From a virus, in the IMG/VR virus record IMGVR_UViG_3300020182_000008, positions 102,269 to 166,268 of that record: a DNA stretch of 64,000 bases; one strand, given 5' to 3'. The notes below the pieces were generated by a model that worked only from the letters and a program-made list of their open reading frames with translations, searched no databases and was not told the origin of the DNA. This document shows positions 1-64,000 of this stretch, in pieces; position 1 is the stretch's first letter; the number at the start of each line of letters is the position of its first letter. The position numbers and the translations under genes are program-made.

Positions 1-762
1 CCATTCCAAGAAAAAGAAATATCTAAAACATCAGAAGGCATTATGCTCCAAGAAGGCGCGATTGCCTCTCCTGGTTTAATGTTCCATCAACAACACAAAA
101 AACCACTATCAGAGTGTATTTTTAGAATAGGTTCAGAAGCATACGTAGACTTCTATGCCGAAGCAAGAGAATTATTCAACGAAGGCGTTCTAAAAGTAAA
201 CGAACTTGATAGAGATTTAATTCGCAACACTGACATAGGCGAATATGGAATATTTGAAGGCAAAAAAATTGCTTTAGATATTCCTTTTATTAATGAAAGA
301 GAAGATGCCTTAGGTATTTACGATGATGGTAGAGGAAATTCCGCTGCAATTGGATGGACACCTGATGGGTATCTAGCTACAGTAGATGGTGAATACGATT
401 TTCAAATCGGACCTGCTAAAACAGTAGAAGAGCTAATTAAGATGTTAGCTGATGAAGGTTTTACAAATAAAATATTTGAAGCCGAATTTAAAGGTAAAGA
501 CGTTCCACTAAACAAACCAAAACGTGGTGGTTCAAAAGCATACTATGTTTACGTTAAAGACGGGGACAAAGTTAAAAAAGTATCATTCGGGTCTGGTGGC
601 CTAAGAGCAAAAATTAACAACCCAGAAGCACGTAGAGCTTTTGCGGCACGACACAATTGCGACAAAAAGAAAGATAGAACAAAAGCAGGTTATTGGTCAT
701 GCAATTTACCACGTTACGCGAAGGCCCTAGGATTAGGTGCTAACAAAAACACATTTTGGTAG
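1..762 (+). CDS. Virion-region protein with RHNC...YWSC tail, 5' end cut off
   Basis: The frame is open to base 1, so the gene begins outside the window; the first ATG inside is at 43. About 253 residues are visible. The C-terminal 80 residues are Lys/Gly-rich and end in two Cys motifs, RHNCDKKK and GYWSCNLPRYAKALG. From memory, this type of tail recurs in small structural-region proteins of marine T4-like phages, but its role is unknown to me. The N-terminal part has no recognised domain. The next gene starts two bases after the stop, so they are probably co-transcribed. A role in the head is inferred from context only. Confidence 0.7.
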   Translation, partial: PFQEKEISKTSEGIMLQEGAIASPGLMFHQQHKKPLSECIFRIGSEAYVDFYAEARELFNEGVLKVNELDRDLIRNTDIGEYGIFEGKKIALDIPFINEREDALGIYDDGRGNSAAIGWTPDGYLATVDGEYDFQIGPAKTVEELIKMLADEGFTNKIFEAEFKGKDVPLNKPKRGGSKAYYVYVKDGDKVKKVSFGSGGLRAKINNPEARRAFAARHNCDKKKDRTKAGYWSCNLPRYAKALGLGANKNTFW

Positions 763-763
763 A

Positions 764-1219
764 ATGGAAAATTTTAATTTAAAAAAATATTTAGCTGAAG
801 GTCGCTTACTAAAAGAAATTGACGGAGATTTTGGTGTTAATTTAAATACACCTGAAAATGCAGTTAAATTTAAAGATCTCCTATCCCAAATGGGTATACC
901 AGCTGAAGTTGATGGTATTTTTGTACAATTTGATGGTAGTATTGATGATATGCGAAAAGTAAGTGTTTTAGCCGATAAATTTTTAGGCGCATCACAAGAT
1001 TCTTCACCATTTAAAGATGAAAGACCAAGTGACACTATAACACTAGCTGTAGATAAAGCATATTATGATGACGATAAAGGTGAGTTTACTCTAACACCTA
1101 CAGATGTTATAGTAACAGCTGATAACTTTGAAGATATTATATTTGACGAAGTAGGAGATGAAGAGGTAGATTTTACAAGTTATGTTCGCACATATCCTAA
1201 AATCTTTAAAAGAGTTTAA
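764..1219 (+). CDS. Small head-region protein with capsid-targeting-like N-terminus
   Basis: I chose the ATG at 764, two bases after the previous stop, rather than the in-frame ATG at 737 inside the previous gene. This gives 151 residues starting MENFNLKKYLAEG. The first 12 residues resemble T4 capsid-targeting peptides (MKTYQEFIAE then A), and L-A-E before G fits the (L/I)-x-E site cut by T4 prohead protease gp21. The remainder is acidic with no recognised domain. A near-identical start (MDNFNLK) occurs in the gene at 3287. Packaging inside the head is an inference. Confidence 0.75.
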   Translation: MENFNLKKYLAEGRLLKEIDGDFGVNLNTPENAVKFKDLLSQMGIPAEVDGIFVQFDGSIDDMRKVSVLADKFLGASQDSSPFKDERPSDTITLAVDKAYYDDDKGEFTLTPTDVIVTADNFEDIIFDEVGDEEVDFTSYVRTYPKIFKRV

Positions 1220-1220
1220 A

Positions 1221-1481
1221 ATGGCAACTTACACCGACTACGAATATAAAGGATACCACGTTAGACATTTTTCACACGATACAGAAAGTGCTGATCTAGT
1301 ATGGCATCGTGATAGAAAAGATAGAGACATTACTCCAATAGGAAAAACAGATTGGCAAATACAATTTGACAACGAGTTGCCTAGGCCAATAGATGATTGT
1401 ATCTTTATACCAGAAGGTAAATGGCACAGAGTAATTAAAGGTAGTGGGTGCCTAAAAATATTAATAAACGAATATGCTTGA
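1221..1481 (+). CDS. Small cupin-like protein
   Basis: The start at 1221 (AAAATGGC, two bases after the previous stop) is preferred over the upstream in-frame ATG at 1182, which lies inside the neighbour. The 86-residue product has a run typical of short cupin-like phage proteins: VWHRDRKDRDITPIG, then WQIQFDNELP, then a glycine turn and IPEGKWHRVIKG. The His and Glu residues could form a metal site, as in cupins, but I cannot assign a reaction. The last eight bases overlap the next small gene. Such proteins are common in marine T4-like phages. Confidence 0.65.
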   Translation: MATYTDYEYKGYHVRHFSHDTESADLVWHRDRKDRDITPIGKTDWQIQFDNELPRPIDDCIFIPEGKWHRVIKGSGCLKILINEYA

Positions 1482-1608
1482 GTTAATCATTATATTTAGT
1501 TTTTCAGTAGCCGCAGTAGGTTACTTAGTTGTATCTACAAGAAATAAAATAAAACAGCCAGGATGCTGTGGACAAAATTGTAATTGCCATGAAAATAAGT
1601 CAAGTTAA
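1474..1608 (+). CDS. 44-residue membrane protein with Cys-rich tail
   Basis: A small frame starts with ATG at 1474 inside the end of the previous gene and stops at 1606-1608 inside the next. It begins MLELIIIFSFSVAAVGYLVV, one clear transmembrane helix, followed by a short basic stretch and the tail PGCCGQNCNCHENKSS with four cysteines. This architecture resembles the small bacterial FeoB-associated Cys-rich membrane proteins. The overlaps of 8 and 20 bases are typical of tightly packed phage genes. A metal or redox role is a guess. Reality as a gene rests on the coherent TM-plus-Cys layout. Confidence 0.55.
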   Translation: MLELIIIFSFSVAAVGYLVVSTRNKIKQPGCCGQNCNCHENKSS

Positions 1609-2398
1609 AGAAGTACTTAATTCAATATTTGAAGAGGACGAAAGTCTAAAATACGCTTTAGCTACTAACCTAGCTAAATATGGTCGTCCTCAATCTAAAA
1701 AATCAGATCAACCTTCTAAACTAACTAAAGGTTTAGAGAAGGGTAGAGAAAAATACGTTAAAGATTTAAAGAAATCTATGTCTGAATTAGATGATAGTGG
1801 TTTAAGCAAAGGATATCTTGAAGCTAGAAAACTTATTGATAATTTAAGAGCAACTACATTCAGAAAACTAAATGACGACGAATTAGAAGAGTTTAGAAAA
1901 ACAATTGCGGATGCGTTTGATTTTGATTTAAAAGAAGGTTTAAGTGAAGATAAGGCAGATGCTACGAGATGGTTTAGTAATCTAAAATATTTCTATCAAA
2001 AAGCATTTAGAGAGTTAAAAGGTGAAGATAGAGAAACGTACAAACAGTTAGCTAAAGATTTCTTTTCTAAATTAGAAATAGACGATAAAGTACGTCCTGT
2101 AGGCTTAGACGAAGACGAAGGCACATTAAATAAAATAGCAGATATGCTATCTCGTAAATTTGACGATTTACGTTTTGATGTAAACACAATGGCTGATCGT
2201 ATTGATGTTCGTGGCTCACAACAAGATTTAATGAATTTTGGAACTGAATTATCGGGTAAAAAAATATTCGACTATGAAGTGTTCCATACAGATGATGACG
2301 ATAGAGGAGAAATAGTTCGCATTGTTAAATCAGATTCTATATCTAGAGGTGGTGTAAACGAAGAAGAAAAAAAAAAGCTGACCGCTGCCTTAGAATAG
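1589..2398 (+). CDS. Head-region protein, zero-frame product of a putative -1 frameshift gene
   Basis: The start at 1589 (MKISQVKEVLNSIFEEDE) is preferred over the in-frame ATG at 1568 because it gives the short amphipathic, Glu-ending N-terminus seen in neighbouring genes. The 269-residue zero-frame product is highly charged and largely helical by inspection, with no recognised domain. It ends shortly after a run of ten A residues. In the zero frame this run reads AAA AAA AAG, which contains the heptamer A AAA AAG. A -1 shift there would replace the last six residues (LTAALE) with a conserved-looking 36-residue tail ending at 2487 (see separate entry). It is probably a virion protein, by location only. 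Confidence 0.65.
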   Translation: MKISQVKEVLNSIFEEDESLKYALATNLAKYGRPQSKKSDQPSKLTKGLEKGREKYVKDLKKSMSELDDSGLSKGYLEARKLIDNLRATTFRKLNDDELEEFRKTIADAFDFDLKEGLSEDKADATRWFSNLKYFYQKAFRELKGEDRETYKQLAKDFFSKLEIDDKVRPVGLDEDEGTLNKIADMLSRKFDDLRFDVNTMADRIDVRGSQQDLMNFGTELSGKKIFDYEVFHTDDDDRGEIVRIVKSDSISRGGVNEEEKKKLTAALE

Positions 2399-2487
2399 CA
2401 CGTAGAAAAATGCCACAATCATCTGCTTATCGTTCTGGATTGATCGTAAAATGTAGAAAAGGAATGATATGGAAAAAGGAGAAATAA
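2371..2487 (+). other. Slippery heptamer A AAA AAG and -1 frame extension
   Basis: The heptamer occupies 2371-2377 in exact zero-frame phase, as in the dnaX -1 site. After a -1 slip the frame reads ADRCLRIARRKMPQSSAYRS and then GLIVKCRKGMIWKKEK, stopping at 2485-2487. This tail looks like genuine protein: two Cys, and a SAY-x-SG motif recalling the PSAYASG-type tails of other marine T4-like structural proteins. I saw no obvious downstream stem or upstream Shine-Dalgarno stimulator. Alternatives are transcriptional slippage on A10, or a sequencing or assembly indel in the run. Confidence 0.6.
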
Positions 2488-2741
2488 AAAAATTAATTCG
2501 AGAAGTCCTATTAAGCGAGAAAGAAACCTTACGTACTTGGTTTTCTCGTAAAGGGTCGCCTGGTAAAAAAGGTGGTTGGGTTGATTGTAATTCTCCAATC
2601 CGTAAAGACGGCAAAATCACAGGTTACAAACCTTGTGGAAGACAAAAAGGCGAAAAACGAGCAAAATACCCATCTTGTAGACCTACACCAGCGGGGTGTA
2701 AAGACAAAGGTAAAGGTAAATCATGGGGAAAAAAGAAATGA
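2469..2741 (+). CDS. Small basic Cys-containing protein with capsid-targeting-like N-terminus
   Basis: The 90-residue product starts MEKGEIKKLIREVLLSEKE, a short amphipathic helix ending in Glu like other proteins here. It continues with a Gly/Lys-rich body: RKGSPGKKGGWVDCNSP, YKPCGRQKGEKRAKYPSC and RPTPAGCKDKGKGKSWGKKK. Four cysteines spaced in a basic context suggest a small metal-binding or DNA-associated fold. This WVDCN...PCGR...YPSCRPTPA..C pattern recurs in marine phages as far as I recall. It overlaps the -1 extension upstream by 19 bases and the downstream lipoprotein start by 4 (ATGA). Confidence 0.7.
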   Translation: MEKGEIKKLIREVLLSEKETLRTWFSRKGSPGKKGGWVDCNSPIRKDGKITGYKPCGRQKGEKRAKYPSCRPTPAGCKDKGKGKSWGKKK

Positions 2742-3262
2742 GATATTTAATAGTTTTATTGGCATTTTCATTAATGAGCTGTGGCTCATTCACACACACT
2801 TCGTATCGTGTTGAAAGCGTATTAGCAATTACCGAAAAAGGTGATACAATTGCTGTACCATTACGCGAATTTGAAAGACAAAAGTATAACACTTATACAA
2901 GATTTAACTACAATAACAACTGGTACTGGAACAACTGGCGCTACGATTTTAATTGGAGATGGCAACAACCCTTCTTTGCTTACCCAAATCAATTTTGGTG
3001 GGGTAATAATCTTCGCTATACTAATCCTAGCAGGGGTTATCGCGCACCTAGTAGACCGCAGGTTAAACCACAAACAAGACCACGGACAAGACCTCAAAGA
3101 CCAAGAGTAGCTACACCTAGAGGTAGCAGATCAGAATATACCCCTAGAACACCTCAACGCATTCAACGAAATACAACCCCAACTAGAACAAGAACTACAC
3201 CAAATGTGCAAACACGTGTAAATGTAGGTCGCAACTCTAGTGGAGGTAGACGAAATAATTAA
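2738..3262 (+). CDS. Predicted lipoprotein rich in Asn, Trp, Arg and Pro
   Basis: I chose the ATG at 2738 (ATGA overlap with the previous stop); an in-frame ATG at 2723 would add five residues. The product has a lipoprotein signal, MRYLIVLLAFSLMSC, with lipobox L-M-S-C at residues 12-15, followed by GS, as is common in Bacteroidetes. A Trp/Asn/Tyr-rich segment follows (NNNWYWNNWRYDFNWRWQQP), then a long Arg/Pro/Thr-rich tail. It is predicted to be exported and lipid-anchored in the host envelope. Phage lipoproteins often block superinfection or help lysis, but nothing here decides between these roles. Confidence 0.7.
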   Translation: MRYLIVLLAFSLMSCGSFTHTSYRVESVLAITEKGDTIAVPLREFERQKYNTYTRFNYNNNWYWNNWRYDFNWRWQQPFFAYPNQFWWGNNLRYTNPSRGYRAPSRPQVKPQTRPRTRPQRPRVATPRGSRSEYTPRTPQRIQRNTTPTRTRTTPNVQTRVNVGRNSSGGRRNN

Positions 3263-3270
3263 TATTTATA
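3261..3270 (+). promoter_or_regulatory. Late-type element AATATTTATA
   Basis: 16 bases before the ATG at 3287. No TTG box 20 bases upstream. Confidence 0.6.
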
Positions 3271-3286
3271 TTAAAATATACCTACA

Positions 3287-4300
3287 ATGGATAACTTCAA
3301 CTTAAAAATTTTCATCAACGAAAATAACCTTGGTGCTTATTCTAAACTAGAAGGCCAAAAACGCGACATTGATGGAGACGGAGATATAGATTCAGACGAT
3401 TACAGGGCTGCAAAAGATGCTGCTATTAAAAAAGCAACTGGTAAAACCGAAGCCATCGCTGACCCAGATTCACTTACCTCAATCATTATGGGAGGTTTAG
3501 CCGCGGTTGGTGCTGTTAAAGCATTACCTAAACTAGTTGATCTATTAGGAGACGAGACTGGAGATATCACTGTCGATAGCTTAAAAAAAGCATTGTCTAA
3601 AAAAGATACAAACGAGGCATCTAAAGAAGAAGAAGAAACATTCCATAAAAAATTAGATACTTTAGTTCACAAAACATTTGGTCCAAGCAGTGATGAAAAG
3701 GACATGAAAGAAGATAGATTTGTAGCTTCATCTATGGAAGATCTAGAGCAAGTAATCAGAAATCTAGCCCATACTGCTAACATATCAGAAGACGAAGCAT
3801 TAGAAATGGCTATTAAAAAGCTAGAAAATATGCTAGATGGTAGAGATGATATGGATGAAGATTTAGACGTAGGACATCAGGATGATGAACCAAACATGTT
3901 AAAGAAAAAAATGTATAGAGCAGCTAAAATGGCAGCTATGTTATACAAAGAACTAGACAAATTTGATTCATTACCTAACGAAGTTGACTTCCCAGATTGG
4001 TGGCAAGCTAAATTAACCAAAGCAGCTGACTATTTAAACTCAGCATTCGATTATCTAGATGGCGAACAACAAACAGCTAAGCTAGATGCTATGGGTGAAG
4101 AAGTAGAGGAAATGAAAAACCCAGGATATTCTTCATCTAGCCAGAAAAACCAATATGCTAACAGAGTATCTAGACCAACTAAATTTGGTAATGCTCCTGA
4201 ATTAGATAAAGAATTAGGAGATACAGCTCAAAGAGCAATGGATATTCTAAAAAGAAAAGGATTAGCTGAAGACAACATCAAACTCTCAGACGCACTTTAA
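3287..4300 (+). CDS. Head-region structural protein with EF-hand-like loop
   Basis: This 337-residue protein starts MDNFNLKIFINEN, matching the N-terminus of the gene at 764 and fitting an I-x-E prohead-protease site. Residues 25-40 carry RDIDGDGDIDSDDY, a classic DxDGDGxIDxxD calcium-binding loop. A short hydrophobic Gly/Ala-rich stretch (IIMGGLAAVGAVKALP) follows, then acidic helical sequence. A late-type element lies 16 bases upstream of the start. The stop overlaps the next start by one base (TAATG). Similar proteins occur near virion genes of marine T4-like phages. A virion role is inferred. Confidence 0.65.
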   Translation: MDNFNLKIFINENNLGAYSKLEGQKRDIDGDGDIDSDDYRAAKDAAIKKATGKTEAIADPDSLTSIIMGGLAAVGAVKALPKLVDLLGDETGDITVDSLKKALSKKDTNEASKEEEETFHKKLDTLVHKTFGPSSDEKDMKEDRFVASSMEDLEQVIRNLAHTANISEDEALEMAIKKLENMLDGRDDMDEDLDVGHQDDEPNMLKKKMYRAAKMAAMLYKELDKFDSLPNEVDFPDWWQAKLTKAADYLNSAFDYLDGEQQTAKLDAMGEEVEEMKNPGYSSSSQKNQYANRVSRPTKFGNAPELDKELGDTAQRAMDILKRKGLAEDNIKLSDAL

Positions 4301-5904
4301 TGAATAGCAAACAATTAATACAACTTTTAGAGCAAGAAGTAGAAGACTTCATGCAAACTCAAGCCGAAAAGATCGTTAAATTCGAAGACGATCCTAAGGA
4401 ATACATTCTACAAAAATATCCTTCACTAAAGGCTACTCTAGAAGATTTAATGACAAATAGTTTTGACGAGTACATTACTGGAATCTATGTAATGGCTCCT
4501 AAACCAACTACATTCAAAATATTACTTCACAATGGTCAACATTTTTTCCTTATCTATGCTAGAGATTCTTACATAGCAAAAATACAAGGAAAAAAATATT
4601 ACCTACTTAACTTAGGTGAAGAAGAATATGCTATTAAAGCAATAGCAGATCTACTTACAATGGGTATGCCTCCTGGAGCAAAAGGACCAGAAGGTGAAGA
4701 AGAAAATGATACGACAGCAGGCGCAGATGAAACACCAGATGAGGCACCAGCTGACGATGCAGGAGGAGACGATGAAGAATTGGCTGAAACTAAAGAGGAA
4801 ACTAAGGAAGAAAAGCCAAAACGTAAAACTCCACTTAAGTTTAAGATTTTAAAAGAGGACATAGAAAAAAAAAAGTCACCTCTTAAATTTAAAATTTTAA
4901 AAGAAGCCCTATCTCCCGAGGCTCAACAAGCAAAAGACATTCTAAAACAAAACTTTGATCTAGAAGATAAAAATTTTCTAGAAATGACATCTACTAGTTT
5001 TAAAGTTTTAATGGACAATAGCGAACGTAGAGATTTCCTTAAAAAAGCATCTGAACTAGACGATTTTGAATTTGAATTAAAAGGTGCTTCTGTAGGTAGA
5101 TTAAAATATCAACCTGAAGATCAAGCTAAACCTATCTTAATTTATGCTAAACCAGCAAATGTTCAAGGTTTAGGTTCAGCAGGTAAACAAAACGAGGATA
5201 ATTTCATTAGAAATATTAATGAAAAAATAGCAGAGGCTGGAGGATCAGCAGATATTGATATTGTTGCCCCAAACTCCGAAACATTAACTACTAAAGGTAT
5301 AACTGAAGTAAGAGATTCTTCAACAGCAGGTGCTGGTAAAGGAGACAAATCAGATGCTCAATTTTTAGCGGACGGTAAAGTACTCCAAAACATATCTTTA
5401 AAACAAGCCGAAGGATTTAGATGGGCTTCTGTAAAATCGGACCCTGAATTTGCTCCTTTTATTAAAACATTCATTGATAAAGCCTTGGCTGGTAACATAA
5501 AGGGTCTTAAATTAGAACGTAATACAGAAGTAGCAGGAGAAAAATATCTCATGTTTAACGATGAAGGTGAAAGAATCACCTTAGTTGTTATAGATGACTT
5601 CCCAGAAGGATTCGAAGAAAGAGTAGTATTTGGACCTGAAACACCCAAAACAGTAGTAGTAGGTGGTACTTTCAGTAAAGACGATAAAGATTTTAAATTA
5701 AATGGTAATAAAATTACTGTTCAAGCTGCTGGGATCTATAGAACACTAGAAGACATTGAAAAAACAGGACAAGAACCTGTATTTGTTATAGCACAACACG
5801 CTAAAATGTCTTATGGTTTAGATTTTAGAATCTTCCCAGCTAATAAAGCAAAATTAGGTCCTAGATCTAGAGGGGTAAAATTATCATATAACGACGTAGT
5901 ATAA
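4300..5904 (+). CDS. Large virion-region protein with duplicated PLKFKILKE motif
   Basis: This is a 534-residue protein starting at the TAATG overlap. Residues 1-125 are probably one domain. Residues 126-170 are a Glu/Asp/Ala-rich linker. Two near-identical segments follow, TPLKFKILKED and SPLKFKILKEA. Each ends in L-K-E, which fits the T4 prohead-protease rule (L/I)-x-E, so the protein may be processed during head maturation. The region from about 205 onwards has no recognised fold. Between the repeats is a run of ten A bases with a second in-phase A AAA AAG heptamer (4869-4875); a -1 slip there would terminate after three codons. A rho-independent terminator follows the gene. Confidence 0.65.
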   Translation: MNSKQLIQLLEQEVEDFMQTQAEKIVKFEDDPKEYILQKYPSLKATLEDLMTNSFDEYITGIYVMAPKPTTFKILLHNGQHFFLIYARDSYIAKIQGKKYYLLNLGEEEYAIKAIADLLTMGMPPGAKGPEGEEENDTTAGADETPDEAPADDAGGDDEELAETKEETKEEKPKRKTPLKFKILKEDIEKKKSPLKFKILKEALSPEAQQAKDILKQNFDLEDKNFLEMTSTSFKVLMDNSERRDFLKKASELDDFEFELKGASVGRLKYQPEDQAKPILIYAKPANVQGLGSAGKQNEDNFIRNINEKIAEAGGSADIDIVAPNSETLTTKGITEVRDSSTAGAGKGDKSDAQFLADGKVLQNISLKQAEGFRWASVKSDPEFAPFIKTFIDKALAGNIKGLKLERNTEVAGEKYLMFNDEGERITLVVIDDFPEGFEERVVFGPETPKTVVVGGTFSKDDKDFKLNGNKITVQAAGIYRTLEDIEKTGQEPVFVIAQHAKMSYGLDFRIFPANKAKLGPRSRGVKLSYNDVV

Positions 5905-5948
5905 CATTTAGACTGATTCATAGCCAGTCGATTTTAAAAATTATATAG

Positions 5949-5986
5949 GAGCTGTGGCCCATTTATTGGAGCCACAGCTCTTTTTT
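5949..5986 (+). terminator. Rho-independent terminator
   Basis: A perfect 10-bp stem, GAGCTGTGGC (5949-5958) with GCCACAGCTC (5971-5980), is followed by six T. It closes the first virion-gene unit. Confidence 0.9.
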
Positions 5987-5996
5987 CGTATATTTA
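5966..5996 (+). promoter_or_regulatory. Host-type promoter TTG-N20-TATATTTA
   Basis: TTG at 5966-5968 and TATATTTA at 5989-5996 are separated by exactly 20 bases, 19 bases before the ATG of the oxidoreductase. The layout resembles the Bacteroidetes -33 (TTTG) / -7 (TAnnTTTG) promoter and recurs at four other places. It overlaps the terminator. Confidence 0.6.
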
Positions 5997-6015
5997 ACAG
6001 TTAAATAAATAGTAA

Positions 6016-7335
6016 ATGTCTAAAAACGTAGTAATTATTGGAGCAGGAGTAGCGGGTGTAAACGCTGCCACTAAACTAATTGACAACAATTTTAAAGGTA
6101 AAATCACCATCATTGATATGGGAAAAAACCCATACGAAAGACCATACGAAGACGTAATGACCGGATTCTTAGGAGCAGGTGGTTGGTCTGATGGTAAATT
6201 AACTTACCATACAGCAATTGGTGGTCAACTCTCAAAGTACACAGGCGAAGATAAAGCCATGGAATTGATGGATCAGGTGATCACTAACTTTAAACGTTTT
6301 CACCCTAAACCAGAAGAAGTACAATGTTCAAACCCAGTAGAAGAACCAGATTTTATTAAACCATACTTTGGTTTACGTTTGTTTCCTGTATGGCATGTAG
6401 GTACAGATTACCTACATGAGATAGGTAAAAATTGGTACGATTTTCTAGTAGAAAATGGTGTAGAATTTCATTGGGAAACTAAAGTTACAGATATTGATTT
6501 TAAATTATCATTAATTACAATGCGTTCTGTAAAACCTGAATTTTCCCAAATGGATGATGATAATATTTTTTATGATCAACTTATATTTGGTGTAGGAAAA
6601 TCAGGTATCGACTTTGGAAAACAACTAGCAGAAAAATATGAGCTACCTACTGAACCAAAATCAGTACAAATTGGGGTACGCTTTGAAGCACCACAAAAAC
6701 ACTTCCAAAAACTAATCGATGTATCATATGATTTCAAACTTTATCGCAAATTTGAAGATGCTGGCGTATCGCTTCGCTCTTTTTGTACAAACAATAATGC
6801 AGCTTATGTGGCCGTAGAGCAAACATATGGAGACCATAGTTACAATGGACACGCTAAGAAAGACGAGGCGTTTAGAAACGATATGACCAATTTTGGTATC
6901 TTAATGGAAATTAATGGTATTGAAAAACCATTTGACTGGTCAAGAAATGTAGTACAATCTGTAAACAAAGAAGGTACAGGTTTATATTATAGCCCATCTC
7001 GTAGACCATCAACCACATCTGAAGGTGTAGATGTATCCGCTATTCAAATTAATAGCAAAGAGCTAGAAACCGTTAGAGAACAATTTGAAGGATACTTTCA
7101 ATATATAGACGATTTTATTGCTGATATGAAAAAAGTATTCCCAACATTACAACACGATTGGGGTATTTACATACCCGAAGTTAAATATTTATCACCAGAA
7201 CCATTAGTTAATTATAACAATTTAAGTCTAACAAAGTATGAAAATGTCCACTTCGTCGGAGACGCTCTCTCAGCTCGAGGAATTACTGTCAGTGGAGCAC
7301 AAGGAATCTACGTTGCCGAAGACCTTATCAAATAA
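6016..7335 (+). CDS. FAD-dependent oxidoreductase/dehydrogenase
   Basis: This 439-residue flavoprotein has an N-terminal Rossmann ADP-binding motif, VVIIGAGVAGVNAA (GxGxxG at residues 8-13). It ends with the second FAD motif, NVHFVGDALSARG followed by GAQGIYVAEDL. This two-motif layout is typical of the FAD-dependent dehydrogenase group that includes COG2509. The substrate is not predictable from sequence. It sits alone behind a terminator and a host-type promoter, so it may be expressed separately from the structural genes. A redox auxiliary metabolic role in the host cytoplasm is inferred. Its 3' end overlaps the next frame by up to 98 bases. Confidence 0.8.
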   Translation: MSKNVVIIGAGVAGVNAATKLIDNNFKGKITIIDMGKNPYERPYEDVMTGFLGAGGWSDGKLTYHTAIGGQLSKYTGEDKAMELMDQVITNFKRFHPKPEEVQCSNPVEEPDFIKPYFGLRLFPVWHVGTDYLHEIGKNWYDFLVENGVEFHWETKVTDIDFKLSLITMRSVKPEFSQMDDDNIFYDQLIFGVGKSGIDFGKQLAEKYELPTEPKSVQIGVRFEAPQKHFQKLIDVSYDFKLYRKFEDAGVSLRSFCTNNNAAYVAVEQTYGDHSYNGHAKKDEAFRNDMTNFGILMEINGIEKPFDWSRNVVQSVNKEGTGLYYSPSRRPSTTSEGVDVSAIQINSKELETVREQFEGYFQYIDDFIADMKKVFPTLQHDWGIYIPEVKYLSPEPLVNYNNLSLTKYENVHFVGDALSARGITVSGAQGIYVAEDLIK

Positions 7336-7492
7336 GGAACTTGGCGATTTGTTAGAGGCTATTGATTTATATTTTCTAATGAATTATGATGTAATGTCTT
7401 TCTATGAGAAAGGTACACAAGATGAAATAAAATTATTTTTAGATCTGCGTAGTGAGGTTTTAAGTAAATATAAAGGCCCGGTTCAAGCCTAA
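7238..7492 (+). CDS. Small hypothetical protein overlapping the oxidoreductase end
   Basis: The frame gives 84 residues from ATG 7238 (a second ATG is at 7244). The first 30 or so codons lie in another frame of the oxidoreductase and look like shadow sequence. The clearly protein-like part is NKELGDLLEAIDLYFLMN followed by YDVMSFYEKGTQDEIKLF and LDLRSEVLSKY, which is helical and acidic. The true start may therefore be further downstream or non-ATG. No function is recognised. A late-type element follows its stop. Confidence 0.5.
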   Translation: MKMSTSSETLSQLEELLSVEHKESTLPKTLSNKELGDLLEAIDLYFLMNYDVMSFYEKGTQDEIKLFLDLRSEVLSKYKGPVQA

Positions 7493-7500
7493 TATTTATA
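7491..7500 (+). promoter_or_regulatory. Late-type element AATATTTATA
   Basis: 24 bases before the ATG at 7525; overlaps the end of the previous gene. No -33 box. Confidence 0.6.
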
Positions 7501-7524
7501 TGTACAATAACAAAACCCTCTACA

Positions 7525-7845
7525 ATGGACGAAAACATAATACACGTTCTATTAACCTTGATTTCAGCACTTGGTAGTGTTGGGGCTTGGAGGTTCTATG
7601 AGACTAAATTAAAATCTAAAGCTGCTAGATTTCAAAATCCACAAAAGGCAAACGAAAACTTTATAGCTGATTTACAAGCTAGAGTAGCAAAATTAGAGAC
7701 TTTATTAATCGAATCATCTGAAGAAAAAGATGAAATGCGTAACATTATTACGGGTTTATCCTCAGAGGTATCTGCTTTAAAGGTAAAAATAGAATATCTT
7801 GAAGAAGAAAATGCGTACCTTAAGGGAAAAAGATCGCGAAAATAG
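7525..7845 (+). CDS. Membrane-anchored coiled-coil protein
   Basis: This 106-residue protein has an N-terminal hydrophobic segment (residues 5-22, IIHVLLTLISALGSVGAW) followed by a basic stop-transfer stretch. A long heptad-like coiled coil begins at about residue 50 (LQARVAKLETLL, VSALKVKIEYLEEENAYL). The layout fits a small inner-membrane protein such as an i-spanin-like or host-takeover factor; nothing decides. A late-type element lies 24 bases before the ATG. Confidence 0.65.
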   Translation: MDENIIHVLLTLISALGSVGAWRFYETKLKSKAARFQNPQKANENFIADLQARVAKLETLLIESSEEKDEMRNIITGLSSEVSALKVKIEYLEEENAYLKGKRSRK

Positions 7846-7876
7846 TTGGATGTTTAAAAAAGCATTCGTATATTTA
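7846..7876 (+). promoter_or_regulatory. Host-type promoter TTG-N20-TATATTTA
   Basis: TTG at 7846-7848 and TATATTTA at 7869-7876 have the same 20-base gap as the copy upstream of 6016, and the flanks CGTATATTTA are identical. It lies 23 bases before the next ATG. Confidence 0.55.
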
Positions 7877-7899
7877 CGCCTAATTTAAATGTTATATAT

Positions 7900-8148
7900 A
7901 TGCCTAAAGTAAAAGAAGATTGGTCAACAAGATCAATTACAACCCCCGAAGGAATTAAAATTACCTTTTTCAACAACAAACTTCACAATTGGAATGGTCC
8001 TGCTATAGTTTACAATGATGGCAGTAGAAGAAAATCTGAATACTATCTATATGGTATCCAAAGAACTAAAGACGATTGGTTAGAATTTAGACGAGATCGT
8101 AATGGTGTCCCTCCGGACAAGAATCCACAAGTACAATCAAGATTTTAA
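7900..8148 (+). CDS. Small hypothetical protein with MORN-like segment
   Basis: The 82-residue protein contains NKLHNWNGPAIVYNDGSRR then SEYYLYGIQ, resembling the NGPAxxyxDGxxxYYxxG pattern of MORN or antitoxin-type repeats; only one repeat is visible. A host-type promoter precedes it. The stop is one base from the start of the nucleotidyltransferase gene, so the two are likely co-expressed. Function unknown. Confidence 0.65.
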   Translation: MPKVKEDWSTRSITTPEGIKITFFNNKLHNWNGPAIVYNDGSRRKSEYYLYGIQRTKDDWLEFRRDRNGVPPDKNPQVQSRF

Positions 8149-8149
8149 T

Positions 8150-8569
8150 ATGAGAAAAGCCGTTATAGTGAGTGGGTACTTCAACCCACTCCATAAGGGC
8201 CATCTAGAGTTATTTAGAACGGCCCGAGAATTTAGTGATGATTATTTAATTGTAATTGTAAATTCTGATTTACAAAGAGAATTAAAAGGTTCTAAAGAAT
8301 TCCAAGACGAGAATGAAAGACTAGAAATAGTCAAATCAATCAAATACGTTAGCGAAGCAAGAATCTCACAAGATTTAGATAAAACACAATGCGAAACCCT
8401 AAGACAAATTTACAATGATTATGGTAAAATTTGGGACTTACATTTCGCAAATGGTGGTGATCAAGATAACAAATCTATACCAGAAAGCGTGGTTTGTGAA
8501 AAACTAGGTATTAAATTAATAGATGGGTTTGGTGATAAAATTCAAAGTAGTAGTTGGTTATTAAAATAG
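8150..8569 (+). CDS. HxGH-type nucleotidyltransferase (NMNAT / HldE-C / cytidylyltransferase-like)
   Basis: The start at 8150 is preferred over the in-frame ATG at 8102 inside the previous gene. The 139-residue product matches the single-domain nucleotidyltransferase fold: VSGYFNPLHKGHLELF has the HxGH signature (H15-x-G-H18), followed by DYLIVIVNSDLQRELKG. The C-terminal HFANGGDQD and IQSSSWLLK correspond to the ISSSxL-type ATP-contact motif. Family members join nucleotides to NMN, heptose-1-phosphate or glycerol-3-phosphate; the substrate is not certain. The next gene is a NadR-kinase-like P-loop protein, which would fit NAD salvage. Confidence 0.8.
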   Translation: MRKAVIVSGYFNPLHKGHLELFRTAREFSDDYLIVIVNSDLQRELKGSKEFQDENERLEIVKSIKYVSEARISQDLDKTQCETLRQIYNDYGKIWDLHFANGGDQDNKSIPESVVCEKLGIKLIDGFGDKIQSSSWLLK

Positions 8570-8575
8570 TAAAGT

Positions 8576-9106
8576 ATGAAAATAGGTTTATGTGGTACAA
8601 TGAGTGTAGGTAAAACTACATTAGTTAATGAATTAAAGAAATTAGGTCAATTTAAAGGTTTTGAGTTTGCTACTGAACGTAGTGAATATTTGCGTGATTT
8701 AGGTATTCCATTGAATACTGATTCAACATTAAATGGTCAAACTATATTTTTAGCAGAACGTGTTGCTGAATTAATAAAAGAAAATATTATAACTGATAGA
8801 ACTGTATTAGATGTTATAGCATTTACTAATTTAGCTGAATCAATTGATTGGAAAGATAAAGAATATTTTGAAGATTATGCTAGAGTATTTGTAGGTCAAT
8901 ATGATTATATTTTCTATATTTCTCCTGAGGGTACTATTATGGAAGATAATGGTGTTAGAGAAACTGATTTAGAGTATAGAGAATTAATTGATCAGGCTAT
9001 TATTAAAGCAATGAACACTTATGGACATAGATGTAAAAATGTACATATGTTAAAGGGTACAACACTTGAGCGAATTGAGCAGATGCTTGGAGTAATTCAA
9101 TTTTAA
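8576..9106 (+). CDS. P-loop kinase, AAA_28 / NadR kinase-like
   Basis: This 176-residue P-loop protein has Walker A GTMSVGKTTLVN at residues 7-18 and a second conserved block, EDNGVRETDLEYRELID, like the D-G-x-R...YR segment of the NadR ribosylnicotinamide-kinase domain and AAA_28 proteins. The phosphate acceptor is not known. It follows the nucleotidyltransferase by six bases; in bacterial NadR the same two activities are fused. A split NAD-salvage pair is one explanation; another is an unrelated nucleoside or sugar kinase. Confidence 0.75.
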   Translation: MKIGLCGTMSVGKTTLVNELKKLGQFKGFEFATERSEYLRDLGIPLNTDSTLNGQTIFLAERVAELIKENIITDRTVLDVIAFTNLAESIDWKDKEYFEDYARVFVGQYDYIFYISPEGTIMEDNGVRETDLEYRELIDQAIIKAMNTYGHRCKNVHMLKGTTLERIEQMLGVIQF

Positions 9107-9107
9107 A

Positions 9108-9117
9108 TATTTATAAT
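9108..9117 (+). promoter_or_regulatory. Late-type element AATATTTATA
   Basis: 13 bases before the ATG at 9131. No -33 box. Confidence 0.6.
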
Positions 9118-9130
9118 AAAATATTATATC

Positions 9131-9826
9131 ATGCAAGATAATTTTAGCATCCGTAATTGGAAAAATACAGTATTACACGAAGATGCCTTCAACGAAGGTG
9201 CAGGTGAAGTAGATGTATACGGATATAGAACCCAACATTTTGATATGTGCCCCGCTGCTACAACTTTATTTAAAAATATAATGGCGGGTCAATATACAGA
9301 TGGTGTACCCTCAGCCAGAGAAGAAGCATCAGTTATAGCAATGGCTAAATTACATGATGCTCTTTTTAATATGGAGAAAAAAGCTCTAGGATATGGTGAG
9401 GTAGACAAATCATACTTAGATCAAGCTGAAAGATTAGAGAACGAAATATATATGCAAGCAAGAAATCTCGATTTAGAAGATGAAGTTAAAGCATATATCC
9501 CTGGTCATATAGATAGAATTGCAAATGTTGTAGTTAATCCTGCAGATGTGTCTGAACAAGACGAGCTAGAAGATGACGATATTGAACTTGAAATCCCAGG
9601 TGAAACACCTACTGTAGATAAAAAATTACAAGCTAAAGCATCTAGACAAGATGTTAAAATTAAAGCATATAAGGAAATTACTTCTAAAATGAAGGATGCT
9701 CTTGAAAAATTCAAATCAGCAGAAGGTGATGCTAAGGAAACGGCTAAAGAAGAACTTAAAGCATTAACCCCTGAATTTCAAGCAGCTAAGAAAGAATACG
9801 AAAAACTAAAAGGCGTTAAGCTTTGA
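9131..9826 (+). CDS. Virion-region protein with helical C-terminus
   Basis: This 231-residue protein starts MQDNFSIRNWKNTVLHEDAF, another short N-terminus resembling capsid-targeting peptides. A central segment, YGYRTQHFDMCPAATTLFKN, looks like a conserved domain; an acidic linker and a Lys/Glu-rich helical tail follow. A late-type element lies 13 bases before the start. The 3' end overlaps the next gene by four bases. A head-internal or structural role is inferred from the N-terminus and promoter class. Confidence 0.65.
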   Translation: MQDNFSIRNWKNTVLHEDAFNEGAGEVDVYGYRTQHFDMCPAATTLFKNIMAGQYTDGVPSAREEASVIAMAKLHDALFNMEKKALGYGEVDKSYLDQAERLENEIYMQARNLDLEDEVKAYIPGHIDRIANVVVNPADVSEQDELEDDDIELEIPGETPTVDKKLQAKASRQDVKIKAYKEITSKMKDALEKFKSAEGDAKETAKEELKALTPEFQAAKKEYEKLKGVKL

Positions 9827-10194
9827 ACAGAATAAATACAGTTATAATTTGTATTGCGGCTATTGCTATATTCTATATCTTAAATAAAGAATCGGATATA
9901 GACATAACCCAATATGAAACTGAAATTAACCTTTTACAAATTCAATTAAATGAATTACAAGAGGTTAACGACAGTTTACAAACTGTAGAAAAGGAATTAG
10001 AAGCCAAAATGGCTTCTTATGATAATACCATTAGAAATTTAAAAGGTCAAATAAATGTTATCAAAAAAGAAACTAAACGCAAACTTGATTCTGTTGATCA
10101 GTTTGGTGATGATGAGCTGGAACAGTTTTTCGCAAAGCGATACAAGCAGCTCAACGATTCAATTAATAAAACCAGTAGCGAAACTGGTAATTAA
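9823..10194 (+). CDS. Spanin-like membrane-anchored coiled-coil protein
   Basis: The 123-residue protein has an N-terminal signal anchor (TVIICIAAIAIFYIL, residues 5-19) followed by an almost continuous coiled coil from about residue 30 to 120. This is the architecture of inner-membrane spanins (Rz type), which span the periplasm during lysis. The gene overlaps another membrane-protein gene in a different frame by 140 bases, as Rz/Rz1 pairs do. No lysis genes lie next to it, so the assignment is tentative. Confidence 0.6.
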   Translation: MNRINTVIICIAAIAIFYILNKESDIDITQYETEINLLQIQLNELQEVNDSLQTVEKELEAKMASYDNTIRNLKGQINVIKKETKRKLDSVDQFGDDELEQFFAKRYKQLNDSINKTSSETGN

Positions 10195-10483
10195 AGACTT
10201 AATTCAGTTCGATGGTTTAACTCAAGAAATGCAATCAATGCAAACCATCCTATCTGAGACAAATCAAAAATTAATTATTCAAGGAGAATTGGTATCTAAT
10301 TTAAGAATACAGGTATTAAATACCCAAAGCATGTTAGAGAAAAAAGATAACCAATTAAATTCTCAAAAAAACGCTACTATTTCTCTACAAAAGTCATTAA
10401 AAAAAGAAAGACGAAAAACCAAATTATATAAAATCACCTCTACAATTGGAGGTGCGGCTATTCTTCTACTTTTAGTACAATAA
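10055..10483 (+). CDS. Secreted coiled-coil protein with C-terminal membrane helix
   Basis: The 142-residue product starts inside the previous gene. It has a signal peptide, LNANLILLISLVMMSWNSFS, with likely cleavage after SFSQ, a form common in Bacteroidetes. A coiled-coil middle follows, then a C-terminal hydrophobic segment, IGGAAILLLLVQ, after a basic stretch. A signal at one end and a membrane helix at the other resembles unimolecular spanins, but there is no lipobox Cys. Partner of the upstream spanin-like protein, or an independent envelope protein. Confidence 0.6.
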   Translation: MLSKKKLNANLILLISLVMMSWNSFSQSDTSSSTIQLIKPVAKLVIKDLIQFDGLTQEMQSMQTILSETNQKLIIQGELVSNLRIQVLNTQSMLEKKDNQLNSQKNATISLQKSLKKERRKTKLYKITSTIGGAAILLLLVQ

Positions 10484-10487
10484 ACAC

Positions 10488-12071
10488 ATGGCTGAAAATT
10501 TAAAAAGTATAATTAAAAGTGAATTTATAAAATGTGCCAAAGATCCGGTATATTTTATGAAAAAATATTATACGATTCAACACCCACAAAGAGGTAGAAT
10601 TAAATTCAATCTATACCCTTTCCAAGAAAAAGTTCTTATGCACATGCATAATGAAGACTATATTATTATTAATAAGTCTCGACAGTTAGGTATATCTACT
10701 TTATGTTCTGCATTTGCCTTATGGATGATGTTATTTCAAAAAGATAAAAACGTGCTGTGTATCGCTACAAAGCAAGAAACAGCCAAAAACATGGTAACAA
10801 AGGTACGCTTTGCCTACGATAATTTACCACAATGGTTGAGGATTAAAACAGTCGAACACAACAAACTATCGCTACGCCTAGCAAATGGTTCACAAATTAA
10901 AGCAACATCCGCAAGTTCAGATGCTGGTCGATCAGAAGCAGTATCTTTGCTACTAATTGATGAGGCCGCCTTTATTGATGGAATTGATGAAATATTTGCC
11001 TCAGCTCAACAAACACTAGCCACTGGGGGTGGGTGTATCGCATTATCTACCCCATATGGTACTGGAAACTGGTTCCATTCTACATGGGTTAAAGCAGAAG
11101 CAAGAGAAAACACATTCTTACCAATTAGGTTACCATGGACTGTACATCCAGAGCGTAGCCAACCTTGGAGAGACGAGCAAGACGTTATATTAGGGCCTAG
11201 AATGGCAGCACAAGAATGTGATTGCGATTTTAGTACCTCCGGGGATACAGTAGTAGAACCAGATATATTAAATTTTTATGAGAAAACATATATTCAAGAA
11301 CCTGTTGAACGCAGGGGAATGGATGGTAACTTTTGGGTGTGGCAAATAGCAGACTATTCAAGAGACTATATGGTAGTAGCTGACGTTGCCCGTGGAGATG
11401 GAAACGATTATTCAGCATTCCACGTATTTGATATAGAGGAAGCAACTCAAGTTGCCGAATATAAGGCACAAGTACAAACTAAAGACTATGGTAATTTACT
11501 ATATGCCGTAGCTACAGAATATAACGATGCTCTACTAGTAGTAGAAAACGCTAATATTGGGTGGGCTGTAATACAACAATTAATTGATAGAGGTTACAGA
11601 AACCTATATTATTCACCTAAAATGGATGTATCAATGACCAATGCTGATCAATATCTTTCAAGATATGAAAATGGTCAAGGTATGGTTCCTGGATTTACTA
11701 CATCAATGAAGACAAGACCACTTGTTGTCTCCAAATTAGTTTCGTATCTTCATGAAAAATCTGTAACAGTTCGTTCTAAACGATTGTTAGAGGAATTAAG
11801 AACATTTATTTGGAAACATGGTAAAGCACAAGCACTATCAGGATATAACGATGATTTAACTATGGCCTTTGGTATATCAATGTTTTTAAGAGATACAGCA
11901 CTACACTTTAGACAACAAGGTGTAGATATGGTTCGTGCAACATTAGGAGGAATACATTCTACTAATCACGAAGCTCCTAGAATTTATAGTGGAAACCCAC
12001 AAATAAAAAATCCTTATGAAATGGAAAACCCACGTGGAGGTAAAGAGGACATCTCCTGGTTATTAGGGTAA
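10488..12071 (+). CDS. gp17: Terminase large subunit (T4 gp17)
   Basis: The 527-residue packaging motor has an N-terminal ATPase and a C-terminal nuclease. The Walker A-like loop is SRQLGIST (about residues 65-72), a variant without the usual GK; Walker B is SLLLIDEAAFID (about 155-165). A coupling STPYGTGNWFH segment follows. The nuclease domain opens with MVVADVARGDGNDYSAF, giving the first metal-binding Asp. Length is slightly below T4 gp17 (610). It pumps DNA through the portal encoded directly downstream. Confidence 0.95.
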   Translation: MAENLKSIIKSEFIKCAKDPVYFMKKYYTIQHPQRGRIKFNLYPFQEKVLMHMHNEDYIIINKSRQLGISTLCSAFALWMMLFQKDKNVLCIATKQETAKNMVTKVRFAYDNLPQWLRIKTVEHNKLSLRLANGSQIKATSASSDAGRSEAVSLLLIDEAAFIDGIDEIFASAQQTLATGGGCIALSTPYGTGNWFHSTWVKAEARENTFLPIRLPWTVHPERSQPWRDEQDVILGPRMAAQECDCDFSTSGDTVVEPDILNFYEKTYIQEPVERRGMDGNFWVWQIADYSRDYMVVADVARGDGNDYSAFHVFDIEEATQVAEYKAQVQTKDYGNLLYAVATEYNDALLVVENANIGWAVIQQLIDRGYRNLYYSPKMDVSMTNADQYLSRYENGQGMVPGFTTSMKTRPLVVSKLVSYLHEKSVTVRSKRLLEELRTFIWKHGKAQALSGYNDDLTMAFGISMFLRDTALHFRQQGVDMVRATLGGIHSTNHEAPRIYSGNPQIKNPYEMENPRGGKEDISWLLG

Positions 12072-12073
12072 TT

Positions 12074-12083
12074 AATATTTATA
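12074..12083 (+). promoter_or_regulatory. Late-type element AATATTTATA
   Basis: 16 bases before the portal gene ATG at 12100. Confidence 0.65.
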
Positions 12084-12099
12084 TACATATACAATAAAA

Positions 12100-14022
12100 A
12101 TGGCAGATACTTCATTATTTGGTAGATTAAGGAGATTATTCTCTACGGATGTAGTAATCCGAAATGTAGGAGGAAATCAACTTAAAGTAGTCGATTCTAA
12201 CCAAATACAATCTCTCGGACAATTACAAACAAATTCACTATATGACCGATTTAACAAGTTATATAGTACAGTTGGTGGTCTAAACTTCACAAACCAACAA
12301 CAAATTAATTTCCCATCTACCCGTATTCAGCTATATACTGATTATGAAGCGATGGATACAGATTCAATTGTTGCTTCTGCCTTGGATATTGTTTCAGATG
12401 AATCATGCTTACGAAATGATATGGGCGAGGTATTACAGATTCGCTCTGCAGATGAAACTGTACAAAAAATATTATATAACCTATTTTACGATGTTTTAAA
12501 TATCGAGTTTAACCTATGGTCTTGGACTCGTAACATGTTAAAATATGGTGATTTTTATCTTAAATTAGAAATATCTGAAAAATTTGGTGTATATAATGTT
12601 GTACCGTTTTCTTCTTATACTATTATTAGAGTAGAAGGTAGCGATCCTCAAAACCCATCAGATGTAAAATTCAAATATGATCCTAGCTATTCAGTATCTG
12701 AAAACCCACTAGGATTCCAACAAATATCACCTTCAATGGGTGTAAATACAGGCGAAGAAGTATTTTTCGATAATTACGAGATGGCTCACTTCCGCCTACT
12801 TTCAGACTTTAACTATCTACCTTACGGAAGATCATATCTTGAACCGGGTAGAAAAGTATGGAAACAAATGACATTGATGGAAGATGCAATGTTAATCCAC
12901 CGTATTGTAAGAGCGCCTGAAAAACGTACTTTCTTCGTGAATGTCGGTAATATCCCACCAAATGAGGTAGAGACCTACATGCAAAGAATGATCAACAAAA
13001 TGAAGAAAACACCTTATGTTGATCCAAATACAGGTGATTACAATTTAAAATTCAATATGCAAAACATCTTAGAGGATTTCTATATTCCTGTTAGAGGTGG
13101 AGATGCAACTACAAGAATCGAGACCACAAAAGGTCTAGATTACGCTGCTATTGAAGACGTTACATATCTAAGAGACAAATTATTTTCAGCACTTAAAGTA
13201 CCGAAAGCCTATTTAGGATATGAAGGTGATTTAGAGGGTAAAGCAACATTAGCTGCTGAAGATATTAGATTTGCTCGTACAGTAGAACGTATTCAAAAAA
13301 TATTAATATCTGAATTAACTAAAATTGCTTTAGTACACTTATATGCTCAGGGGTATGATGGAGCTTCACTTACAAACTTTGAATTATCATTAACTACTCC
13401 TTCTATCATTTATGACCAAGAAAGAATAGCATTATTGAAAGAAAAAGTTGATTTAGCTCAACAAATGACAGATAGTAAATTAGTTCCTTCTGATTGGATT
13501 TACGATAACATCTTCCACTTTAGTGAAGACCAATATCAAGAATATAGAGATCTAATTATTGAAGATCAAAAACGTGCATTTAGAAGAAATCAAATTTCTG
13601 AAGAAGGAAACGATCCTGCAGAATCAGGTGAAGCATATGGAACACCACATGCACTAGCCTCATTATACGGAGCAGGTAGATACCCAGGCAGTAAAGGAGT
13701 GCCACAAGGATATGATGTAAACGATTCTGAATATCCAGATGATGCACTTGGTCGCCCCGGAGAAAATGCTTCAGACTACAATACCCAAGACAGTAATTTA
13801 GGTAGAGATACCTTAGGTAAAGACAGAATGAAAGGTAGAATGGGAGATGAAGAAAGACCTGGATTATCTAATACTGGTTTAACGATTGAGAATTTAAACA
13901 CTAAAGCTGTATTCGCTAAAAACGAAAGAAGTCTAAAATCAATGTTTCCTAAACAAAAAGTATCACTTTTTGAAGGTGAAAATTTACTAGATGAGGACCA
14001 AATTCGTGAAGAAGTTGAATAG
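12100..14022 (+). CDS. gp20: Portal vertex protein (T4 gp20)
   Basis: This 640-residue protein is a clear gp20 relative: TDYEAMDTDSIVASALDIVS near residues 79-98, then MLKYGDFYLKLEIS, and PKAYLGYEGDLEGKATLAAE at about 368-387. It forms the dodecameric portal through which DNA is packaged, acting with gp17 upstream. The last 130 residues are a Gly/Asp/Pro-rich extension making it longer than T4 gp20 (524), ending VSLFEGENLLDEDQIREEVE. A late-type element lies 16 bases before the start. Confidence 0.93.
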   Translation: MADTSLFGRLRRLFSTDVVIRNVGGNQLKVVDSNQIQSLGQLQTNSLYDRFNKLYSTVGGLNFTNQQQINFPSTRIQLYTDYEAMDTDSIVASALDIVSDESCLRNDMGEVLQIRSADETVQKILYNLFYDVLNIEFNLWSWTRNMLKYGDFYLKLEISEKFGVYNVVPFSSYTIIRVEGSDPQNPSDVKFKYDPSYSVSENPLGFQQISPSMGVNTGEEVFFDNYEMAHFRLLSDFNYLPYGRSYLEPGRKVWKQMTLMEDAMLIHRIVRAPEKRTFFVNVGNIPPNEVETYMQRMINKMKKTPYVDPNTGDYNLKFNMQNILEDFYIPVRGGDATTRIETTKGLDYAAIEDVTYLRDKLFSALKVPKAYLGYEGDLEGKATLAAEDIRFARTVERIQKILISELTKIALVHLYAQGYDGASLTNFELSLTTPSIIYDQERIALLKEKVDLAQQMTDSKLVPSDWIYDNIFHFSEDQYQEYRDLIIEDQKRAFRRNQISEEGNDPAESGEAYGTPHALASLYGAGRYPGSKGVPQGYDVNDSEYPDDALGRPGENASDYNTQDSNLGRDTLGKDRMKGRMGDEERPGLSNTGLTIENLNTKAVFAKNERSLKSMFPKQKVSLFEGENLLDEDQIREEVE

Positions 14023-14026
14023 CTTT

Positions 14027-14036
14027 AATATTTATT
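14027..14036 (+). promoter_or_regulatory. Late-type element AATATTTATT
   Basis: 18 bases before the ATG at 14055. Confidence 0.55.
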
Positions 14037-14054
14037 GATAGTAGCGCACTACTT

Positions 14055-14903
14055 ATGAAAATAAAACATAACAAGTACAAGAATACTGGAATTCTGTTTG
14101 AACTGTTAGTAAGAAAAATTACTGCAGATACTCTATCAAGCGGTAATTCTAAAGCAGCCTCGCTAGTAAAAAAATATTTTACTAAAAGCGAGTTAGCTAA
14201 TGAAAATAAACTTTATCAGACTATCAACAATTCAATCTCTTTATCGGAAGGTAAAGCAGAGACTGTATTATCTACAGTACTTGAACTATCTAAAAAATTA
14301 GATAGAGATAGATTAGCAAAAGAAAAATACAATTTAATTAAAGAAATTAAAGAAAATTTCGATTTAAATGACTTCTTTCAAGCTAAAATTAAAAATTATA
14401 AGCTACTAGCTTCTACTTATGTTCTGTTTGAATCATCAAACAATAAAGGCTTCGGAAACCCCGAATCAATTATTACCTCAAAAATTACCATTTTAGAACA
14501 CATCACATCTACCCCAGATTCTAAAATGTCTTTATCTCCATTAGTAGAAGAACTAATGGCCTTAGATAAAGGTACACGTGCGCTTACCTACAAAATAATG
14601 CTCGAAAAATACAACACAAAATTTGACGGGCTATCTAAAGAACAAAAAGAAGTATTAAAAGAATATATAAATAGTGCTACGGATGCTCCAAAGCTTAAAG
14701 AATTTTTGAATTCTAAGTTTAAAAGTATATCTACTACGCTGAAAGAAAACGTAGATAAAATAGAGGAGCCGGCACTTAAAATAAAAATTCAAGAAGTTAT
14801 AAATCTTATCGATCCTATCCTAGAGACTAGAAAGTTAAAAGACGATCATTTAGTTGCGCTACTACAATATCTCGATCTTTCTAATGAAATAGTGACAGTA
14901 TGA
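14055..14903 (+). CDS. Conserved T4-like head-module protein of unknown function
   Basis: The 282-residue helical protein begins MKIKHNKYKNTGILFELLVR, a pattern I recall directly downstream of the portal gene in many marine T4-like phages. No catalytic motif is visible. The position between portal and core genes suggests a role in prohead assembly. The 3' end overlaps the next gene by four bases (ATGA). Confidence 0.7.
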   Translation: MKIKHNKYKNTGILFELLVRKITADTLSSGNSKAASLVKKYFTKSELANENKLYQTINNSISLSEGKAETVLSTVLELSKKLDRDRLAKEKYNLIKEIKENFDLNDFFQAKIKNYKLLASTYVLFESSNNKGFGNPESIITSKITILEHITSTPDSKMSLSPLVEELMALDKGTRALTYKIMLEKYNTKFDGLSKEQKEVLKEYINSATDAPKLKEFLNSKFKSISTTLKENVDKIEEPALKIKIQEVINLIDPILETRKLKDDHLVALLQYLDLSNEIVTV

Positions 14904-15778
14904 AACTAAAAGTAACAGGTTTAAAGCAAGAGATGAGCACCACTGGAACTGGTGCTTCCTTTGCAGCTGGCTCCGGCGAGCAATATGCCTCACCTAAAGC
15001 GTTTAAAATACGCAAAGATGAAATAGGCGAACCTTTTACTGACCCCAATCCTTCTATTCCAAACCGACCTTCGAAATTCATTGACTACAAACAATTGTTT
15101 GAAAAAGCGATTGAAGAATTATATAGCCCTATTAAAGACATGACCAGTAGTCAATCAAACATAGGCGATAATTCAGGATACGATATGGATACTCAAGACG
15201 CAGCATCTGTATTAGAATTATCTCAATTTTCAAAAGGAGAATATACTGTAGGAGATACTGAAACTGAAAAGGGTACAAAATATACTGTAACAGATATCGA
15301 TCCTGAAACAGGAAGAATATCTTGGGATGTAGAATATGTTCCCGCATTCGATTCTGTCTATAAAGAATTTGACGATTTACGTAAAGTAATTGCTAAACTC
15401 GATCAAAAAACAGACGACAAAGTGGTAGACGATATTGCTGCTAGAATCAAAACTGAATTCAACAGATATCGCACCCACATCAGAAAAAATTACCCTGAAG
15501 AATACAAAAAATTCACTATAAACGAAGCTCGTTATAGTCAATTCAAAAAGAAATCTCAATTCCGTACACCTACACAACAATTACATTCAGCTGTACGTGA
15601 AATTAGACGTAAAATTGACGAAATGACCAAAGTAGTGGCGTTTACTGAAAGAATGCGCACAGAATTAAAAGCAAGTAATGAAGGCATGTCATATCTAAAT
15701 CGTACTCGTGAAGCCATTTCTAAAATAAACGAAAAATTACAAGAATTAAATAATAGAATAAAAGGTTTAACTGAATAA
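14900..15778 (+). CDS. Head protein carrying the capsid-type TGTGASF motif
   Basis: The 292-residue protein begins MKLKVTGLKQEMSTTGTGAS and continues FAAGSGEQYASPKAF. The same TGTGASFxxGxGEQYA block is found in the major capsid protein at 18673 (residues 65-79), in both cases four residues after a Glu that could be a prohead-protease site. The first 11 residues have the length of a T4 capsid-targeting peptide. The C-terminal 170 residues are charged and helical (VREIRRKIDEM, REAISKINEKLQELNNRI). Probably a head component processed like the capsid protein; its exact role is unknown. Confidence 0.7.
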   Translation: MKLKVTGLKQEMSTTGTGASFAAGSGEQYASPKAFKIRKDEIGEPFTDPNPSIPNRPSKFIDYKQLFEKAIEELYSPIKDMTSSQSNIGDNSGYDMDTQDAASVLELSQFSKGEYTVGDTETEKGTKYTVTDIDPETGRISWDVEYVPAFDSVYKEFDDLRKVIAKLDQKTDDKVVDDIAARIKTEFNRYRTHIRKNYPEEYKKFTINEARYSQFKKKSQFRTPTQQLHSAVREIRRKIDEMTKVVAFTERMRTELKASNEGMSYLNRTREAISKINEKLQELNNRIKGLTE

Positions 15779-15915
15779 TGGCAAAAGGTTTAACGCTTGG
15801 TAACTATTTATCCAAGCCAAAGAAAAAACGTCCAGGTGTACACGCTAAAAGCAAAACATCAAAAATAAAAAATAGTAAAAATTACGTTAAGACCTACAGA
15901 GGTCAAGGTAAATAA
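15778..15915 (+). CDS. Small basic prohead-core-like protein
   Basis: A 45-residue frame starts at a TAATG overlap with the previous stop. The product is very basic: MAKGLTLGNYLSKPKKKRPG, then VHAKSKTSKIKNSKNY and VKTYRGQGK. T4 has small core proteins (gp67, gp68) between portal and protease, and this gene occupies the same place, although the T4 proteins differ in charge. Similar short KKxRxGVHAKSKTS proteins are common in marine T4-like phages. The next promoter element overlaps its stop. Confidence 0.65.
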   Translation: MAKGLTLGNYLSKPKKKRPGVHAKSKTSKIKNSKNYVKTYRGQGK

Positions 15916-15924
15916 ATATTTATA
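15915..15924 (+). promoter_or_regulatory. Late-type element AATATTTATA
   Basis: Only three bases before the ATG at 15928, so a transcript started from it would be leaderless or begin inside the gene. Confidence 0.5.
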
Positions 15925-15927
15925 TAC

Positions 15928-16734
15928 ATGACAACACAAGACTTATATACCAAACTGGTAACTGGTGAAATTACAGAACAAAAGTTCTTGTATGAAGTGC
16001 GTCGTGACGCTAGATTGCCCTGGATTACCTCATCTAATAATTTTACAGATACAGTAAAGATCCTTAAAAATAAGGGTATGATATCTGAAAAACAAACAAA
16101 AGAATCTACAGGAAAGCAAGAAGTAGATATTATTGCTAAAACTATTGATATGGTTAACCCATATGAATACGCTAGAGGTATGGATATTGAACTAGGTCTT
16201 GAAAACGAAGCTGTTGGTAATGTAGATATTACAGAAGACGACGTTAAAAAAGCACAGAAAAAAGTACTTAAAAATCTTACTAAAGACCCTAACTATTACT
16301 CTAAAAAGAGAATAGCATCTATGGGTGATAGCGAATACGAAGTAGAAGTAAACGCAAAATCTATTGCTGCTTTAGAAAAGCAAAAAGGCAAAATTATCCG
16401 TGAAGGAGATGATGATGGATTCGCATCAGAAGACGAAAGAGAAAACTATTACTTAGATTTAGACGATGTAAATGAACACGGAGAAGAATACGATAGAGTA
16501 GCTGATGTAAACGCTGATTCAACTCCACTAGAAGAAGAAAGTGTTGAAGAACTAGGTAGAACTAGAGATGCTATCTACGAAAAATACGCTAAAAAATATG
16601 GTGTTGATGTAGATGAACTTAAAGATAAAGTTGAAGCACTTAGATTAGAAGCAATCGAGGTAGACAATGAACAAGATGCAATTAATGTTCAAAAGAAAGC
16701 CCCCGATGCTGACGTTCGTATAGTAAAAAAGTAA
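15928..16734 (+). CDS. Prohead-module protein of unknown function
   Basis: The 268-residue protein has a conserved N-terminal segment, DLYTKLVTGEITEQKFLYEV, then RRDARLPWITSSNNFTDT and VKILKNKGMI, which I recall from other marine T4-like phages just before the protease gene. The remainder is acidic and charged with no motif. It is likely a core or assembly protein, at the T4 gene 68 position. Its late-type element is only three bases from the ATG. The stop is one base from the protease start. Confidence 0.65.
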   Translation: MTTQDLYTKLVTGEITEQKFLYEVRRDARLPWITSSNNFTDTVKILKNKGMISEKQTKESTGKQEVDIIAKTIDMVNPYEYARGMDIELGLENEAVGNVDITEDDVKKAQKKVLKNLTKDPNYYSKKRIASMGDSEYEVEVNAKSIAALEKQKGKIIREGDDDGFASEDERENYYLDLDDVNEHGEEYDRVADVNADSTPLEEESVEELGRTRDAIYEKYAKKYGVDVDELKDKVEALRLEAIEVDNEQDAINVQKKAPDADVRIVKK

Positions 16735-16735
16735 G

Positions 16736-17353
16736 ATGGCTCAAAAACTATTAATAGAATATTCCGTATTTACACCTAAAAATACCCAAATTACAGAGGG
16801 TATTTCTGGTAATAAAAATATGATGGTTGAAGGTGTTGTTCAGCGTGCTGAAGAATTTAACCATAACGGAAGACGCTATCCATTTGATATACTAAAAAGA
16901 GAAGTAGACAAATATATAGGTGGCCCTATCGCTGAAAATAGAGCACTAGGTGAATTAGATCACCCAGAATCATCTGTCATTAATTTAAAAAATGCTTCTC
17001 ACAATATTAAAGAGTTATATTGGGATGGAAACGATTTAATGGGTAAAATTGAAGTTTTACCAACCCCATCAGGCAATATATTAAAAGAATTATTCAATAA
17101 TAATATTACTGTTGGTATTTCATCTCGTGGTATGGGTTCTGTTAAACCTTTAGGTGAAGGTAGAGTAGAAGTAGACGATGATTTCGAACTATTATGTTGG
17201 GATTTTGTTTCTACCCCTTCTACACATGGTGCTTTTATGAAACCTACAGGATTAAACGAAAGTAGAAAATATACTACTAACAAATACACAAAACTACACG
17301 AGATAGTTTCAGATATTATCTGCACCCAGTCAGGTATTTGTTGCCTACGCTAA
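16736..17353 (+). CDS. gp21: Prohead core protease (T4 gp21, family S77)
   Basis: The 205-residue serine protease matures proheads by cleaving core and shell proteins after (L/I)-x-E sites. The GELDHP motif supplies the catalytic His (H76) and VGISSRGMGS the catalytic Ser (S129 or S130). VEGVVQRAEEFNHNGRRYP at the N-terminus is typical of the family. It precedes scaffold and capsid genes as in T4. Its likely substrates in this window are gp22, gp23 and the proteins with capsid-targeting-like N-termini. Confidence 0.92.
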   Translation: MAQKLLIEYSVFTPKNTQITEGISGNKNMMVEGVVQRAEEFNHNGRRYPFDILKREVDKYIGGPIAENRALGELDHPESSVINLKNASHNIKELYWDGNDLMGKIEVLPTPSGNILKELFNNNITVGISSRGMGSVKPLGEGRVEVDDDFELLCWDFVSTPSTHGAFMKPTGLNESRKYTTNKYTKLHEIVSDIICTQSGICCLR

Positions 17354-17485
17354 ATTTCCTTATTTTTTTATACTCCCTATATATTTATCTACAGATAAGA
17401 TAGATATTCCCAATAATATCTCACTCAAGATATAAACTCTTATATTACTTCCCTTAATAAGTAATCCCGACAAAATTTTATTACA
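17354..17485 (+). other. 132-base leader before the scaffold gene
   Basis: There is no gene here. It holds a T-rich stretch (17361-17370, no convincing stem), a late-type element at 17380-17389, and about 96 bases of AT-rich leader before the gp22 start. This is the longest untranslated leader in the window. Confidence 0.6.
17380..17389 (+). promoter_or_regulatory. Late-type element TATATTTATC
   Basis: 96 bases before the scaffold gene ATG at 17486. Confidence 0.5.
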
Positions 17486-18649
17486 ATGTCAAACACAAAG
17501 TTTTTCAACGATGCTATCGCTGAAGCTAAAGCTATTCGTGAGACTGCTCTAGCCAATGCCAAACTCGCTCTTGAAGAGGCTTTTACTCCACAAATCCAAT
17601 CTATGCTTGAAAAGAAGCTTTCAGAAGAAGCAGACGAGCTAGATGAGGAAAAAGATCTTGACGAATCTACTGTAGAAGAAACTACAAATGTAGATGAGAA
17701 AAAAGATATGGATGAAGCTAAAAAAGACGATATGGACGAGGCTAAGAAGGACGTTGACGAAGCCAAAAAAGATGACATGGATGAAGCAAAATCTGATGTA
17801 GATGAAGCTAAAGACATGGAAGAGGCTAAGAAAGACGTAGACGAAGCTAAAGCTGACGTAGATGAAGCAAAAGTTGACGAGAAAAAAGACATGGAAGAAG
17901 CTGCTGTAGAAGAAGCATCTGACATGGAAGAAGGTTCAATTGAAGAAATTGACCTAGATGAATTATTAGCTGAACTTGAAGCTGCTGAAAGCCAAGTATC
18001 AGAAGAAACTGTAGAAGAAACAGCACCTGTTGCTGAAGAGCCTGTAGCTGAAGAAGAAGTTGCCCTTGGGGAAGCTGAAGCTGAAGACGAAGTAGGTGAA
18101 ATTACAGTAGATGAGCTTAAAGACATTATCCGTGACGTCCTTGCTGATGTAATGGGTGGTGGTGCTGGTGAAGGCGAAGATATGGAAGTTGACGTAGATG
18201 GAGATGGTGACATGGATGTTGCTATTGACGGAGACGAAGACGGAGATATTGAAATTGACGAAACAAAAGTTGAAGAGAAAAAAGAAGTTGAAGAAGTTAA
18301 AGCTGAATTAAACGAAGCTATTACTGTAATCAACACTTTGAAATCAGAACTTAACGAAGTTAACCTTCTAAACGCTAAGCTATTATACGTGAACAAATTG
18401 TTCCGTAGCAAAACCTTAACTGAATCACAGAAAGTAAAAGTAATCAATGCATTTGATAGAGCTGAATCTGTGAAAGAAGTTAAAAACATTTTTGAAACAA
18501 TCAAGGATGCTGTAACAACAGAAGCTAAAAAGCCTGTAAACGAATCTCGTTCATTCGCTTCTAAAGCTGCTGGAGTTGCACCTAAGAAACCTATTGTTGA
18601 AAGTAACGATTTCGTAGCTAGAATGCAAAAACTAGCCGGAATTATTTAA
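17486..18649 (+). CDS. gp22: Prohead scaffolding core protein (T4 gp22)
   Basis: The 387-residue acidic scaffold lies between protease and capsid genes. Residues 70-140 are an irregular tandem repeat of (D/E)(V/M)(D/E)EAKKD units. Around residue 235 there are Asp/Gly runs (VDVDGDGDMDVAIDGDED) resembling EF-hand loops. The C-terminus, LLNAKLLYVNKLFRSKTLTE and AFDRAESVKEVKNIFETI, is the conserved gp22 signature. It assembles the prohead core and is expected to be degraded by gp21. The Ser-rich frame on the opposite strand is a shadow of the acidic repeats. Confidence 0.9.
   Translation: MSNTKFFNDAIAEAKAIRETALANAKLALEEAFTPQIQSMLEKKLSEEADELDEEKDLDESTVEETTNVDEKKDMDEAKKDDMDEAKKDVDEAKKDDMDEAKSDVDEAKDMEEAKKDVDEAKADVDEAKVDEKKDMEEAAVEEASDMEEGSIEEIDLDELLAELEAAESQVSEETVEETAPVAEEPVAEEEVALGEAEAEDEVGEITVDELKDIIRDVLADVMGGGAGEGEDMEVDVDGDGDMDVAIDGDEDGDIEIDETKVEEKKEVEEVKAELNEAITVINTLKSELNEVNLLNAKLLYVNKLFRSKTLTESQKVKVINAFDRAESVKEVKNIFETIKDAVTTEAKKPVNESRSFASKAAGVAPKKPIVESNDFVARMQKLAGII
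17690..17890 (+). repeat. DEAKKD-coding repeat in the scaffold gene
   Basis: Imperfect tandem units of about 7 codons, encoding (V/M)DEAK(K/S/A)D, lie within gp22. Confidence 0.75.
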
Positions 18650-18672
18650 TAACGACTTAAAATTTATTTAAA

Positions 18673-20307
18673 ATGTCAAACGTAGTAAACCAACTATTAG
18701 AGACCGCTAACCCATACAAGTCAGTACAAAAAGATGCTGCTAGACTTGCTGGAAAGTGGGACAAGTCAGGGTTACTAGAAGGAATTTCTGGTGACACTGA
18801 TAAAGCTAACATGGCAATCATGTTAGAAAACCAAGCTAAACAACTTGTTGTTGAAGCAAACCAAACTGGAACTGGCGCAAGCTTTACTCCCGGAACTGGT
18901 GAGCAGTATGCTGCAGTAGCTCTACCCCTAGTACGTAAAGTATTCGGACAAATCGCTGCTAAAGAATTTGTTTCTGTTCAACCAATGAGCCTTCCTGCTG
19001 GACTAGTATTTTATCTAGACTTCCAATACGGAACAACTCAAAAACCATTTACAGATGGTAATTCAATGTACGGTACTCCAACTGAGCACTTCGGTAACAC
19101 AAACGAAGGTGGACTTTATGGAGCTGGAAGATTTGGATACTCTATCAATGAGCACACTGCTTCTGCTGCTGGTGTATTTGCTACAGCTTCTTGGGCTGAC
19201 GCAAACTTTGATTCAAACTTCTCAGAATCTGTAGCTCAAGCTGCTGGATCTGATTATTTGAAAACTCTTACATTCACTACAGCTTCTATTTCTGCTGATA
19301 TCGATACTGATGCAGTACGTTCATTCGTACCTTCTTCAGGATCTTGGCTAGAGGCTAATACTTTATCTCAATTTACTAAACTTAGTGGTGGTAACTTAGT
19401 ATTTGTAGTATCTGGATCTGCTACTAACCTATTAGATGATACTATATCTGTATACTATTCTAAGAAAACTGCTGATAATGCACGTGGTGATTATGAAGAT
19501 GGTTCAACACTAGCTACAACTGACCCAGCAAGAACTGAGATCTCTATCCCAGAAATTGATGTACAGTTAAGAAGTGAAACTATTGCTGCTAAAACACGTA
19601 AGTTAAAAGCACAATGGACACCAGAATTTTCTCAAGACCTTAACGCTTTCCATTCACTAGATGCTGAAGCTGAATTGACTAATATCCTTTCAGAATACAT
19701 CTCATTGGAAATCGATCTTGAAATTCTTGATATGTTAGTACAAAATGTACCTACTTCTCAAGTTGCTAACTGGTCTGCGAGAGTAGGCGAGGAAATCAAC
19801 TCTGCAGGAACAGGATTCAATTCTAACACTAACGGTGTATATTATACTCAAATGAGCTGGTTCCAAACACTTGGAATTAAATTACAGAAAATCTCTAACT
19901 TGATTCACCAGAAAACTCTACGTGGTGGTGCTAACTTTATGGTAGTATCTCCAACTGTAGCAACTGTACTAGAATCAATTCCAGGATTTGCTGCTGATAC
20001 TGATGGTGATGTAACTAAAGCTACTTATGCTTTCGGTGTACAGAAAATCGGTGCTTTAAACAGCCGTTACAAAGTTTACAAGAACCCATACATGAACGAA
20101 TCAACAATCTTGATGGGCTTCAGAGGAAATCAATTCCTAGAAAGTGGTGCAGTTTACGCTCCATATATTCCATTAATCATGACACCTCTAGTGTACGATC
20201 CAAATACCTTCACTCCAAGAAAAGGTATCATGACTCGTTATGCTAAGAAAATGGTACGTCCTGAATTCTATGGTAAAGTAAATGTATCTGGATTAAACGT
20301 AATCTAA
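18673..20307 (+). CDS. gp23: Major capsid protein (T4 gp23)
   Basis: The 544-residue capsid protein starts MSNVVNQLLETANPYKSVQK, then GVFGQIAAKEF-type conserved sequence (VRKVFGQIAAKEFVSVQPMS), and ends with ARPEFYG-like MVRPEFYGKVNVSGL. A likely gp21 cleavage site is L-V-V-E61 before A62, close to the T4 gp23 site at residue 65; a second fit is L-L-E36 before G. The mature chain would begin ANQTGTGASF. It forms the hexamers of the head. A strong terminator follows, and the start is 23 bases after gp22. Confidence 0.95.
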   Translation: MSNVVNQLLETANPYKSVQKDAARLAGKWDKSGLLEGISGDTDKANMAIMLENQAKQLVVEANQTGTGASFTPGTGEQYAAVALPLVRKVFGQIAAKEFVSVQPMSLPAGLVFYLDFQYGTTQKPFTDGNSMYGTPTEHFGNTNEGGLYGAGRFGYSINEHTASAAGVFATASWADANFDSNFSESVAQAAGSDYLKTLTFTTASISADIDTDAVRSFVPSSGSWLEANTLSQFTKLSGGNLVFVVSGSATNLLDDTISVYYSKKTADNARGDYEDGSTLATTDPARTEISIPEIDVQLRSETIAAKTRKLKAQWTPEFSQDLNAFHSLDAEAELTNILSEYISLEIDLEILDMLVQNVPTSQVANWSARVGEEINSAGTGFNSNTNGVYYTQMSWFQTLGIKLQKISNLIHQKTLRGGANFMVVSPTVATVLESIPGFAADTDGDVTKATYAFGVQKIGALNSRYKVYKNPYMNESTILMGFRGNQFLESGAVYAPYIPLIMTPLVYDPNTFTPRKGIMTRYAKKMVRPEFYGKVNVSGLNVI

Positions 20308-20334
20308 GACTAGATAATTTTACTTATTTAAAAG

Positions 20335-20361
20335 AACCCGCCCCGTAAGGCGGGTTTTTTT
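20335..20361 (+). terminator. Rho-independent terminator after gp23
   Basis: The stem AACCCGCC (20335-20342) pairs with GGCGGGTT (20349-20356), followed by a run of T to 20361. Confidence 0.92.
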
Positions 20362-20370
20362 ATTTTAAAA

Positions 20371-20380
20371 TATATTTATA
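20371..20380 (+). promoter_or_regulatory. Late-type element TATATTTATA
   Basis: Directly after the gp23 terminator and six bases before the ATG at 20387. No -33 box. Confidence 0.6.
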
Positions 20381-20386
20381 GTATAT

Positions 20387-20656
20387 ATGTTAATAGAAGA
20401 AGTACCATTTAAAGTCTTCCTTGAAAGGAACCCACATCTAAAGAATCGACCTATTAACGAGCAGTCGTTTCATTATCACGATTATATATCTAAATGTCAA
20501 ATGCAACTAAGATATATGATAGAGTGTGGAGGTCAAGGAGCATCTTCTACTACAAGTGAGGGTGGAGGACCAGTAACTGATACTTATTTTATATTACAAG
20601 AAAACGCTGACTATGTGTTACAAGAAGATGGCGATAAACTAATTTGGACAATCTAA
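20387..20656 (+). CDS. Small hypothetical virion-region protein
   Basis: The 89-residue protein has an N-terminal half MLIEEVPFKVFLERNPHLKN, a middle YISKCQMQLRYMIECGG, and a C-terminal strand-like DTYFILQENADYVLQEDGDK with two similar ILQENAD/VLQEDGD repeats. The late-type element is six bases before the ATG, implying an almost leaderless transcript. Four bases separate it from the next gene, a C1q-like fiber, so a head-decoration role is possible but unproven. Confidence 0.6.
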   Translation: MLIEEVPFKVFLERNPHLKNRPINEQSFHYHDYISKCQMQLRYMIECGGQGASSTTSEGGGPVTDTYFILQENADYVLQEDGDKLIWTI

Positions 20657-20660
20657 TACC

Positions 20661-21728
20661 ATGGCTGACAAGAAAATAACAGAATTAAACGAACTCTCCT
20701 CAGCATCTTTAAATGACATATTTGCTGTAGTAGATATAGCTGGGAGTGAAACTAAAAAAATTACTAACGAAAGCTATATCACAAATGTTAGAAATCACGA
20801 ATCTCCTTTAACCGCCTCTGGTGTGGTAATATCAGGTGATTTAATTCCAAAATTTCCTTCTGGCTCAACTTTAGGTACAGCAGACAAACCATTCGCCGAA
20901 CTATATCTACAATCAGGCTCTATCTACGTAGAATCTGATACACCTGGGGATCCACCAGCTGTTATTTCAAATGTAAGTGGTAACTTAGAGATATCAGTCG
21001 GTGGTATGTTACTAATAGAACCCGGCAACTCATTTATAGCAGATACAGGCTCATTTAAATATCTTTCTGGTAGCTTAGAACATATTGGATCACTTATCCG
21101 ATCAGGTTCAACTGATATATCAGGATCACTTACAGCATCTTTAACAAATGAACACGTTTGGATAGGAGATGAAAATAATAGAAGCACCGAAATATCGGCC
21201 TCGGCATTAGCTACCTACCTTACTTCCTCATTTGTTACACCAGAACAGACAGGCTCATTTGTTGAATCAGCTTATATATCACTTTACTCTTCAGCATCTC
21301 AACAATTAGCAGTATCTGGAGCAGCACAACCAGTTACTTTTAATAGTGTGTGGGCACAAGATGGAGTAAGTCTATCGGGGGGTTCTCAACTAGTAATGGA
21401 AAAAGCAGGGACTTATCAATTTAATTTTGTTGCTCAAGTTCAAAATACAGAAAACGCAGTACATGATTCGTACTTTTGGATAAAATACAATGGAAATAAT
21501 TTTCCAAACTCAGCAACTCAAATGTCTTTACAGCCAAGAAAGAATGAAAGTACTCCATCTGCTCAATTGATGACTGTGAATATAGTAGGTGTTGCACAAA
21601 ACGATGATGATTATATTGAATTATATTGGACAGGTGATAGTAATACTATACAGTTAAATGAAACTCCAGGTAATGGAGTTAAACCAGAAACACCTTCGGT
21701 AATTGCAAACATAATAAGGGTAGGTTAA
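20661..21728 (+). CDS. Fiber-like virion protein with C1q/TNF-like C-terminal domain
   Basis: The 355-residue protein begins with KKITELNELSSASLNDIFAV and VDIAGSETKKIT, a short module found at the N-terminus of many phage fibers. A Ser/Gly/Thr-rich middle follows. The last 130 residues have a C1q/TNF jelly-roll look: VMEKAGTYQFNFVAQVQNT, DSYFWIKYNGNNFPNS, VAQNDDDYIELYWTGD. Such domains trimerise and bind ligands at fiber tips. It lies between capsid and neck genes, away from the main fiber cluster, so it may be a head or neck fiber. Confidence 0.65.
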   Translation: MADKKITELNELSSASLNDIFAVVDIAGSETKKITNESYITNVRNHESPLTASGVVISGDLIPKFPSGSTLGTADKPFAELYLQSGSIYVESDTPGDPPAVISNVSGNLEISVGGMLLIEPGNSFIADTGSFKYLSGSLEHIGSLIRSGSTDISGSLTASLTNEHVWIGDENNRSTEISASALATYLTSSFVTPEQTGSFVESAYISLYSSASQQLAVSGAAQPVTFNSVWAQDGVSLSGGSQLVMEKAGTYQFNFVAQVQNTENAVHDSYFWIKYNGNNFPNSATQMSLQPRKNESTPSAQLMTVNIVGVAQNDDDYIELYWTGDSNTIQLNETPGNGVKPETPSVIANIIRVG

Positions 21729-21736
21729 TATTTATA
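21727..21736 (+). promoter_or_regulatory. Late-type element AATATTTATA
   Basis: 44 bases before the phoH ATG at 21781. Confidence 0.6.
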
Positions 21737-21780
21737 TGTGAACGTTCTTTCACATGTATTAACCCTTTAACAAACCGTTT

Positions 21781-22515
21781 ATGGCAAGTAAACCCCATAC
21801 GGACGAAGTATATCGTCCAAAGAGGATACCTAAAAACCCAATTAATTTTAAATTACAATTAAACGAAGAGCAAAAAGAAGCAAAAGCTAAAATATTAGAC
21901 AATACAATAACCCTCCTAGCAGGGCAAGCAGGTTCTGGAAAAACGTTATTAGCATGTAATGTCGCACTCGATGGTCTATTCAGACGAATGTATGATAAAG
22001 TAATCATAACCAGACCAACTGTATCAAAAGAAGAAATCGGATTTTTACCCGGAGATTTAAGAGAAAAAATGGACCCTTGGGTTCAACCCATATATCAAAA
22101 TATGTTTTTACTATATGACAAAGTCAAAATAGAAAAATGTATTGAAGATGGTACTATAGAAATTGTACCTGTATCGTTTATGCGAGGTAGAACATTTCTA
22201 GATTCTGTTATTATAGTAGATGAAGCACAAAACGTTACACACGATCAAATGGAAATGATCGCAACACGTATTGGAAAACGATCCAAAATGATAGTGTGTG
22301 GTGATACACATCAAGTAGACCTTAAAAATAAAGGTGATTCAGGATTCAAATTCCTATATAATGCTGCTAAAAAGGTCAAAAATATGGAATCCATTACTTT
22401 GATGACAAACAATAGAGACGAAGTAGTTCAAGACCTTATTGATTACTATAACGAAGCATACGACAAAAAACAAATTGTAGGTACCGCGGGTAGCAGTGGA
22501 ACAACAAGAAGGTAA
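21781..22515 (+). CDS. phoH: PhoH-like ATPase
   Basis: The 244-residue P-loop ATPase has Walker A AGQAGSGKTLLACN (about residues 46-59), Walker B VIIVDEAQNVTHDQMEM, and the family blocks VIITRPTVSKEEIGFLPGD and VCGDTHQVDL. PhoH proteins are common in marine phages. The bacterial protein is phosphate-starvation induced, and relatives act as RNA-directed ATPases, but the phage role is unsettled. Here it sits between capsid and neck genes. A late-type element is 44 bases upstream. Confidence 0.92.
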   Translation: MASKPHTDEVYRPKRIPKNPINFKLQLNEEQKEAKAKILDNTITLLAGQAGSGKTLLACNVALDGLFRRMYDKVIITRPTVSKEEIGFLPGDLREKMDPWVQPIYQNMFLLYDKVKIEKCIEDGTIEIVPVSFMRGRTFLDSVIIVDEAQNVTHDQMEMIATRIGKRSKMIVCGDTHQVDLKNKGDSGFKFLYNAAKKVKNMESITLMTNNRDEVVQDLIDYYNEAYDKKQIVGTAGSSGTTRR

Positions 22516-22524
22516 ATATTTATA
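22515..22524 (+). promoter_or_regulatory. Late-type element AATATTTATA
   Basis: 13 bases before the gp13 ATG at 22538. No -33 box. Confidence 0.65.
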
Positions 22525-22537
22525 ACAAAATCTAATT

Positions 22538-23689
22538 ATGTCTCAAACCCCTATTATATGGACGGGTGCTTCCACATTCGCAGGTGGTCAAACTCCATTT
22601 GGCTTTTATGATAGTGATACTCAATTTTCTACAGATGCTGATAAAGTAGCACAATTTTGTGCTTCACGTTTAGGATATCCTACAGTTGATGTTGAAATGG
22701 GTAGTGGTTCGTTTTATGCTTGTTTTGAAGAAGCTGTAACTACATATGGTAACGAGCTTTATTTATATCAAATACGAAATAACTTTATAAATTTAGAAGC
22801 CTCTAATACAGGTTCTGAATTAAATCAATCTGTAATTAACCCTAACTTAGGAAACGTTATTAGATTAGCTGAAAATTATGGGTCAGAGGCAGGTTCAGGT
22901 GGTAATGTAACTTGGTATTCAGGCTCAATCCCACTAACAGCATCAGTTCAAGAATACGATTTAAATGCTTGGAAAGATACCCAAGGTATTACAGGTTCAA
23001 TTGAAGTAAAACAAGTATTTTATCAAAATACTCCTGCAATTGTTAGATATTTTGATCCTTATGCTGGTACAGGATATGGATCTCAACAATTACTTGATGT
23101 ATTTGGGTTTGGAAACTATTCTCCTGCAATTAACTTTTTGTTAATGCCAATCTATTATGATATTTCTGTAATTCAAGCAATTGAACTAAATGATCAAATT
23201 AGAAAATCAGCATTCTCATTTGAATTAGTTAATAACAAATTAAGAGTATTCCCTATCCCAAACTTACCAGGACAATTATTCATTCAGTACATTAAAGTAG
23301 ATGAAAGAAATGCCCCTACATCATCTAATTTCTCAGGTGGCGATATGGTAACAGACATTTCAAATGTTCCTTATGAAAACCCAACATATGAATATATCAA
23401 TGCACCTGGTAGATATTGGGTATTTGAATATACTTTAGCATTAGCAAAAGAACTATTAGGATACATAAGAGGTAAATACTCTCAGGTACCAGTACCAGGA
23501 GCTGAAGTAACATTAAATCAAGCTGATTTAATTGCTGCTGCAAATACAGAAAAAGCAGCATTAATTGAAAAACTAAGATTAGATCTAGATGAAAACTCTA
23601 GAAAAATGCAATTACAACGTAAAGCAGAAGAAGCAGATGCAATGGGCAGAACATTAGAACAAGTTCCCCTACCAATTTATATAGCATAA
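22538..23689 (+). CDS. gp13: Neck protein (T4 gp13)
   Basis: The 383-residue protein has the gp13 pattern: TPFGFYDSDTQFSTDADKVA then CASRLGYPTVDVEM at residues 20-55, FEEAVTTYGNELYLYQIRN, and later YWVFEYTLALAKELLGYIRG. gp13 seals the portal after packaging and joins head to tail together with gp14, which starts one base after this stop. A late-type element is 13 bases upstream. Confidence 0.9.
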   Translation: MSQTPIIWTGASTFAGGQTPFGFYDSDTQFSTDADKVAQFCASRLGYPTVDVEMGSGSFYACFEEAVTTYGNELYLYQIRNNFINLEASNTGSELNQSVINPNLGNVIRLAENYGSEAGSGGNVTWYSGSIPLTASVQEYDLNAWKDTQGITGSIEVKQVFYQNTPAIVRYFDPYAGTGYGSQQLLDVFGFGNYSPAINFLLMPIYYDISVIQAIELNDQIRKSAFSFELVNNKLRVFPIPNLPGQLFIQYIKVDERNAPTSSNFSGGDMVTDISNVPYENPTYEYINAPGRYWVFEYTLALAKELLGYIRGKYSQVPVPGAEVTLNQADLIAAANTEKAALIEKLRLDLDENSRKMQLQRKAEEADAMGRTLEQVPLPIYIA

Positions 23690-23690
23690 T

Positions 23691-24182
23691 ATGGCCCTAT
23701 ACGGAAAAAATAGAGATGTATTACTATTTCAGGGGCTCAATACAGAACTCCTACATAAAATCATCGAACAACAGGTTGGATACTACAAGCCTGTTTTAGA
23801 CGATACACCTGCCAATCTATATGGCGAAGCGCAAAATAAAACGTGGTTAGGCCCTGTTTTAATTAAATGTTTGCTCGATAGAGGCGAACAAGAAGTAGTA
23901 AACGATGAATTTGGTGTAGATAGAAATAGACCATTATCAGTTCGTTTCTTTAGAAAAGATTTAGTTGACGCTAATATTGTTCCTGAAATAGGAGATGCGA
24001 TACTTTGGAATGAAGATTACTATGAAGTTGATAATCTAGTAGAAAATCAATTAATATTAGGTAAAGATCCATCATATCCATACAGTGATACAGTAGACGA
24101 TTTTGGTTCAAGTCACTCAATCATATTAACATGCCACTATACAAGACCAGAACGTTTAGGAATTAAAGAAGAAAGAATGTAA
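23691..24182 (+). CDS. gp14: Neck protein (T4 gp14)
   Basis: The 163-residue protein is shorter than T4 gp14 (256) but has the conserved middle, LVDANIVPEIGDAILWNED followed by YYEVDNLVENQLILGKDP. It completes the head-tail connector together with gp13. Its stop overlaps the gp15 start by one base. Confidence 0.85.
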   Translation: MALYGKNRDVLLFQGLNTELLHKIIEQQVGYYKPVLDDTPANLYGEAQNKTWLGPVLIKCLLDRGEQEVVNDEFGVDRNRPLSVRFFRKDLVDANIVPEIGDAILWNEDYYEVDNLVENQLILGKDPSYPYSDTVDDFGSSHSIILTCHYTRPERLGIKEERM

Positions 24183-25057
24183 TGGAGTTTAAACCGAGAC
24201 CATATACAAAACGAGAATTTTTATCTAAGTTACAGGAACCTTATGTTAACCCTGCAACTCAAGAAGAAGTTCTACCTAAACAAGCTCCTGCATCTATAGA
24301 AGTTAAACCTGGCCAACCAGAATTTAATAGAGCAAAAGAAGTATCGATGAAAGACGATACTAAAAACAAAACTATATCAATTGGTTTAAAAGATATAGAT
24401 AGCTCTATAATGTACTATCTTGAAAACGTAATTAAACCTACAGTAACCCAAAACGATAGACAAATATCTGTACCCATTATATATGGTTCTCCTGAAAGAT
24501 GGAAATCAATGCAAGCAGATGGTTTCTATAGAGACAAAAATGGTAAAACAATGGTACCTCTTGTAATGTTTAAAAGAGACAGTTTTACAAAAAATAATAC
24601 TTTAGGTAATAAATTAGATGGTAATAGAGTTCAAAACGTACAATATTTTGAAACAGGATACTCTAAACGAAACGTTTACGATAATTTTAATCTTTTAAGA
24701 GATCAAAAACCTCAAAAAGAATATATTTTAGGTATCATCCCAGATTATATAGATATAACTTATAGTTTATCTATTTTTACAGATTATGTAGAACAAGCAA
24801 ACGAGATAACGGAAGCAATTGAATTTGCTGCTCGTTCATATTGGGGTGATCCTGAAAGATTTATGTTTAGAGCAGATATTCAAACATTTAACACACCTGT
24901 TTTATTAGAAAACGGAAGTGATAGAGCAAATAGAACAACAATGAATGTTTTAGTTAACGGATATATTATACCATCGGGTATAAATGTAGCTATGGCTGGA
25001 CCTAGCCCCAAATCATATAACGTTACTAAAACTGTATTTAAAGAAACAGTAGTATAA
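24182..25057 (+). CDS. gp15: Tail terminator / sheath stabiliser (T4 gp15)
   Basis: The 291-residue protein aligns by eye with T4 gp15 in two blocks: RQISVPIIYGSPERWKSM (T4 FIRVPITYASKEHF) and DITYSLSIFTDYVEQANEI (T4 KMIYELSIFTRYEDDM). A conserved FMFRADIQTFNTPVLLENG and a NVLVNGYIIP end follow. gp15 caps the tail tube and sheath for joining to the neck. It directly follows gp13 and gp14, as in T4. The first 70 residues are a Pro/Lys-rich extension. Confidence 0.82.
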   Translation: MEFKPRPYTKREFLSKLQEPYVNPATQEEVLPKQAPASIEVKPGQPEFNRAKEVSMKDDTKNKTISIGLKDIDSSIMYYLENVIKPTVTQNDRQISVPIIYGSPERWKSMQADGFYRDKNGKTMVPLVMFKRDSFTKNNTLGNKLDGNRVQNVQYFETGYSKRNVYDNFNLLRDQKPQKEYILGIIPDYIDITYSLSIFTDYVEQANEITEAIEFAARSYWGDPERFMFRADIQTFNTPVLLENGSDRANRTTMNVLVNGYIIPSGINVAMAGPSPKSYNVTKTVFKETVV

Positions 25058-25059
25058 TA

Positions 25060-25069
25060 TATATTTATT
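25060..25069 (+). promoter_or_regulatory. Late-type element TATATTTATT
   Basis: 19 bases before the collagen-like fiber ATG at 25089. No -33 box. Confidence 0.55.
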
Positions 25070-25088
25070 ATAGAAATAGTCTAGCCAG

Positions 25089-27218
25089 ATGAGCAACCAT
25101 AGAAAAATAAGCACCCAAGGAATTGATAGTGGTAGTATTATCTACCCAGAACACGTTTTAAGAGCAATTGACGCCTTAAATGGTGATGCTGGACCTTATG
25201 ATCTTGTTATATCTGGTTCATTAACTTCAACGGGTCCACAATTTATTTCTTCAGGTAGTTTAATTGAAAATAATAATGCTCCTGCCGCTTTAATGTATAA
25301 CACCTCTTCAGGTGACATTTATTATAGTACAGGTAGTTTAGGTGGAGGAAGTGGTGTAGTAGGTACAAATGGTACCTCTGGAACCTCTGGAACCTCTGGT
25401 ATAGATGGAACCTCTGGAACTTCTGGAAACACAGGTACATCTGGTACATCAGGTACAGACGGAACTTCTGGAACAAGTGGTACAAACGGTACTTCTGGTA
25501 CTTCTGGAGCAGATGGAAATTTATTTACAACAACTTCATCCACTTCAATATCAATTGCTACAGGAGCCCAATCCCTTAATGTAGCTACAGGATTAGCTTA
25601 TATTAATGGTCATGGTATATTAATAGCATCTGCAGCAAACTCAGCTAATTTTATGCTAGGTAAAGTTACAGGATACAATTCCAATACTGGTGCTATGTCC
25701 GTATCTATACAAACCATTGGTGGTAGTGGAACTTACTCAAATTGGAATGTAAGTTTAGAATCAGCCCCTGGTACTTCTGGTACAAGCGGAACAAGCGGGA
25801 CTTCAGGAACAAATGGTACTTCAGGTACAAATGGAACATCAGGTACCGATGGTAGTTCAGGTAGCTCAGGAAGTTCAGGATCAAGTGGTACATCAGGTAC
25901 ATCAGGTACTAGTGGTACTTACTCAGGTACTTCAAGTACATCTTTAGCAATTGGAACTGGATCTACTTCATTAACCGTAGAAACTGGTTTATCATTTGCT
26001 GCAGGACAATCAGTAATAATCCAAGAAAATGGAAATACTGCTAATTATATGATTGGTAAAGTCACCACATATAATAGCGGAACAGGTGCCTTAACAGTTA
26101 ACATTACAAGTACAGGAGGAACCGGAACAATTTCATCTTGGACAATAGAATTAGGTTCAGGAGATGGTACTTCAGGTACATCTGGTTCTTCAGGAAATTC
26201 AGGAACATCCGGCACTTCAGGTACAAACGGTACTTCAGGAACAGATGGTTCATCAGGTACTAGTGGAGAAAATGGAACTAACGGAACTAGTGGTACTTCA
26301 GGAACAAACGGAACATCTGGTACAAATGGTACAGATGGCACTTCAGGAACAAATGGTACTTCTGGTACAGACGGGACTTCAGGAACAACACCTGAAGCAC
26401 AATTTACAGGATCATATACTGGTTCATTTACAGGAGATGGTACAGGTTTAACCGGCGTGGCTTCATCCACAGGTTCTTATACAGGATCATTTACAGGTAG
26501 TATATTAGTAGACGATGCTTCTGGTTCATTTAGTGGATCATTTGAAGGAGATGGATCTAATTTAACAGGACTTGTAGCTGGTATAAGTACAATATATAAC
26601 ACACAAGTAAGATACGAGGCATTAAACGCTGGAAACAGTGGTGCTGATGGTAGAGTAGAAATTTTATCTACAGGTACTGTATATGGTGGTTTAACTTGGT
26701 CTAGATCAGGTACTACCCTAACTATTACAAAAACTAATCATGGTTTATCCACAGGAGATTATATTGTAATAAGAAACATGAATTCAGATTATACTTATGT
26801 TTCTGTAACAGCAACTAATTCTAATACATTAACTTGTACTGTAGCCGATAGTGGAGGAACATCTGGAACTGAAGGAGCGTATGTACCCGCATTTAAAGCA
26901 AGTTCATATACACAAAACGGTGTAACCATTACATCACCTAATACCGGAGATTGCCAAGTAGATTCTATTCAAATTACTACACCTACTAAAACAAACAGTA
27001 ACTTTAATTTGATAATGCCTAGTTCAGTATCAAATGGTGCTGGTGGTAATAATAGTTTATACTATCAAAACCCTCCATTAATACAAGTATGGGCTTTAAG
27101 TAATGGTAACCAAAATTCATCCGCAGTAATAACATTAAATACTTCAAGTAATTTTAATCAATTTGAAGTAGGTGGTTTAGCATCACTTGTAAAAAGTTTA
27201 ATTAGATTAACATTCTAG
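25089..27218 (+). CDS. Collagen-like tail or head fiber (GTS-repeat)
   Basis: The 709-residue fiber opens with an N-terminal cap, [20 protein letters not shown], that it shares with the fiber at 32426. Three blocks of Gly-X-Y triplets follow, almost all GTS, GTN, GTD or GSS with no proline (about residues 92-140, 228-280 and 358-436). They are separated by two homologous beta domains of about 90 residues ([20 protein letters not shown] and [19 protein letters not shown]). Next come GSFTGSF-type repeats and a C-terminal beta domain. A trimeric host-contact fiber is likely. The Thr/Ser-dense stalk is a potential glycosylation substrate. Confidence 0.8.
25360..25515 (+). repeat. Gly-Thr-Ser collagen-like repeat block 1
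   Basis: Tandem 9-base units encode GTS, with GTN, GTD or GID variants. Boundaries are approximate. Confidence 0.8.
25770..25925 (+). repeat. Gly-Thr-Ser collagen-like repeat block 2
   Basis: Tandem Gly-X-Y triplets (GTS, GTN, GSS) lie in the same fiber. Boundaries are approximate. Confidence 0.8.
26161..26396 (+). repeat. Gly-Thr-Ser collagen-like repeat block 3
   Basis: This is the longest Gly-X-Y block of this fiber, about 78 residues. Boundaries are approximate. Confidence 0.8.
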
Positions 27219-27219
27219 A

Positions 27220-29172
27220 ATGGCATATAGAGACCAACCATTTATAGGTGCAGTTAGTGCCGATAGCATATTAAAAGAAAACTTTATAATTGCTACTGGT
27301 AATTTTGCTAGTGCTTCTAACCAAATTGCTGATTTTAGTGTTTCATCTGGTGATGAAAATTTATTAAGAGTAGGTCAAACTATTTACTCTGTAGGAGGTG
27401 CTGTTCCTACAAGTGCTACTATTACAAACATAAATGGTAGTTTAATTACTTTAGACACCCCATCAGTTGGAACTATTACGTCGGATACAATTGGTATATC
27501 TCTACCCTCAGGATCTTATTTATTTCAATCTGCTTCTTTTACTGATCCTAATAATGAAATTACTGTAGGAGATATTACAGGTAGTAACACTGATCCCTCA
27601 TATGATTATGCTATTTTAGGTGTAGCTAAACGAAATAATGCTACTAGAAAAGGTGTATTTCATATCTATAAAATTTCTGAAGTAGTACAAACTAATATAG
27701 GTGGTTCTGAATTATCATTTTTTGTAGAATGGGGAGAAGAAGGAACCGAAGCTGATTCAGGAGATATTTTACAAACTTCTGAAGAAACTGTTGCAATTGT
27801 AAATTTAACCGATTCAGGTTCAATAGCACCTGGATTTTCAAGAGCAATTGCTGGTTTAGAAAATATTAAAGATGGCTCAGAATATGCTGGATTTAATGTA
27901 GCAATATCCCAATATCTATCTGATATATCAGGTTCATCAGGAGGTACTTCAGCAACAGGTTCATTTACAGGATCATTTACAGGTTCAATTTTAGGAGATG
28001 TTTTAGGTACTGCTTCTATAGCAGATTTTGCTACTACTGCTTCTTATATATCAACTGCTAGTTTTTCAGATAGTGCTACAAGTGCTTCATATGCTGAAAC
28101 CTCATCTATCCAATACGATTCAGGTTCAGGTACTATTACAGGATTAGACGAGATAAAAATTAATGATTTTGATGATAACGTAGGTGTTACATTTCAAGAT
28201 AGTAAATTAACACTAACATTTGGCTCACCAACTGTACCTTCTATCTCAAGTTTTTTTAATAGTGGGTTTGATACAAATAGATTTAATTTAGTAGAAGACG
28301 ATTCTACTGTTACTGCTAACTGGAGTAATGGTGGTTATACTTTTTTAAGTGCTTCTATCTACACAGGAAGTATAGAATTAACTCATAGTTTAGATGCTGG
28401 TGATACTAATTTAACATTAGCTTTAACTACATCAGGTTCACAAAGGTATTTCTTATATTATACTGCTTCAAGTCCCTTAGACAATACAGAATATTACTTA
28501 TCACAAACTTTAACTAGTAACTTAAGTAAAACAAACCCAACGAATCCATCAATATCACCTACCCCAGCAGTACAATTAGGTGCTTCATCTAATCAAATAG
28601 AACAAGGGGGTACAGGTAGTATAGCATTTACAAGTGCATACGGAAGTTCAAATGGATGGGATCAAGTATCATTAGTAAATACCCCAGTTGCAACACCTTT
28701 AGAAGTAACAGGTTCAGCTACTGGTTCAAATAGTTTAAGTATTCAAGCAGTAGCAAGTTATGAATCACCCGATGGAGATAATAATCCACAATTAACTACG
28801 AATAGAACAGCAACAACTACCTATAGTAAAATACGTAGTGTAAGATATGGTGCTTCAGCAACAACAGCATTTACACAAACTCAATACGAAGATTTAGGAG
28901 CTTGGGATACAACATTAGGAGGAAATATAGGTACTATAGATAAAGGTAACACTTCCCCATCAGGAGATAGTTTAACTATTACTTGGAGTGGAGATAAATA
29001 CCATTATATAGTATATGATAGTAATAGAAGTGATTTAACTAATATTTCTACAGGAGGATTTGGAGTAATAGGACAGTTTACTAAAACTACAGTAGGAGAC
29101 TATACAGTATATAGAACTAATGACTTACAAGCAGGAGGTGGTAGTACTAGTATAACCTATGATTTAACATAA
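27220..29172 (+). CDS. Fiber protein with GSFTGSF and ASFADSATSASYA repeats
   Basis: The 650-residue protein starts two bases after the collagen-like fiber. Its N-terminus, MAYRDQPFIGAVSADSILKE, probably attaches to the virion. Near residue 245 it has the repeated motif [15 protein letters not shown], then alternating small-residue repeats (TTASYISTASFSDSATSASY) typical of beta-helical phage fibers. The C-terminal third is Thr/Ser-rich beta sequence. It contains no S74 chaperone and few charged residues. A structural fiber part is the likely role. Confidence 0.7.
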   Translation: MAYRDQPFIGAVSADSILKENFIIATGNFASASNQIADFSVSSGDENLLRVGQTIYSVGGAVPTSATITNINGSLITLDTPSVGTITSDTIGISLPSGSYLFQSASFTDPNNEITVGDITGSNTDPSYDYAILGVAKRNNATRKGVFHIYKISEVVQTNIGGSELSFFVEWGEEGTEADSGDILQTSEETVAIVNLTDSGSIAPGFSRAIAGLENIKDGSEYAGFNVAISQYLSDISGSSGGTSATGSFTGSFTGSILGDVLGTASIADFATTASYISTASFSDSATSASYAETSSIQYDSGSGTITGLDEIKINDFDDNVGVTFQDSKLTLTFGSPTVPSISSFFNSGFDTNRFNLVEDDSTVTANWSNGGYTFLSASIYTGSIELTHSLDAGDTNLTLALTTSGSQRYFLYYTASSPLDNTEYYLSQTLTSNLSKTNPTNPSISPTPAVQLGASSNQIEQGGTGSIAFTSAYGSSNGWDQVSLVNTPVATPLEVTGSATGSNSLSIQAVASYESPDGDNNPQLTTNRTATTTYSKIRSVRYGASATTAFTQTQYEDLGAWDTTLGGNIGTIDKGNTSPSGDSLTITWSGDKYHYIVYDSNRSDLTNISTGGFGVIGQFTKTTVGDYTVYRTNDLQAGGGSTSITYDLT

Positions 29173-29182
29173 TATATAGCAG

Positions 29183-30052
29183 ATGGCAATTACTTTACCT
29201 GGTGGCTTTAGGATAACGAATAACGAAGCAGTTGATTCTAGAATAAGTGTAGCTGACCAATCAGCACGTTTAGGATTTTCTGCTGCTAACGTATATGAAG
29301 GTTTACTTGTTTATCAACAAGATACAGATGAAATATACGTTTTAACTGATACTTCCGATCCTACAGATAATGATAATTGGAAAAAGATATATCCTGTAGC
29401 ATCAATGACAGGATCATTTAGTGGATCATTTACTGGTTCATTTGATGGTTTAATAGATAGTGCTTCATTTGCTGAAACAGCATCTTACGCTATGTATGCT
29501 GTATCTGCTTCACATGAAATAGTTCACGAAACATCCTCTTCATTTGCTGAAACAGCTTCATTTGCACAAGGTGGAGATGGTGAATTTACTGGTTCCTTTA
29601 CTGGTTCCTTTTCAGGTTCAAACTATTCTACAGACTTTACATTTGATGGTGATACTTTAATTGTATCAGGTAACGTGTTTGTAGATGGAACATTAGATGC
29701 TGCAACTAAAAACTTTAAAATACAACACCCTACAATGGAAGGGTATTATCTACTCCACTCATCATTAGAAGGACCTGAACGTGGAATTTACCATAGAGGT
29801 AAATTAAGTGTCAGTAATATTATCCACTTACCAGACTATTGGAAAGAATTACCTGTAGATGATACTGATATTACAGTACAACTTACTCCAATTGGTAATG
29901 CTTGCCATCATTGGGTTAAAAGAGTTACTAAAGAAGAAATTGAAATAGAATGTGAGTGTGGTAAACCAAGTTGTTTTTATATTGTACATGCCCAACGTTA
30001 TAATGAGGGTAAATTTGAAATATTAGAACCAAAACGCAACAAAAGCTTGTAA
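29183..30052 (+). CDS. Short fiber protein with conserved C-terminal KIQHPTMEGYYLLHSS domain
   Basis: The 289-residue protein has an N-terminal module, ITLPGGFRITNNEAVDSRIS to VYEGLLVYQQDTDEIYVL, found at the start of many phage fibers. A GSFSGSFTGSFDG repeat and ASFAETASYA repeats follow. The C-terminal 120 residues form a domain beginning NFKIQHPTMEGYYLLHSS and LEGPERGIYHRG, like the IDHP...HSSxEgP domains of other fiber proteins, with a Cys-rich end (ECECGKPSC). The glycosyltransferase follows from its own promoter. Confidence 0.7.
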   Translation: MAITLPGGFRITNNEAVDSRISVADQSARLGFSAANVYEGLLVYQQDTDEIYVLTDTSDPTDNDNWKKIYPVASMTGSFSGSFTGSFDGLIDSASFAETASYAMYAVSASHEIVHETSSSFAETASFAQGGDGEFTGSFTGSFSGSNYSTDFTFDGDTLIVSGNVFVDGTLDAATKNFKIQHPTMEGYYLLHSSLEGPERGIYHRGKLSVSNIIHLPDYWKELPVDDTDITVQLTPIGNACHHWVKRVTKEEIEIECECGKPSCFYIVHAQRYNEGKFEILEPKRNKSL

Positions 30053-30077
30053 AATGTACTAAAGGTTATTATATTAA
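30047..30077 (+). promoter_or_regulatory. Host-type promoter TTG-N20-TATATTAA upstream of the glycosyltransferase
   Basis: TTG is at 30047-30049 (in the last codons of the previous gene) and TATATTAA at 30070-30077. The 16-mer AGGTTATTATATTAAA (30063-30078) also occurs upstream of the SSB gene (59645-59660), with the same TTG-N20 spacing. The ATG follows five bases later. Confidence 0.6.
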
Positions 30078-30082
30078 ATGTT

Positions 30083-32386
30083 ATGAAGGTTCAAGCTCAC
30101 ACGAGTTTTATAGGTACTACTGGCTACGCAAATCATGCGCAGTCATTTTTTACTGAACTTGATAAATTAACCCCAACTAAAGTACGAAATTTTACAGTAG
30201 GTAAATCTTGGCAAGGACCTAACCATACACCTCACGATAAAGAACCCTATATTACACCTCAAATGAAGAAGATGCTTCATCTTCAAACATTATTTAATAA
30301 TGATGGTTCTAGAAGCAATTTACCAATATACTCTTATAAAGACGGCTATCGTGCTGACATTGATATTATACTTGAAGAACACGACCACCATTACTTCTAC
30401 GATGCATATGATGGTTATAAAATAGGATATAACGTTTGGGAATCAACTCGCTACTCCGAACAATTTTTTCAACAACTACTTACTTTAGATGAACTTTGGG
30501 TGCCAACTAAATGGCAAAAACAAATCTCTATAGAACAAGGATACCCAGAAGATAAAATATTTGTTATACCTGAAGGAGTAGACGGTAGAGTATTTAAACC
30601 TACTTCTAAACCTAAGAAAAAAGATAAATTTCAATTTGTTATAGTTGGAAGATGGGACTATAGAAAAGGTATAAAAGAAAGCATAGAAGGTTTCCTCAAA
30701 GCATTCCCAGATAACCAAAGTGTTGAATTATTATTAAACGTTGAAAATCCATACCCTGTAGATGGTATGAACTCTACAGAAGAACGTTTAAAATATTATG
30801 GGTTAGAAGATGATAGAATAAAAATATTAAAGTTTTTAGATAGAAAACAATATATTTCATTACTACAAAACGCTAATGTGATAATATCTTGTGCCCGTGC
30901 TGAAGGATGGAATTTACCCTTAATTGAATCTTTAGCTTGTGGTATCCCTTCAATTTATACTAAATGTTCAGGTCAACTCGAATTTACTAAAAGTGAAGGA
31001 TTAGGAATAGATATATTAGGTGAAGAACCTGCTACAAATGGTAAAAATCTAACATATGAACACAATATACCAGGTAACTTTTATACACCTGATTTAGACC
31101 ATTTAGTGGATCAAATTAGAGATTCATATGAAAATTATGCTTATTGGAAAGATTGGTATTTGAAACGTTCTAAAGAAATACGACAAAAATTTTCTTGGAA
31201 AAATCAAGCTAAAAAAGCATACGAACGTTTACAACAAATCGATATTAAACCAAAGAAAAAATTACCTAGATTAGAGGTAAATTTTGCAGATGGTCCCTAT
31301 GCCTGTTTAAGAGATGCAGAACAAGAATATTTAATAGATTTTGTAAATCAGGATACAGGTAAAAGCGAATATTCTGTTAATTTACAAAATAACCATTGGG
31401 GTAAATCATTCCACAAATTTTTTATAAATTGGGATATTCAAGTTAAAGATAAATTTGGAGAAGTAGTTACATCTCACAAATATAATGCTGCTGGTAAACG
31501 CGTTTATATTGCTTGTGGTTCAAAATCATTAGGAGATACATTAGCTTGGTTCCCTTATGCCTTAGAATTTCAAAATAAACATAAATGTCACGTTATAGTA
31601 TCTACCTTTTGGAATAAATTTTTTAAAAATAAATACCCTGAATTAACATTTGTAGAACCAGGTGAAACTGTACCTAACATATACGCAATGTATGAGTTAG
31701 GATGGTTTTACGATGACAATAAATTAAATGGTTTTAAACAACCCTATGATCCTAAACAATTTACTTTACAACAAACTGCAACTAATATATTAGGATTAGA
31801 ATATAAAGAGGTTTTACCTAAACTAGATTATCAAGTTAAAGAACGTCCTTGGAAAGAAAAATATGTTTGTATCTCACCACACGCTTCAGCAGGTGCAAAA
31901 TACTGGCAACACCCTACAGGATGGCAAGATATAATAAACCACTTAAATAGTAAAGGTTATAAAGTAGTTCAAATATCAAAAGAAAAACACAACGATAGTT
32001 GGGAAAATAGAAAATTACCCCAAAATAAATCCTTTGAAAATATTATAGATGCAACAGGAGACCATCCTATAGAAGATATAATCAATATTATTCACCATTC
32101 AGAATTATATATAGGAGTATCAAGTGGTTTAGCTTGGTTATCGTGGGCAATACAAAAACCCGTAGTAATGGTATCTGGATTTAGTTCAGAATGGACTGAA
32201 TTTAGTACAAAAATCCAACGTATTATAAACAAAAATGTTTGTAATTCTTGTTTTAATAACTTTAAATTAGATGCTGGGGATTGGGATTGGTGTCCAATAC
32301 ATAAAGATACTTCTAGACAATTCGAATGTACTAAAAAAATATTACCCGAAAGTGTAATAGAGGGCATTACTCGCAGCCTTAGTTAA
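30083..32386 (+). CDS. Bifunctional glycosyltransferase: GT4-like plus TibC-like heptosyltransferase domain
   Basis: The 767-residue protein has two GT-B enzymes in one chain. Residues 1-390 are GT4-like: FQFVIVGRWDYRKGIKESIE, then the EGWNLPLIESLACG block (E-x7-E near residues 274-282) that binds the sugar-nucleotide. From about 470 (RVYIACGSKSLGDTLAWFPY) to the end it resembles the heptosyltransferase fold of autotransporter O-heptosyltransferases (TibC/Aah family). It includes HASAGAKYWQHPTGWQDII, YIGVSSGLAWLSWA and the four-Cys motif C720-x2-C723-x13-C737-x11-C749, like the iron-binding cysteines of TibC. It sits between Ser/Thr-rich fiber genes with a non-late promoter. Glycosylation of virion fibers is inferred; modification of host surface glycans is the alternative. 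Confidence 0.8.
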   Translation: MKVQAHTSFIGTTGYANHAQSFFTELDKLTPTKVRNFTVGKSWQGPNHTPHDKEPYITPQMKKMLHLQTLFNNDGSRSNLPIYSYKDGYRADIDIILEEHDHHYFYDAYDGYKIGYNVWESTRYSEQFFQQLLTLDELWVPTKWQKQISIEQGYPEDKIFVIPEGVDGRVFKPTSKPKKKDKFQFVIVGRWDYRKGIKESIEGFLKAFPDNQSVELLLNVENPYPVDGMNSTEERLKYYGLEDDRIKILKFLDRKQYISLLQNANVIISCARAEGWNLPLIESLACGIPSIYTKCSGQLEFTKSEGLGIDILGEEPATNGKNLTYEHNIPGNFYTPDLDHLVDQIRDSYENYAYWKDWYLKRSKEIRQKFSWKNQAKKAYERLQQIDIKPKKKLPRLEVNFADGPYACLRDAEQEYLIDFVNQDTGKSEYSVNLQNNHWGKSFHKFFINWDIQVKDKFGEVVTSHKYNAAGKRVYIACGSKSLGDTLAWFPYALEFQNKHKCHVIVSTFWNKFFKNKYPELTFVEPGETVPNIYAMYELGWFYDDNKLNGFKQPYDPKQFTLQQTATNILGLEYKEVLPKLDYQVKERPWKEKYVCISPHASAGAKYWQHPTGWQDIINHLNSKGYKVVQISKEKHNDSWENRKLPQNKSFENIIDATGDHPIEDIINIIHHSELYIGVSSGLAWLSWAIQKPVVMVSGFSSEWTEFSTKIQRIINKNVCNSCFNNFKLDAGDWDWCPIHKDTSRQFECTKKILPESVIEGITRSLS

Positions 32387-32394
32387 TATTTATT
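32385..32394 (+). promoter_or_regulatory. Late-type element AATATTTATT
   Basis: 31 bases before the S74 fiber ATG at 32426. Confidence 0.55.
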
Positions 32395-32425
32395 AAGGAA
32401 TAATCCTAGGTAAATTCATTAATTA

Positions 32426-34534
32426 ATGGCTAATACAATAAGCACATCGGGCATTCAGAGTGGTAGCGTAATTCACGCCGAGAATGTAACTCGAATTATA
32501 GATGCTCTTTCTGGAACAGCAAACAACAATATCCAAATCTCAGGTTCTTTAGGAATTACAGGAAGTTTTGACATTGGTAGCGGAAGTATAGCAGAAACAG
32601 GAGTAGGAGATGCTCCTCAATTACTTGCTTATAACACAGCTAGTGGAGAAATAACATTTACAAATAGACAATCAACCTCGGGTACCTCTGGTACATCTGG
32701 TACTAGTGGTACATCTGGAACATCTGGTTCTTCAGGTACTTCTGGTACATCTGGTACATCTGGTTCATCAGGCTCTTCAGGAAGTTCAGGTACTTCAGGA
32801 ACAAACGGTACAAATGGTACTTCTGGTACATCAGGTACATCTGGTACTTCAGGAACAAGTGGAGAAAAAGGAGGAGTTGAATATAATTTTGACGATTCTA
32901 CTGGAGATGCCGATCCCGGAAATGGAAATATTAGATATAATACAGCTACTATAGGTACTGTTACTTTTTTATATATAGATAATGTAGATCAAAGATCTAC
33001 AGATCAAACCCAATGGTTTGCTGCTTGGGATGATTCAACTAATACTAATCCCTATGGGTATGTTACTATTACTAGTAGAGATACTGGTAATATTGTTAAT
33101 ATATTTGAAGTTCAAGGCACAGTAACAGCATCCTCAGGATATTATAAAATTCCTGTTATAAATTTAACAGGTACTTTACCTTCAAATGGAGATAAATTAT
33201 CGATCCAATTTTCTAGAACCGGAGATGTAGGTACTTCCGGAACCTCAGGTACCTCTGGTACTTCAGGCCCACTTTCAATAAATGGTGGAACCACAGGATC
33301 CATATTACTATTTTCAGGTAGTACAGGTACTTTAAATGCAAGTAATTTTTTAAATTATGATGCTGATCAATTACAAATTACTTCTTCAAATTCATCATAC
33401 TTAGGTTCAGTTAACATAACTGGATCTTTAGATGTATCTGGTTCAGTAATATTAAGTGGTTCATTTAGCGGTTCATTTGAAGGGTTAATTGATTCTGCTT
33501 CTAATGCTATAAATGCATTAACATCTTCTCATACTTTAGGTACAGCCTCATTTGCAAATAACGCTACTACTGCCTCCCACACTTTTGGAACAGCTAGTAT
33601 AGCAGACCGTGCTACAACAGCCTCTATAGCAGACAATATAAAATCAGGCTTAATTATTTCAGCCTCTTCGATTGCTGTATCAAATAATTTAAGTGTAGAA
33701 GGTACAGCATCATTTGGATATTTAGAAAGTATTACAGGTTCAGCTAAAATAATTGGAGACGCCTTTATTATATTAAATAATAATACACCTGCAGAACGAT
33801 ACGCTGGTTTAGTAGTACAAGATTCAGGTTCAAATAACAATACAGCTTCTATACAGTTTGATGGTCAAACAAATGACTGGTTTTATGAATATACAGATGA
33901 TGGAGGAGCAACAGTAGATCATGCATCAATAATGTTTGGCCCTGCATTTCCTACAAAAGGATCCCCAGTTTTCCCTGCAAGTGAATCTGTACTAGTATCA
34001 GAAGGTGGGCATCATATTACTAGCTCTGCAATGTTTATTAAGAGTGATATTGTAGATATACAATTATCAACCAAAACCACAGGCTCAGTGTTAATATCAG
34101 GTAGTGATCATATCACTACTGGTAGTTTATCTATATCTGGAAGTTTAGGTGTTGGAACTGAAGCATCCGGTGTAGTAGGAGCAATATTGGCAACAAACGA
34201 TGTTGTAGCGTTTGCTTCTTCAGATTTAAGATTAAAATCTAACTTAAATAAAATAGAAAATCCATTAGAGAAAATAAATCAACTTTCGGGATATGAATTT
34301 GATTGGATTCCTATGGAAGGTATTCACATTCACTCAGGACACGATATTGGAGTAATAGCCCAAGAAGTAGAAAAAGTATTTCCTGAAGTCGTTGCTGATA
34401 GAGAAAATGGATATAAAGCTGTAAAATACGAAAAATTAGTATCGGTTCTAATAGAAGGAATAAAAGAATTAAAAACAGAGCTTGATCAATTAAAAACTGA
34501 ACATGCTATTATAAAAGATAGATTTAATATATAA
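32426..34534 (+). CDS. Collagen-like fiber with C-terminal Peptidase_S74 chaperone
   Basis: The 702-residue fiber shares its N-terminal cap ([20 protein letters not shown]) with the fiber at 25089. A block of about 67 residues of GTS/GSS triplets follows, then a beta domain, a second short GTS block, and [15 protein letters not shown] plus [19 protein letters not shown] repeats. The last 120 residues are an intramolecular chaperone of the S74 family: [15 protein letters not shown] with the Ser-Asp catalytic pair, [17 protein letters not shown] and [21 protein letters not shown]74 domains trimerise the fiber and then cut themselves off. It overlaps the next gene by one base. Confidence 0.85.
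32677..32875 (+). repeat. Gly-Thr-Ser collagen-like repeat block
   Basis: Tandem GTS, GSS and GTN codons lie near the N-terminus of the S74 fiber. A shorter block lies at 33232-33267. Boundaries are approximate. Confidence 0.8.
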
Positions 34535-34908
34535 TGGCTAAAAATGTAAGAATAGTTCCCGCCTCCGGTTCTATTTACTTTACAGCTGATGGATATGATA
34601 TAACCGGATCTGTAGTATTAAGAACATTAGGAGATACCGAAGATTTGGAATTCTCCACTGGAGGAGACCAACCTGCATTACTTATATCTAAAGAATCAGG
34701 CAGAATTGGAGTAGGAACAGTTTCTTCATCAGCAAAATTAGAAGTTTCTTCTTCAGTAGATGAAGATCTTTTACTTATAAAAAATGCAAGTGGTAGTATT
34801 AAAGTAAACCAAGAAGGTGTACTAGTACTATCCCCCTATCAAGGAGAAGTAACCGCGGTAAGTGGTGCACTTATATATAGTGCTTCTAATCTCTTTGTAG
34901 GTGGTTAA
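34534..34908 (+). CDS. Small fiber-associated protein
   Basis: The 124-residue beta-rich protein (VRIVPASGSIYFTADGYDIT, SGRIGVGTVSSSAKLEVSSS, GEVTAVSGALIYSASNLFVG) overlaps the upstream fiber stop by one base (TAATG). Its GRIGVGT...AKLEVS segment is a motif common in fibers just before S74-type tips, but no chaperone follows here. A fiber accessory or cap is plausible. Confidence 0.6.
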   Translation: MAKNVRIVPASGSIYFTADGYDITGSVVLRTLGDTEDLEFSTGGDQPALLISKESGRIGVGTVSSSAKLEVSSSVDEDLLLIKNASGSIKVNQEGVLVLSPYQGEVTAVSGALIYSASNLFVGG

Positions 34909-34917
34909 ATATTTATA
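34908..34917 (+). promoter_or_regulatory. Late-type element AATATTTATA
   Basis: 43 bases before the long-fiber ATG at 34961. Confidence 0.6.
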
Positions 34918-34960
34918 GTAGATTAATATCATAATAACCCTTAATTAAAAACAATATACA

Positions 34961-37900
34961 ATGGCAGAATGGAAAAAGATAGTCGTCTCTGGTAGCGACA
35001 TATCCCAATTAAACAACGACAGCGGATATTTAGTTGCTGGTGGAACAATCGATTCCGCTTCAGTCGCTGATAGAGCTACCTTACTATCCCCAGATGCCAC
35101 AGCATCTTTTGCTGATAGTGCTTCCTTTGCTCGAATGGCCCTCGAAGGATCTGGATCTTTCAGTGGTTCATTTGAAGGAGATGGATCAGGATTAACAGGA
35201 TTAGCAACAAACTTAACAGTTGATGGTGATACCGGTACACAAGATGTAGATCTTATTACAGATGATTTACAAATTCTTGGTACTACAAACGAAATTGAAA
35301 CTGCTGTAACTAAAGTTGGTAACGATGTAAAAGTTACACTTGGTTTACCTGATAATATTACAGTAACAGCTTCCTTTGCTGATTTAGCAGGAACTGTTCA
35401 TGATGGTAATATTACAACTGCAAAACTTGCAGATGGTGCCGTAACAACAGCTAAGATTACTGATGCTAACATTACTACCGCAAAAATTGCGGATGCTAAT
35501 GTAACAGATGCCAAATTAGCCTCAGATTCAGTAACAACTGTAAAAATTGTAGATGCTAACGTAACAGCTGCTAAATTAGCAACTGATTCTGTTGAAACTG
35601 CCAAAATTGTTGATGCAAACGTAACAACTGCAAAACTTGCAGATGACGCTGTAACAACAGTAAAAATTACAGATGCAAATGTTACCGCAGCCAAATTAGC
35701 AACAAACTCTGTTGAAACAGCTAAGATTGTAGACGGTAATGTAACAACAGCTAAAATTGCAGATGCAAACGTAACAGATGCTAAACTAGCTTCTAACTCT
35801 GTAACAACTGATAAAATTGTAGACGCTAATGTTACTACAGGTAAATTAGCAGATAGTGCCGTTACAACAGCTAAAATCAATGATGGTGCTGTAACAAATG
35901 ACAAAATTACAGATGGTACAATTGCCAACGTAAAATTAGTAAATGATAGTGTTACACTAGGTAGCACAGAAATAGATTTAGGACAAACTGTAACTGAAAT
36001 TTCTGGATTAACCAGTATTTCTGCTACAACTGGTAGCTTCGTATTACAAGTATTCGAATCCTCTTCTACAATTATTACCTCTGGTTCAAACATCTTTGGT
36101 GATAAACAAGACGATATACAACAAATTACAGGTTCATTAAAACAATCTGGTAGTTTTACACTCTCAGGTAGTTTACTTCAATCAAACGGTGTAATTAGTG
36201 GTTCATTCCAAGGTGACGGTTCAGGATTAACTGGAGTTACTGTAGATACACTAAATAATGCTCTTACGGATGGTAATGGTATTACAGACTTTACATTTGA
36301 TGGTTCAGCTACTGCAACAGTAGCAGTAGAAGCAGATGGAGCTACTTTAACAGTAGGTGCCAATGGAGTTAAAGTTTCAGACAGTGGAATTGATACTACT
36401 CAATTAGCTGATGATGCTGTAACGACAGTTAAAATCACTGACGCAAATGTAACAACTGCAAAAATTGCAGATTCTAATGTTACTACTGCTAAAATTGCAG
36501 ATTCTAATGTTACTACTGCTAAAATAGCTGATTTAAACGTAACTACAGAAAAACTCGCAGCTAATGCAGTAACTACTGCTAAAATTACAGACGCAAATGT
36601 AACAGCTGCTAAATTAGCAACCAACTCAGTAGAAACTGCAAAAATTGTAGACGCTAACGTTACAACAGCTAAAATTGCTGATGCCAATGTTACTACAGGT
36701 AAACTTGCAGACAATGCTGTAACAACAGCTAAAATTACAGATGCAAACGTTACTGCGGCTAAACTTGCAAGCAATTCAGTTGAAACTGCAAAAATTGTAG
36801 ACGCTAACGTAACAGCTGCTAAATTAGCAACGGATTCAGTTGAAACAGCTAAAATCGTAGACGGTAATGTTACCACTGCAAAACTTGCAGACGATGCTGT
36901 AACTACAATTAAGATTACAGACGCTAATGTTACTGCAGCTAAATTAGCTACAGATTCAGTTGAAACAGCAAAAATTGTTGATGCAAATGTAACAACTGCA
37001 AAAATTGCAGATAGTGCTGTAACAACAGCTAAAATCGCTGATGGTGATGTAACAAATGCTAAATTAGCTAACGATAGTGTAATATTAGGTACTACAGAAA
37101 TTGATTTAGGTCAAACTGTAACAGAAATCTCAGGATTAACTAGTATTTCAGCTGTAACAGGTAGCTTTGTATTACAGGTTTACGAATCCTCTTCTACGAT
37201 TATTACTTCAGGATCAAACATCTTTGGTAATGATCAAAACGATATTCAACAAGTAACAGGATCATTAAAACAATCAGGAAGTTATACACTTTCAGGAAGC
37301 TTATTACAATCAAACGGTGTAATTAGCGGTTCATTTATTGGTGATGGTTCAGGATTAACAGGAGTTGCTGTAGATCAATTAAATAATTCTCTTACAGACG
37401 GAAATGGTATTGCAGATTTCACATTCGATGGAAGTGGTGCTGCTACTGTAGCTGTTGAAGCAGATGGATCTACCTTAACAGTAGGTGCTAGTGGTGTAAA
37501 AGTTTCTGATGCAGGAATTGACACTACTCAATTAGCCGACAATGCTGTAACAACTGCTAAAATTACCGACTTAAATGTAACAACTGGTAAACTTGCAGAC
37601 GGTGCAGTAACAACAGCAAAAATCACTGATGCTAACGTTACAACAGCTAAAATTGCTGATGCTAACGTTACAACAGCTAAAATTGCTGATGCAAATGTAA
37701 CAGTTGACAAATTAGCAACTGATTCAGTAACTACAGCTAAAATTGTAGATGCCAATGTTACAACTGCCAAAATTGCAGACGCTAACGTTACTACAGGTAA
37801 ATTAGCTGATGATGCTGTAACGACAGTTAAAATCACAGATGCAAACGTAACAGCTGCTAAATTAGCAACAGATTCTGTTGAAACAGCTAAGATCGTTGAT

Positions 37901-39808
37901 GCAAATGTTACTACTGCCAAACTCGCTGACAATGCCGTAACAACGGTTAAAATCACTGATGCTAACGTAACTACCGCAAAAATTGCTGATAGTAATGTTA
38001 CAACTGCAAAAATTGCAGATAGTGCAGTAACAAACGATAAAATTACAGACGGTACGATTGCTAATGCTAAATTAGTAAACGATAGTCTTACATTTGGTGT
38101 AACAGAACAAGCACTTGGTTCAACTATAACAGAAATTAAAGGTTTAACTTTAATTAGTGCTGATACAGGTACATTTGTTCACCAAATTTTCGAATCCTCT
38201 TCTACAATTATTACTTCCGGATCAAACGTATTTGGTAATGATGCAGGAGATATTCAACAAATTACTGGTTCATTAAAACAATCAGGTAGTATTACATTAT
38301 CTGGTAGTTTATTACAATCACATGGTGTAATTAGTGGTTCATTTATTGGAGATGGTTCAGGATTAACTGGATTAGCTACAATATTAACCATTGATGGTGA
38401 TTCAGGAGGTACCTCAACAGTAGATTTACAAACACAAAATCTAGATATTGCTGGTACAGCAAACGAAATTGAAACTTCAGTTTCAGGTCAAACTATTACT
38501 ATTGGTTTACCTACTAATATTACAGTAACAGCTTCATATGCTGATACAGCAAGTATTGCTAGAACTGCAGATTCAGCTTCAAACTCAACAAATGCTATTT
38601 CAGCCTCAGCTACAGTAGCGGGTCAATTATTCCCAACAACAGAGGGATTAAATGGTCAAGCTCTTGTAACAGATGGTGCTGGTCAATTAATATATGCTGA
38701 TGCATTCGGAACTGGTTCAACTAAGAAATTAAACCAAACCGTAGCAGCAGAAACTTGGTCGTTTGTTCACAATTTAGATGAAGAATATCCTATAGTACAA
38801 ATTTGGGATACTACTGGAGATATGATTCTTCCAGACAGAATTGTAACTATAAATGCCAATACTGTTGAAATTATATTCCCTGTGCCTGTTGCCGGTATCG
38901 CCGCTGCAATGGTAGGTGGAATGGGAATTTCAGCTTCTGAAGCAACCCATGCTCAAACAGCCTCAGTCGCTGATCGTGCTACAGAATTAAGCGTAGATGC
39001 AACAGCTTCATTTGCTGATGTAGCAGGAACAGTTCACGCTGGTAATATTACTACTACTGAATTAGCTGATAATGCAGTAACAAATGCTAAAATTACAGAT
39101 GGTACAATTGCCAACGTAAAATTAGTAAATGATAGTGTTATTCTTGGTACAACAGAAGTAGATTTAGGTGCCACTTCAACCACTTTAGTAGGATTAACTA
39201 ACGTAGAAAGTACTATGTTCAGTGGTTCCTTCAAAGGTGATGGTTCCTTATTAACTGGATTAGTAACAGAATTAGATATTGCTGGTGATACAGGTACAGA
39301 TGCTTTAGATCTTAAAGTTGATACATTAAATGTAGTCGGTACTACTGGTGAAATTGAAACCGCTGTAACAAATAATCAAATTCAAATTGGATTACCTAGT
39401 AACGTAACAGTTGGAAACGACTTAACTGTAACAGGTGATGCAACTATTGCTGGAGATTTAGTAGTAGGTGGTGCTATAGTAAGTGCTTCTTCGTTGGAAG
39501 TTGCAGATCAATTTATTATATTAGCATCCGGTTCAAATGGTGCGATTGATGGTGGTATCATTATTAATCAAGTCGATGATGATCCAGATGGTAGAGGTAA
39601 AGCATTTGCTTACGATTCTAGTGCAAACAGATGGGCATTACAATCAGAATTGGTTGATTCTGCCACAACAATTACACCAGATGCGTATATGGGTGTTATT
39701 CAAGAAAGTGCAGGTGCTCCAAGTTCCGATCCAACATATGGTGGAACAAATGGTAAAGGTACGATTTTTGTAGATACCTCAAATAACGAAGCTTATATTT
39801 ACATATAA
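34961..39808 (+). CDS. Long tail fiber with three decapeptide-repeat modules
   Basis: At 1615 residues this is the largest protein in the window. The N-terminus MAEWKKIVVSGSDISQLNND matches the start of the fiber at 40138 (MPNWKKIVVGDSN). Three modules follow, each with a stack of ten-residue repeats (consensus DANVTTAKIA) and then a conserved spacer, FESSSTIITSGSNIFG to SGSLLQSNGVISGSF and GDGSGLTG. The C-terminal part has a domain (WSFVHNLDEEYPIVQIWDTT) also found as the separate gene at 40969, and a beta-rich end (VADQFIILASGSNGAIDGG). There is no S74 domain. A long beta-structured host-contact fiber is likely. Confidence 0.8.
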   Translation: MAEWKKIVVSGSDISQLNNDSGYLVAGGTIDSASVADRATLLSPDATASFADSASFARMALEGSGSFSGSFEGDGSGLTGLATNLTVDGDTGTQDVDLITDDLQILGTTNEIETAVTKVGNDVKVTLGLPDNITVTASFADLAGTVHDGNITTAKLADGAVTTAKITDANITTAKIADANVTDAKLASDSVTTVKIVDANVTAAKLATDSVETAKIVDANVTTAKLADDAVTTVKITDANVTAAKLATNSVETAKIVDGNVTTAKIADANVTDAKLASNSVTTDKIVDANVTTGKLADSAVTTAKINDGAVTNDKITDGTIANVKLVNDSVTLGSTEIDLGQTVTEISGLTSISATTGSFVLQVFESSSTIITSGSNIFGDKQDDIQQITGSLKQSGSFTLSGSLLQSNGVISGSFQGDGSGLTGVTVDTLNNALTDGNGITDFTFDGSATATVAVEADGATLTVGANGVKVSDSGIDTTQLADDAVTTVKITDANVTTAKIADSNVTTAKIADSNVTTAKIADLNVTTEKLAANAVTTAKITDANVTAAKLATNSVETAKIVDANVTTAKIADANVTTGKLADNAVTTAKITDANVTAAKLASNSVETAKIVDANVTAAKLATDSVETAKIVDGNVTTAKLADDAVTTIKITDANVTAAKLATDSVETAKIVDANVTTAKIADSAVTTAKIADGDVTNAKLANDSVILGTTEIDLGQTVTEISGLTSISAVTGSFVLQVYESSSTIITSGSNIFGNDQNDIQQVTGSLKQSGSYTLSGSLLQSNGVISGSFIGDGSGLTGVAVDQLNNSLTDGNGIADFTFDGSGAATVAVEADGSTLTVGASGVKVSDAGIDTTQLADNAVTTAKITDLNVTTGKLADGAVTTAKITDANVTTAKIADANVTTAKIADANVTVDKLATDSVTTAKIVDANVTTAKIADANVTTGKLADDAVTTVKITDANVTAAKLATDSVETAKIVDANVTTAKLADNAVTTVKITDANVTTAKIADSNVTTAKIADSAVTNDKITDGTIANAKLVNDSLTFGVTEQALGSTITEIKGLTLISADTGTFVHQIFESSSTIITSGSNVFGNDAGDIQQITGSLKQSGSITLSGSLLQSHGVISGSFIGDGSGLTGLATILTIDGDSGGTSTVDLQTQNLDIAGTANEIETSVSGQTITIGLPTNITVTASYADTASIARTADSASNSTNAISASATVAGQLFPTTEGLNGQALVTDGAGQLIYADAFGTGSTKKLNQTVAAETWSFVHNLDEEYPIVQIWDTTGDMILPDRIVTINANTVEIIFPVPVAGIAAAMVGGMGISASEATHAQTASVADRATELSVDATASFADVAGTVHAGNITTTELADNAVTNAKITDGTIANVKLVNDSVILGTTEVDLGATSTTLVGLTNVESTMFSGSFKGDGSLLTGLVTELDIAGDTGTDALDLKVDTLNVVGTTGEIETAVTNNQIQIGLPSNVTVGNDLTVTGDATIAGDLVVGGAIVSASSLEVADQFIILASGSNGAIDGGIIINQVDDDPDGRGKAFAYDSSANRWALQSELVDSATTITPDAYMGVIQESAGAPSSDPTYGGTNGKGTIFVDTSNNEAYIYI
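35402..35958 (+). repeat. Decapeptide-coding repeat array 1
   Basis: Period 30 bases, consensus DANVTTAKIA with alternation to DSVETAKIV. The array encodes about 18 units. End positions are approximate. Confidence 0.85.
36392..37090 (+). repeat. Decapeptide-coding repeat array 2
   Basis: The same 30-base period as array 1, in the second module of the long fiber. End positions are approximate. Confidence 0.85.
37520..38098 (+). repeat. Decapeptide-coding repeat array 3
   Basis: The same 30-base period, in the third module. It includes nearly exact tandem copies near 37630-37690. Confidence 0.85.
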
Positions 39809-39814
39809 TAGACA

Positions 39815-40054
39815 ATGTTTAAAAAAGTTATGGGATTATTAGATAAAATCAGAGAAAAGGAAGCTGCCCAGGAGGCGGCTTCCTCTGTCTCTAAAAAAGA
39901 AAAAAAGACTTCTAAAGAAGATTTATCATTAAATGCTGAAGAAACAAAAATTCTTTTACATTTAATTAAAAATTCAAATTTTAAAGGAGAAAGTGTAGAA
40001 TTAGTATACAATCTTACTTTAAAACTCCAAAAAGTTCTAAATATTTTAGGTTAA
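39815..40054 (+). CDS. Small charged hypothetical protein
   Basis: The 79-residue protein starts MFKKVMGLLDKIREKEAAQE, a charged amphipathic helix. A Lys/Ser linker follows, then a helical hairpin, EETKILLHLIKNSNFKGESV and ELVYNLTLKLQKVLNILG. It begins six bases after the long-fiber stop. It could be a fiber-assembly helper by position, as T4 encodes small fiber chaperones beside fiber genes, but there is no sequence evidence for that. Confidence 0.6.
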   Translation: MFKKVMGLLDKIREKEAAQEAASSVSKKEKKTSKEDLSLNAEETKILLHLIKNSNFKGESVELVYNLTLKLQKVLNILG

Positions 40055-40060
40055 ATAATA

Positions 40061-40070
40061 TATATTTATA
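40061..40070 (+). promoter_or_regulatory. Late-type element TATATTTATA
   Basis: 67 bases before the ATG at 40138. No -33 box. Confidence 0.55.
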
Positions 40071-40137
40071 CTAGAGCATTATTGGCCCGAAAGGGAAGTG
40101 GGCATCCTATGATGTAACCAACCGTAATAGAGTATAT

Positions 40138-40944
40138 ATGCCAAACTGGAAAAAAATAGTCGTTGGAGATTCCAACGCATCCTTAGCGTCACTTAATATA
40201 AGTGGTAATTTAACTGCATCCGCAGCATACCTAGAATCTGCCTCAATTGGTCATTTACAGACCATATACGAGACAGCTTCCGTTATTTATAGTTCAGGCT
40301 CAACCAAATTTGGTGATACATCCGATGATACTCATGAATACACCGGTTCTCTTTCAATATCAGGTTCAATATCAATTGTTGAAGGAGCCCAATTAACAGG
40401 TACTTCAAGTTTTGCTATAACAGCATCGCATGCCCTAAACGTACCTGACACGGCTTCCCACGCTTTAACAGCGGTAACAGCCTCACACACATCAGGTACT
40501 GCCTCATTCGCAAATAACGCTACTACATCGTCTTATACGCTAACTGGTGACGGGGTGTTTAGTGGTTCATTTAGTGGATCATTTCAAGGAAATGCAGCCG
40601 AACTAAATGTAATCCCCTTCCCGTTCACTGGTTCAGGTGAAATGCAAGGTGATTTAACAGTTCACTCTTTACAAGATTATACTGACGAAGATTACGTAGA
40701 AAGTTATTTCGCAGGTACCGCAATATACTCAGATGGAGATATAGCATTAACAGGTAGTATTTTTAGTGCTTATATTAATGCAAATACCTTTACAGGATCA
40801 TTCTTAAATGATACAGGATATGTTGTGTTAACACAAGTATCTCAAAGTTTAAACTTTACTGACGATTCTGCTGCACAAGCTGGTGGGGTGCCGTTAGGAG
40901 GATTGTATAGAAACGGAAATACCATACAAATTAGAATAAGTTAA
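40138..40944 (+). CDS. Fiber protein sharing its N-terminal cap with the long fiber
   Basis: The 268-residue protein starts MPNWKKIVVGDSNASLASLN, paralogous to the long fiber at 34961. It carries a shortened version of that fiber's spacer (VIYSSGSTKFGDTSDDT then [13 protein letters not shown]), TASHALNVPDTASHA repeats and the [14 protein letters not shown] motif, then a compact C-terminal beta domain. It is probably assembled from the same module pool. A late-type element lies 67 bases upstream. Confidence 0.7.
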   Translation: MPNWKKIVVGDSNASLASLNISGNLTASAAYLESASIGHLQTIYETASVIYSSGSTKFGDTSDDTHEYTGSLSISGSISIVEGAQLTGTSSFAITASHALNVPDTASHALTAVTASHTSGTASFANNATTSSYTLTGDGVFSGSFSGSFQGNAAELNVIPFPFTGSGEMQGDLTVHSLQDYTDEDYVESYFAGTAIYSDGDIALTGSIFSAYINANTFTGSFLNDTGYVVLTQVSQSLNFTDDSAAQAGGVPLGGLYRNGNTIQIRIS

Positions 40945-40945
40945 C

Positions 40946-40955
40946 AATATTTATA
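40946..40955 (+). promoter_or_regulatory. Late-type element AATATTTATA
   Basis: 13 bases before the ATG at 40969. Confidence 0.6.
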
Positions 40956-40968
40956 ATATATAATAGAC

Positions 40969-41277
40969 ATGCCAAACGGAAGTTTAACATTACGCTCAGG
41001 ATTAGGTAGAAAATTAACTACCGGAGAAATGGATGATAACTTAATATTTTTAAGTGCATCCTATTCTCATCGCCAAGATTTATTAGATAGTACAGGATCA
41101 TACGTTGTATCACATTCATTAAATGAAAATTATCCTGTAGTAACAGTATGGGATACTGGTAGTGGAGGAGTTAATCCTGAAGTAGTATTACCTAATAGCA
41201 TAATTTCAAACAATACCAATACTATAACAGTAAATTTTGGTGAGCCTTTTAATGGACATATTATAATTAAAGTATAA
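40969..41277 (+). CDS. Small fiber-domain protein
   Basis: The 102-residue protein starts NGSLTLRSGLGRKLTTGEMD, with an LTTGEMDDNL motif seen near the start of phage fibers. It then carries VVSHSLNENYPVVTVWDTGS and SIISNNTNTITVNFGEPFNG, which match the domain FVHNLDEEYPIVQIWDTTGD of the long fiber. It is thus a stand-alone copy of that domain. Its role (fiber tip, joint or remnant) is not known. A late-type element is 13 bases upstream. Confidence 0.65.
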   Translation: MPNGSLTLRSGLGRKLTTGEMDDNLIFLSASYSHRQDLLDSTGSYVVSHSLNENYPVVTVWDTGSGGVNPEVVLPNSIISNNTNTITVNFGEPFNGHIIIKV

Positions 41278-41293
41278 GTTTTAAATAAAACTC

Positions 41294-41303
41294 AATATTT
41301 ATC
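41294..41303 (+). promoter_or_regulatory. Late-type element AATATTTATC
   Basis: 43 bases before the S74 fiber ATG at 41347. The leader resembles that upstream of 34961 (shared CATAATAACCC). Confidence 0.55.
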
Positions 41304-41346
41304 ATCGATTAAAACAACATAATAACCCCCTAAGAAAAAATAAAAT

Positions 41347-44091
41347 ATGAAATCATACGGTATAGCAATGGTAGCCGGTACCTTAGCGATGGATGGAAAT
41401 GCATCCTCTAATCTATCCGGATCATTTACGGGATCTTTTTCAGGTAGTACAACAGATGAGTTTTATGCTTCTGGTGCTTTTAGTGGATCCTATGAAGGTG
41501 ATGGAGCCTTATTAACGGGAATCGTAGCTACTGATCTAGATATTGATGCCTTTGGAGATGATTTAACCGGTACTACCATTACGGGGGCAGATAGACTAAT
41601 TGTATCCGATGCTTCAGAAGGAGGTTCTGAAGGTAGAATGAATATATCCCAGTTAGCCCCAGCTTTAGTTGGAGCGGGTTTAGATGCAAGTCAAGGTAGT
41701 CTTAGAATTAATGCTACTGCAGCAGGAAATGGATTATCTGGAGGTGATGGTTCAGCTTTAGCAGTAAATGTAGATGATTCTTCTATTGAAATTGATACGG
41801 ATTCATTAAGAGTTAAAGCAAGTGGTATTACCAATGCTATGTTAAATGGTTCAATTGCTAATGATAAACTAGCAAATGATGGTATTACTATTGCAGGAGT
41901 TGATACTTCACTAGGTGGAACCATTACCGCAGATACAATTGCAGGTCAAATCTCTGCTGATACAATCACAAACTCTCAACTAGCTAATGATAACATCACA
42001 ATTGCTGGTGCTTCAACTGCACTAGGGGGCACTATTACCGCAGATACAATTGCAGGAGCAATTTCCAATGATACTATTACTAATGCACAATTAGCAAATG
42101 ATTCTATAACAATTAATGGAACTTCTACTGCATTAGGTACTTCTTATAGTGTAACAAAAGCAGATGTAGGATTAGGAAATGCAGATAACACATCAGATGC
42201 TAGTAAACCAGTATCAACTGCTACTCAAACTGCATTAGACCTAAAAGCACCATTAGCTTCACCAACATTTACTGGAACAGTAAGTGGTGTAACTAAAGCA
42301 CACGTAGGACTTGGAAACGTTGATAACACTGCAGATTCTGCTAAACCAGTATCTACTGCACAACAAACCGCATTGAACTTGAAAGCTAATTTAGCTTCTC
42401 CAACATTTACTGGAACTGTTATAGCACCAACACCTTCAAATGGTGATGATTCTACTAAAGTTGCTACTACTGCATTTGTAATGCAAGAAGTATCTGATTT
42501 ATTAGGTGGTGCACCAGCAGCGTATGATACATTAATTGAACTCTCTGCTTCTCTTGCAAATGGAGATTCTGATGTGGTTGCTTTAACAGCTGAAGTAGCT
42601 ACTAAAGCTACAAAAGCAAATAACTTAAGTGATTTAACTAACGCATCTACAGCAAGAACAAACTTAGGGTTAGGTTCAATTGCAACATTAAGTAGTATTG
42701 ACATTTCAACTAATACAAACTTAGCTGCTAGTACAGGTATTACCTTAACAGGAGATACATTAACAACAAATGATGGACAAATTGTTCACGATAATTTAAG
42801 TGGATTTGTAGCAGATGAACATATTGCCCATAGTGGGGTAACACTAACAGCAGGAAATGGTTTAACAGGAGGAGGTACTATAGCTGCAAGTAGAACATTT
42901 GCAGTAGGAGCAGGTACACTTATAGATGTAGCAGCAGATACCGTAAATGTAGATCTATCAGAACTATCAACTTCAACAACTAATGGGGATGGAGATTATT
43001 TTGTAGTAGTAGATACATCAAATGCTCAAAGAAAATTAACAAAAGCAAATATTGCTTTATCTGAATTTAATAACGATTCTGGATGGACATCGAATGTAGG
43101 AGACATTACAGGTGTAACAGCAGGTAACGGTTTAACAGGAGGTGGCTCATCAGGAGCTGTAACAGTTAATGTTGTTGCGGGTACAGGTATTAGTGTTGCT
43201 GCAGATTCAGTGTCTACAAATGATGGGCAAATTGTCCACGATAACTTATCAGGATTTGTAGCTAACGAACACATTGATCACTCTGGAGTATCAATTACCG
43301 CAGGTAATGGTTTAACAGGTGGTGGTACAATTAATTCTACTAGAACATTAAACATTGGTGAAGGAACAGGTATCACAGTCGCAGCAGACACTATATCTAC
43401 AAATGATGGAGAAATTGTCCACGATAACTTATCAGGATTTGTAGCTAACGAACACATTGATCACTCTGGAGTATCAATTACCGCAGGTAATGGTTTAACA
43501 GGTGGTGGTACAATTAATTCTACTAGAACATTAAACATTGGAGCTGGTACAGGTATTGATGTAGCAGCGGATGCTATTTCAGTAGACGTATCAGATTTTA
43601 TGTCTAATGGTGCAAATAATCGTATTCTTACAGCAACTGGTACGGATGCAATGAATGCTGAAGCAAACCTAACATTTGATGGTACAACTTTTCTAGTTTC
43701 TGCTGCAAAATCCCGAACAGATGGTCTTGGGGTAGGTATTGCACCATCATCAACTGTAGGGGTAATTCAAGCTTCAAATGATGTTATAGCATTCGCTTCT
43801 TCAGATGAAAGATTAAAAGAAAACGTAACATCTATTGAAAGTGCTTTAAATAAAGTAGAATCTTTAAGAGGTGTTGAATTTGATTGGATCGCTAATAAAG
43901 AAATCCACCCTAACGAGGGACATGATTTAGGAGTAATTGCTCAAGAAGTTGAAGCAGTGCTACCAGAATTAGTTCAAACTAGAGAAAACGGATATAAAGC
44001 AGTTAAATACGATAAATTAACAGCCGTATTAATTGAGGCAGTAAAAGAATTATCTGCTAGAGTAAAAACTTTAGAAGGATATCATAATTAA
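41347..44091 (+). CDS. Large fiber with C-terminal Peptidase_S74 chaperone
   Basis: The 914-residue fiber has an N-terminal GSFTGSFSGSTTDEFYASGA and GSYEGDGALLTGI. Repeats follow (NDTITNAQLANDSITINGTS; two copies of VGLGNADNTSDASKPVST-like sequence), then VHDNLSGFVANEHIDHSG with a GNGLTGGGTI repeat. Two copies of the latter are identical over 130 bases. The C-terminal S74 chaperone contains [40 protein letters not shown] and YKAVKYDKLTAVLIEAVKEL, with the Ser-Asp pair intact. Self-cleavage after trimerisation is expected. Confidence 0.85.
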   Translation: MKSYGIAMVAGTLAMDGNASSNLSGSFTGSFSGSTTDEFYASGAFSGSYEGDGALLTGIVATDLDIDAFGDDLTGTTITGADRLIVSDASEGGSEGRMNISQLAPALVGAGLDASQGSLRINATAAGNGLSGGDGSALAVNVDDSSIEIDTDSLRVKASGITNAMLNGSIANDKLANDGITIAGVDTSLGGTITADTIAGQISADTITNSQLANDNITIAGASTALGGTITADTIAGAISNDTITNAQLANDSITINGTSTALGTSYSVTKADVGLGNADNTSDASKPVSTATQTALDLKAPLASPTFTGTVSGVTKAHVGLGNVDNTADSAKPVSTAQQTALNLKANLASPTFTGTVIAPTPSNGDDSTKVATTAFVMQEVSDLLGGAPAAYDTLIELSASLANGDSDVVALTAEVATKATKANNLSDLTNASTARTNLGLGSIATLSSIDISTNTNLAASTGITLTGDTLTTNDGQIVHDNLSGFVADEHIAHSGVTLTAGNGLTGGGTIAASRTFAVGAGTLIDVAADTVNVDLSELSTSTTNGDGDYFVVVDTSNAQRKLTKANIALSEFNNDSGWTSNVGDITGVTAGNGLTGGGSSGAVTVNVVAGTGISVAADSVSTNDGQIVHDNLSGFVANEHIDHSGVSITAGNGLTGGGTINSTRTLNIGEGTGITVAADTISTNDGEIVHDNLSGFVANEHIDHSGVSITAGNGLTGGGTINSTRTLNIGAGTGIDVAADAISVDVSDFMSNGANNRILTATGTDAMNAEANLTFDGTTFLVSAAKSRTDGLGVGIAPSSTVGVIQASNDVIAFASSDERLKENVTSIESALNKVESLRGVEFDWIANKEIHPNEGHDLGVIAQEVEAVLPELVQTRENGYKAVKYDKLTAVLIEAVKELSARVKTLEGYHN
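43229..43358 (+). repeat. 130-bp perfect direct repeat, copy 1
   Basis: Identical by eye to 43412-43541, with 183-bp (61-codon) periodicity, inside the S74 fiber. A third, diverged copy begins near 42779. Confidence 0.9.
43412..43541 (+). repeat. 130-bp perfect direct repeat, copy 2
   Basis: Identical by eye to 43229-43358; a recent in-frame duplication or gene-conversion product. Confidence 0.9.
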
Positions 44092-44094
44092 AAT

Positions 44095-44103
44095 AAATTT
44101 ATA
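44095..44103 (+). promoter_or_regulatory. Imperfect late-type element AAATTTATA
   Basis: Four bases before the ATG at 44108. A weak match, kept because of its position. Confidence 0.3.
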
Positions 44104-44107
44104 AAAA

Positions 44108-44533
44108 ATGGCATTAACCGGAACATTTGAAACTTATACCCCTGTCTTCTCAGAAACAGAATATACTTATACTTCTTTATCAGTACCTAATGATATTAGT
44201 GTAGATGATCCTTATTATGTTCATAGAGGAACTACTATTATACAATCTCAATCTGCGGTAGAATCTGTAGAAACTTCTTCTGTTAGTGGATATATAAGTG
44301 TTTACCAATTCACATCTTTTAAATCTGAAATTACAGGTGATACATATGACTCCTTAGCAGTTTGGTATAATGTTTATAATAATGAAGCCTCTAGAAGTGC
44401 TGATTGGAATAATTGGTCATCTCAAGGAGAAATAACTTTTTCAACAACTTTAGCCCCTGAAGATGATGTAAGATCAAAGGGATATGAATTACTTAAATCT
44501 CAAGACGGATGGGGTAATTTAACAGACGCATAA
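44108..44533 (+). CDS. Hypothetical fiber-region protein
   Basis: The 141-residue beta-rich protein (ALTGTFETYTPVFSETEYTY then TSLSVPNDISVDDPYYVHRG) has a C-terminus DDVRSKGYELLKSQDGWGNL that looks helical. It follows the S74 fiber with an imperfect late-type element (AAATTTATA). The codon style matches its neighbours. It may form part of the distal fiber or a receptor-binding unit, inferred from location alone. Confidence 0.6.
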   Translation: MALTGTFETYTPVFSETEYTYTSLSVPNDISVDDPYYVHRGTTIIQSQSAVESVETSSVSGYISVYQFTSFKSEITGDTYDSLAVWYNVYNNEASRSADWNNWSSQGEITFSTTLAPEDDVRSKGYELLKSQDGWGNLTDA

Positions 44534-44552
44534 TAAATAAAACTAAAATAAA

Positions 44553-45317
44553 ATGGCAGTACCAAGTTCAGGACAGTTAGGATTATACGAAGATATTTTT
44601 ACAGCTTTTAATGAACATTCTCAAGGAGATAATTCATTGCACAATGCTTCCACATACGCCGGGTTTTCTACCCCAGACGCTATGTCTGATTTTTATGGGT
44701 ATGTAGATGCAGTTGCACCTTCAGTTACAACAAATGCTGCTACTAGTGTTGGAAGTACTAGTATGACAATAAATGGTAATGTAACTAGCGATGGTGGTGG
44801 AACAATTACAGAAAGGGGATTCTATTTTGGAACCTCTACTACTGCTACCAGTAATACAAAATATGTAGTATCAGGCACCACAGGAGCTTTTTCAAATAGT
44901 AGAGGAGGATTATCAGCTGGTACTTTATATAGAATATTTGCCTTTGCAACTAATGTTGCAGGAACCACAATAGCTGGTAGAGTTGATCAATATACTACAT
45001 TTACAGCTACTTTTTCCCCATCATCCTTTTATGTAAGAATAGGAGGATATCATACTGATAGACACTATTGGTATAATCCAACTTCAGGATGGGTAAATAA
45101 TTCTACTACTACTAGAAGGCATGCTAACCATGGTGGAGTAACTGTTCAATCTGCAACTAATACCCCTAATTTAGGACAAGGTCAACTTACAAATCATCCC
45201 CAAGCCCAAGGTGGATCACCATTTGCATGGGGATGTGTGAATAGAAATAAAACACAACTTTTTTCCACTCAATTTATCTATAATGGTCAAACTAGAGGAG
45301 GTACTTACTCTTGGTAG
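44553..45317 (+). CDS. Fiber-region protein with fibronectin-III-like domain
   Basis: The 254-residue protein has an N-terminal segment (SSGQLGLYEDIFTAFNEHSQ, AMSDFYGY) recalling modules on short adhesion proteins in phage fiber regions. Residues 55-150 look like an FN3/Ig domain: SMTINGNVTSDGGGTITERG, FYFGTST, then the LSAGTLYRIFAFATNVAGTT strand pair. The C-terminus is Trp/Asn/His-rich and could bind carbohydrate. A terminator follows, closing the fiber cluster. Confidence 0.65.
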   Translation: MAVPSSGQLGLYEDIFTAFNEHSQGDNSLHNASTYAGFSTPDAMSDFYGYVDAVAPSVTTNAATSVGSTSMTINGNVTSDGGGTITERGFYFGTSTTATSNTKYVVSGTTGAFSNSRGGLSAGTLYRIFAFATNVAGTTIAGRVDQYTTFTATFSPSSFYVRIGGYHTDRHYWYNPTSGWVNNSTTTRRHANHGGVTVQSATNTPNLGQGQLTNHPQAQGGSPFAWGCVNRNKTQLFSTQFIYNGQTRGGTYSW

Positions 45318-45336
45318 TTTATTAAATAGTAAAAAT

Positions 45337-45362
45337 AGGGAACGCTTGCGTTCCCTTTTTTT
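45337..45362 (+). terminator. Rho-independent terminator closing the fiber cluster
   Basis: The stem AGGGAACG (45337-45344) pairs with CGTTCCCT (45349-45356), followed by a T run to 45362. Confidence 0.92.
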
Positions 45363-45380
45363 GTTCTCGTATATATTTTA

Positions 45381-45390
45381 AATATTTATA
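45381..45390 (+). promoter_or_regulatory. Late-type element AATATTTATA
   Basis: 23 bases before the ATG at 45414, after the fiber-cluster terminator. A weak host-type box (TATATATT, TTG 21 bases upstream) lies just before it. Confidence 0.6.
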
Positions 45391-45413
45391 TTAAATAATT
45401 AATTAAATTCGTT

Positions 45414-45671
45414 ATGGCAATAAAACAAACAAAGGTAACAGAGGAGGAATTAAAGGAACTAGAAAACTTTCAACAAAACATTAACGTTATAACATACCAA
45501 TTAGGACAGTTAGCGTTAAGAAAGTTAAATTTAGAAAAAGAAGAAGAAAATTTGGAAATACGATATGACCAAATACTTCTACAAGAAAAAGAATTGGGCG
45601 ATCGTTTAAAAGAAAAATATGGTAGTGCCCAAATCGATTTAAAAACAGGTGAGATCATACAATCGGAATAA
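45414..45671 (+). CDS. Small coiled-coil protein upstream of the tail sheath
   Basis: The 85-residue protein is almost entirely coiled coil (EEELKELENFQQNINVITYQ, LGQLALRKLNLEKEEENLEI), ending YGSAQIDLKTGEIIQ. From memory, similar small coiled-coil proteins occur near tail genes of T4-like marine phages; no function is recognised. A late-type element is 23 bases upstream. The spacing to the tail sheath is 51 bases with a second element. Confidence 0.65.
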   Translation: MAIKQTKVTEEELKELENFQQNINVITYQLGQLALRKLNLEKEEENLEIRYDQILLQEKELGDRLKEKYGSAQIDLKTGEIIQSE

Positions 45672-45690
45672 TGTTTTTGAACTCCCCTTA

Positions 45691-45700
45691 CATATTTATC
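45691..45700 (+). promoter_or_regulatory. Late-type element CATATTTATC
   Basis: 22 bases before the tail-sheath ATG at 45723. Confidence 0.55.
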
Positions 45701-45722
45701 ATTGATAAAATAACTAATAACA

Positions 45723-47459
45723 ATGGCTGAAACTTTATTATCCCCAGGAGTATTAACACGTGAGAACGATCAATCACTAGTTACTCAAGGACCTATTGTT
45801 GCAGGTTTGGCTTTAGTAGGCCCAACTGTAAAAGGACCTGTTAATGTTCCAACAGTAGTTACTTCATATAGTGACTTCAAAAATAAATTTGGTGGTGCAT
45901 TCGAAAGTGCTAGTATTCGATATGAATATTTAACTTCAATCGCTGTAAACAATTACTTCCAACAAGGTGGTGAGACTGCTTTAATAACTAGAGTTGCATC
46001 TGGTTCTTACACTCCCTCAACCGCTGACGTTAGAGCAATTATGCATGCTGATTCTTCTTCATTCACATTAGAGACAATTTCTCAAGGTGAAATCATGAAC
46101 AACTCAGGTAGTGTATCTACAAGTGGTTCATTAGTAAGTGGTTCAGGTGATAACGTACGTTGGGAAATTGCAGGAATTGATTCAGGAAGTGGTACGTTTA
46201 ATCTACTAGTTCGTGGTGGAAATGACAATTCTAAATCAAAAACAATATTAGAAAGCTGGAATGATTTATCATTAGATCCAAATTCAGACAACTATATCGA
46301 AGCTGTAATTGGTAACCAAACAAGAAACTTCGATACCGATAGTGATGGTAATCAATTTATCCAAACAACTGGATCTTACGTTAATAACAGCCGTTACGTA
46401 AGAGTATCTTCAGTAGGGTTACCAACATTAAACTACTTAGATAACGACGGAAACTTTAAAGCAGAATACACTTCATCTCTACCACAAGTAGGAAGTGGAT
46501 CTTTAGAAGGAGCATTTGCAAATGGTACTGGTAAAATTTATGGAGATGGTGCTAATGCAAACACTAGATTAAAAATGTTTGATGAAATTGATGTTTCATC
46601 TATCCAAGGTCTAGAACCATCTCACTATACAGCCTCACTAGCTCTTCTACAAAATCAAGACGAATACGATTATGAAATCTTATCTATTCCCGGTGTAACA
46701 ATTCAAAACGGATTAGTTGCTGTAAATACAGCGATTGATACGGTTACAGAAAGAGGAGATGCGATTGCCGTAGTTGATACAAGAAATTATGGTTCAACAC
46801 TTAACCAAGCCGTAACTTCCGCTGGAGCTGTTGATTCAAGCTACGCTGCTACATACTGGCCTTGGGTTCAAGTACAATCAGGTGAAACTGGAAAACTAGT
46901 TTGGGCACCTGCTTCTACAGTAATTCCTGGAGTATATGCTACTAACGATAGATTAGGAGCTGAATGGTTCGCACCTGCTGGATTTAACAGAGGTGGTGTA
47001 GGTGGTGTAATCCAAGCTGAAAGAAAATTATCACCAGCTGATCGTGATAAACTGTATTTAGCTAAAGTTAACCCATTAGCTACATTCCCAGGAAATGGAA
47101 CAGTAGCATTTGGACAGAAAACATTACAAACTAAAGCAACTGCCTTAGATAGAGTAAATGTAAGAAGATTGTTAATTGAATTGAAACGTACTATTGGAAA
47201 CATTGGTAAAACGTTACTATTCGAACAAAACACAGCTGCAACTAGAAATAGATTTTTATCACAAGTTAACCCATATCTAGAATCAATACAACAACGTCAA
47301 GGATTGTACACTTATAGAGTGGTAATGGATGATACAAACAACACAGCTGATGTGATTGACAGAAATCAAATGGTAGGACAAATATTCATCCAACCAACTA
47401 AAACAGCTGAATATATAATCTTAGACTTTAATGTAACGCCTACTGGTGTAACATTCTAA
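45723..47459 (+). CDS. gp18: Tail sheath protein (T4 gp18)
   Basis: The 578-residue contractile sheath protein has a family-typical N-terminus LLSPGVLTRENDQSLVTQGP then SYSDFKNKFGG. Its conserved C-terminal domain includes LDRVNVRRLLIELKRTIGNI, then LFEQNTAATRNRFLSQVNPY and VDRNQMVGQIFIQPTKTAE-type sequence ending LDFNVTPTGVTF. It polymerises around the tube encoded directly downstream. A late-type element is 22 bases upstream. Confidence 0.95.
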   Translation: MAETLLSPGVLTRENDQSLVTQGPIVAGLALVGPTVKGPVNVPTVVTSYSDFKNKFGGAFESASIRYEYLTSIAVNNYFQQGGETALITRVASGSYTPSTADVRAIMHADSSSFTLETISQGEIMNNSGSVSTSGSLVSGSGDNVRWEIAGIDSGSGTFNLLVRGGNDNSKSKTILESWNDLSLDPNSDNYIEAVIGNQTRNFDTDSDGNQFIQTTGSYVNNSRYVRVSSVGLPTLNYLDNDGNFKAEYTSSLPQVGSGSLEGAFANGTGKIYGDGANANTRLKMFDEIDVSSIQGLEPSHYTASLALLQNQDEYDYEILSIPGVTIQNGLVAVNTAIDTVTERGDAIAVVDTRNYGSTLNQAVTSAGAVDSSYAATYWPWVQVQSGETGKLVWAPASTVIPGVYATNDRLGAEWFAPAGFNRGGVGGVIQAERKLSPADRDKLYLAKVNPLATFPGNGTVAFGQKTLQTKATALDRVNVRRLLIELKRTIGNIGKTLLFEQNTAATRNRFLSQVNPYLESIQQRQGLYTYRVVMDDTNNTADVIDRNQMVGQIFIQPTKTAEYIILDFNVTPTGVTF

Positions 47460-47473
47460 AAGTTTAAAAATAC

Positions 47474-47483
47474 AATATTTATA
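47474..47483 (+). promoter_or_regulatory. Late-type element AATATTTATA
   Basis: 16 bases before the tail-tube ATG at 47500. No -33 box. Confidence 0.65.
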
Positions 47484-47499
47484 ATAAACATAAATTAAA

Positions 47500-47985
47500 A
47501 TGGCAGTATTAGATCCCAATGAAATAATGTTCACCGCCTTTGAACCCAAAGTGCAAAACAGGTTCATTCTATATGTAGACGGTATTCCCGCTTACTTAAT
47601 CAAGAACGCAACTGCACCTGGATTCGACGCTGGTGAAATCACCTTAGATCATATTAACACTTACCGTAAAGTAAAAGGTAAAGTTCGTTGGAACGATATG
47701 ACTTTAGGTTTATATGATCCTGTAACCCCATCAGGAGCTCAAGCCGTAATGGAATGGGCACGTTTAGCTCACGAATCAGTAACTGGTCGTGACGGATATT
47801 CAGATTTCTACAAGAAAGACTTAACATTAGATATATTAGGTCCTGTAGGAGATGTAGTATCAGAATGGGTGATCAAAGGAGCATACGTTAAAACTGCCAG
47901 TTTCGGTGAATACGATTGGAGTGCAGATGCTGCTATCAATTTAGATATCACCATTGCAATGGATTATTGTATCCTAAACTTCTAA
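47500..47985 (+). CDS. gp19: Tail tube protein (T4 gp19)
   Basis: The 161-residue tube protein has EPKVQNRFILYVDGIPAYLI at residues 14-33, WNDMTLGLYDPVTPSGAQAV, and an end DINLDITIAMDYCILNF-like (AAINLDITIAMDYCILNF). It is the same size as T4 gp19 (163). It builds the inner tail tube with gp18 outside. A terminator follows, so the sheath and tube genes form a unit with a late-type element of their own. Confidence 0.93.
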   Translation: MAVLDPNEIMFTAFEPKVQNRFILYVDGIPAYLIKNATAPGFDAGEITLDHINTYRKVKGKVRWNDMTLGLYDPVTPSGAQAVMEWARLAHESVTGRDGYSDFYKKDLTLDILGPVGDVVSEWVIKGAYVKTASFGEYDWSADAAINLDITIAMDYCILNF

Positions 47986-48013
47986 AAATACCCCAACCCT
48001 CCAACCCTGAATT

Positions 48014-48039
48014 AGGTGTTCCATTTGGAACACCTTTTT
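48014..48039 (+). terminator. Rho-independent terminator after gp19
   Basis: The stem AGGTGTTCC (48014-48022) pairs with GGAACACCT (48027-48035) around an ATTT loop, followed by T residues. Confidence 0.9.
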
Positions 48040-48055
48040 CTATTTCGTATATTTA
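48025..48055 (+). promoter_or_regulatory. Combined promoter: TTG-N20-TATATTTA, also a late-type element
   Basis: TTG at 48025-48027 and TATATTTA at 48048-48055 keep the 20-base gap of the host-type class. The extended TATATTTATA (48048-48057) also fits the late-type element. Confidence 0.6.
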
Positions 48056-48080
48056 TATACACAAATAAGTTATTTATAGT

Positions 48081-48854
48081 ATGGAACAACAAGTTACAGA
48101 AAACAAATTTAAATTTCCCACTGAAGTCGTTGAGTTACCATCTAAAGGATTAATATATCCTAAGGACAACCCACTATCATCCGGCAAGATAGAAATGAAA
48201 TACATGACAGCTAAGGAAGAAGATATCCTTACCAACCAGAATTATATTTCAAAAGGTATAGTGTTGGATAAACTCATTGAATCGCTGATTGTCTCTAAAA
48301 TTAATTATAGAGATTTAATTACAGGAGATAAAAATGCCTTATTAATAGCATCTCGTGTATTAGGTTATGGTAAAGACTATACCTTTAAATCCTTTAATTC
48401 TTCAACAAGTCAAATGGAAGATTTTACAATTGATTTAACAACCCTAGAAGATAAACTATTAGATCCTAATGATCTTAAAGAAAACGGAGTAAATGAATTT
48501 GAATTTACATTACCACATTCAAAAACCACCATTACTTACAAGTTATTAACACATGGTGATGAAAAGGATATAGAAAGGGAAATTAAAGGATTACAAAAAA
48601 TTAATAAAGAAACTTCACCGGAATCCTCAACCCGTTTAAAATACTTAATTACATCAGTAGATGGTGATAGAGAAAAGAAAACAATTAGAGAATTTGTAGA
48701 TACCTACTTATTAGCTAGAGATTCTAGGTCTTTGCGTGAAGAAATTAAACGCATAGCCCCAGATGTAAATTTAATATATACCGGGGAAGATGACGAGGAG
48801 GACATCGTTATCCCCATCAATCTTAACTTTTTTTGGCCTGACGCCCGAATATAG
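48081..48854 (+). CDS. Tail/baseplate-hub assembly protein, zero-frame product (T4 gp26-like)
   Basis: The 257-residue protein contains VVELPSKGLIYPKDNPLSSG then EMKYMTAKEEDILTNQNYIS, the signature of T4-like baseplate-hub assembly proteins of the gp26 type. It ends NLNFFWPDARI. It lies just before a tape-measure gene, where tailed phages encode tail chaperones with a programmed frameshift. At its 3' end a T7 run (48828-48834) precedes an overlapping frame that continues as sensible protein, so a longer fusion is likely (next entry). Hub or tail-assembly chaperone is the most likely role. Confidence 0.75.
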   Translation: MEQQVTENKFKFPTEVVELPSKGLIYPKDNPLSSGKIEMKYMTAKEEDILTNQNYISKGIVLDKLIESLIVSKINYRDLITGDKNALLIASRVLGYGKDYTFKSFNSSTSQMEDFTIDLTTLEDKLLDPNDLKENGVNEFEFTLPHSKTTITYKLLTHGDEKDIEREIKGLQKINKETSPESSTRLKYLITSVDGDREKKTIREFVDTYLLARDSRSLREEIKRIAPDVNLIYTGEDDEEDIVIPINLNFFWPDARI

Positions 48855-49104
48855 GCAAAATCTATTTTCTCAAATACATGAAATTGTATTTCATGGTAAT
48901 GGGGGATATGATTGGCATACCCTATATAATATGCCTATTTGGCTTCGTAATTTTACCTTTAAAAAAATTGAAGAATATTACGAAAAACAAAACGAAGCTA
49001 ATGATAAGCAAAATAATATGCTTAAAAATAATAGCAAAGAAATAGCAAGACCTAATATTAATCCTGCTAATGTATATAATGCATCAGTGCCTACTAAAAA
49101 GTAG
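48790..49104 (+). CDS. Overlapping-frame tail chaperone extension, probably made by frameshift
   Basis: The open frame has an ATG at 48790, but its first 13 residues (MTRRTSLSPSILT) are shadow-like. From 48829 it reads FFGLTPEYRQNLFSQIHEIV then FHGNGGYDWHTLYNMPIWLR and FTFKKIEEYYEKQNEAN, which is convincing helical protein. No other ATG precedes this. A +1 (or -2) shift on the T7 run 48828-48834 would join INLNFF to GLTPEYRQ. I therefore treat it as the second half of a frameshifted tail-assembly chaperone rather than an independent gene. The terminator stem overlaps its stop. Confidence 0.6.
   Translation: MTRRTSLSPSILTFFGLTPEYRQNLFSQIHEIVFHGNGGYDWHTLYNMPIWLRNFTFKKIEEYYEKQNEANDKQNNMLKNNSKEIARPNINPANVYNASVPTKK
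48828..48834 (+). other. T7 slippery run, candidate +1/-2 frameshift site
   Basis: Zero-frame codons are TTT TTT TGG. Slipping forward by one gives TTT TTT then GGC in the downstream frame. A -1 shift would hit TGA almost at once. Confidence 0.55.
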
Positions 49105-49113
49105 GCACTTTTC
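49086..49113 (+). terminator. Stem-loop terminator before the tape measure gene
   Basis: The stem AGTGCCTAC (49086-49094) pairs with GTAGGCACT (49101-49109), followed by a short T run. It overlaps the stop of the chaperone extension. Confidence 0.8.
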
Positions 49114-49122
49114 ATATTTATA
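49113..49122 (+). promoter_or_regulatory. Late-type element CATATTTATA
   Basis: 14 bases before the tape-measure ATG at 49137, right after a stem-loop. Confidence 0.6.
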
Positions 49123-49136
49123 TTATATACCCTTAT

Positions 49137-51311
49137 ATGGCTGACGAAGAAGATAATATTAAAAAGGAGTTTAGATCTGCAGCAGAAGAAACAGCAGCGG
49201 TGTTTGGAAATACCCTAGCTAGTATCTCAGAAGAATATTCTAGAAAATTAAGAGAAGAAGCAGATAACCTTGATGATTTAGGTAAATCTTTATTAAGAAA
49301 TTTTAAAAATGATTTAGCTTCTTTAGGTAGATCTAGTTCAGCTTTATTAGATATCCAAACTAAATTATTAAATGGTAATTTAAAACAACAAGATATAGCT
49401 AAAGCTATTCAATCTATTGATTTAAAAATCAATAAAATTAGAAATGATAGAAATCAACTTGAACTCGAATTTGGTAAACTTTCTAAAAAACAAGAAGAAG
49501 ACTTTACTAAAGCATTATCAATTGCCCAGGAACAGAAAAAATCAATTAAAGAACAAGGTCAAGAATTAGATAATGTTAATAAAAAATTAGGAGTAGCAGG
49601 AACTGCTCTAGGAATTGCTGGAGGAATCCTTAAAAAAATATCAGGCACTAATCCTTTTGAAAATATAGTCTCCTCAGCGGCCGCCGCAAATGCTCAAATT
49701 AAACTTAATAATGAAGAATTAAAAGATTCTTTAAACCTTACAGAAGAAAGAAGAGCAGAACTTACAAAAGAAAATCAAGATTTAAAATCTCAAACAACTG
49801 TTAGAGGTCAAATTGGAAAAAAACTTAAAGAATCCTTAACAGTTACTAACCTAGTAATGGTAGCGGGTGCCGCTATTTTAAAATCTGCACTTGAATTAAA
49901 TAAAGTTCAAACTGAATTTAGAAGATTAACAGGAGAATCAGCATCAAATTTTACAAGTTTTAATGACGCTTTAATTAGTGGTATTGATCAAATTAAAACC
50001 CTAACAGCACTAACAGAACAATTTGGGTTTAATGCTAATGCTGCTTTTGATCAAATTAATATCCAAGAAGCAGCTGAACTAGAAGTATTACTTGGCCTAT
50101 CAGCTGAAGAAGCAGGTTTACTAGCATTTAATGCCCAAGTAAGTGGTGAAAATTTAAAAGATGGAGCTGCTAATGCCTTTAAAGGAGTAAGTCCTTTATT
50201 ATCTCAAAGAAAAATTTTACAAGAAATTGCTAAAGTTTCTCCTTCTATAGCTATGTCTTTTGGTAATAGTAATGAAGAACTAGCTAAGGCTGCTTCTAAT
50301 GCTAAATTATTAGGATTAAATTTAAGCCAAGTAGATAAAATAGCAGGAGGTTTATTAGACATAGAACAATCCCTTACAGCTGAATTTGAAGCTGAAGTTA
50401 TTACTGGAAAACAGTTAAATTTAGAAAGAGCAAGAATGTTTGCTTTAACTAACGATTTAGCAGGGGTAACAAAAGAATTAACTAAACAGGGTATTACCCA
50501 AGAAAGTTTTGCAAAGTCTAATAGAATTGAGCAAGAAGCAGTAGCTGCAGCACTTGGTTTAAGTAGAGATGAATTATCTAAATCTTTACAAGAACAAGCT
50601 ATCCTTAGTGGAATGAGTGCTGAAGAAATTAAAGCTAAAGAAATAGCAGATGCTAAAAGATTAACAGCACAACAACAACTTAATAAAGCAATAGAAAAAA
50701 TGACTGTTGCTCTAGCAGGGCCTGTAGAATTAATGGCTAGTTTGCTTAGTAATTCGGTAGTATTATATACTACTATGGGAATGATTGGAGTTATTATGAC
50801 CCAGTCTATTTTAGGTAGCATGGTTAAGCTTGGTGCAGCACTAATTCCCGTAATTGCAAGAATGGGGTTTCTAGTTGGGTTAAGTGTAGCTGATGCTACT
50901 GCTAAATTAACAGCTTTGTCTGCTGCTACTTTAGGTATAGGAACCATAGTTGCACTTGCAGCGGCAGGTGCTGGTATAGCTTATTTATATAATAAAGTAA
51001 GTGAAGCTAAGTCACAAGGTGTCAATGATGGTATAGCACCATCCTCAAAAGGTCCATTTACTATTACAGATAGCTATGGAGCAACGGCAATCACAGCTAA
51101 AGGAGATGGATTAGCAGTATCACCAAACATCAGAAGAGAGGGTAGAAACGATAGTGCCCCAATCGATTACGAAAAACTAGCAAACGCAATCGCTAAAGGT
51201 GCTGAAAGAGGTACTTCACGTGCTACTGTAGTTACAAATTTAGATGGTGATAGAATATCCACTCGATTACAACCATCACTAGCAGTTAATACTAGAAGAT
51301 ATTCAGTTTAA
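49137..51311 (+). CDS. Tail tape measure protein
   Basis: The 724-residue protein is mostly helical. Its N-terminal 160 residues are coiled coil (SSALLDIQTKLLNGNLKQQD, ELEFGKLSKKQEED). Hydrophobic segments lie near residues 235-250 (LVMVAGAAILKSAL) and 535-625 (SVVLYTTMGMIGVIMTQSIL; ATLGIGTIVALAAAGAGIAY), as usual for tape measures. Position after tube and chaperone and before baseplate genes agrees with T4 gp29. It sets tail length and is extruded on infection. The C-terminus (residues 640-724) is polar and may bind the hub. Confidence 0.82.
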   Translation: MADEEDNIKKEFRSAAEETAAVFGNTLASISEEYSRKLREEADNLDDLGKSLLRNFKNDLASLGRSSSALLDIQTKLLNGNLKQQDIAKAIQSIDLKINKIRNDRNQLELEFGKLSKKQEEDFTKALSIAQEQKKSIKEQGQELDNVNKKLGVAGTALGIAGGILKKISGTNPFENIVSSAAAANAQIKLNNEELKDSLNLTEERRAELTKENQDLKSQTTVRGQIGKKLKESLTVTNLVMVAGAAILKSALELNKVQTEFRRLTGESASNFTSFNDALISGIDQIKTLTALTEQFGFNANAAFDQINIQEAAELEVLLGLSAEEAGLLAFNAQVSGENLKDGAANAFKGVSPLLSQRKILQEIAKVSPSIAMSFGNSNEELAKAASNAKLLGLNLSQVDKIAGGLLDIEQSLTAEFEAEVITGKQLNLERARMFALTNDLAGVTKELTKQGITQESFAKSNRIEQEAVAAALGLSRDELSKSLQEQAILSGMSAEEIKAKEIADAKRLTAQQQLNKAIEKMTVALAGPVELMASLLSNSVVLYTTMGMIGVIMTQSILGSMVKLGAALIPVIARMGFLVGLSVADATAKLTALSAATLGIGTIVALAAAGAGIAYLYNKVSEAKSQGVNDGIAPSSKGPFTITDSYGATAITAKGDGLAVSPNIRREGRNDSAPIDYEKLANAIAKGAERGTSRATVVTNLDGDRISTRLQPSLAVNTRRYSV

Positions 51312-51321
51312 AATATTTATA
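51312..51321 (+). promoter_or_regulatory. Late-type element AATATTTATA
   Basis: 18 bases before the ATG at 51340. Confidence 0.6.
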
Positions 51322-51339
51322 ATAAATAAAATTAAAATT

Positions 51340-51585
51340 ATGGCGATCCTAGGAACAGAAAAAACATCCAATTTAAGTACAGGAGGAGTAAAACCTGATA
51401 ATCTTGATATTTTAAGAGATTCAAACTTACATGATGTAGCTTCTTTAAGTGGTCAAGGTTTACCACAAGTAAATCCTGCAATAACAAAGCTACAACCTGC
51501 TAACCCATCAGATCTTGATTTAAATGGTGGTTTACCTAAAACAGGTACTTATAGAGATAACGCACCTGAGGGGGCATCATTCTAA
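51340..51585 (+). CDS. Small hypothetical tail-region protein
   Basis: The 81-residue protein is rich in Pro, Asn and Asp (LDILRDSNLHDVASLSGQGL then PQVNPAITKLQPANPSDLDL) with little predicted structure. It sits between the tape measure and baseplate genes, with a late-type element 18 bases upstream, and four bases before the next ATG. It is likely a minor baseplate or tail-tip protein by context; there is no homologue I recognise. Confidence 0.55.
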   Translation: MAILGTEKTSNLSTGGVKPDNLDILRDSNLHDVASLSGQGLPQVNPAITKLQPANPSDLDLNGGLPKTGTYRDNAPEGASF

Positions 51586-51588
51586 AAA

Positions 51589-53418
51589 ATGGCTATAAAA
51601 GATCTATATAACGATCCTGATAGCTTTAAGTATAATTCAAAAGGTAATAAGTATACAAAAGATATTAGAGGTGGTGGTTCTTCAGGTCAACCTTTTATAA
51701 AGGCACCTGTACCTGATACCATTGACCAACTTAATAACTTAACTACCGAGGCATTAAGCTTAGACTATCCAATTCGTGGTGGTTCCTATGAGGAGCTAGC
51801 CGCTAGAACGGACTTTGCTCGTATAGATCGTTTTTTATTATCTTACCCTCAAGGTAAAGCATTTTTAGATAAACAAGCCGGGTTAAATTTATCTAACCCT
51901 TTAATGGAATCCCGTCAACAAGGTGGAAGACCAAACACTATGCAATATAGTGATGGTAGAAACCTAATGAAACAAATAGCTGAGGGTGGTACTGGATTCA
52001 GGTACCCACAAGCGGGATTAAATGAGAATGAACTTGGTTACATTGAAAACACATATCAATATGTTGTATCACATAAACCAAAAGATAGAAATAGATTAGT
52101 TGCTTTATATAATTTTAAAGTAAACCCTTCACCTACAGATACATTTGAAGGAGGAGCCATTGCTCGTGAACTAGGAATAAATGATTTAATTGATTCAGAA
52201 TTATTTTTCTACCAAAATGGTCCTGGTTCATTATATGGTTTAGGTAGTACTACAATCCGTACTGCTACAGATGCTAAAAATCGACCCTTACTAACTAAAA
52301 ACGCTCCTAATTTTACTGGTCCCTATTATCAAACTAATTTAGATAATATAGAAGTCCAAGCTAGACCAGTAACCACGTATCAATATTTTAGCACTTTAGG
52401 AGCAAGTAGAATATATCAGTTAGGAGATACTTTAACTGGTGTAAGTCAAGATAATCAAATCCAAAATACTTATCAACAATCTAGTAAAGATTTTATTAGA
52501 GTAGAAAAGGTACCTGAAGTACCCACTACTACACAATACACCCAGCTTGGATATACAATGGGGTATACTACTTTACTAAATCAAAAACCCCAAGGTGAAA
52601 CTAATTCATCCCTTCCTTCTGAAGATTTTAGAAAAAATATTTTAGAACCACAAAAAGTTTTTTCTAGAGATTATAGAAATCGTAATGTAAACATAGCTAC
52701 TAGAGTAGGAATAGGAAACCCTGGCAGTTCTTTACTAGACAGAACTGATATAGCAAATACAAACCCAACTACCCAGGATAAGGTAAATATGTCTCCTTTA
52801 GTAACTAGAGGAAATGATGTCCCTGTTGAAAATGATGGTGAAGTAAGAGATTTAATAAAATTCGCTTTTGAAACATTATCAAATAATAATGATGTAACCA
52901 CCAGAGCTCATTTTAGAGCATTTTTAACTGGATTTAGTGATAGCCATAGTGCACAATGGGATTCAAAACGTTATGCTGGTAGAGGGGAAAATTTCTACAC
53001 ATACCAGGGATTTGATCGTGATGTAAGTTTTAATTTTAAAATTGCACCTCAATCACGTCCTGAATTAAAAGTGTTATATCAAAAATTTAACTTTTTAGTC
53101 TCTTCTCTTTATCCTGATTATACTGGTAATGGATTTATGAGAGGAAACATTACCAAATTAACCATAGGTGAATATTTTTATAGAGTACCTGGAATTATTA
53201 CAGGATTAAATATAACTGTAAATGATGAATATCCTTGGGAAATAAAAATGACCCAACCCGAAGATGGGGCTGATGTAGATATGATGGAATTACCTCAAAT
53301 TTTAGATGTAGCTGTTTCATTTAAACCTATTTTAGATGTTTTACCTAAAAAAGGTAGAAAAGTTCCAATAATAATGACTAACCTTGTTGAAAATAACTTC
53401 TTATCTCAAACATTTTAA
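51589..53418 (+). CDS. Baseplate tail-tube cap/initiator-like protein (T4 gp48/gp54-like)
   Basis: The 609-residue protein's C-terminal 170 residues carry a tube-like domain: DVSFNFKIAPQSRPELKVLY, FNFLVSSLYPDYTGNGFMRG, TIGEYFYRVPGIITGLNITV and ILDVAVSFKPI. That pattern recalls T4 gp48/gp54, which cap the baseplate and start tube polymerisation. T4 also places these genes after the tape measure. The N-terminal 400 residues are Asn/Gly/Pro-rich and unassigned. The family call is moderate. The stop overlaps the next start by one base. Confidence 0.6.
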   Translation: MAIKDLYNDPDSFKYNSKGNKYTKDIRGGGSSGQPFIKAPVPDTIDQLNNLTTEALSLDYPIRGGSYEELAARTDFARIDRFLLSYPQGKAFLDKQAGLNLSNPLMESRQQGGRPNTMQYSDGRNLMKQIAEGGTGFRYPQAGLNENELGYIENTYQYVVSHKPKDRNRLVALYNFKVNPSPTDTFEGGAIARELGINDLIDSELFFYQNGPGSLYGLGSTTIRTATDAKNRPLLTKNAPNFTGPYYQTNLDNIEVQARPVTTYQYFSTLGASRIYQLGDTLTGVSQDNQIQNTYQQSSKDFIRVEKVPEVPTTTQYTQLGYTMGYTTLLNQKPQGETNSSLPSEDFRKNILEPQKVFSRDYRNRNVNIATRVGIGNPGSSLLDRTDIANTNPTTQDKVNMSPLVTRGNDVPVENDGEVRDLIKFAFETLSNNNDVTTRAHFRAFLTGFSDSHSAQWDSKRYAGRGENFYTYQGFDRDVSFNFKIAPQSRPELKVLYQKFNFLVSSLYPDYTGNGFMRGNITKLTIGEYFYRVPGIITGLNITVNDEYPWEIKMTQPEDGADVDMMELPQILDVAVSFKPILDVLPKKGRKVPIIMTNLVENNFLSQTF

Positions 53419-53717
53419 TGGCAAGAAGATACGAAAATATAGGAACATATAAAGGAATTGGTGGTAAAGTAATTTATTTACCAACCCAATACCCTAACCT
53501 TGTACCTTCAAATGAAGATTATTATATTATATCGAGAGATCAAGATAGATTAGATTTAATAGCATACGATTTTTACGGTGATGCTACTTTATGGTGGGTT
53601 ATAGCTATGGCAAACGATTTACCTGGAGATTCAATGTTTCCTCCACTTGGTTTTCAATTAAGAGTACCTGCTAATATAGATGCAGCATTAAATGCTTTTG
53701 ATGGCGCTAATAGTTAA
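53418..53717 (+). CDS. Baseplate wedge-like protein with LysM-type fold (T4 gp53-like)
   Basis: The 99-residue protein contains DYYIISRDQDRLDLIAYDFY then GDATLWWVIAMANDLPGDSM and PPLGFQLRVP. This is the short LysM-like fold of T4 gp53 and P2 gpX-type baseplate proteins (D-R-L-D-x-I-A...G-D..L-W-W-V-I-A). It is smaller than T4 gp53 (196) and seems to contain only the LysM part. It lies between tube-cap-like and hub genes. Confidence 0.75.
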   Translation: MARRYENIGTYKGIGGKVIYLPTQYPNLVPSNEDYYIISRDQDRLDLIAYDFYGDATLWWVIAMANDLPGDSMFPPLGFQLRVPANIDAALNAFDGANS

Positions 53718-53725
53718 AAAATGTT

Positions 53726-56700
53726 ATGGCTAAATATAAAAATATTGTTGGTACTGGTTTATTAGATTACGTTCAAACACAAATTACAGAACGTGAACAA
53801 ATAGTTAACCAACCAACCCGCACCCCAGACCAATTACAATGGTTAACTAATAGAACAGGATGGTTTCGTCTTAGTTCAGGAGTTGACTTTAACCCCGCTC
53901 CTAAACCTCCAATAACTACTCTAGAAGGCCCAGGTAGAGGTAAAGAAGGTCCTGCTAATCTTGTAGAAGTTTTTAATCCTGAAGGATATTCTGATAATTT
54001 AGCTAAACAATATGTTTTACAAAGTGGAACTGTTTCAACTACAGATGGAAATGATATAAATTTAAAAAAAGGTTTTAGTGAAACTTATTCTCAAGGTGAA
54101 ACTGATAAATTAGGTTATAAACCTATGCCTGGTATTACAGGTGTTAAAGTAGGCACCGGAGGTAGATGGCAAACCTTAATGCAAGCCGATATAGATTTTG
54201 TCTGTTATGACCTAGACCAGTTGGATATAATGACTAAACTTTATATGAGTTTAGGAACTAGTTTATTTTTAGAATGGGGACATACCCCTTATATTGATAA
54301 TAATGGAACATTACAGAAAAACATTCGCCCAATTAATTTCTTTAGTTTTGATGATAAAGATGAATTGTTACAAGCTATAACTAAAAAACGTCAAGATACT
54401 TTTGGTAACTATGATGGTATGGTAGGTACAGTTTATAATTTTGATTATAAATCAAATAATGATGGTTCCTATAATTGTAGTGTTAAACTTATGGGGCCTG
54501 GGGGTATGTTAGAATCATTAAAAATTAATGGATCTATTAATATTGATTTTGATGCCGGGAAAAATATAGAAGCAGAAAAGTATTCTTCTACATTAGGAAA
54601 TGCTTTATACGCTTTGCATAATTATTTATCTAAAAGAGATGATTTATTTAAAACTGAAAGAATAGCTTATTCTTCGGTTGGTCCCTCTTTAGTAAAAAGT
54701 GATTTTTCAACTGCTAAATTTGGTAAAATAGAACCCAAAGATTTCTTTAAAGGAGAACCTGAAAATAATGTTTGGGGTGGTATTGAAGAAACATTAGAAA
54801 CTACTAATTGGGGTGAACTTTTAAATAGCATATATTCAGCAGCAACTTATAATAAAGTTTTTTTTAATAAAAATAACTCTGAAGTAGAATACAAATTAGA
54901 TGTACAACCTCCCGCTTTACCTTCTCCTTTATCTAATTTTTCTGCTTTTGGAAATGCCTATCAATTAGTAATGGGTCTAAAATCCCCAGAACTTAACGAT
55001 GGTTTAAATACAATACCTACAGATTTTTATAGTGGTTATGCTAATATTTTAAAAACTGAAGAAAAAGAAAATCAAATAGGTACTTATATTACTTTAGGTC
55101 ATTTATTTGCTTTAATTCAACATATAGGAGTTTTTACTGAAACTAAAGAAGGTATAACTTTAGATGCATCCCCTGATACTTCAACTTGTAAACCTATAGT
55201 ATATCTTGATTACCACCCAGACAATACAGAAATTCTTACTGGTCCCTTAGAATGTAGTGTAGACCCAACTAAATGTTTAATACCATGGTCACCTACAGAA
55301 AAACCCTCTTCATTTTTTGCTCCACTAGATATTGATTCTGATTCTAAAGAAGAATGGTGGGGTGGTTTAGATAAATTAGGAAATAAATTTAAAAACTTTG
55401 TAAATTATCCTGATAAAAATAAAGTAAATCCTGTATTAGGTGATAGTTTTATGGGGAAAGTATTTAATATTTTAGTTAATCTTAAATTTGCTTATACTAC
55501 TTTAGAAAGTCTATCAAATAATGAAGATAAAAGTGTTAATTTAATAGAATATGTAAATGCTATATTAGATGGTATTAATCTAAGTTTAGGTCAAGTTAAT
55601 AATTTAAGAGCATTTGTTGGAGATGATGGTAAAGTATTAAGAATTATAGATGAAAATGTAGTAGAACCTTTAGTACCTGAAAAAATGATATCTATTCCTA
55701 ACTTCGGGTTAAAATCTACAGTTTATGATTATGGTTTTAGTTCTAAAATTACCCCTAAGTTAGCTTCCCAAATAGTAATAGCTGCTCAAGCTAGAGACAC
55801 AGGAGGTGTAAAACAATTTTCTGAAGATGTTTTATCATATCAGAGTATGAATGTTGGTATTGTTGATAGATTTTCAACTACAAAACTCCCTGCTGTAATA
55901 TCAAAATCAACCAAAGATAATACAGGTAAACTTAGAAAAACCTATCAAAAATTATACGATCACATTTATTATTGCTACTCAGCAGATGATTCAGCTAATT
56001 TAGGATTAAAAATTAATAGTATTTCATCTTTAATTAATACTTTTTCATCTTTACAAGGAATTAGAAAAAAAACAAATTCAAAAACAGCTGGTACTGCTTT
56101 AATTCCTTTAGAATTTAATTTGACAATGGATGGATTAGCAGGGGTTTTACCTTACAATGCTTTTTTAGTACCTAATAATAGATTACCTAAAAGTTATAGA
56201 AATAGAGTAGCGTTTTGTGTGTTTTCTATTAATCATAATTTAGACGATAATCGATGGACTACTACTTTACGTGGCCAAACAATATTATTAGATAAACCTA
56301 TATACATTAATACAACACAAACAATAAAAGCTACAGGAGGACCCGCTTTATCTCCTAATTCTAATCTTATTGGTATAGATTTTCCTGAACAAGAATTAAT
56401 CGGTTCAGAAGTTACTATAGGTAGTTCTAATATTTCTAATAATGAATATTCTCCTAAGAGACTACCCCCTTCAGATACTACAACAATATCAGATCAAACC
56501 ACTACAGAAACATCCACCCAAACTACTACCACTCAATCCACTTCTACCCCAGACTTAGATATTTTAGCTGCTATACCTTTTATAAAAGACCAAGAAGGAT
56601 TTGAATCAGAACCTTATCCTGATCCTAAAGATGACCCTAATGGAAGACTTTCTATTGGATATGGTAGTGATACTATAACAAAACCTGATGGTAGTTTTTA

Positions 56701-57031
56701 TAAAATTACTAGAAAAAGTAGAGTAACTGAACAGGATGCTGAGCGTGATCTAATTCGTAGGATAAAAACAGAATTTAGACCTAGAGTAATTCAAAGATTA
56801 AGAGATAGAGGGGTAGATTATAATACTGTAGACACTAAAATACAAGTAGTATTTATAGATCTAGCCTATAATTACGGTACCTTATTTTATGATTTTGTAG
56901 AAGCATATAAAGCAAATGGAAAACAAGGTGTGATAGAAGAGTTAAATAATAGGATTGAACGTTTTGATCGTGGTGAACGAGGACAAGTAAAAACAAGAAG
57001 AATAGCTGAAAAAAGATACTTAGGAGGATAA
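53726..57031 (+). CDS. Baseplate hub protein fused to a C-terminal GH24-type lysozyme
   Basis: The 1101-residue protein's first 450 residues include FVCYDLDQLDIMTKLYMSLG then LEWGHTPYIDNNG and VKLMGPGGMLESLKINGS, a hub-like region (T4 gp27 position). A Thr-rich linker (residues 915-945) leads to a lysozyme of the T4 type. There FIKDQEGFESEPYPDP gives Glu957 and Asp966 with the T4 E11-D20 spacing, and LSIGYGS puts Ser976 at the Thr26 position. It probably drills the envelope peptidoglycan during injection, like T4 gp5, but here the enzyme sits at the extreme C-terminus. Confidence 0.75.
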   Translation: MAKYKNIVGTGLLDYVQTQITEREQIVNQPTRTPDQLQWLTNRTGWFRLSSGVDFNPAPKPPITTLEGPGRGKEGPANLVEVFNPEGYSDNLAKQYVLQSGTVSTTDGNDINLKKGFSETYSQGETDKLGYKPMPGITGVKVGTGGRWQTLMQADIDFVCYDLDQLDIMTKLYMSLGTSLFLEWGHTPYIDNNGTLQKNIRPINFFSFDDKDELLQAITKKRQDTFGNYDGMVGTVYNFDYKSNNDGSYNCSVKLMGPGGMLESLKINGSINIDFDAGKNIEAEKYSSTLGNALYALHNYLSKRDDLFKTERIAYSSVGPSLVKSDFSTAKFGKIEPKDFFKGEPENNVWGGIEETLETTNWGELLNSIYSAATYNKVFFNKNNSEVEYKLDVQPPALPSPLSNFSAFGNAYQLVMGLKSPELNDGLNTIPTDFYSGYANILKTEEKENQIGTYITLGHLFALIQHIGVFTETKEGITLDASPDTSTCKPIVYLDYHPDNTEILTGPLECSVDPTKCLIPWSPTEKPSSFFAPLDIDSDSKEEWWGGLDKLGNKFKNFVNYPDKNKVNPVLGDSFMGKVFNILVNLKFAYTTLESLSNNEDKSVNLIEYVNAILDGINLSLGQVNNLRAFVGDDGKVLRIIDENVVEPLVPEKMISIPNFGLKSTVYDYGFSSKITPKLASQIVIAAQARDTGGVKQFSEDVLSYQSMNVGIVDRFSTTKLPAVISKSTKDNTGKLRKTYQKLYDHIYYCYSADDSANLGLKINSISSLINTFSSLQGIRKKTNSKTAGTALIPLEFNLTMDGLAGVLPYNAFLVPNNRLPKSYRNRVAFCVFSINHNLDDNRWTTTLRGQTILLDKPIYINTTQTIKATGGPALSPNSNLIGIDFPEQELIGSEVTIGSSNISNNEYSPKRLPPSDTTTISDQTTTETSTQTTTTQSTSTPDLDILAAIPFIKDQEGFESEPYPDPKDDPNGRLSIGYGSDTITKPDGSFYKITRKSRVTEQDAERDLIRRIKTEFRPRVIQRLRDRGVDYNTVDTKIQVVFIDLAYNYGTLFYDFVEAYKANGKQGVIEELNNRIERFDRGERGQVKTRRIAEKRYLGG

Positions 57032-57885
57032 TGGCATACGTACCAAAAAATATGGTTAACCAAAACCTGTACACTAATGGTGGAGAATTTATAGACCCAT
57101 CAACAGGTAAATACTATCAAGGATATTATCACCAATATTTTTCAGGTGAAATATTCTCTGGTAAAGGACCTACTGATGCTAATCGCAAAAGTTTAAGTAG
57201 TGCTCCTCCTGTTTCTAAACAAGCTCAAAATAATGTTCCAAACACTAAACAAAGTATAGATTACCAAAGAGCTAAACCAACAGACCAAGAAATATACAAA
57301 TTTGGTTTAACCCCTGAACCTTATTATCCTGTCCCTACTAGTCAGGATTATAAAAAGGGAGCATTTGTAAGATATTTTGCTAAAAAACGTAATCAATCTC
57401 CTCCTACTATTATAGAGATTGATAAAGTAACTCACGATGATTTAAGATCACAAAGAGGTAAATATAATTATGCTCTATGGACTGTAACTTCTTTATATTG
57501 GAAAATTACAGGGCCAATTTATGATTCTAAAGATAAATTTGGAGTATTAAAAGCAGGTATTTATAATACTAATGAAAGAATAGTTAACGCCTCAAATGAA
57601 CAATTTAGAGGTATAAAAGGTTACTTATCTGATCTAATACAATTTGCTCCTAAAGCAGATTTAGAATTAGTATCTAACTTATATTCTGATAAAGGTCAAT
57701 TAATTGTAAAATTAGATAATAGCAAATATGAAGGTTATTACCATTTAATGGCTGATGGTACTATAATGGATGGTACAACACACAGTCAATCAAAAGGTAT
57801 AACACTTTTAGCAGGAGACGTGTTAATTCAAAATCAAATTAGTACATTGATAAACACAGCATTAGGAAATCTTGGTGCAACATAA
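57031..57885 (+). CDS. Baseplate-region structural protein of unknown function
   Basis: The 284-residue protein starts one base into the previous stop, after an AGGAGG sequence that is also coding. It has an N-terminal YQGYYHQYFSGEIFSGKGP and a C-terminal YEGYYHLMADGTIMDGTTHS, an internal two-fold repeat of a beta motif. A domain with FVRYFAKKRNQSPPTIIEID and YALWTVTSLYWKITGPIYD lies between them. From memory, similar proteins end the baseplate module in other marine T4-like phages. No enzymatic motif is seen. Confidence 0.65.
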   Translation: MAYVPKNMVNQNLYTNGGEFIDPSTGKYYQGYYHQYFSGEIFSGKGPTDANRKSLSSAPPVSKQAQNNVPNTKQSIDYQRAKPTDQEIYKFGLTPEPYYPVPTSQDYKKGAFVRYFAKKRNQSPPTIIEIDKVTHDDLRSQRGKYNYALWTVTSLYWKITGPIYDSKDKFGVLKAGIYNTNERIVNASNEQFRGIKGYLSDLIQFAPKADLELVSNLYSDKGQLIVKLDNSKYEGYYHLMADGTIMDGTTHSQSKGITLLAGDVLIQNQISTLINTALGNLGAT

Positions 57886-57903
57886 AGTTATGAATAAAAG
57901 GTT

Positions 57904-59202
57904 ATGTATTATATTGTCGAAACAGAAGAGCAGTTAAATAGACTGCATTGCAAAGGAACAGACTGCTATATTCGAATCATTCCAATGAATGACGAGTACC
58001 ATTCTGCTTTGACTTCACCTTGTCTTATATACTTTAAAACATTTGAAAGCAAAGGATATATTTTCCCTATTAACCATTCAGAGGCATTTAAATTGCCTTT
58101 AGATAAAGTTAAAGAATGGATAGAATCCAAATACGAGAAAATATACACTACAAATAAAAAGGAGTGTTTATATCACTTCGATTTACCAAAATTAATTGAT
58201 ATAGGTTATGATGATAATAATGTGGATCATTCTCTTATTAGGTCCCGTACTTTTGATAGGTATGGACATTTACCATTCTGCAATTCCTTGGTTCCGATCT
58301 CGAAGATATACGAGACGGAAGAAAAAATATTTGAAGAGATTAGAGAAACAATCCCAGAACAAGTAAACGAATTTTATAACGATACTTTCCCTAGAGTATT
58401 TAAATCAATTGAAGAGCAGGGGTTAAGAGTACATCCTGATTATTTTGATAAACACTTTAAATATCATGAAAAACCATGGTTTTATCACGCAGATACAGTG
58501 TATTCTAAATACAACCTATATAATCTCACCACCCGCCCCACAAACTCATTTAACGGTGTTAACTTTGCTGCTTTAAATAAAAATGATGGTTCAAGAACAG
58601 CATTTATCCCTAAAAATGATATGTTCTTTGAATTCGATTACGATGCTTATCACGTGAGAATCATGGCTAAACTAATTGATTTTCCATTAGACAGGGGCTC
58701 TGTCCATACCCAATTAGGGCGCATGTATTTCGGTAAAGATGAGCTGACTGAAGAAGAATATGCACAATCTAAAGAACTGACATTCAAACAGTTATATGGG
58801 GGTGTATTTAAAGAATATAAAGAGATACCTTTCTTTAAAGCAATGAATGAATACATAGATAAACTATGGGCCCTATTTAATGCTACAGGAAAATTAGAGC
58901 TAGTAGGAGGTAAAATATTAGACAAAGAACAAATCCACAACCCTACACCAAATAAAATACTAAACTATGTAATTCAGTCCGCAGAAACGCATAATAATGT
59001 AGTTTCTGTAAAACAAGTTATAGAATATTTGGAGGATAAACAAAGTAAGGTTATATTATACACATACGATTCATTCTTAATCGATTATGCAGTTGGAGAT
59101 GGGAAGGAAGTATTAAAAAAAATCAAACGGTTATTAGAAATAAATGGTTTTGTAGTAAAGGTTGCGTATGGTCCTAACTACAATTCTTTAAAAGATATAT
59201 AA
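57904..59202 (+). CDS. Short divergent family A DNA polymerase
   Basis: The 432-residue protein has the three family A motifs. Motif A, FEFDYDAYHVR, has catalytic Asp245 but His250 where Pol I has the Glu710 steric gate. Motif B, SKELTFKQLYGG, has K290-x3-F294-x3-Y298-G. Motif C, LYTYDSFLIDY, has Asp389 with Tyr-Asp-Ser in place of His-Asp-Glu. FNGVNFAALN matches the PNLQN-type block. The first 150 residues look like a decayed 3'-5' exonuclease without its DxE. It is likely the replicative or an accessory polymerase; T4 itself uses family B. The SSB, recombinase and helicase genes follow. Confidence 0.8.
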   Translation: MYYIVETEEQLNRLHCKGTDCYIRIIPMNDEYHSALTSPCLIYFKTFESKGYIFPINHSEAFKLPLDKVKEWIESKYEKIYTTNKKECLYHFDLPKLIDIGYDDNNVDHSLIRSRTFDRYGHLPFCNSLVPISKIYETEEKIFEEIRETIPEQVNEFYNDTFPRVFKSIEEQGLRVHPDYFDKHFKYHEKPWFYHADTVYSKYNLYNLTTRPTNSFNGVNFAALNKNDGSRTAFIPKNDMFFEFDYDAYHVRIMAKLIDFPLDRGSVHTQLGRMYFGKDELTEEEYAQSKELTFKQLYGGVFKEYKEIPFFKAMNEYIDKLWALFNATGKLELVGGKILDKEQIHNPTPNKILNYVIQSAETHNNVVSVKQVIEYLEDKQSKVILYTYDSFLIDYAVGDGKEVLKKIKRLLEINGFVVKVAYGPNYNSLKDI

Positions 59203-59210
59203 TATTTATT
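59201..59210 (+). promoter_or_regulatory. Late-type-like element AATATTTATT abutting a start codon
   Basis: It ends directly at the ATG of 59211, a position that would not suit a conventional promoter for this gene. Confidence 0.35.
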
Positions 59211-59627
59211 ATGGATTACGATATTAATTTTGACGATTTGGCAAATAAACTATTTTGCACATTTACTAGCGAAGAACAACTAGAATCCACTGTAGATACT
59301 ATAAAAGAACAATATCAAATCTTGTTTAACAAGATATTTGTTTTGTATGTAGAATCAACTAACGAATATGTGTGCACATATAACGTAGATTCTTTTAATA
59401 TGTCTGATACTATATTAGATAATACTATTCTTTTGCATAGAAAAAAAGAATCTAACACTTTATATACGATAAATGCACTAAACGATTTAATCCGTTCTTT
59501 AAATGGAGGTAGTTTAGATAAGAATTATAGAGTAAATTGGCAAGATTATCGCAACTGTATTTTACTTACAACTAGTGGCGAGTTAAAAAAATTAGATACC
59601 AAAGTACACGAAATAATTAATTTCTAG
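59211..59627 (+). CDS. Hypothetical protein in the replication module
   Basis: The 138-residue acidic protein begins MDYDINFDDLANKLFCTFTS, then ESTVDTIKEQYQILFNKIFV and LYVESTNEYVCTYNVDSFN, suggesting a small alpha/beta fold. No recognised domain. A late-type-like sequence abuts its ATG directly, so that copy may not drive this gene, or the mRNA is leaderless. It lies between polymerase and SSB genes; a replication accessory role is only contextual. Confidence 0.6.
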   Translation: MDYDINFDDLANKLFCTFTSEEQLESTVDTIKEQYQILFNKIFVLYVESTNEYVCTYNVDSFNMSDTILDNTILLHRKKESNTLYTINALNDLIRSLNGGSLDKNYRVNWQDYRNCILLTTSGELKKLDTKVHEIINF

Positions 59628-59628
59628 T

Positions 59629-59659
59629 TTGGTTATCTAAGAGTAGGTTATTATATTAA
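59629..59659 (+). promoter_or_regulatory. Host-type promoter TTG-N20-TATATTAA upstream of SSB
   Basis: TTTG ends at 59631 and TATATTAA spans 59652-59659, with the 20-base gap of this class. It shares the 16-mer AGGTTATTATATTAAA with the glycosyltransferase promoter. Confidence 0.65.
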
Positions 59660-59685
59660 ACAAGTTATAAAAAAATAGTTATATT

Positions 59686-60492
59686 ATGAATTTAGATTTA
59701 ATCTCAAGCAAGTTAGAAAAACTACAGGCCCCACAAGGTCAAAAATCAGACCAAAAGTTTGACAGAAGTCAGTATTTTTGGAAAGCTCCTATGGGCAAAT
59801 CACAAATCCGTTTTGTGCCCTACAAGGAAAACAAAGAAAACCCATTTTCCGAAGTATTTTTTCACTATGGAATTGGAAACAGAACGATGATTTCACCTAT
59901 CAATTATGGTGAAAAAGATCCTATCGTAGAGTTCTCAAAAGAATTACGTAAAACATCTGAACCTGAAAACTGGCGTTTAGCTAAAAAGTTAGAGCCCAAA
60001 ATGAGAGTATTTGCTCCCGTTGTAGTCAGAGGTGAAGAAAATAAAGGCGTACGTTTTTGGGAATTTGGAAAACAAGTATATCAAGAACTACTTAGTTATG
60101 CTGCAGACGAAGACTACGGAGACTTTACAGACGTAGTATCTGGTTTAGACATGACAGTAGAAGTAGTTCAAGGTAATCCTTACCCACAAACTTCACTTAG
60201 AGTAAAACCAAAACAATCACCATTATCAGATGATAATGCTTCGGTTGAAAAATGGTTAGCTGACCAACCAGAATTGCTAAAATATTATAAGAAATATTCT
60301 TATGATGAAATGAAAACAGCACTTCAAGATTGGTTAAACCCAGAAGAATCTACTGGTGAAACAGCAACTGATACTCTATTAAATGATCCTTCAGATCTAG
60401 AGAAAAAATCTTCAGATCCTGGTTATACACTTAATGTCAAACAAAAAGAGACAGTAAGCGATAGCGATTTCGACGACTTATTTAAAGATTAA
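59686..60492 (+). CDS. gp32: Single-stranded DNA-binding protein (T4 gp32-like)
   Basis: The 268-residue protein has a basic N-terminus, an OB-fold core with QIRFVPYKENKENPFSEVFF and MRVFAPVVVRGEENKG, and an acidic C-terminal tail, VSDSDFDDLFKD, used by gp32 to contact replication partners. No cysteine is present in the whole protein, so the zinc site of T4 gp32 is missing. It coats single-stranded DNA for polymerase and UvsX. A host-type promoter precedes it and uvsX follows after five bases. Confidence 0.88.
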   Translation: MNLDLISSKLEKLQAPQGQKSDQKFDRSQYFWKAPMGKSQIRFVPYKENKENPFSEVFFHYGIGNRTMISPINYGEKDPIVEFSKELRKTSEPENWRLAKKLEPKMRVFAPVVVRGEENKGVRFWEFGKQVYQELLSYAADEDYGDFTDVVSGLDMTVEVVQGNPYPQTSLRVKPKQSPLSDDNASVEKWLADQPELLKYYKKYSYDEMKTALQDWLNPEESTGETATDTLLNDPSDLEKKSSDPGYTLNVKQKETVSDSDFDDLFKD

Positions 60493-60497
60493 TTTTT

Positions 60498-61577
60498 ATG
60501 GCTAAAAAGAAAGCTAGCCTTGGAGGCGATATTTCCAAGGCTGTTAAGGGAACATTCTCCCTTGATAAGTTTAAAGCCGCTAAAGGCTTAGGAACAGCAA
60601 ATAATACCTTTAAGGAACAGGAATGGATACCATTATCACCTGCTTGGCAGGAAATGGTATCATTACCTGGTATTCCTCATGGTCACATTACATTATTACG
60701 TGGACACTCAGATTCAGGTAAAACAACTGCTTTATTAGAGGTAGCTGTTAACGCCCAAAAAATGGGAATTTTACCTGTGTTTATTGTTACTGAGATGAAA
60801 TGGTCTTGGGAACATGCAATGATGATGGGCTTAGAAGTTGAGTTAACTAAAGACGAAAATGGTCAAGTTACAAGTGTAGATGGTAATTTTATTTATGCTG
60901 ATAGAGGTCAATTAGGTACTGTTGAAGCCGTTGCAGGATTTATGGCAGATCTAATGAATGAACAAGCAAAAGGTAATTTACCAATGGATATGGTATTTTT
61001 ATGGGATTCCATTGGATCTGTGCCTTGTCAAATGTCAGTTGAAAAAGCTAAAAACAATAACGAGTGGAATGCTGGTGCAATGTCAACTCAATTTGGAAAC
61101 TTTATCAACCAAGAAATTCTATTATCACGTAAAGAATCTTATCCATATACTAACTCGTTAGTTGCTGTTAATAAAATTTGGGTTGAAAAACCCATTGGAC
61201 CTATGTCACCACCTATTATGAAAAACAAAGGTGGAAATACAATGTTCTTTGATTCAACTTTAATTGTTACATTTGGTAATATCTCTAATTCAGGTACTTT
61301 AAAAGTAAATGCTGTAAAAGATGGTAAGAAAGTAGAATGGGCTAAAAAGGTAAAAGTAGCAGTAGAGAAAAACCATATCTCAGGTGTTACAACTACAGGA
61401 AAAATTGTAGTTACCCCTCACGGATTTATATCTGATACTAAAAAAGATATAGACAATTATAAAAAAGATCACCAATCAGAATGGGGAGCTATTTTAGGTG
61501 AAGGACCATTTGAAGTAGTATTAGAGGGATCAGACGAAGAAGACTTTAAAAATATAGCTTCTACGTCAGATGAATAA
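60498..61577 (+). CDS. uvsX: UvsX-like RecA-family recombinase
   Basis: The 359-residue recombinase has Walker A LLRGHSDSGKTTALLEVAVN (about residues 66-85), Walker B DMVFLWDSIGSVP and the UvsX-like segment NPYTNSLVAVNKIW-type (YPYTNSLVAVNKIWVEKP). It loads on gp32-coated single-stranded DNA for strand exchange and recombination-dependent replication. The C-terminus is acidic. Its last eight bases overlap the nuclease gene. Confidence 0.92.
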   Translation: MAKKKASLGGDISKAVKGTFSLDKFKAAKGLGTANNTFKEQEWIPLSPAWQEMVSLPGIPHGHITLLRGHSDSGKTTALLEVAVNAQKMGILPVFIVTEMKWSWEHAMMMGLEVELTKDENGQVTSVDGNFIYADRGQLGTVEAVAGFMADLMNEQAKGNLPMDMVFLWDSIGSVPCQMSVEKAKNNNEWNAGAMSTQFGNFINQEILLSRKESYPYTNSLVAVNKIWVEKPIGPMSPPIMKNKGGNTMFFDSTLIVTFGNISNSGTLKVNAVKDGKKVEWAKKVKVAVEKNHISGVTTTGKIVVTPHGFISDTKKDIDNYKKDHQSEWGAILGEGPFEVVLEGSDEEDFKNIASTSDE

Positions 61578-62601
61578 AACCTATCAAGATATTCTCAATA
61601 ACTTGCATGAGGAGTCTAATCTGGAGCCCCTGCACTTAAACAGCAGGGTGCTCCTAATAGATTCAATGAACACATTTTTACGTTCATTTGCTATGATACC
61701 AGCTATTAATCCACAAGGTAATCATATTGGAGGGTTAGTTGGTTTTATGAAATCATTAGGTTATGCTATTAAATTAATCCAACCAACACGAGTTATTTTA
61801 GTATTTGATGGTCAAGGGAATATTACAAATAGGAGAAATACATACTCTGAGTATAAAGCAAATCGTCAGATAAAACGAATTACTAACTTTAATGTATTTT
61901 CCACATTAGAAGAAGAATCAGAATCGGTTTCTACTCAAATGATGCGTTTATTAGACTATCTAAAAACGTTACCTGTTAGTATTTCAATCATTGATAAAAT
62001 TGAAGCAGATGATACAATAGCTTATTTGTCTCAGAAATTAAAGGACGATGTTATAATTTATTCTGCGGATCAGGATTTTTTACAATTGGTAAATAAAAGA
62101 ATTACAGTTTATTCACCAATTAAAAAGAAATTTTATAGACCTAATGATGTATTCGAACAATACGGAATGCACCCCTATAATTTTATTACAATGAAATGCT
62201 TAATGGGGGACAAATCAGATAATCTCCCAGGTGTTAAAGGTTTAGGTCCTAAAAAATTGATGAAGTATTTTCCTGAAATAGCAGGCAAAGAAAAATTTAC
62301 ATTACAGGAAGCATATCAAAAAGCAACTGATAAAGTAGATGAACATGGGATCTATGGTAATGTTCATTTGTTCAAAAATCAACTTGAGATAAATTATGAG
62401 TTGATGTGTTTAGAAGAAATTGAATTAGTTGAAAGAGACCAAAAAGAATTAGATGAACTTATAGAAACAAATCCCTATAACTTTAATAAATCTAAATTTT
62501 TAGGGATGTATGAAAAAGATTTATTAGGTCGTGGAATTCCTAATACAGAATTTTGGTTATCAGAAGTATTTTCTTATCTTCAAAACTATAAGATTAAATA
62601 A
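61570..62601 (+). CDS. rnh: RNase H / 5'-3' flap nuclease (T4 Rnh, FEN family)
   Basis: The 343-residue FEN-type nuclease has the acidic metal-binding motifs VLLIDSMNTFLRSF (Asp first), VILVFDGQGNITNRR, IEADDTIAYLSQ, VIIYSADQDFLQLV and the helix-hairpin-helix MGDKSDNLPGVKGLGPKKLM. It removes RNA primers and flaps during lagging-strand synthesis. It is translationally coupled to uvsX and followed by the helicase. Length is close to T4 RNase H (305). Confidence 0.9.
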   Translation: MNKTYQDILNNLHEESNLEPLHLNSRVLLIDSMNTFLRSFAMIPAINPQGNHIGGLVGFMKSLGYAIKLIQPTRVILVFDGQGNITNRRNTYSEYKANRQIKRITNFNVFSTLEEESESVSTQMMRLLDYLKTLPVSISIIDKIEADDTIAYLSQKLKDDVIIYSADQDFLQLVNKRITVYSPIKKKFYRPNDVFEQYGMHPYNFITMKCLMGDKSDNLPGVKGLGPKKLMKYFPEIAGKEKFTLQEAYQKATDKVDEHGIYGNVHLFKNQLEINYELMCLEEIELVERDQKELDELIETNPYNFNKSKFLGMYEKDLLGRGIPNTEFWLSEVFSYLQNYKIK

Positions 62602-62604
62602 GTT

Positions 62605-63984
62605 ATGACATTAAAGAGTTTATCTCAATACGGCCCTCATTTTCAAGTAAAGGTTATACATTCGTTATTAAAAAATAAGAAATTTTTACTTAATATTAGG
62701 GATGTAATTATACCTTCTTATTTCGAAAACCAAGCTCACCAATGGCTTGTAAAGGAGACATTACAGTATTTTGATGAATTTCATTCTACACCTACACTAG
62801 ATTTTCTTAAGATCGAAGTTAAAAAGTTAGATAATGATGTTTTAAAAACAGCAATTGTTGATCAATTAAAAGAAGTTTACAAAATGGTAAACGATGATCA
62901 AGAATTTGTTGAACAAGAATTTCAAAATTTCTGTAAAAACCAAGCATTAAAATCCGCATTATTAAGATCAGTTGATTTACTTCAAGATGGGATGTTTGAT
63001 GACATTAGGTTTACAATTGATAATGCATTAAAAGCTGGACAAGACAAGAATATAGGGCACGAATATCTTAAAGACGTAGCATCCCGTTATAAAGAAGAAG
63101 ACCGTCAAGTAATACCTACTCCTTGGCCAATTATTAATGAAAGATTAATGGGTGGTTTAGGTGGAGGTGACTTTGGTCTAATATTTGGTTCTCCAGGCGG
63201 GGGTAAATCATGGACAATGGTTGCTTTAGGTGCCCACGCTGTAAAATTAGGATTAAATGTTGCTCACTATACATTAGAATTATCTGAAGGTTATGTTGGT
63301 AAAAGATATGATGCACATTTTGTAAACCAACCTGTAAATACAGTGCATCTACACCAAGATAAAGTCAAAACTTATTTAGAAAACCTAAAAGGTAGTTTAA
63401 CTATTAAAGAATATGCCCCGGGACATGCTTCAATTACTACAATTGAAGGTCACGTTCAAAAAATGACAGATTTAGGTTATCCACCTGATATGATTTTAAT
63501 TGATTATGTTGATTTATTAAAAAGTAGTAGTAATTCTAAAGACGAAAAAGAACGTTTAGATAATACTTATGTTTCTACTAAAGCTTTAGCACGCACTTTA
63601 AATATTCCTGTATGGTCTGTATCTCAGGTTAATAGAGCAGGTGCAAAAGATGATGTAATTGAAGGGGATAAAGCAGCAGGTTCATATAATAAAATTATGA
63701 TTACAGATTTCTGTATGTCTTTATCAAGATTACCTCAAGATAAAGTTAATGGTACAGGAAGATTTTTCTTAATGAAAAATAGATATGGTATGGATGGAAT
63801 GACTTATCACGCAGATGTAGATGTTTCAACAGGTCATATAGAAATGGATGAAAATCCAAGAGAATTACCTGATCCTTCAACTAATCCCCAACCCGCATTT
63901 GCAAACGAGAAAACAGAACAAGATAGAAAGCAACTAGCTCCACTTGCTAATAATTTCTTTTCAAACCAATCAAACCCTTCGTGA
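62605..63984 (+). CDS. gp41: Replicative DNA helicase (T4 gp41 / DnaB-like)
   Basis: The 459-residue protein has a DnaB-like N-terminal domain and an ATPase core: Walker A LIFGSPGGGKSWTMVALGAH (about residues 192-211), Walker B MILIDYVDLLKSSS, and the sensor SVSQVNRAGAK. The end (QPAFANEKTEQDRKQLAPLA) is an unstructured tail. It unwinds the replication fork as a hexamer. No separate helicase loader or primase gene lies in the window. The stop is at 63982-63984, and only 16 bases remain. Confidence 0.92.
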   Translation: MTLKSLSQYGPHFQVKVIHSLLKNKKFLLNIRDVIIPSYFENQAHQWLVKETLQYFDEFHSTPTLDFLKIEVKKLDNDVLKTAIVDQLKEVYKMVNDDQEFVEQEFQNFCKNQALKSALLRSVDLLQDGMFDDIRFTIDNALKAGQDKNIGHEYLKDVASRYKEEDRQVIPTPWPIINERLMGGLGGGDFGLIFGSPGGGKSWTMVALGAHAVKLGLNVAHYTLELSEGYVGKRYDAHFVNQPVNTVHLHQDKVKTYLENLKGSLTIKEYAPGHASITTIEGHVQKMTDLGYPPDMILIDYVDLLKSSSNSKDEKERLDNTYVSTKALARTLNIPVWSVSQVNRAGAKDDVIEGDKAAGSYNKIMITDFCMSLSRLPQDKVNGTGRFFLMKNRYGMDGMTYHADVDVSTGHIEMDENPRELPDPSTNPQPAFANEKTEQDRKQLAPLANNFFSNQSNPS

Positions 63985-64000
63985 TATATACTATAGTTAT

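Follow-up and report, generated by a model that had tools for sequence, protein, structure and literature searches.

The window, a 64,000-nucleotide stretch of phage DNA (bases 102269-166268 of a virus record with a length of 166,268 bp), encodes a fused glycosyltransferase that probably O-glycosylates the phage's own fibers. This enzyme of 767 amino acids (30083..32386, plus strand, as are all window features given below) combines a GT4 domain with a TibC/Aah-type O-glycosyltransferase domain. It is a member of the TibC/Aah family, possesses intact sites and the iron-finger cysteines, is subject to purifying selection, belongs to a separate phage clade and is associated with collagen-like GXY repeats. 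According to the proposed mechanism, a cytoplasmic enzyme featuring two active sites would modify fibers of the same phage. The TibC/Aah-type domain would transfer the first sugar from ADP-heptose or another nucleotide sugar to serine hydroxyls of G-(T/S)-S triplets in adjacent fibers, priming these serines before or during virion assembly, and the fused GT4 domain would add a further sugar. Completion of the glycan in related phages would fall to the methyltransferases and other glycosyltransferase domains of the same polypeptide. The role of the GXY serines as acceptors, glycan extension by GT4 and the presence of the product in the virion are inferred; protection or stiffening of the flexible fibers or tuning of adhesion are likely candidate roles.

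Within the phage genome, genes encoding terminase, portal, major head protein, adaptor and tail sheath were found. The closest isolates with respect to the portal protein are Flavobacterium phage immuto (58%) and Microcystis phage Mel-JY01 (51%), and a bacteroidotal host is therefore likely.

The preliminary description had recognized a double-domain enzyme of GT4 and TibC/Aah origin, and matches to PF00534, PHROG 2170, TIGR04414 and TibC bear this out. The GT4 domain (GT-B, retaining type; residues 1-385, 30083..31237) was identified by PF00534 (E 1.4e-12) and by PHROG 2170 (E 2.3e-38, residues 9-385). Both glutamates of its EX7E motif (E274-E282, 30902..30928) are invariant in an alignment of 21 orthologue rows. 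The C-terminal, GT9-like domain (residues 401-763, 31283..32371) scored 319.6 bits against TIGR04414 (curated equivalog cut-off 200), covering positions 16-372 of the 374 model positions. TIGR04414, named 'autotransporter strand-loop-strand O-heptosyltransferase', represents the TibC/Aah family, referred to as BAHT in the following. TibC (4rb4/4rap) is the best sequence match to the C-terminal half (E 6e-55) and also matches it by fold. Moreover, a predicted beta-strand region at about residues 395-470 (31265..31492) appears to correspond to the N-terminal barrel of TibC, as suggested by the modelled strands and by the TIGR04414 match starting at model position 16. Comparison with four orthologues yielded dN/dS values of 0.11-0.19; the enzyme gene is under strong purifying selection.

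An AlphaFold2 model was built from 21 orthologues (mean pLDDT 83), and its pTM of 0.54 renders the relative placing of the GT4 and TibC-like halves uncertain. Foldseek searches with this predicted structure ranked TibC first (E 5e-30, TM 0.80 normalised to TibC length), followed in the PDB by the glycosyltransferase 3oy2 of the chlorovirus PBCV-NY2A and then by GT4 enzymes such as MshA and PimA. At the iron finger the model is poor, with pLDDT < 50 at residues 721-736.

A PF01075 match reveals a remote kinship of the C-terminal domain with LPS heptosyltransferases. Membership in the corresponding groups (RfaQ, RfaF, RfaC, types I-III) was rejected since scores of about 17-41 bits are far below the NCBIfam cut-offs of 134.6-569. 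The preliminary description had named placement in an LPS heptosyltransferase group devoid of the Cys cluster as the outcome speaking against its interpretation; the domain was found in the TibC/Aah family, with all four cysteines. These results bear on the alternative that host surface glycans (O-antigen or LPS core) are the target of the enzyme and that the resulting receptor change excludes other phages, in which case its proximity to fiber genes would reflect the usual clustering of host-interaction genes. Pelagimyophage host-recognition clusters of marine T4-like phages likewise contain glycosyltransferase genes among tail fiber genes, and these have been interpreted as altering the host O-chain (PMC7029224); however, they are mostly of the GT8 and LPS types. 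The PF01075 kinship and a nucleotide-sugar/glycosyltransferase island in the same genome are further points in favor of a host-directed function. This alternative is nevertheless considered unlikely, given about 320 bits to a protein-modifying family versus about 17-41 bits for LPS heptosyltransferases, the retained iron-finger cysteines and the genomic association described below.

For TibC, residues D110, T226, K230, R286 and W305, the four iron-finger cysteines and the thumb were described as functionally important (PMC4358343). In the alignment, the catalytic base corresponds to Asp485 (TibC Asp-110; 31535..31537), the residue contacting the donor phosphate to Lys606 (TibC Lys-230; 31898..31900) and the heptose-binding residue to Trp685 (TibC Trp-305; 32135..32137). 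The TibC donor residue Thr-226 is represented by S602, Ser being common at this position in both clades. Among 71 non-redundant phage domains, the Asp, the Trp and the four cysteines are invariant, and the Lys is retained in 70. The putative iron-finger cysteines C720, C723, C737 and C749 (32240..32329) align with the TibC iron ligands C339/342/358/370. Their C-x2-C-x13-C-x11-C motif, already compared with TibC in the preliminary description, recurs in all relatives compared (71/71 from phages, 71/71 from bacteria) and is therefore not a chance occurrence.

Deviations from TibC concern the donor site and the thumb. Arg-286 of TibC touches adenine, is required and accounts for ADP-sugar specificity (PMC4358343); in the window enzyme it is replaced by Ile666 (32078..32080). 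The arginine is retained in 66/71 bacterial members and in 41/71 phage domains, and its loss mostly affects fused proteins, of which 5/29 keep it as compared to 36/42 stand-alone or truncated phage proteins (p 7e-9). An ADP-sugar donor is therefore not assured for the fused forms, and their donor may be of another kind. Based on the curated family model, the C-terminal domain is assigned to BAHT, and the label 'heptosyltransferase' is kept provisional because Arg-286 is absent. Of the O-heptosyltransferase proposed previously, the family thus stands, but heptose as the sugar is not assured, considering the exchange of Arg-286 for Ile-666 and its loss in 24/29 fused phage proteins; a heptose as first sugar is possible, if somewhat doubtful. 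Heptose stereo-selectivity of TibC is set by position 300 (PMC4358343), which corresponds to Ser in the phage enzyme, as in AAH. The TibC thumb is a hydrophobic beta-hairpin with the tip residues Phe-265/Val-266 needed for the active dodecamer (PMC4358343). The window protein contains the thumb insertion; the tip is not conserved in phage members, and a dodecamer ring is therefore not assured for the phage enzyme.

Conservation of the Asp, Lys, Trp and Cys residues nonetheless leads to the expectation that the enzyme is an active transferase. Some T4-like phages glucosylate DNA. This background, the loss of Arg-286 and the weakly conserved dodecamer thumb could suggest a DNA-modifying glycosyltransferase, or a structural or carbohydrate-binding TibC descendant devoid of transferase activity. 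Either role is highly improbable in view of the Asp in 71/71 and the Lys in 70/71 phage domains, the invariant GT4 EX7E motif and the strong purifying selection; furthermore, the 767-aa protein matched no DNA-glucosyltransferase family among Pfam, PHROG and NCBIfam profiles.

The Ser/Thr-rich fiber neighbors noticed earlier were confirmed, since GTS/GSS collagen-like and other Ser/Thr-rich fibers flank the enzyme on both sides. Upstream, a collagen-like fiber of 709 aa with GTS/GSS triplets (25089..27218; PF01391, E 3e-22) represents a candidate acceptor; its 62 triplets are distributed over three runs (about 25344-26390). It is followed by a fiber-like protein of 650 aa that is Ser/Thr-rich by composition (28%; 27220..29172) and by a fiber-like protein of 289 aa with TGSF repeats (29183..30052), the gene of which stops 30 bp upstream of the enzyme gene. 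The second candidate acceptor, a 702-aa fiber (32426..34534), begins 39 bp downstream of the enzyme gene and combines collagen-like GTS repeats (PF01391, 2.2e-8), including one 22-triplet run at about 32681-32878, with a C-terminal Peptidase_S74 chaperone domain (PF13884, 5.1e-17). Further downstream, a fiber-like protein of 1615 aa with decapeptide/pentapeptide-like repeats (34961..39808; PF13599, PF25296) and another tail-fiber protein of 914 aa (41347..44091; PHROG tail fiber matches) are encoded.

The 1615-aa neighbor is a possible alternative acceptor, and the enzyme might modify this decapeptide-repeat fiber (34961-39808), the capsid or the tail tube in place of the GXY repeats. Established BAHT acceptors are indeed beta-helical repeats (PMC4358343), and capsid and tail tube are glycosylated in mycobacteriophages according to PMC12363180. 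Modification of such another virion protein is quite unlikely, however, because GXY repeats recur beside the enzyme across lineages, in a count that covered GXY repeats.

In order to describe this recurrence, Ser/Thr-rich GXY runs (G-T/S-S type) of at least ten triplets were counted, the 8-kb counts being limited to fully observed loci. Such a run is located within 8 kb of the enzyme in 32/38 loci of the phage clade, versus 0/34 in the TibC clade, 0/24 for an unrelated phage GT4 (taken from the sugar island of the same phage), 8/32 for major capsid genes and 7/9 for tail sheath genes; six of the seven positive sheath loci also carry BAHT. Within 1 kb, a run was detected in 16/57 phage-clade loci as compared to 0/57 for the TibC clade, 0/67 for GT4, 0/61 for capsid and 1/36 for sheath. 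Co-occurrence of enzyme and GTS-repeat fibers in related phages, a check suggested by the preliminary description, was thus positive against several controls (32/38 versus 0/34, 0/24 and 8/32). Ser/Thr-rich GXY fibers also flank the enzyme in its close orthologues, which share about 70% or higher identity within the domain. By our reading, a GXY gene lies within about 2.5 kb in at least six lineages (window clade; L026/L035/L195/L207; L149; Methylobacter; L059; L057; Mel-JY01). Furthermore, wherever a lineage comprised more than 40 triplets, Ser accounted for 66-98% of the residues at the Y position, which fits the specificity of TibC/AAH for Ser and not Thr (PMC4358343); several phage collagen runs unlinked to the enzyme have Gln or Thr at the third position.

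Record-wide comparisons showed the same tendency; their independent units are lineages rather than loci, and p-values overstate the evidence due to dependence within lineages. Pfam collagen matches occurred in 27/30 BAHT-positive virus records and in 5/18 portal-picked records (Fisher 1.6e-5), the control contigs being shorter; for contigs of at least 40 kb, the values were 21/23 and 3/7 (p 0.016). The portal-picked contigs, mostly short, were dropped as main control and supplemented by tests in which the distance to capsid, sheath or GT4 genes was limited. In a set of 40 mostly capsid-picked contigs, the three with BAHT were all counted among the seven with Ser-type GXY fibers (p 0.0035), where one contig had been added for its GXY run and the run of one BAHT contig was read at another locus of the same contig (L008). 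The four contigs with Ser-rich GXY fibers and no BAHT are all fragments, as are many of the contigs examined. A distance of 147-199 kb separates the enzyme from the detected GXY runs on two long contigs (320,934 and 238,475 bp), and another contig has no GXY run by that criterion. Proximity of enzyme and GXY runs within contigs was moderately significant (Fisher p 0.019; 16 contigs, including two near-copies).

The association extends to bacteria. Methylobacter luteus and Methylobacter sp. BlB1 both possess a gene pair (L055:6932-9119 and L056:6944 onward) in which a phage-clade enzyme of 428 aa begins 56 bp after a GT(S/A/N)-repeat gene, the GTS/GTA/GTN-repeat product of which has an apparent signal peptide. 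The flanking genes in M. luteus look like ordinary chromosomal genes by eye, and the pair resembles the tibA/tibC pairing. Since it occurs in no visible phage context, it weakens the objection that the association merely mirrors phage fiber clusters. Tracking of Ser-rich GXY proteins by the clade even in Methylobacter, together with the 0/24 count for the sugar-island GT4, also argues against modification of host glycans and is consistent with modification of the phage's own fibers.

A BAHT-domain profile detected at least 588 coding stretches in IMG/VR and 121 in about 85,000 bacterial and archaeal species genomes. In a tree of 143 sequences, all 71/71 phage sequences grouped with six sequences from bacterial assemblies on one side, and TibC with 65 bacterial sequences on the other side (100% SH-aLRT support). 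Fusion to GT4 is characteristic of the window clade and Mel-JY01; in other phage lineages, BAHT is fused with FkbM, with Methyltransf_23 or Methyltransf_24, or with a DXD sugar-binding glycosyltransferase plus GT4, and stand-alone phage proteins of about 400 aa constitute another large group. On balance, we are inclined to assume that a change of acceptor took place in the phage TibC branch, with collagen-like G-X-Ser repeats replacing beta-helical autotransporters, that the fusions build elaborated fiber O-glycans, and that this represents a widespread, previously undescribed system also exchanged with bacteria, for example Methylobacter. Three virus contigs (G019, G024 and G025) each carry two or more TibC-like copies. 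A BFVD entry from an uncultured phage bears the title 'Glycosyltransferase Aah/TibC', and the BAHT domain had therefore been annotated in phages before; the open-access literature provided nothing relevant on a phage TibC-like enzyme or on GTS-repeat phage fibers.

Regarding donor supply, the window nucleotidyltransferase considered as sugar activator in the preliminary description exists as a cytidylyltransferase-like protein of 155 aa (8102..8569; PF01467), but its role in the system is unsupported: it reached 41.3 bits against heptose-1-P adenylyltransferase (TIGR02199, cut-off 181.5) and has an AAA_28 neighbor. This arrangement (nucleotidyltransferase, then AAA_28 P-loop protein; 8102-9106) recalls NadR-type NAD salvage. 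Within the parts of immuto and Mel-JY01 that were examined, no homologue of the nucleotidyltransferase was detected. Because of the weak and ambiguous family match, it was rejected as donor maker and kept out of the evidence. No SIS/GmhA-type heptose gene was found in the phage's own genome. Outside the window, the same genome harbors a sugar island of about 22 kb (G000, about 26150-48100; L044:6150-19733 and L045:1-8122) with two GT4, GT2-type and GT10 fucosyltransferase-like genes as well as GDP-mannose 4,6-dehydratase and epimerase genes, the latter two probably representing a GDP-L-fucose route. A DegT sugar aminotransferase, split E1/transketolase-like genes, APS kinase, a HAD-nucleotidyltransferase fusion and, by eye, two sulfotransferase-like proteins are also encoded. 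GDP_Man_Dehyd matches were obtained for 7/30 enzyme-bearing and 3/18 control records and for none in Mel-JY01, a distribution that lends no support to an obligate link between island and enzyme.

Compared with TibC/AAH, which act on beta-helical autotransporters (PMC4358343), the phage enzyme shares the fold, the catalytic Asp, the Lys, the Trp, the four-Cys finger and the N-terminal barrel region, and in both cases the gene adjoins one for a surface-exposed repeat protein, here with a Ser-rich candidate acceptor. It differs in its separate branch, the GT4 fusion, the lost Arg-286 and thumb tip, and the collagen-like fiber neighbors in place of an autotransporter. A second comparison is provided by SgtA of C. 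difficile, which is encoded immediately upstream of BclA3 and glycosylates its collagen-like triplets (PMC7157674). There, too, a glycosyltransferase gene lies beside that of a collagen-like repeat protein whose triplets are O-glycosylated, as proposed for the candidate acceptors here; however, SgtA is a GT-A type enzyme using UDP-GlcNAc and modifies mainly Thr in GPT triplets on the spore surface (PMC7157674). The preliminary description had termed an enzyme dedicated to the phage's own fibers unusual; phage-encoded virion glycosylation has precedents in the mycobacteriophages Che8, Corndog and Myrna (Freeman et al. 2023, as cited in PMC12363180). According to that source, these phages likewise encode the glycosyltransferases acting on their virions, as is proposed here, whereas the phages and enzymes are different, capsid and tail tube are modified in place of collagen-like fibers, and the evidence is experimental rather than inferred. 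The novelty lies in the family of the enzyme, in collagen-like fibers as candidate acceptor and in the fusions; the idea of virion glycosylation itself has precedent.

If the proposed function is correct, a dedicated fiber-glycosylation system would exist in many aquatic phages, the GXY fibers of which are in some cases very large (frames of up to about 4,660 aa). A function would thus be assigned to a group of phage glycosyltransferases usually interpreted as modifying host LPS or phage DNA, and an enzyme family tied so far to bacterial adhesins would gain a second acceptor class. Fiber glycosylation of this kind predicts a directly testable sequence rule, namely Ser at the third triplet position, and enzymes acting on simple GTS peptides would be useful tools for the production of defined O-glycopeptides.

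Further observations concern the collagen-like proteins themselves. On three enzyme-bearing virus contigs (G011, G012 and G014), densely packed collagen-like repeats occur in open frames with a length of about 4,300-4,660 aa. Moreover, 2OG-Fe(II) oxygenase genes, one of them annotated as prolyl 4-hydroxylase, are present in phages with collagen-like fibers (Mel-JY01 146571-147170; L044:4054-4647, 8882-9478 and 9944-10546), and hydroxylation of the collagen-like repeats is a possible function of their products.
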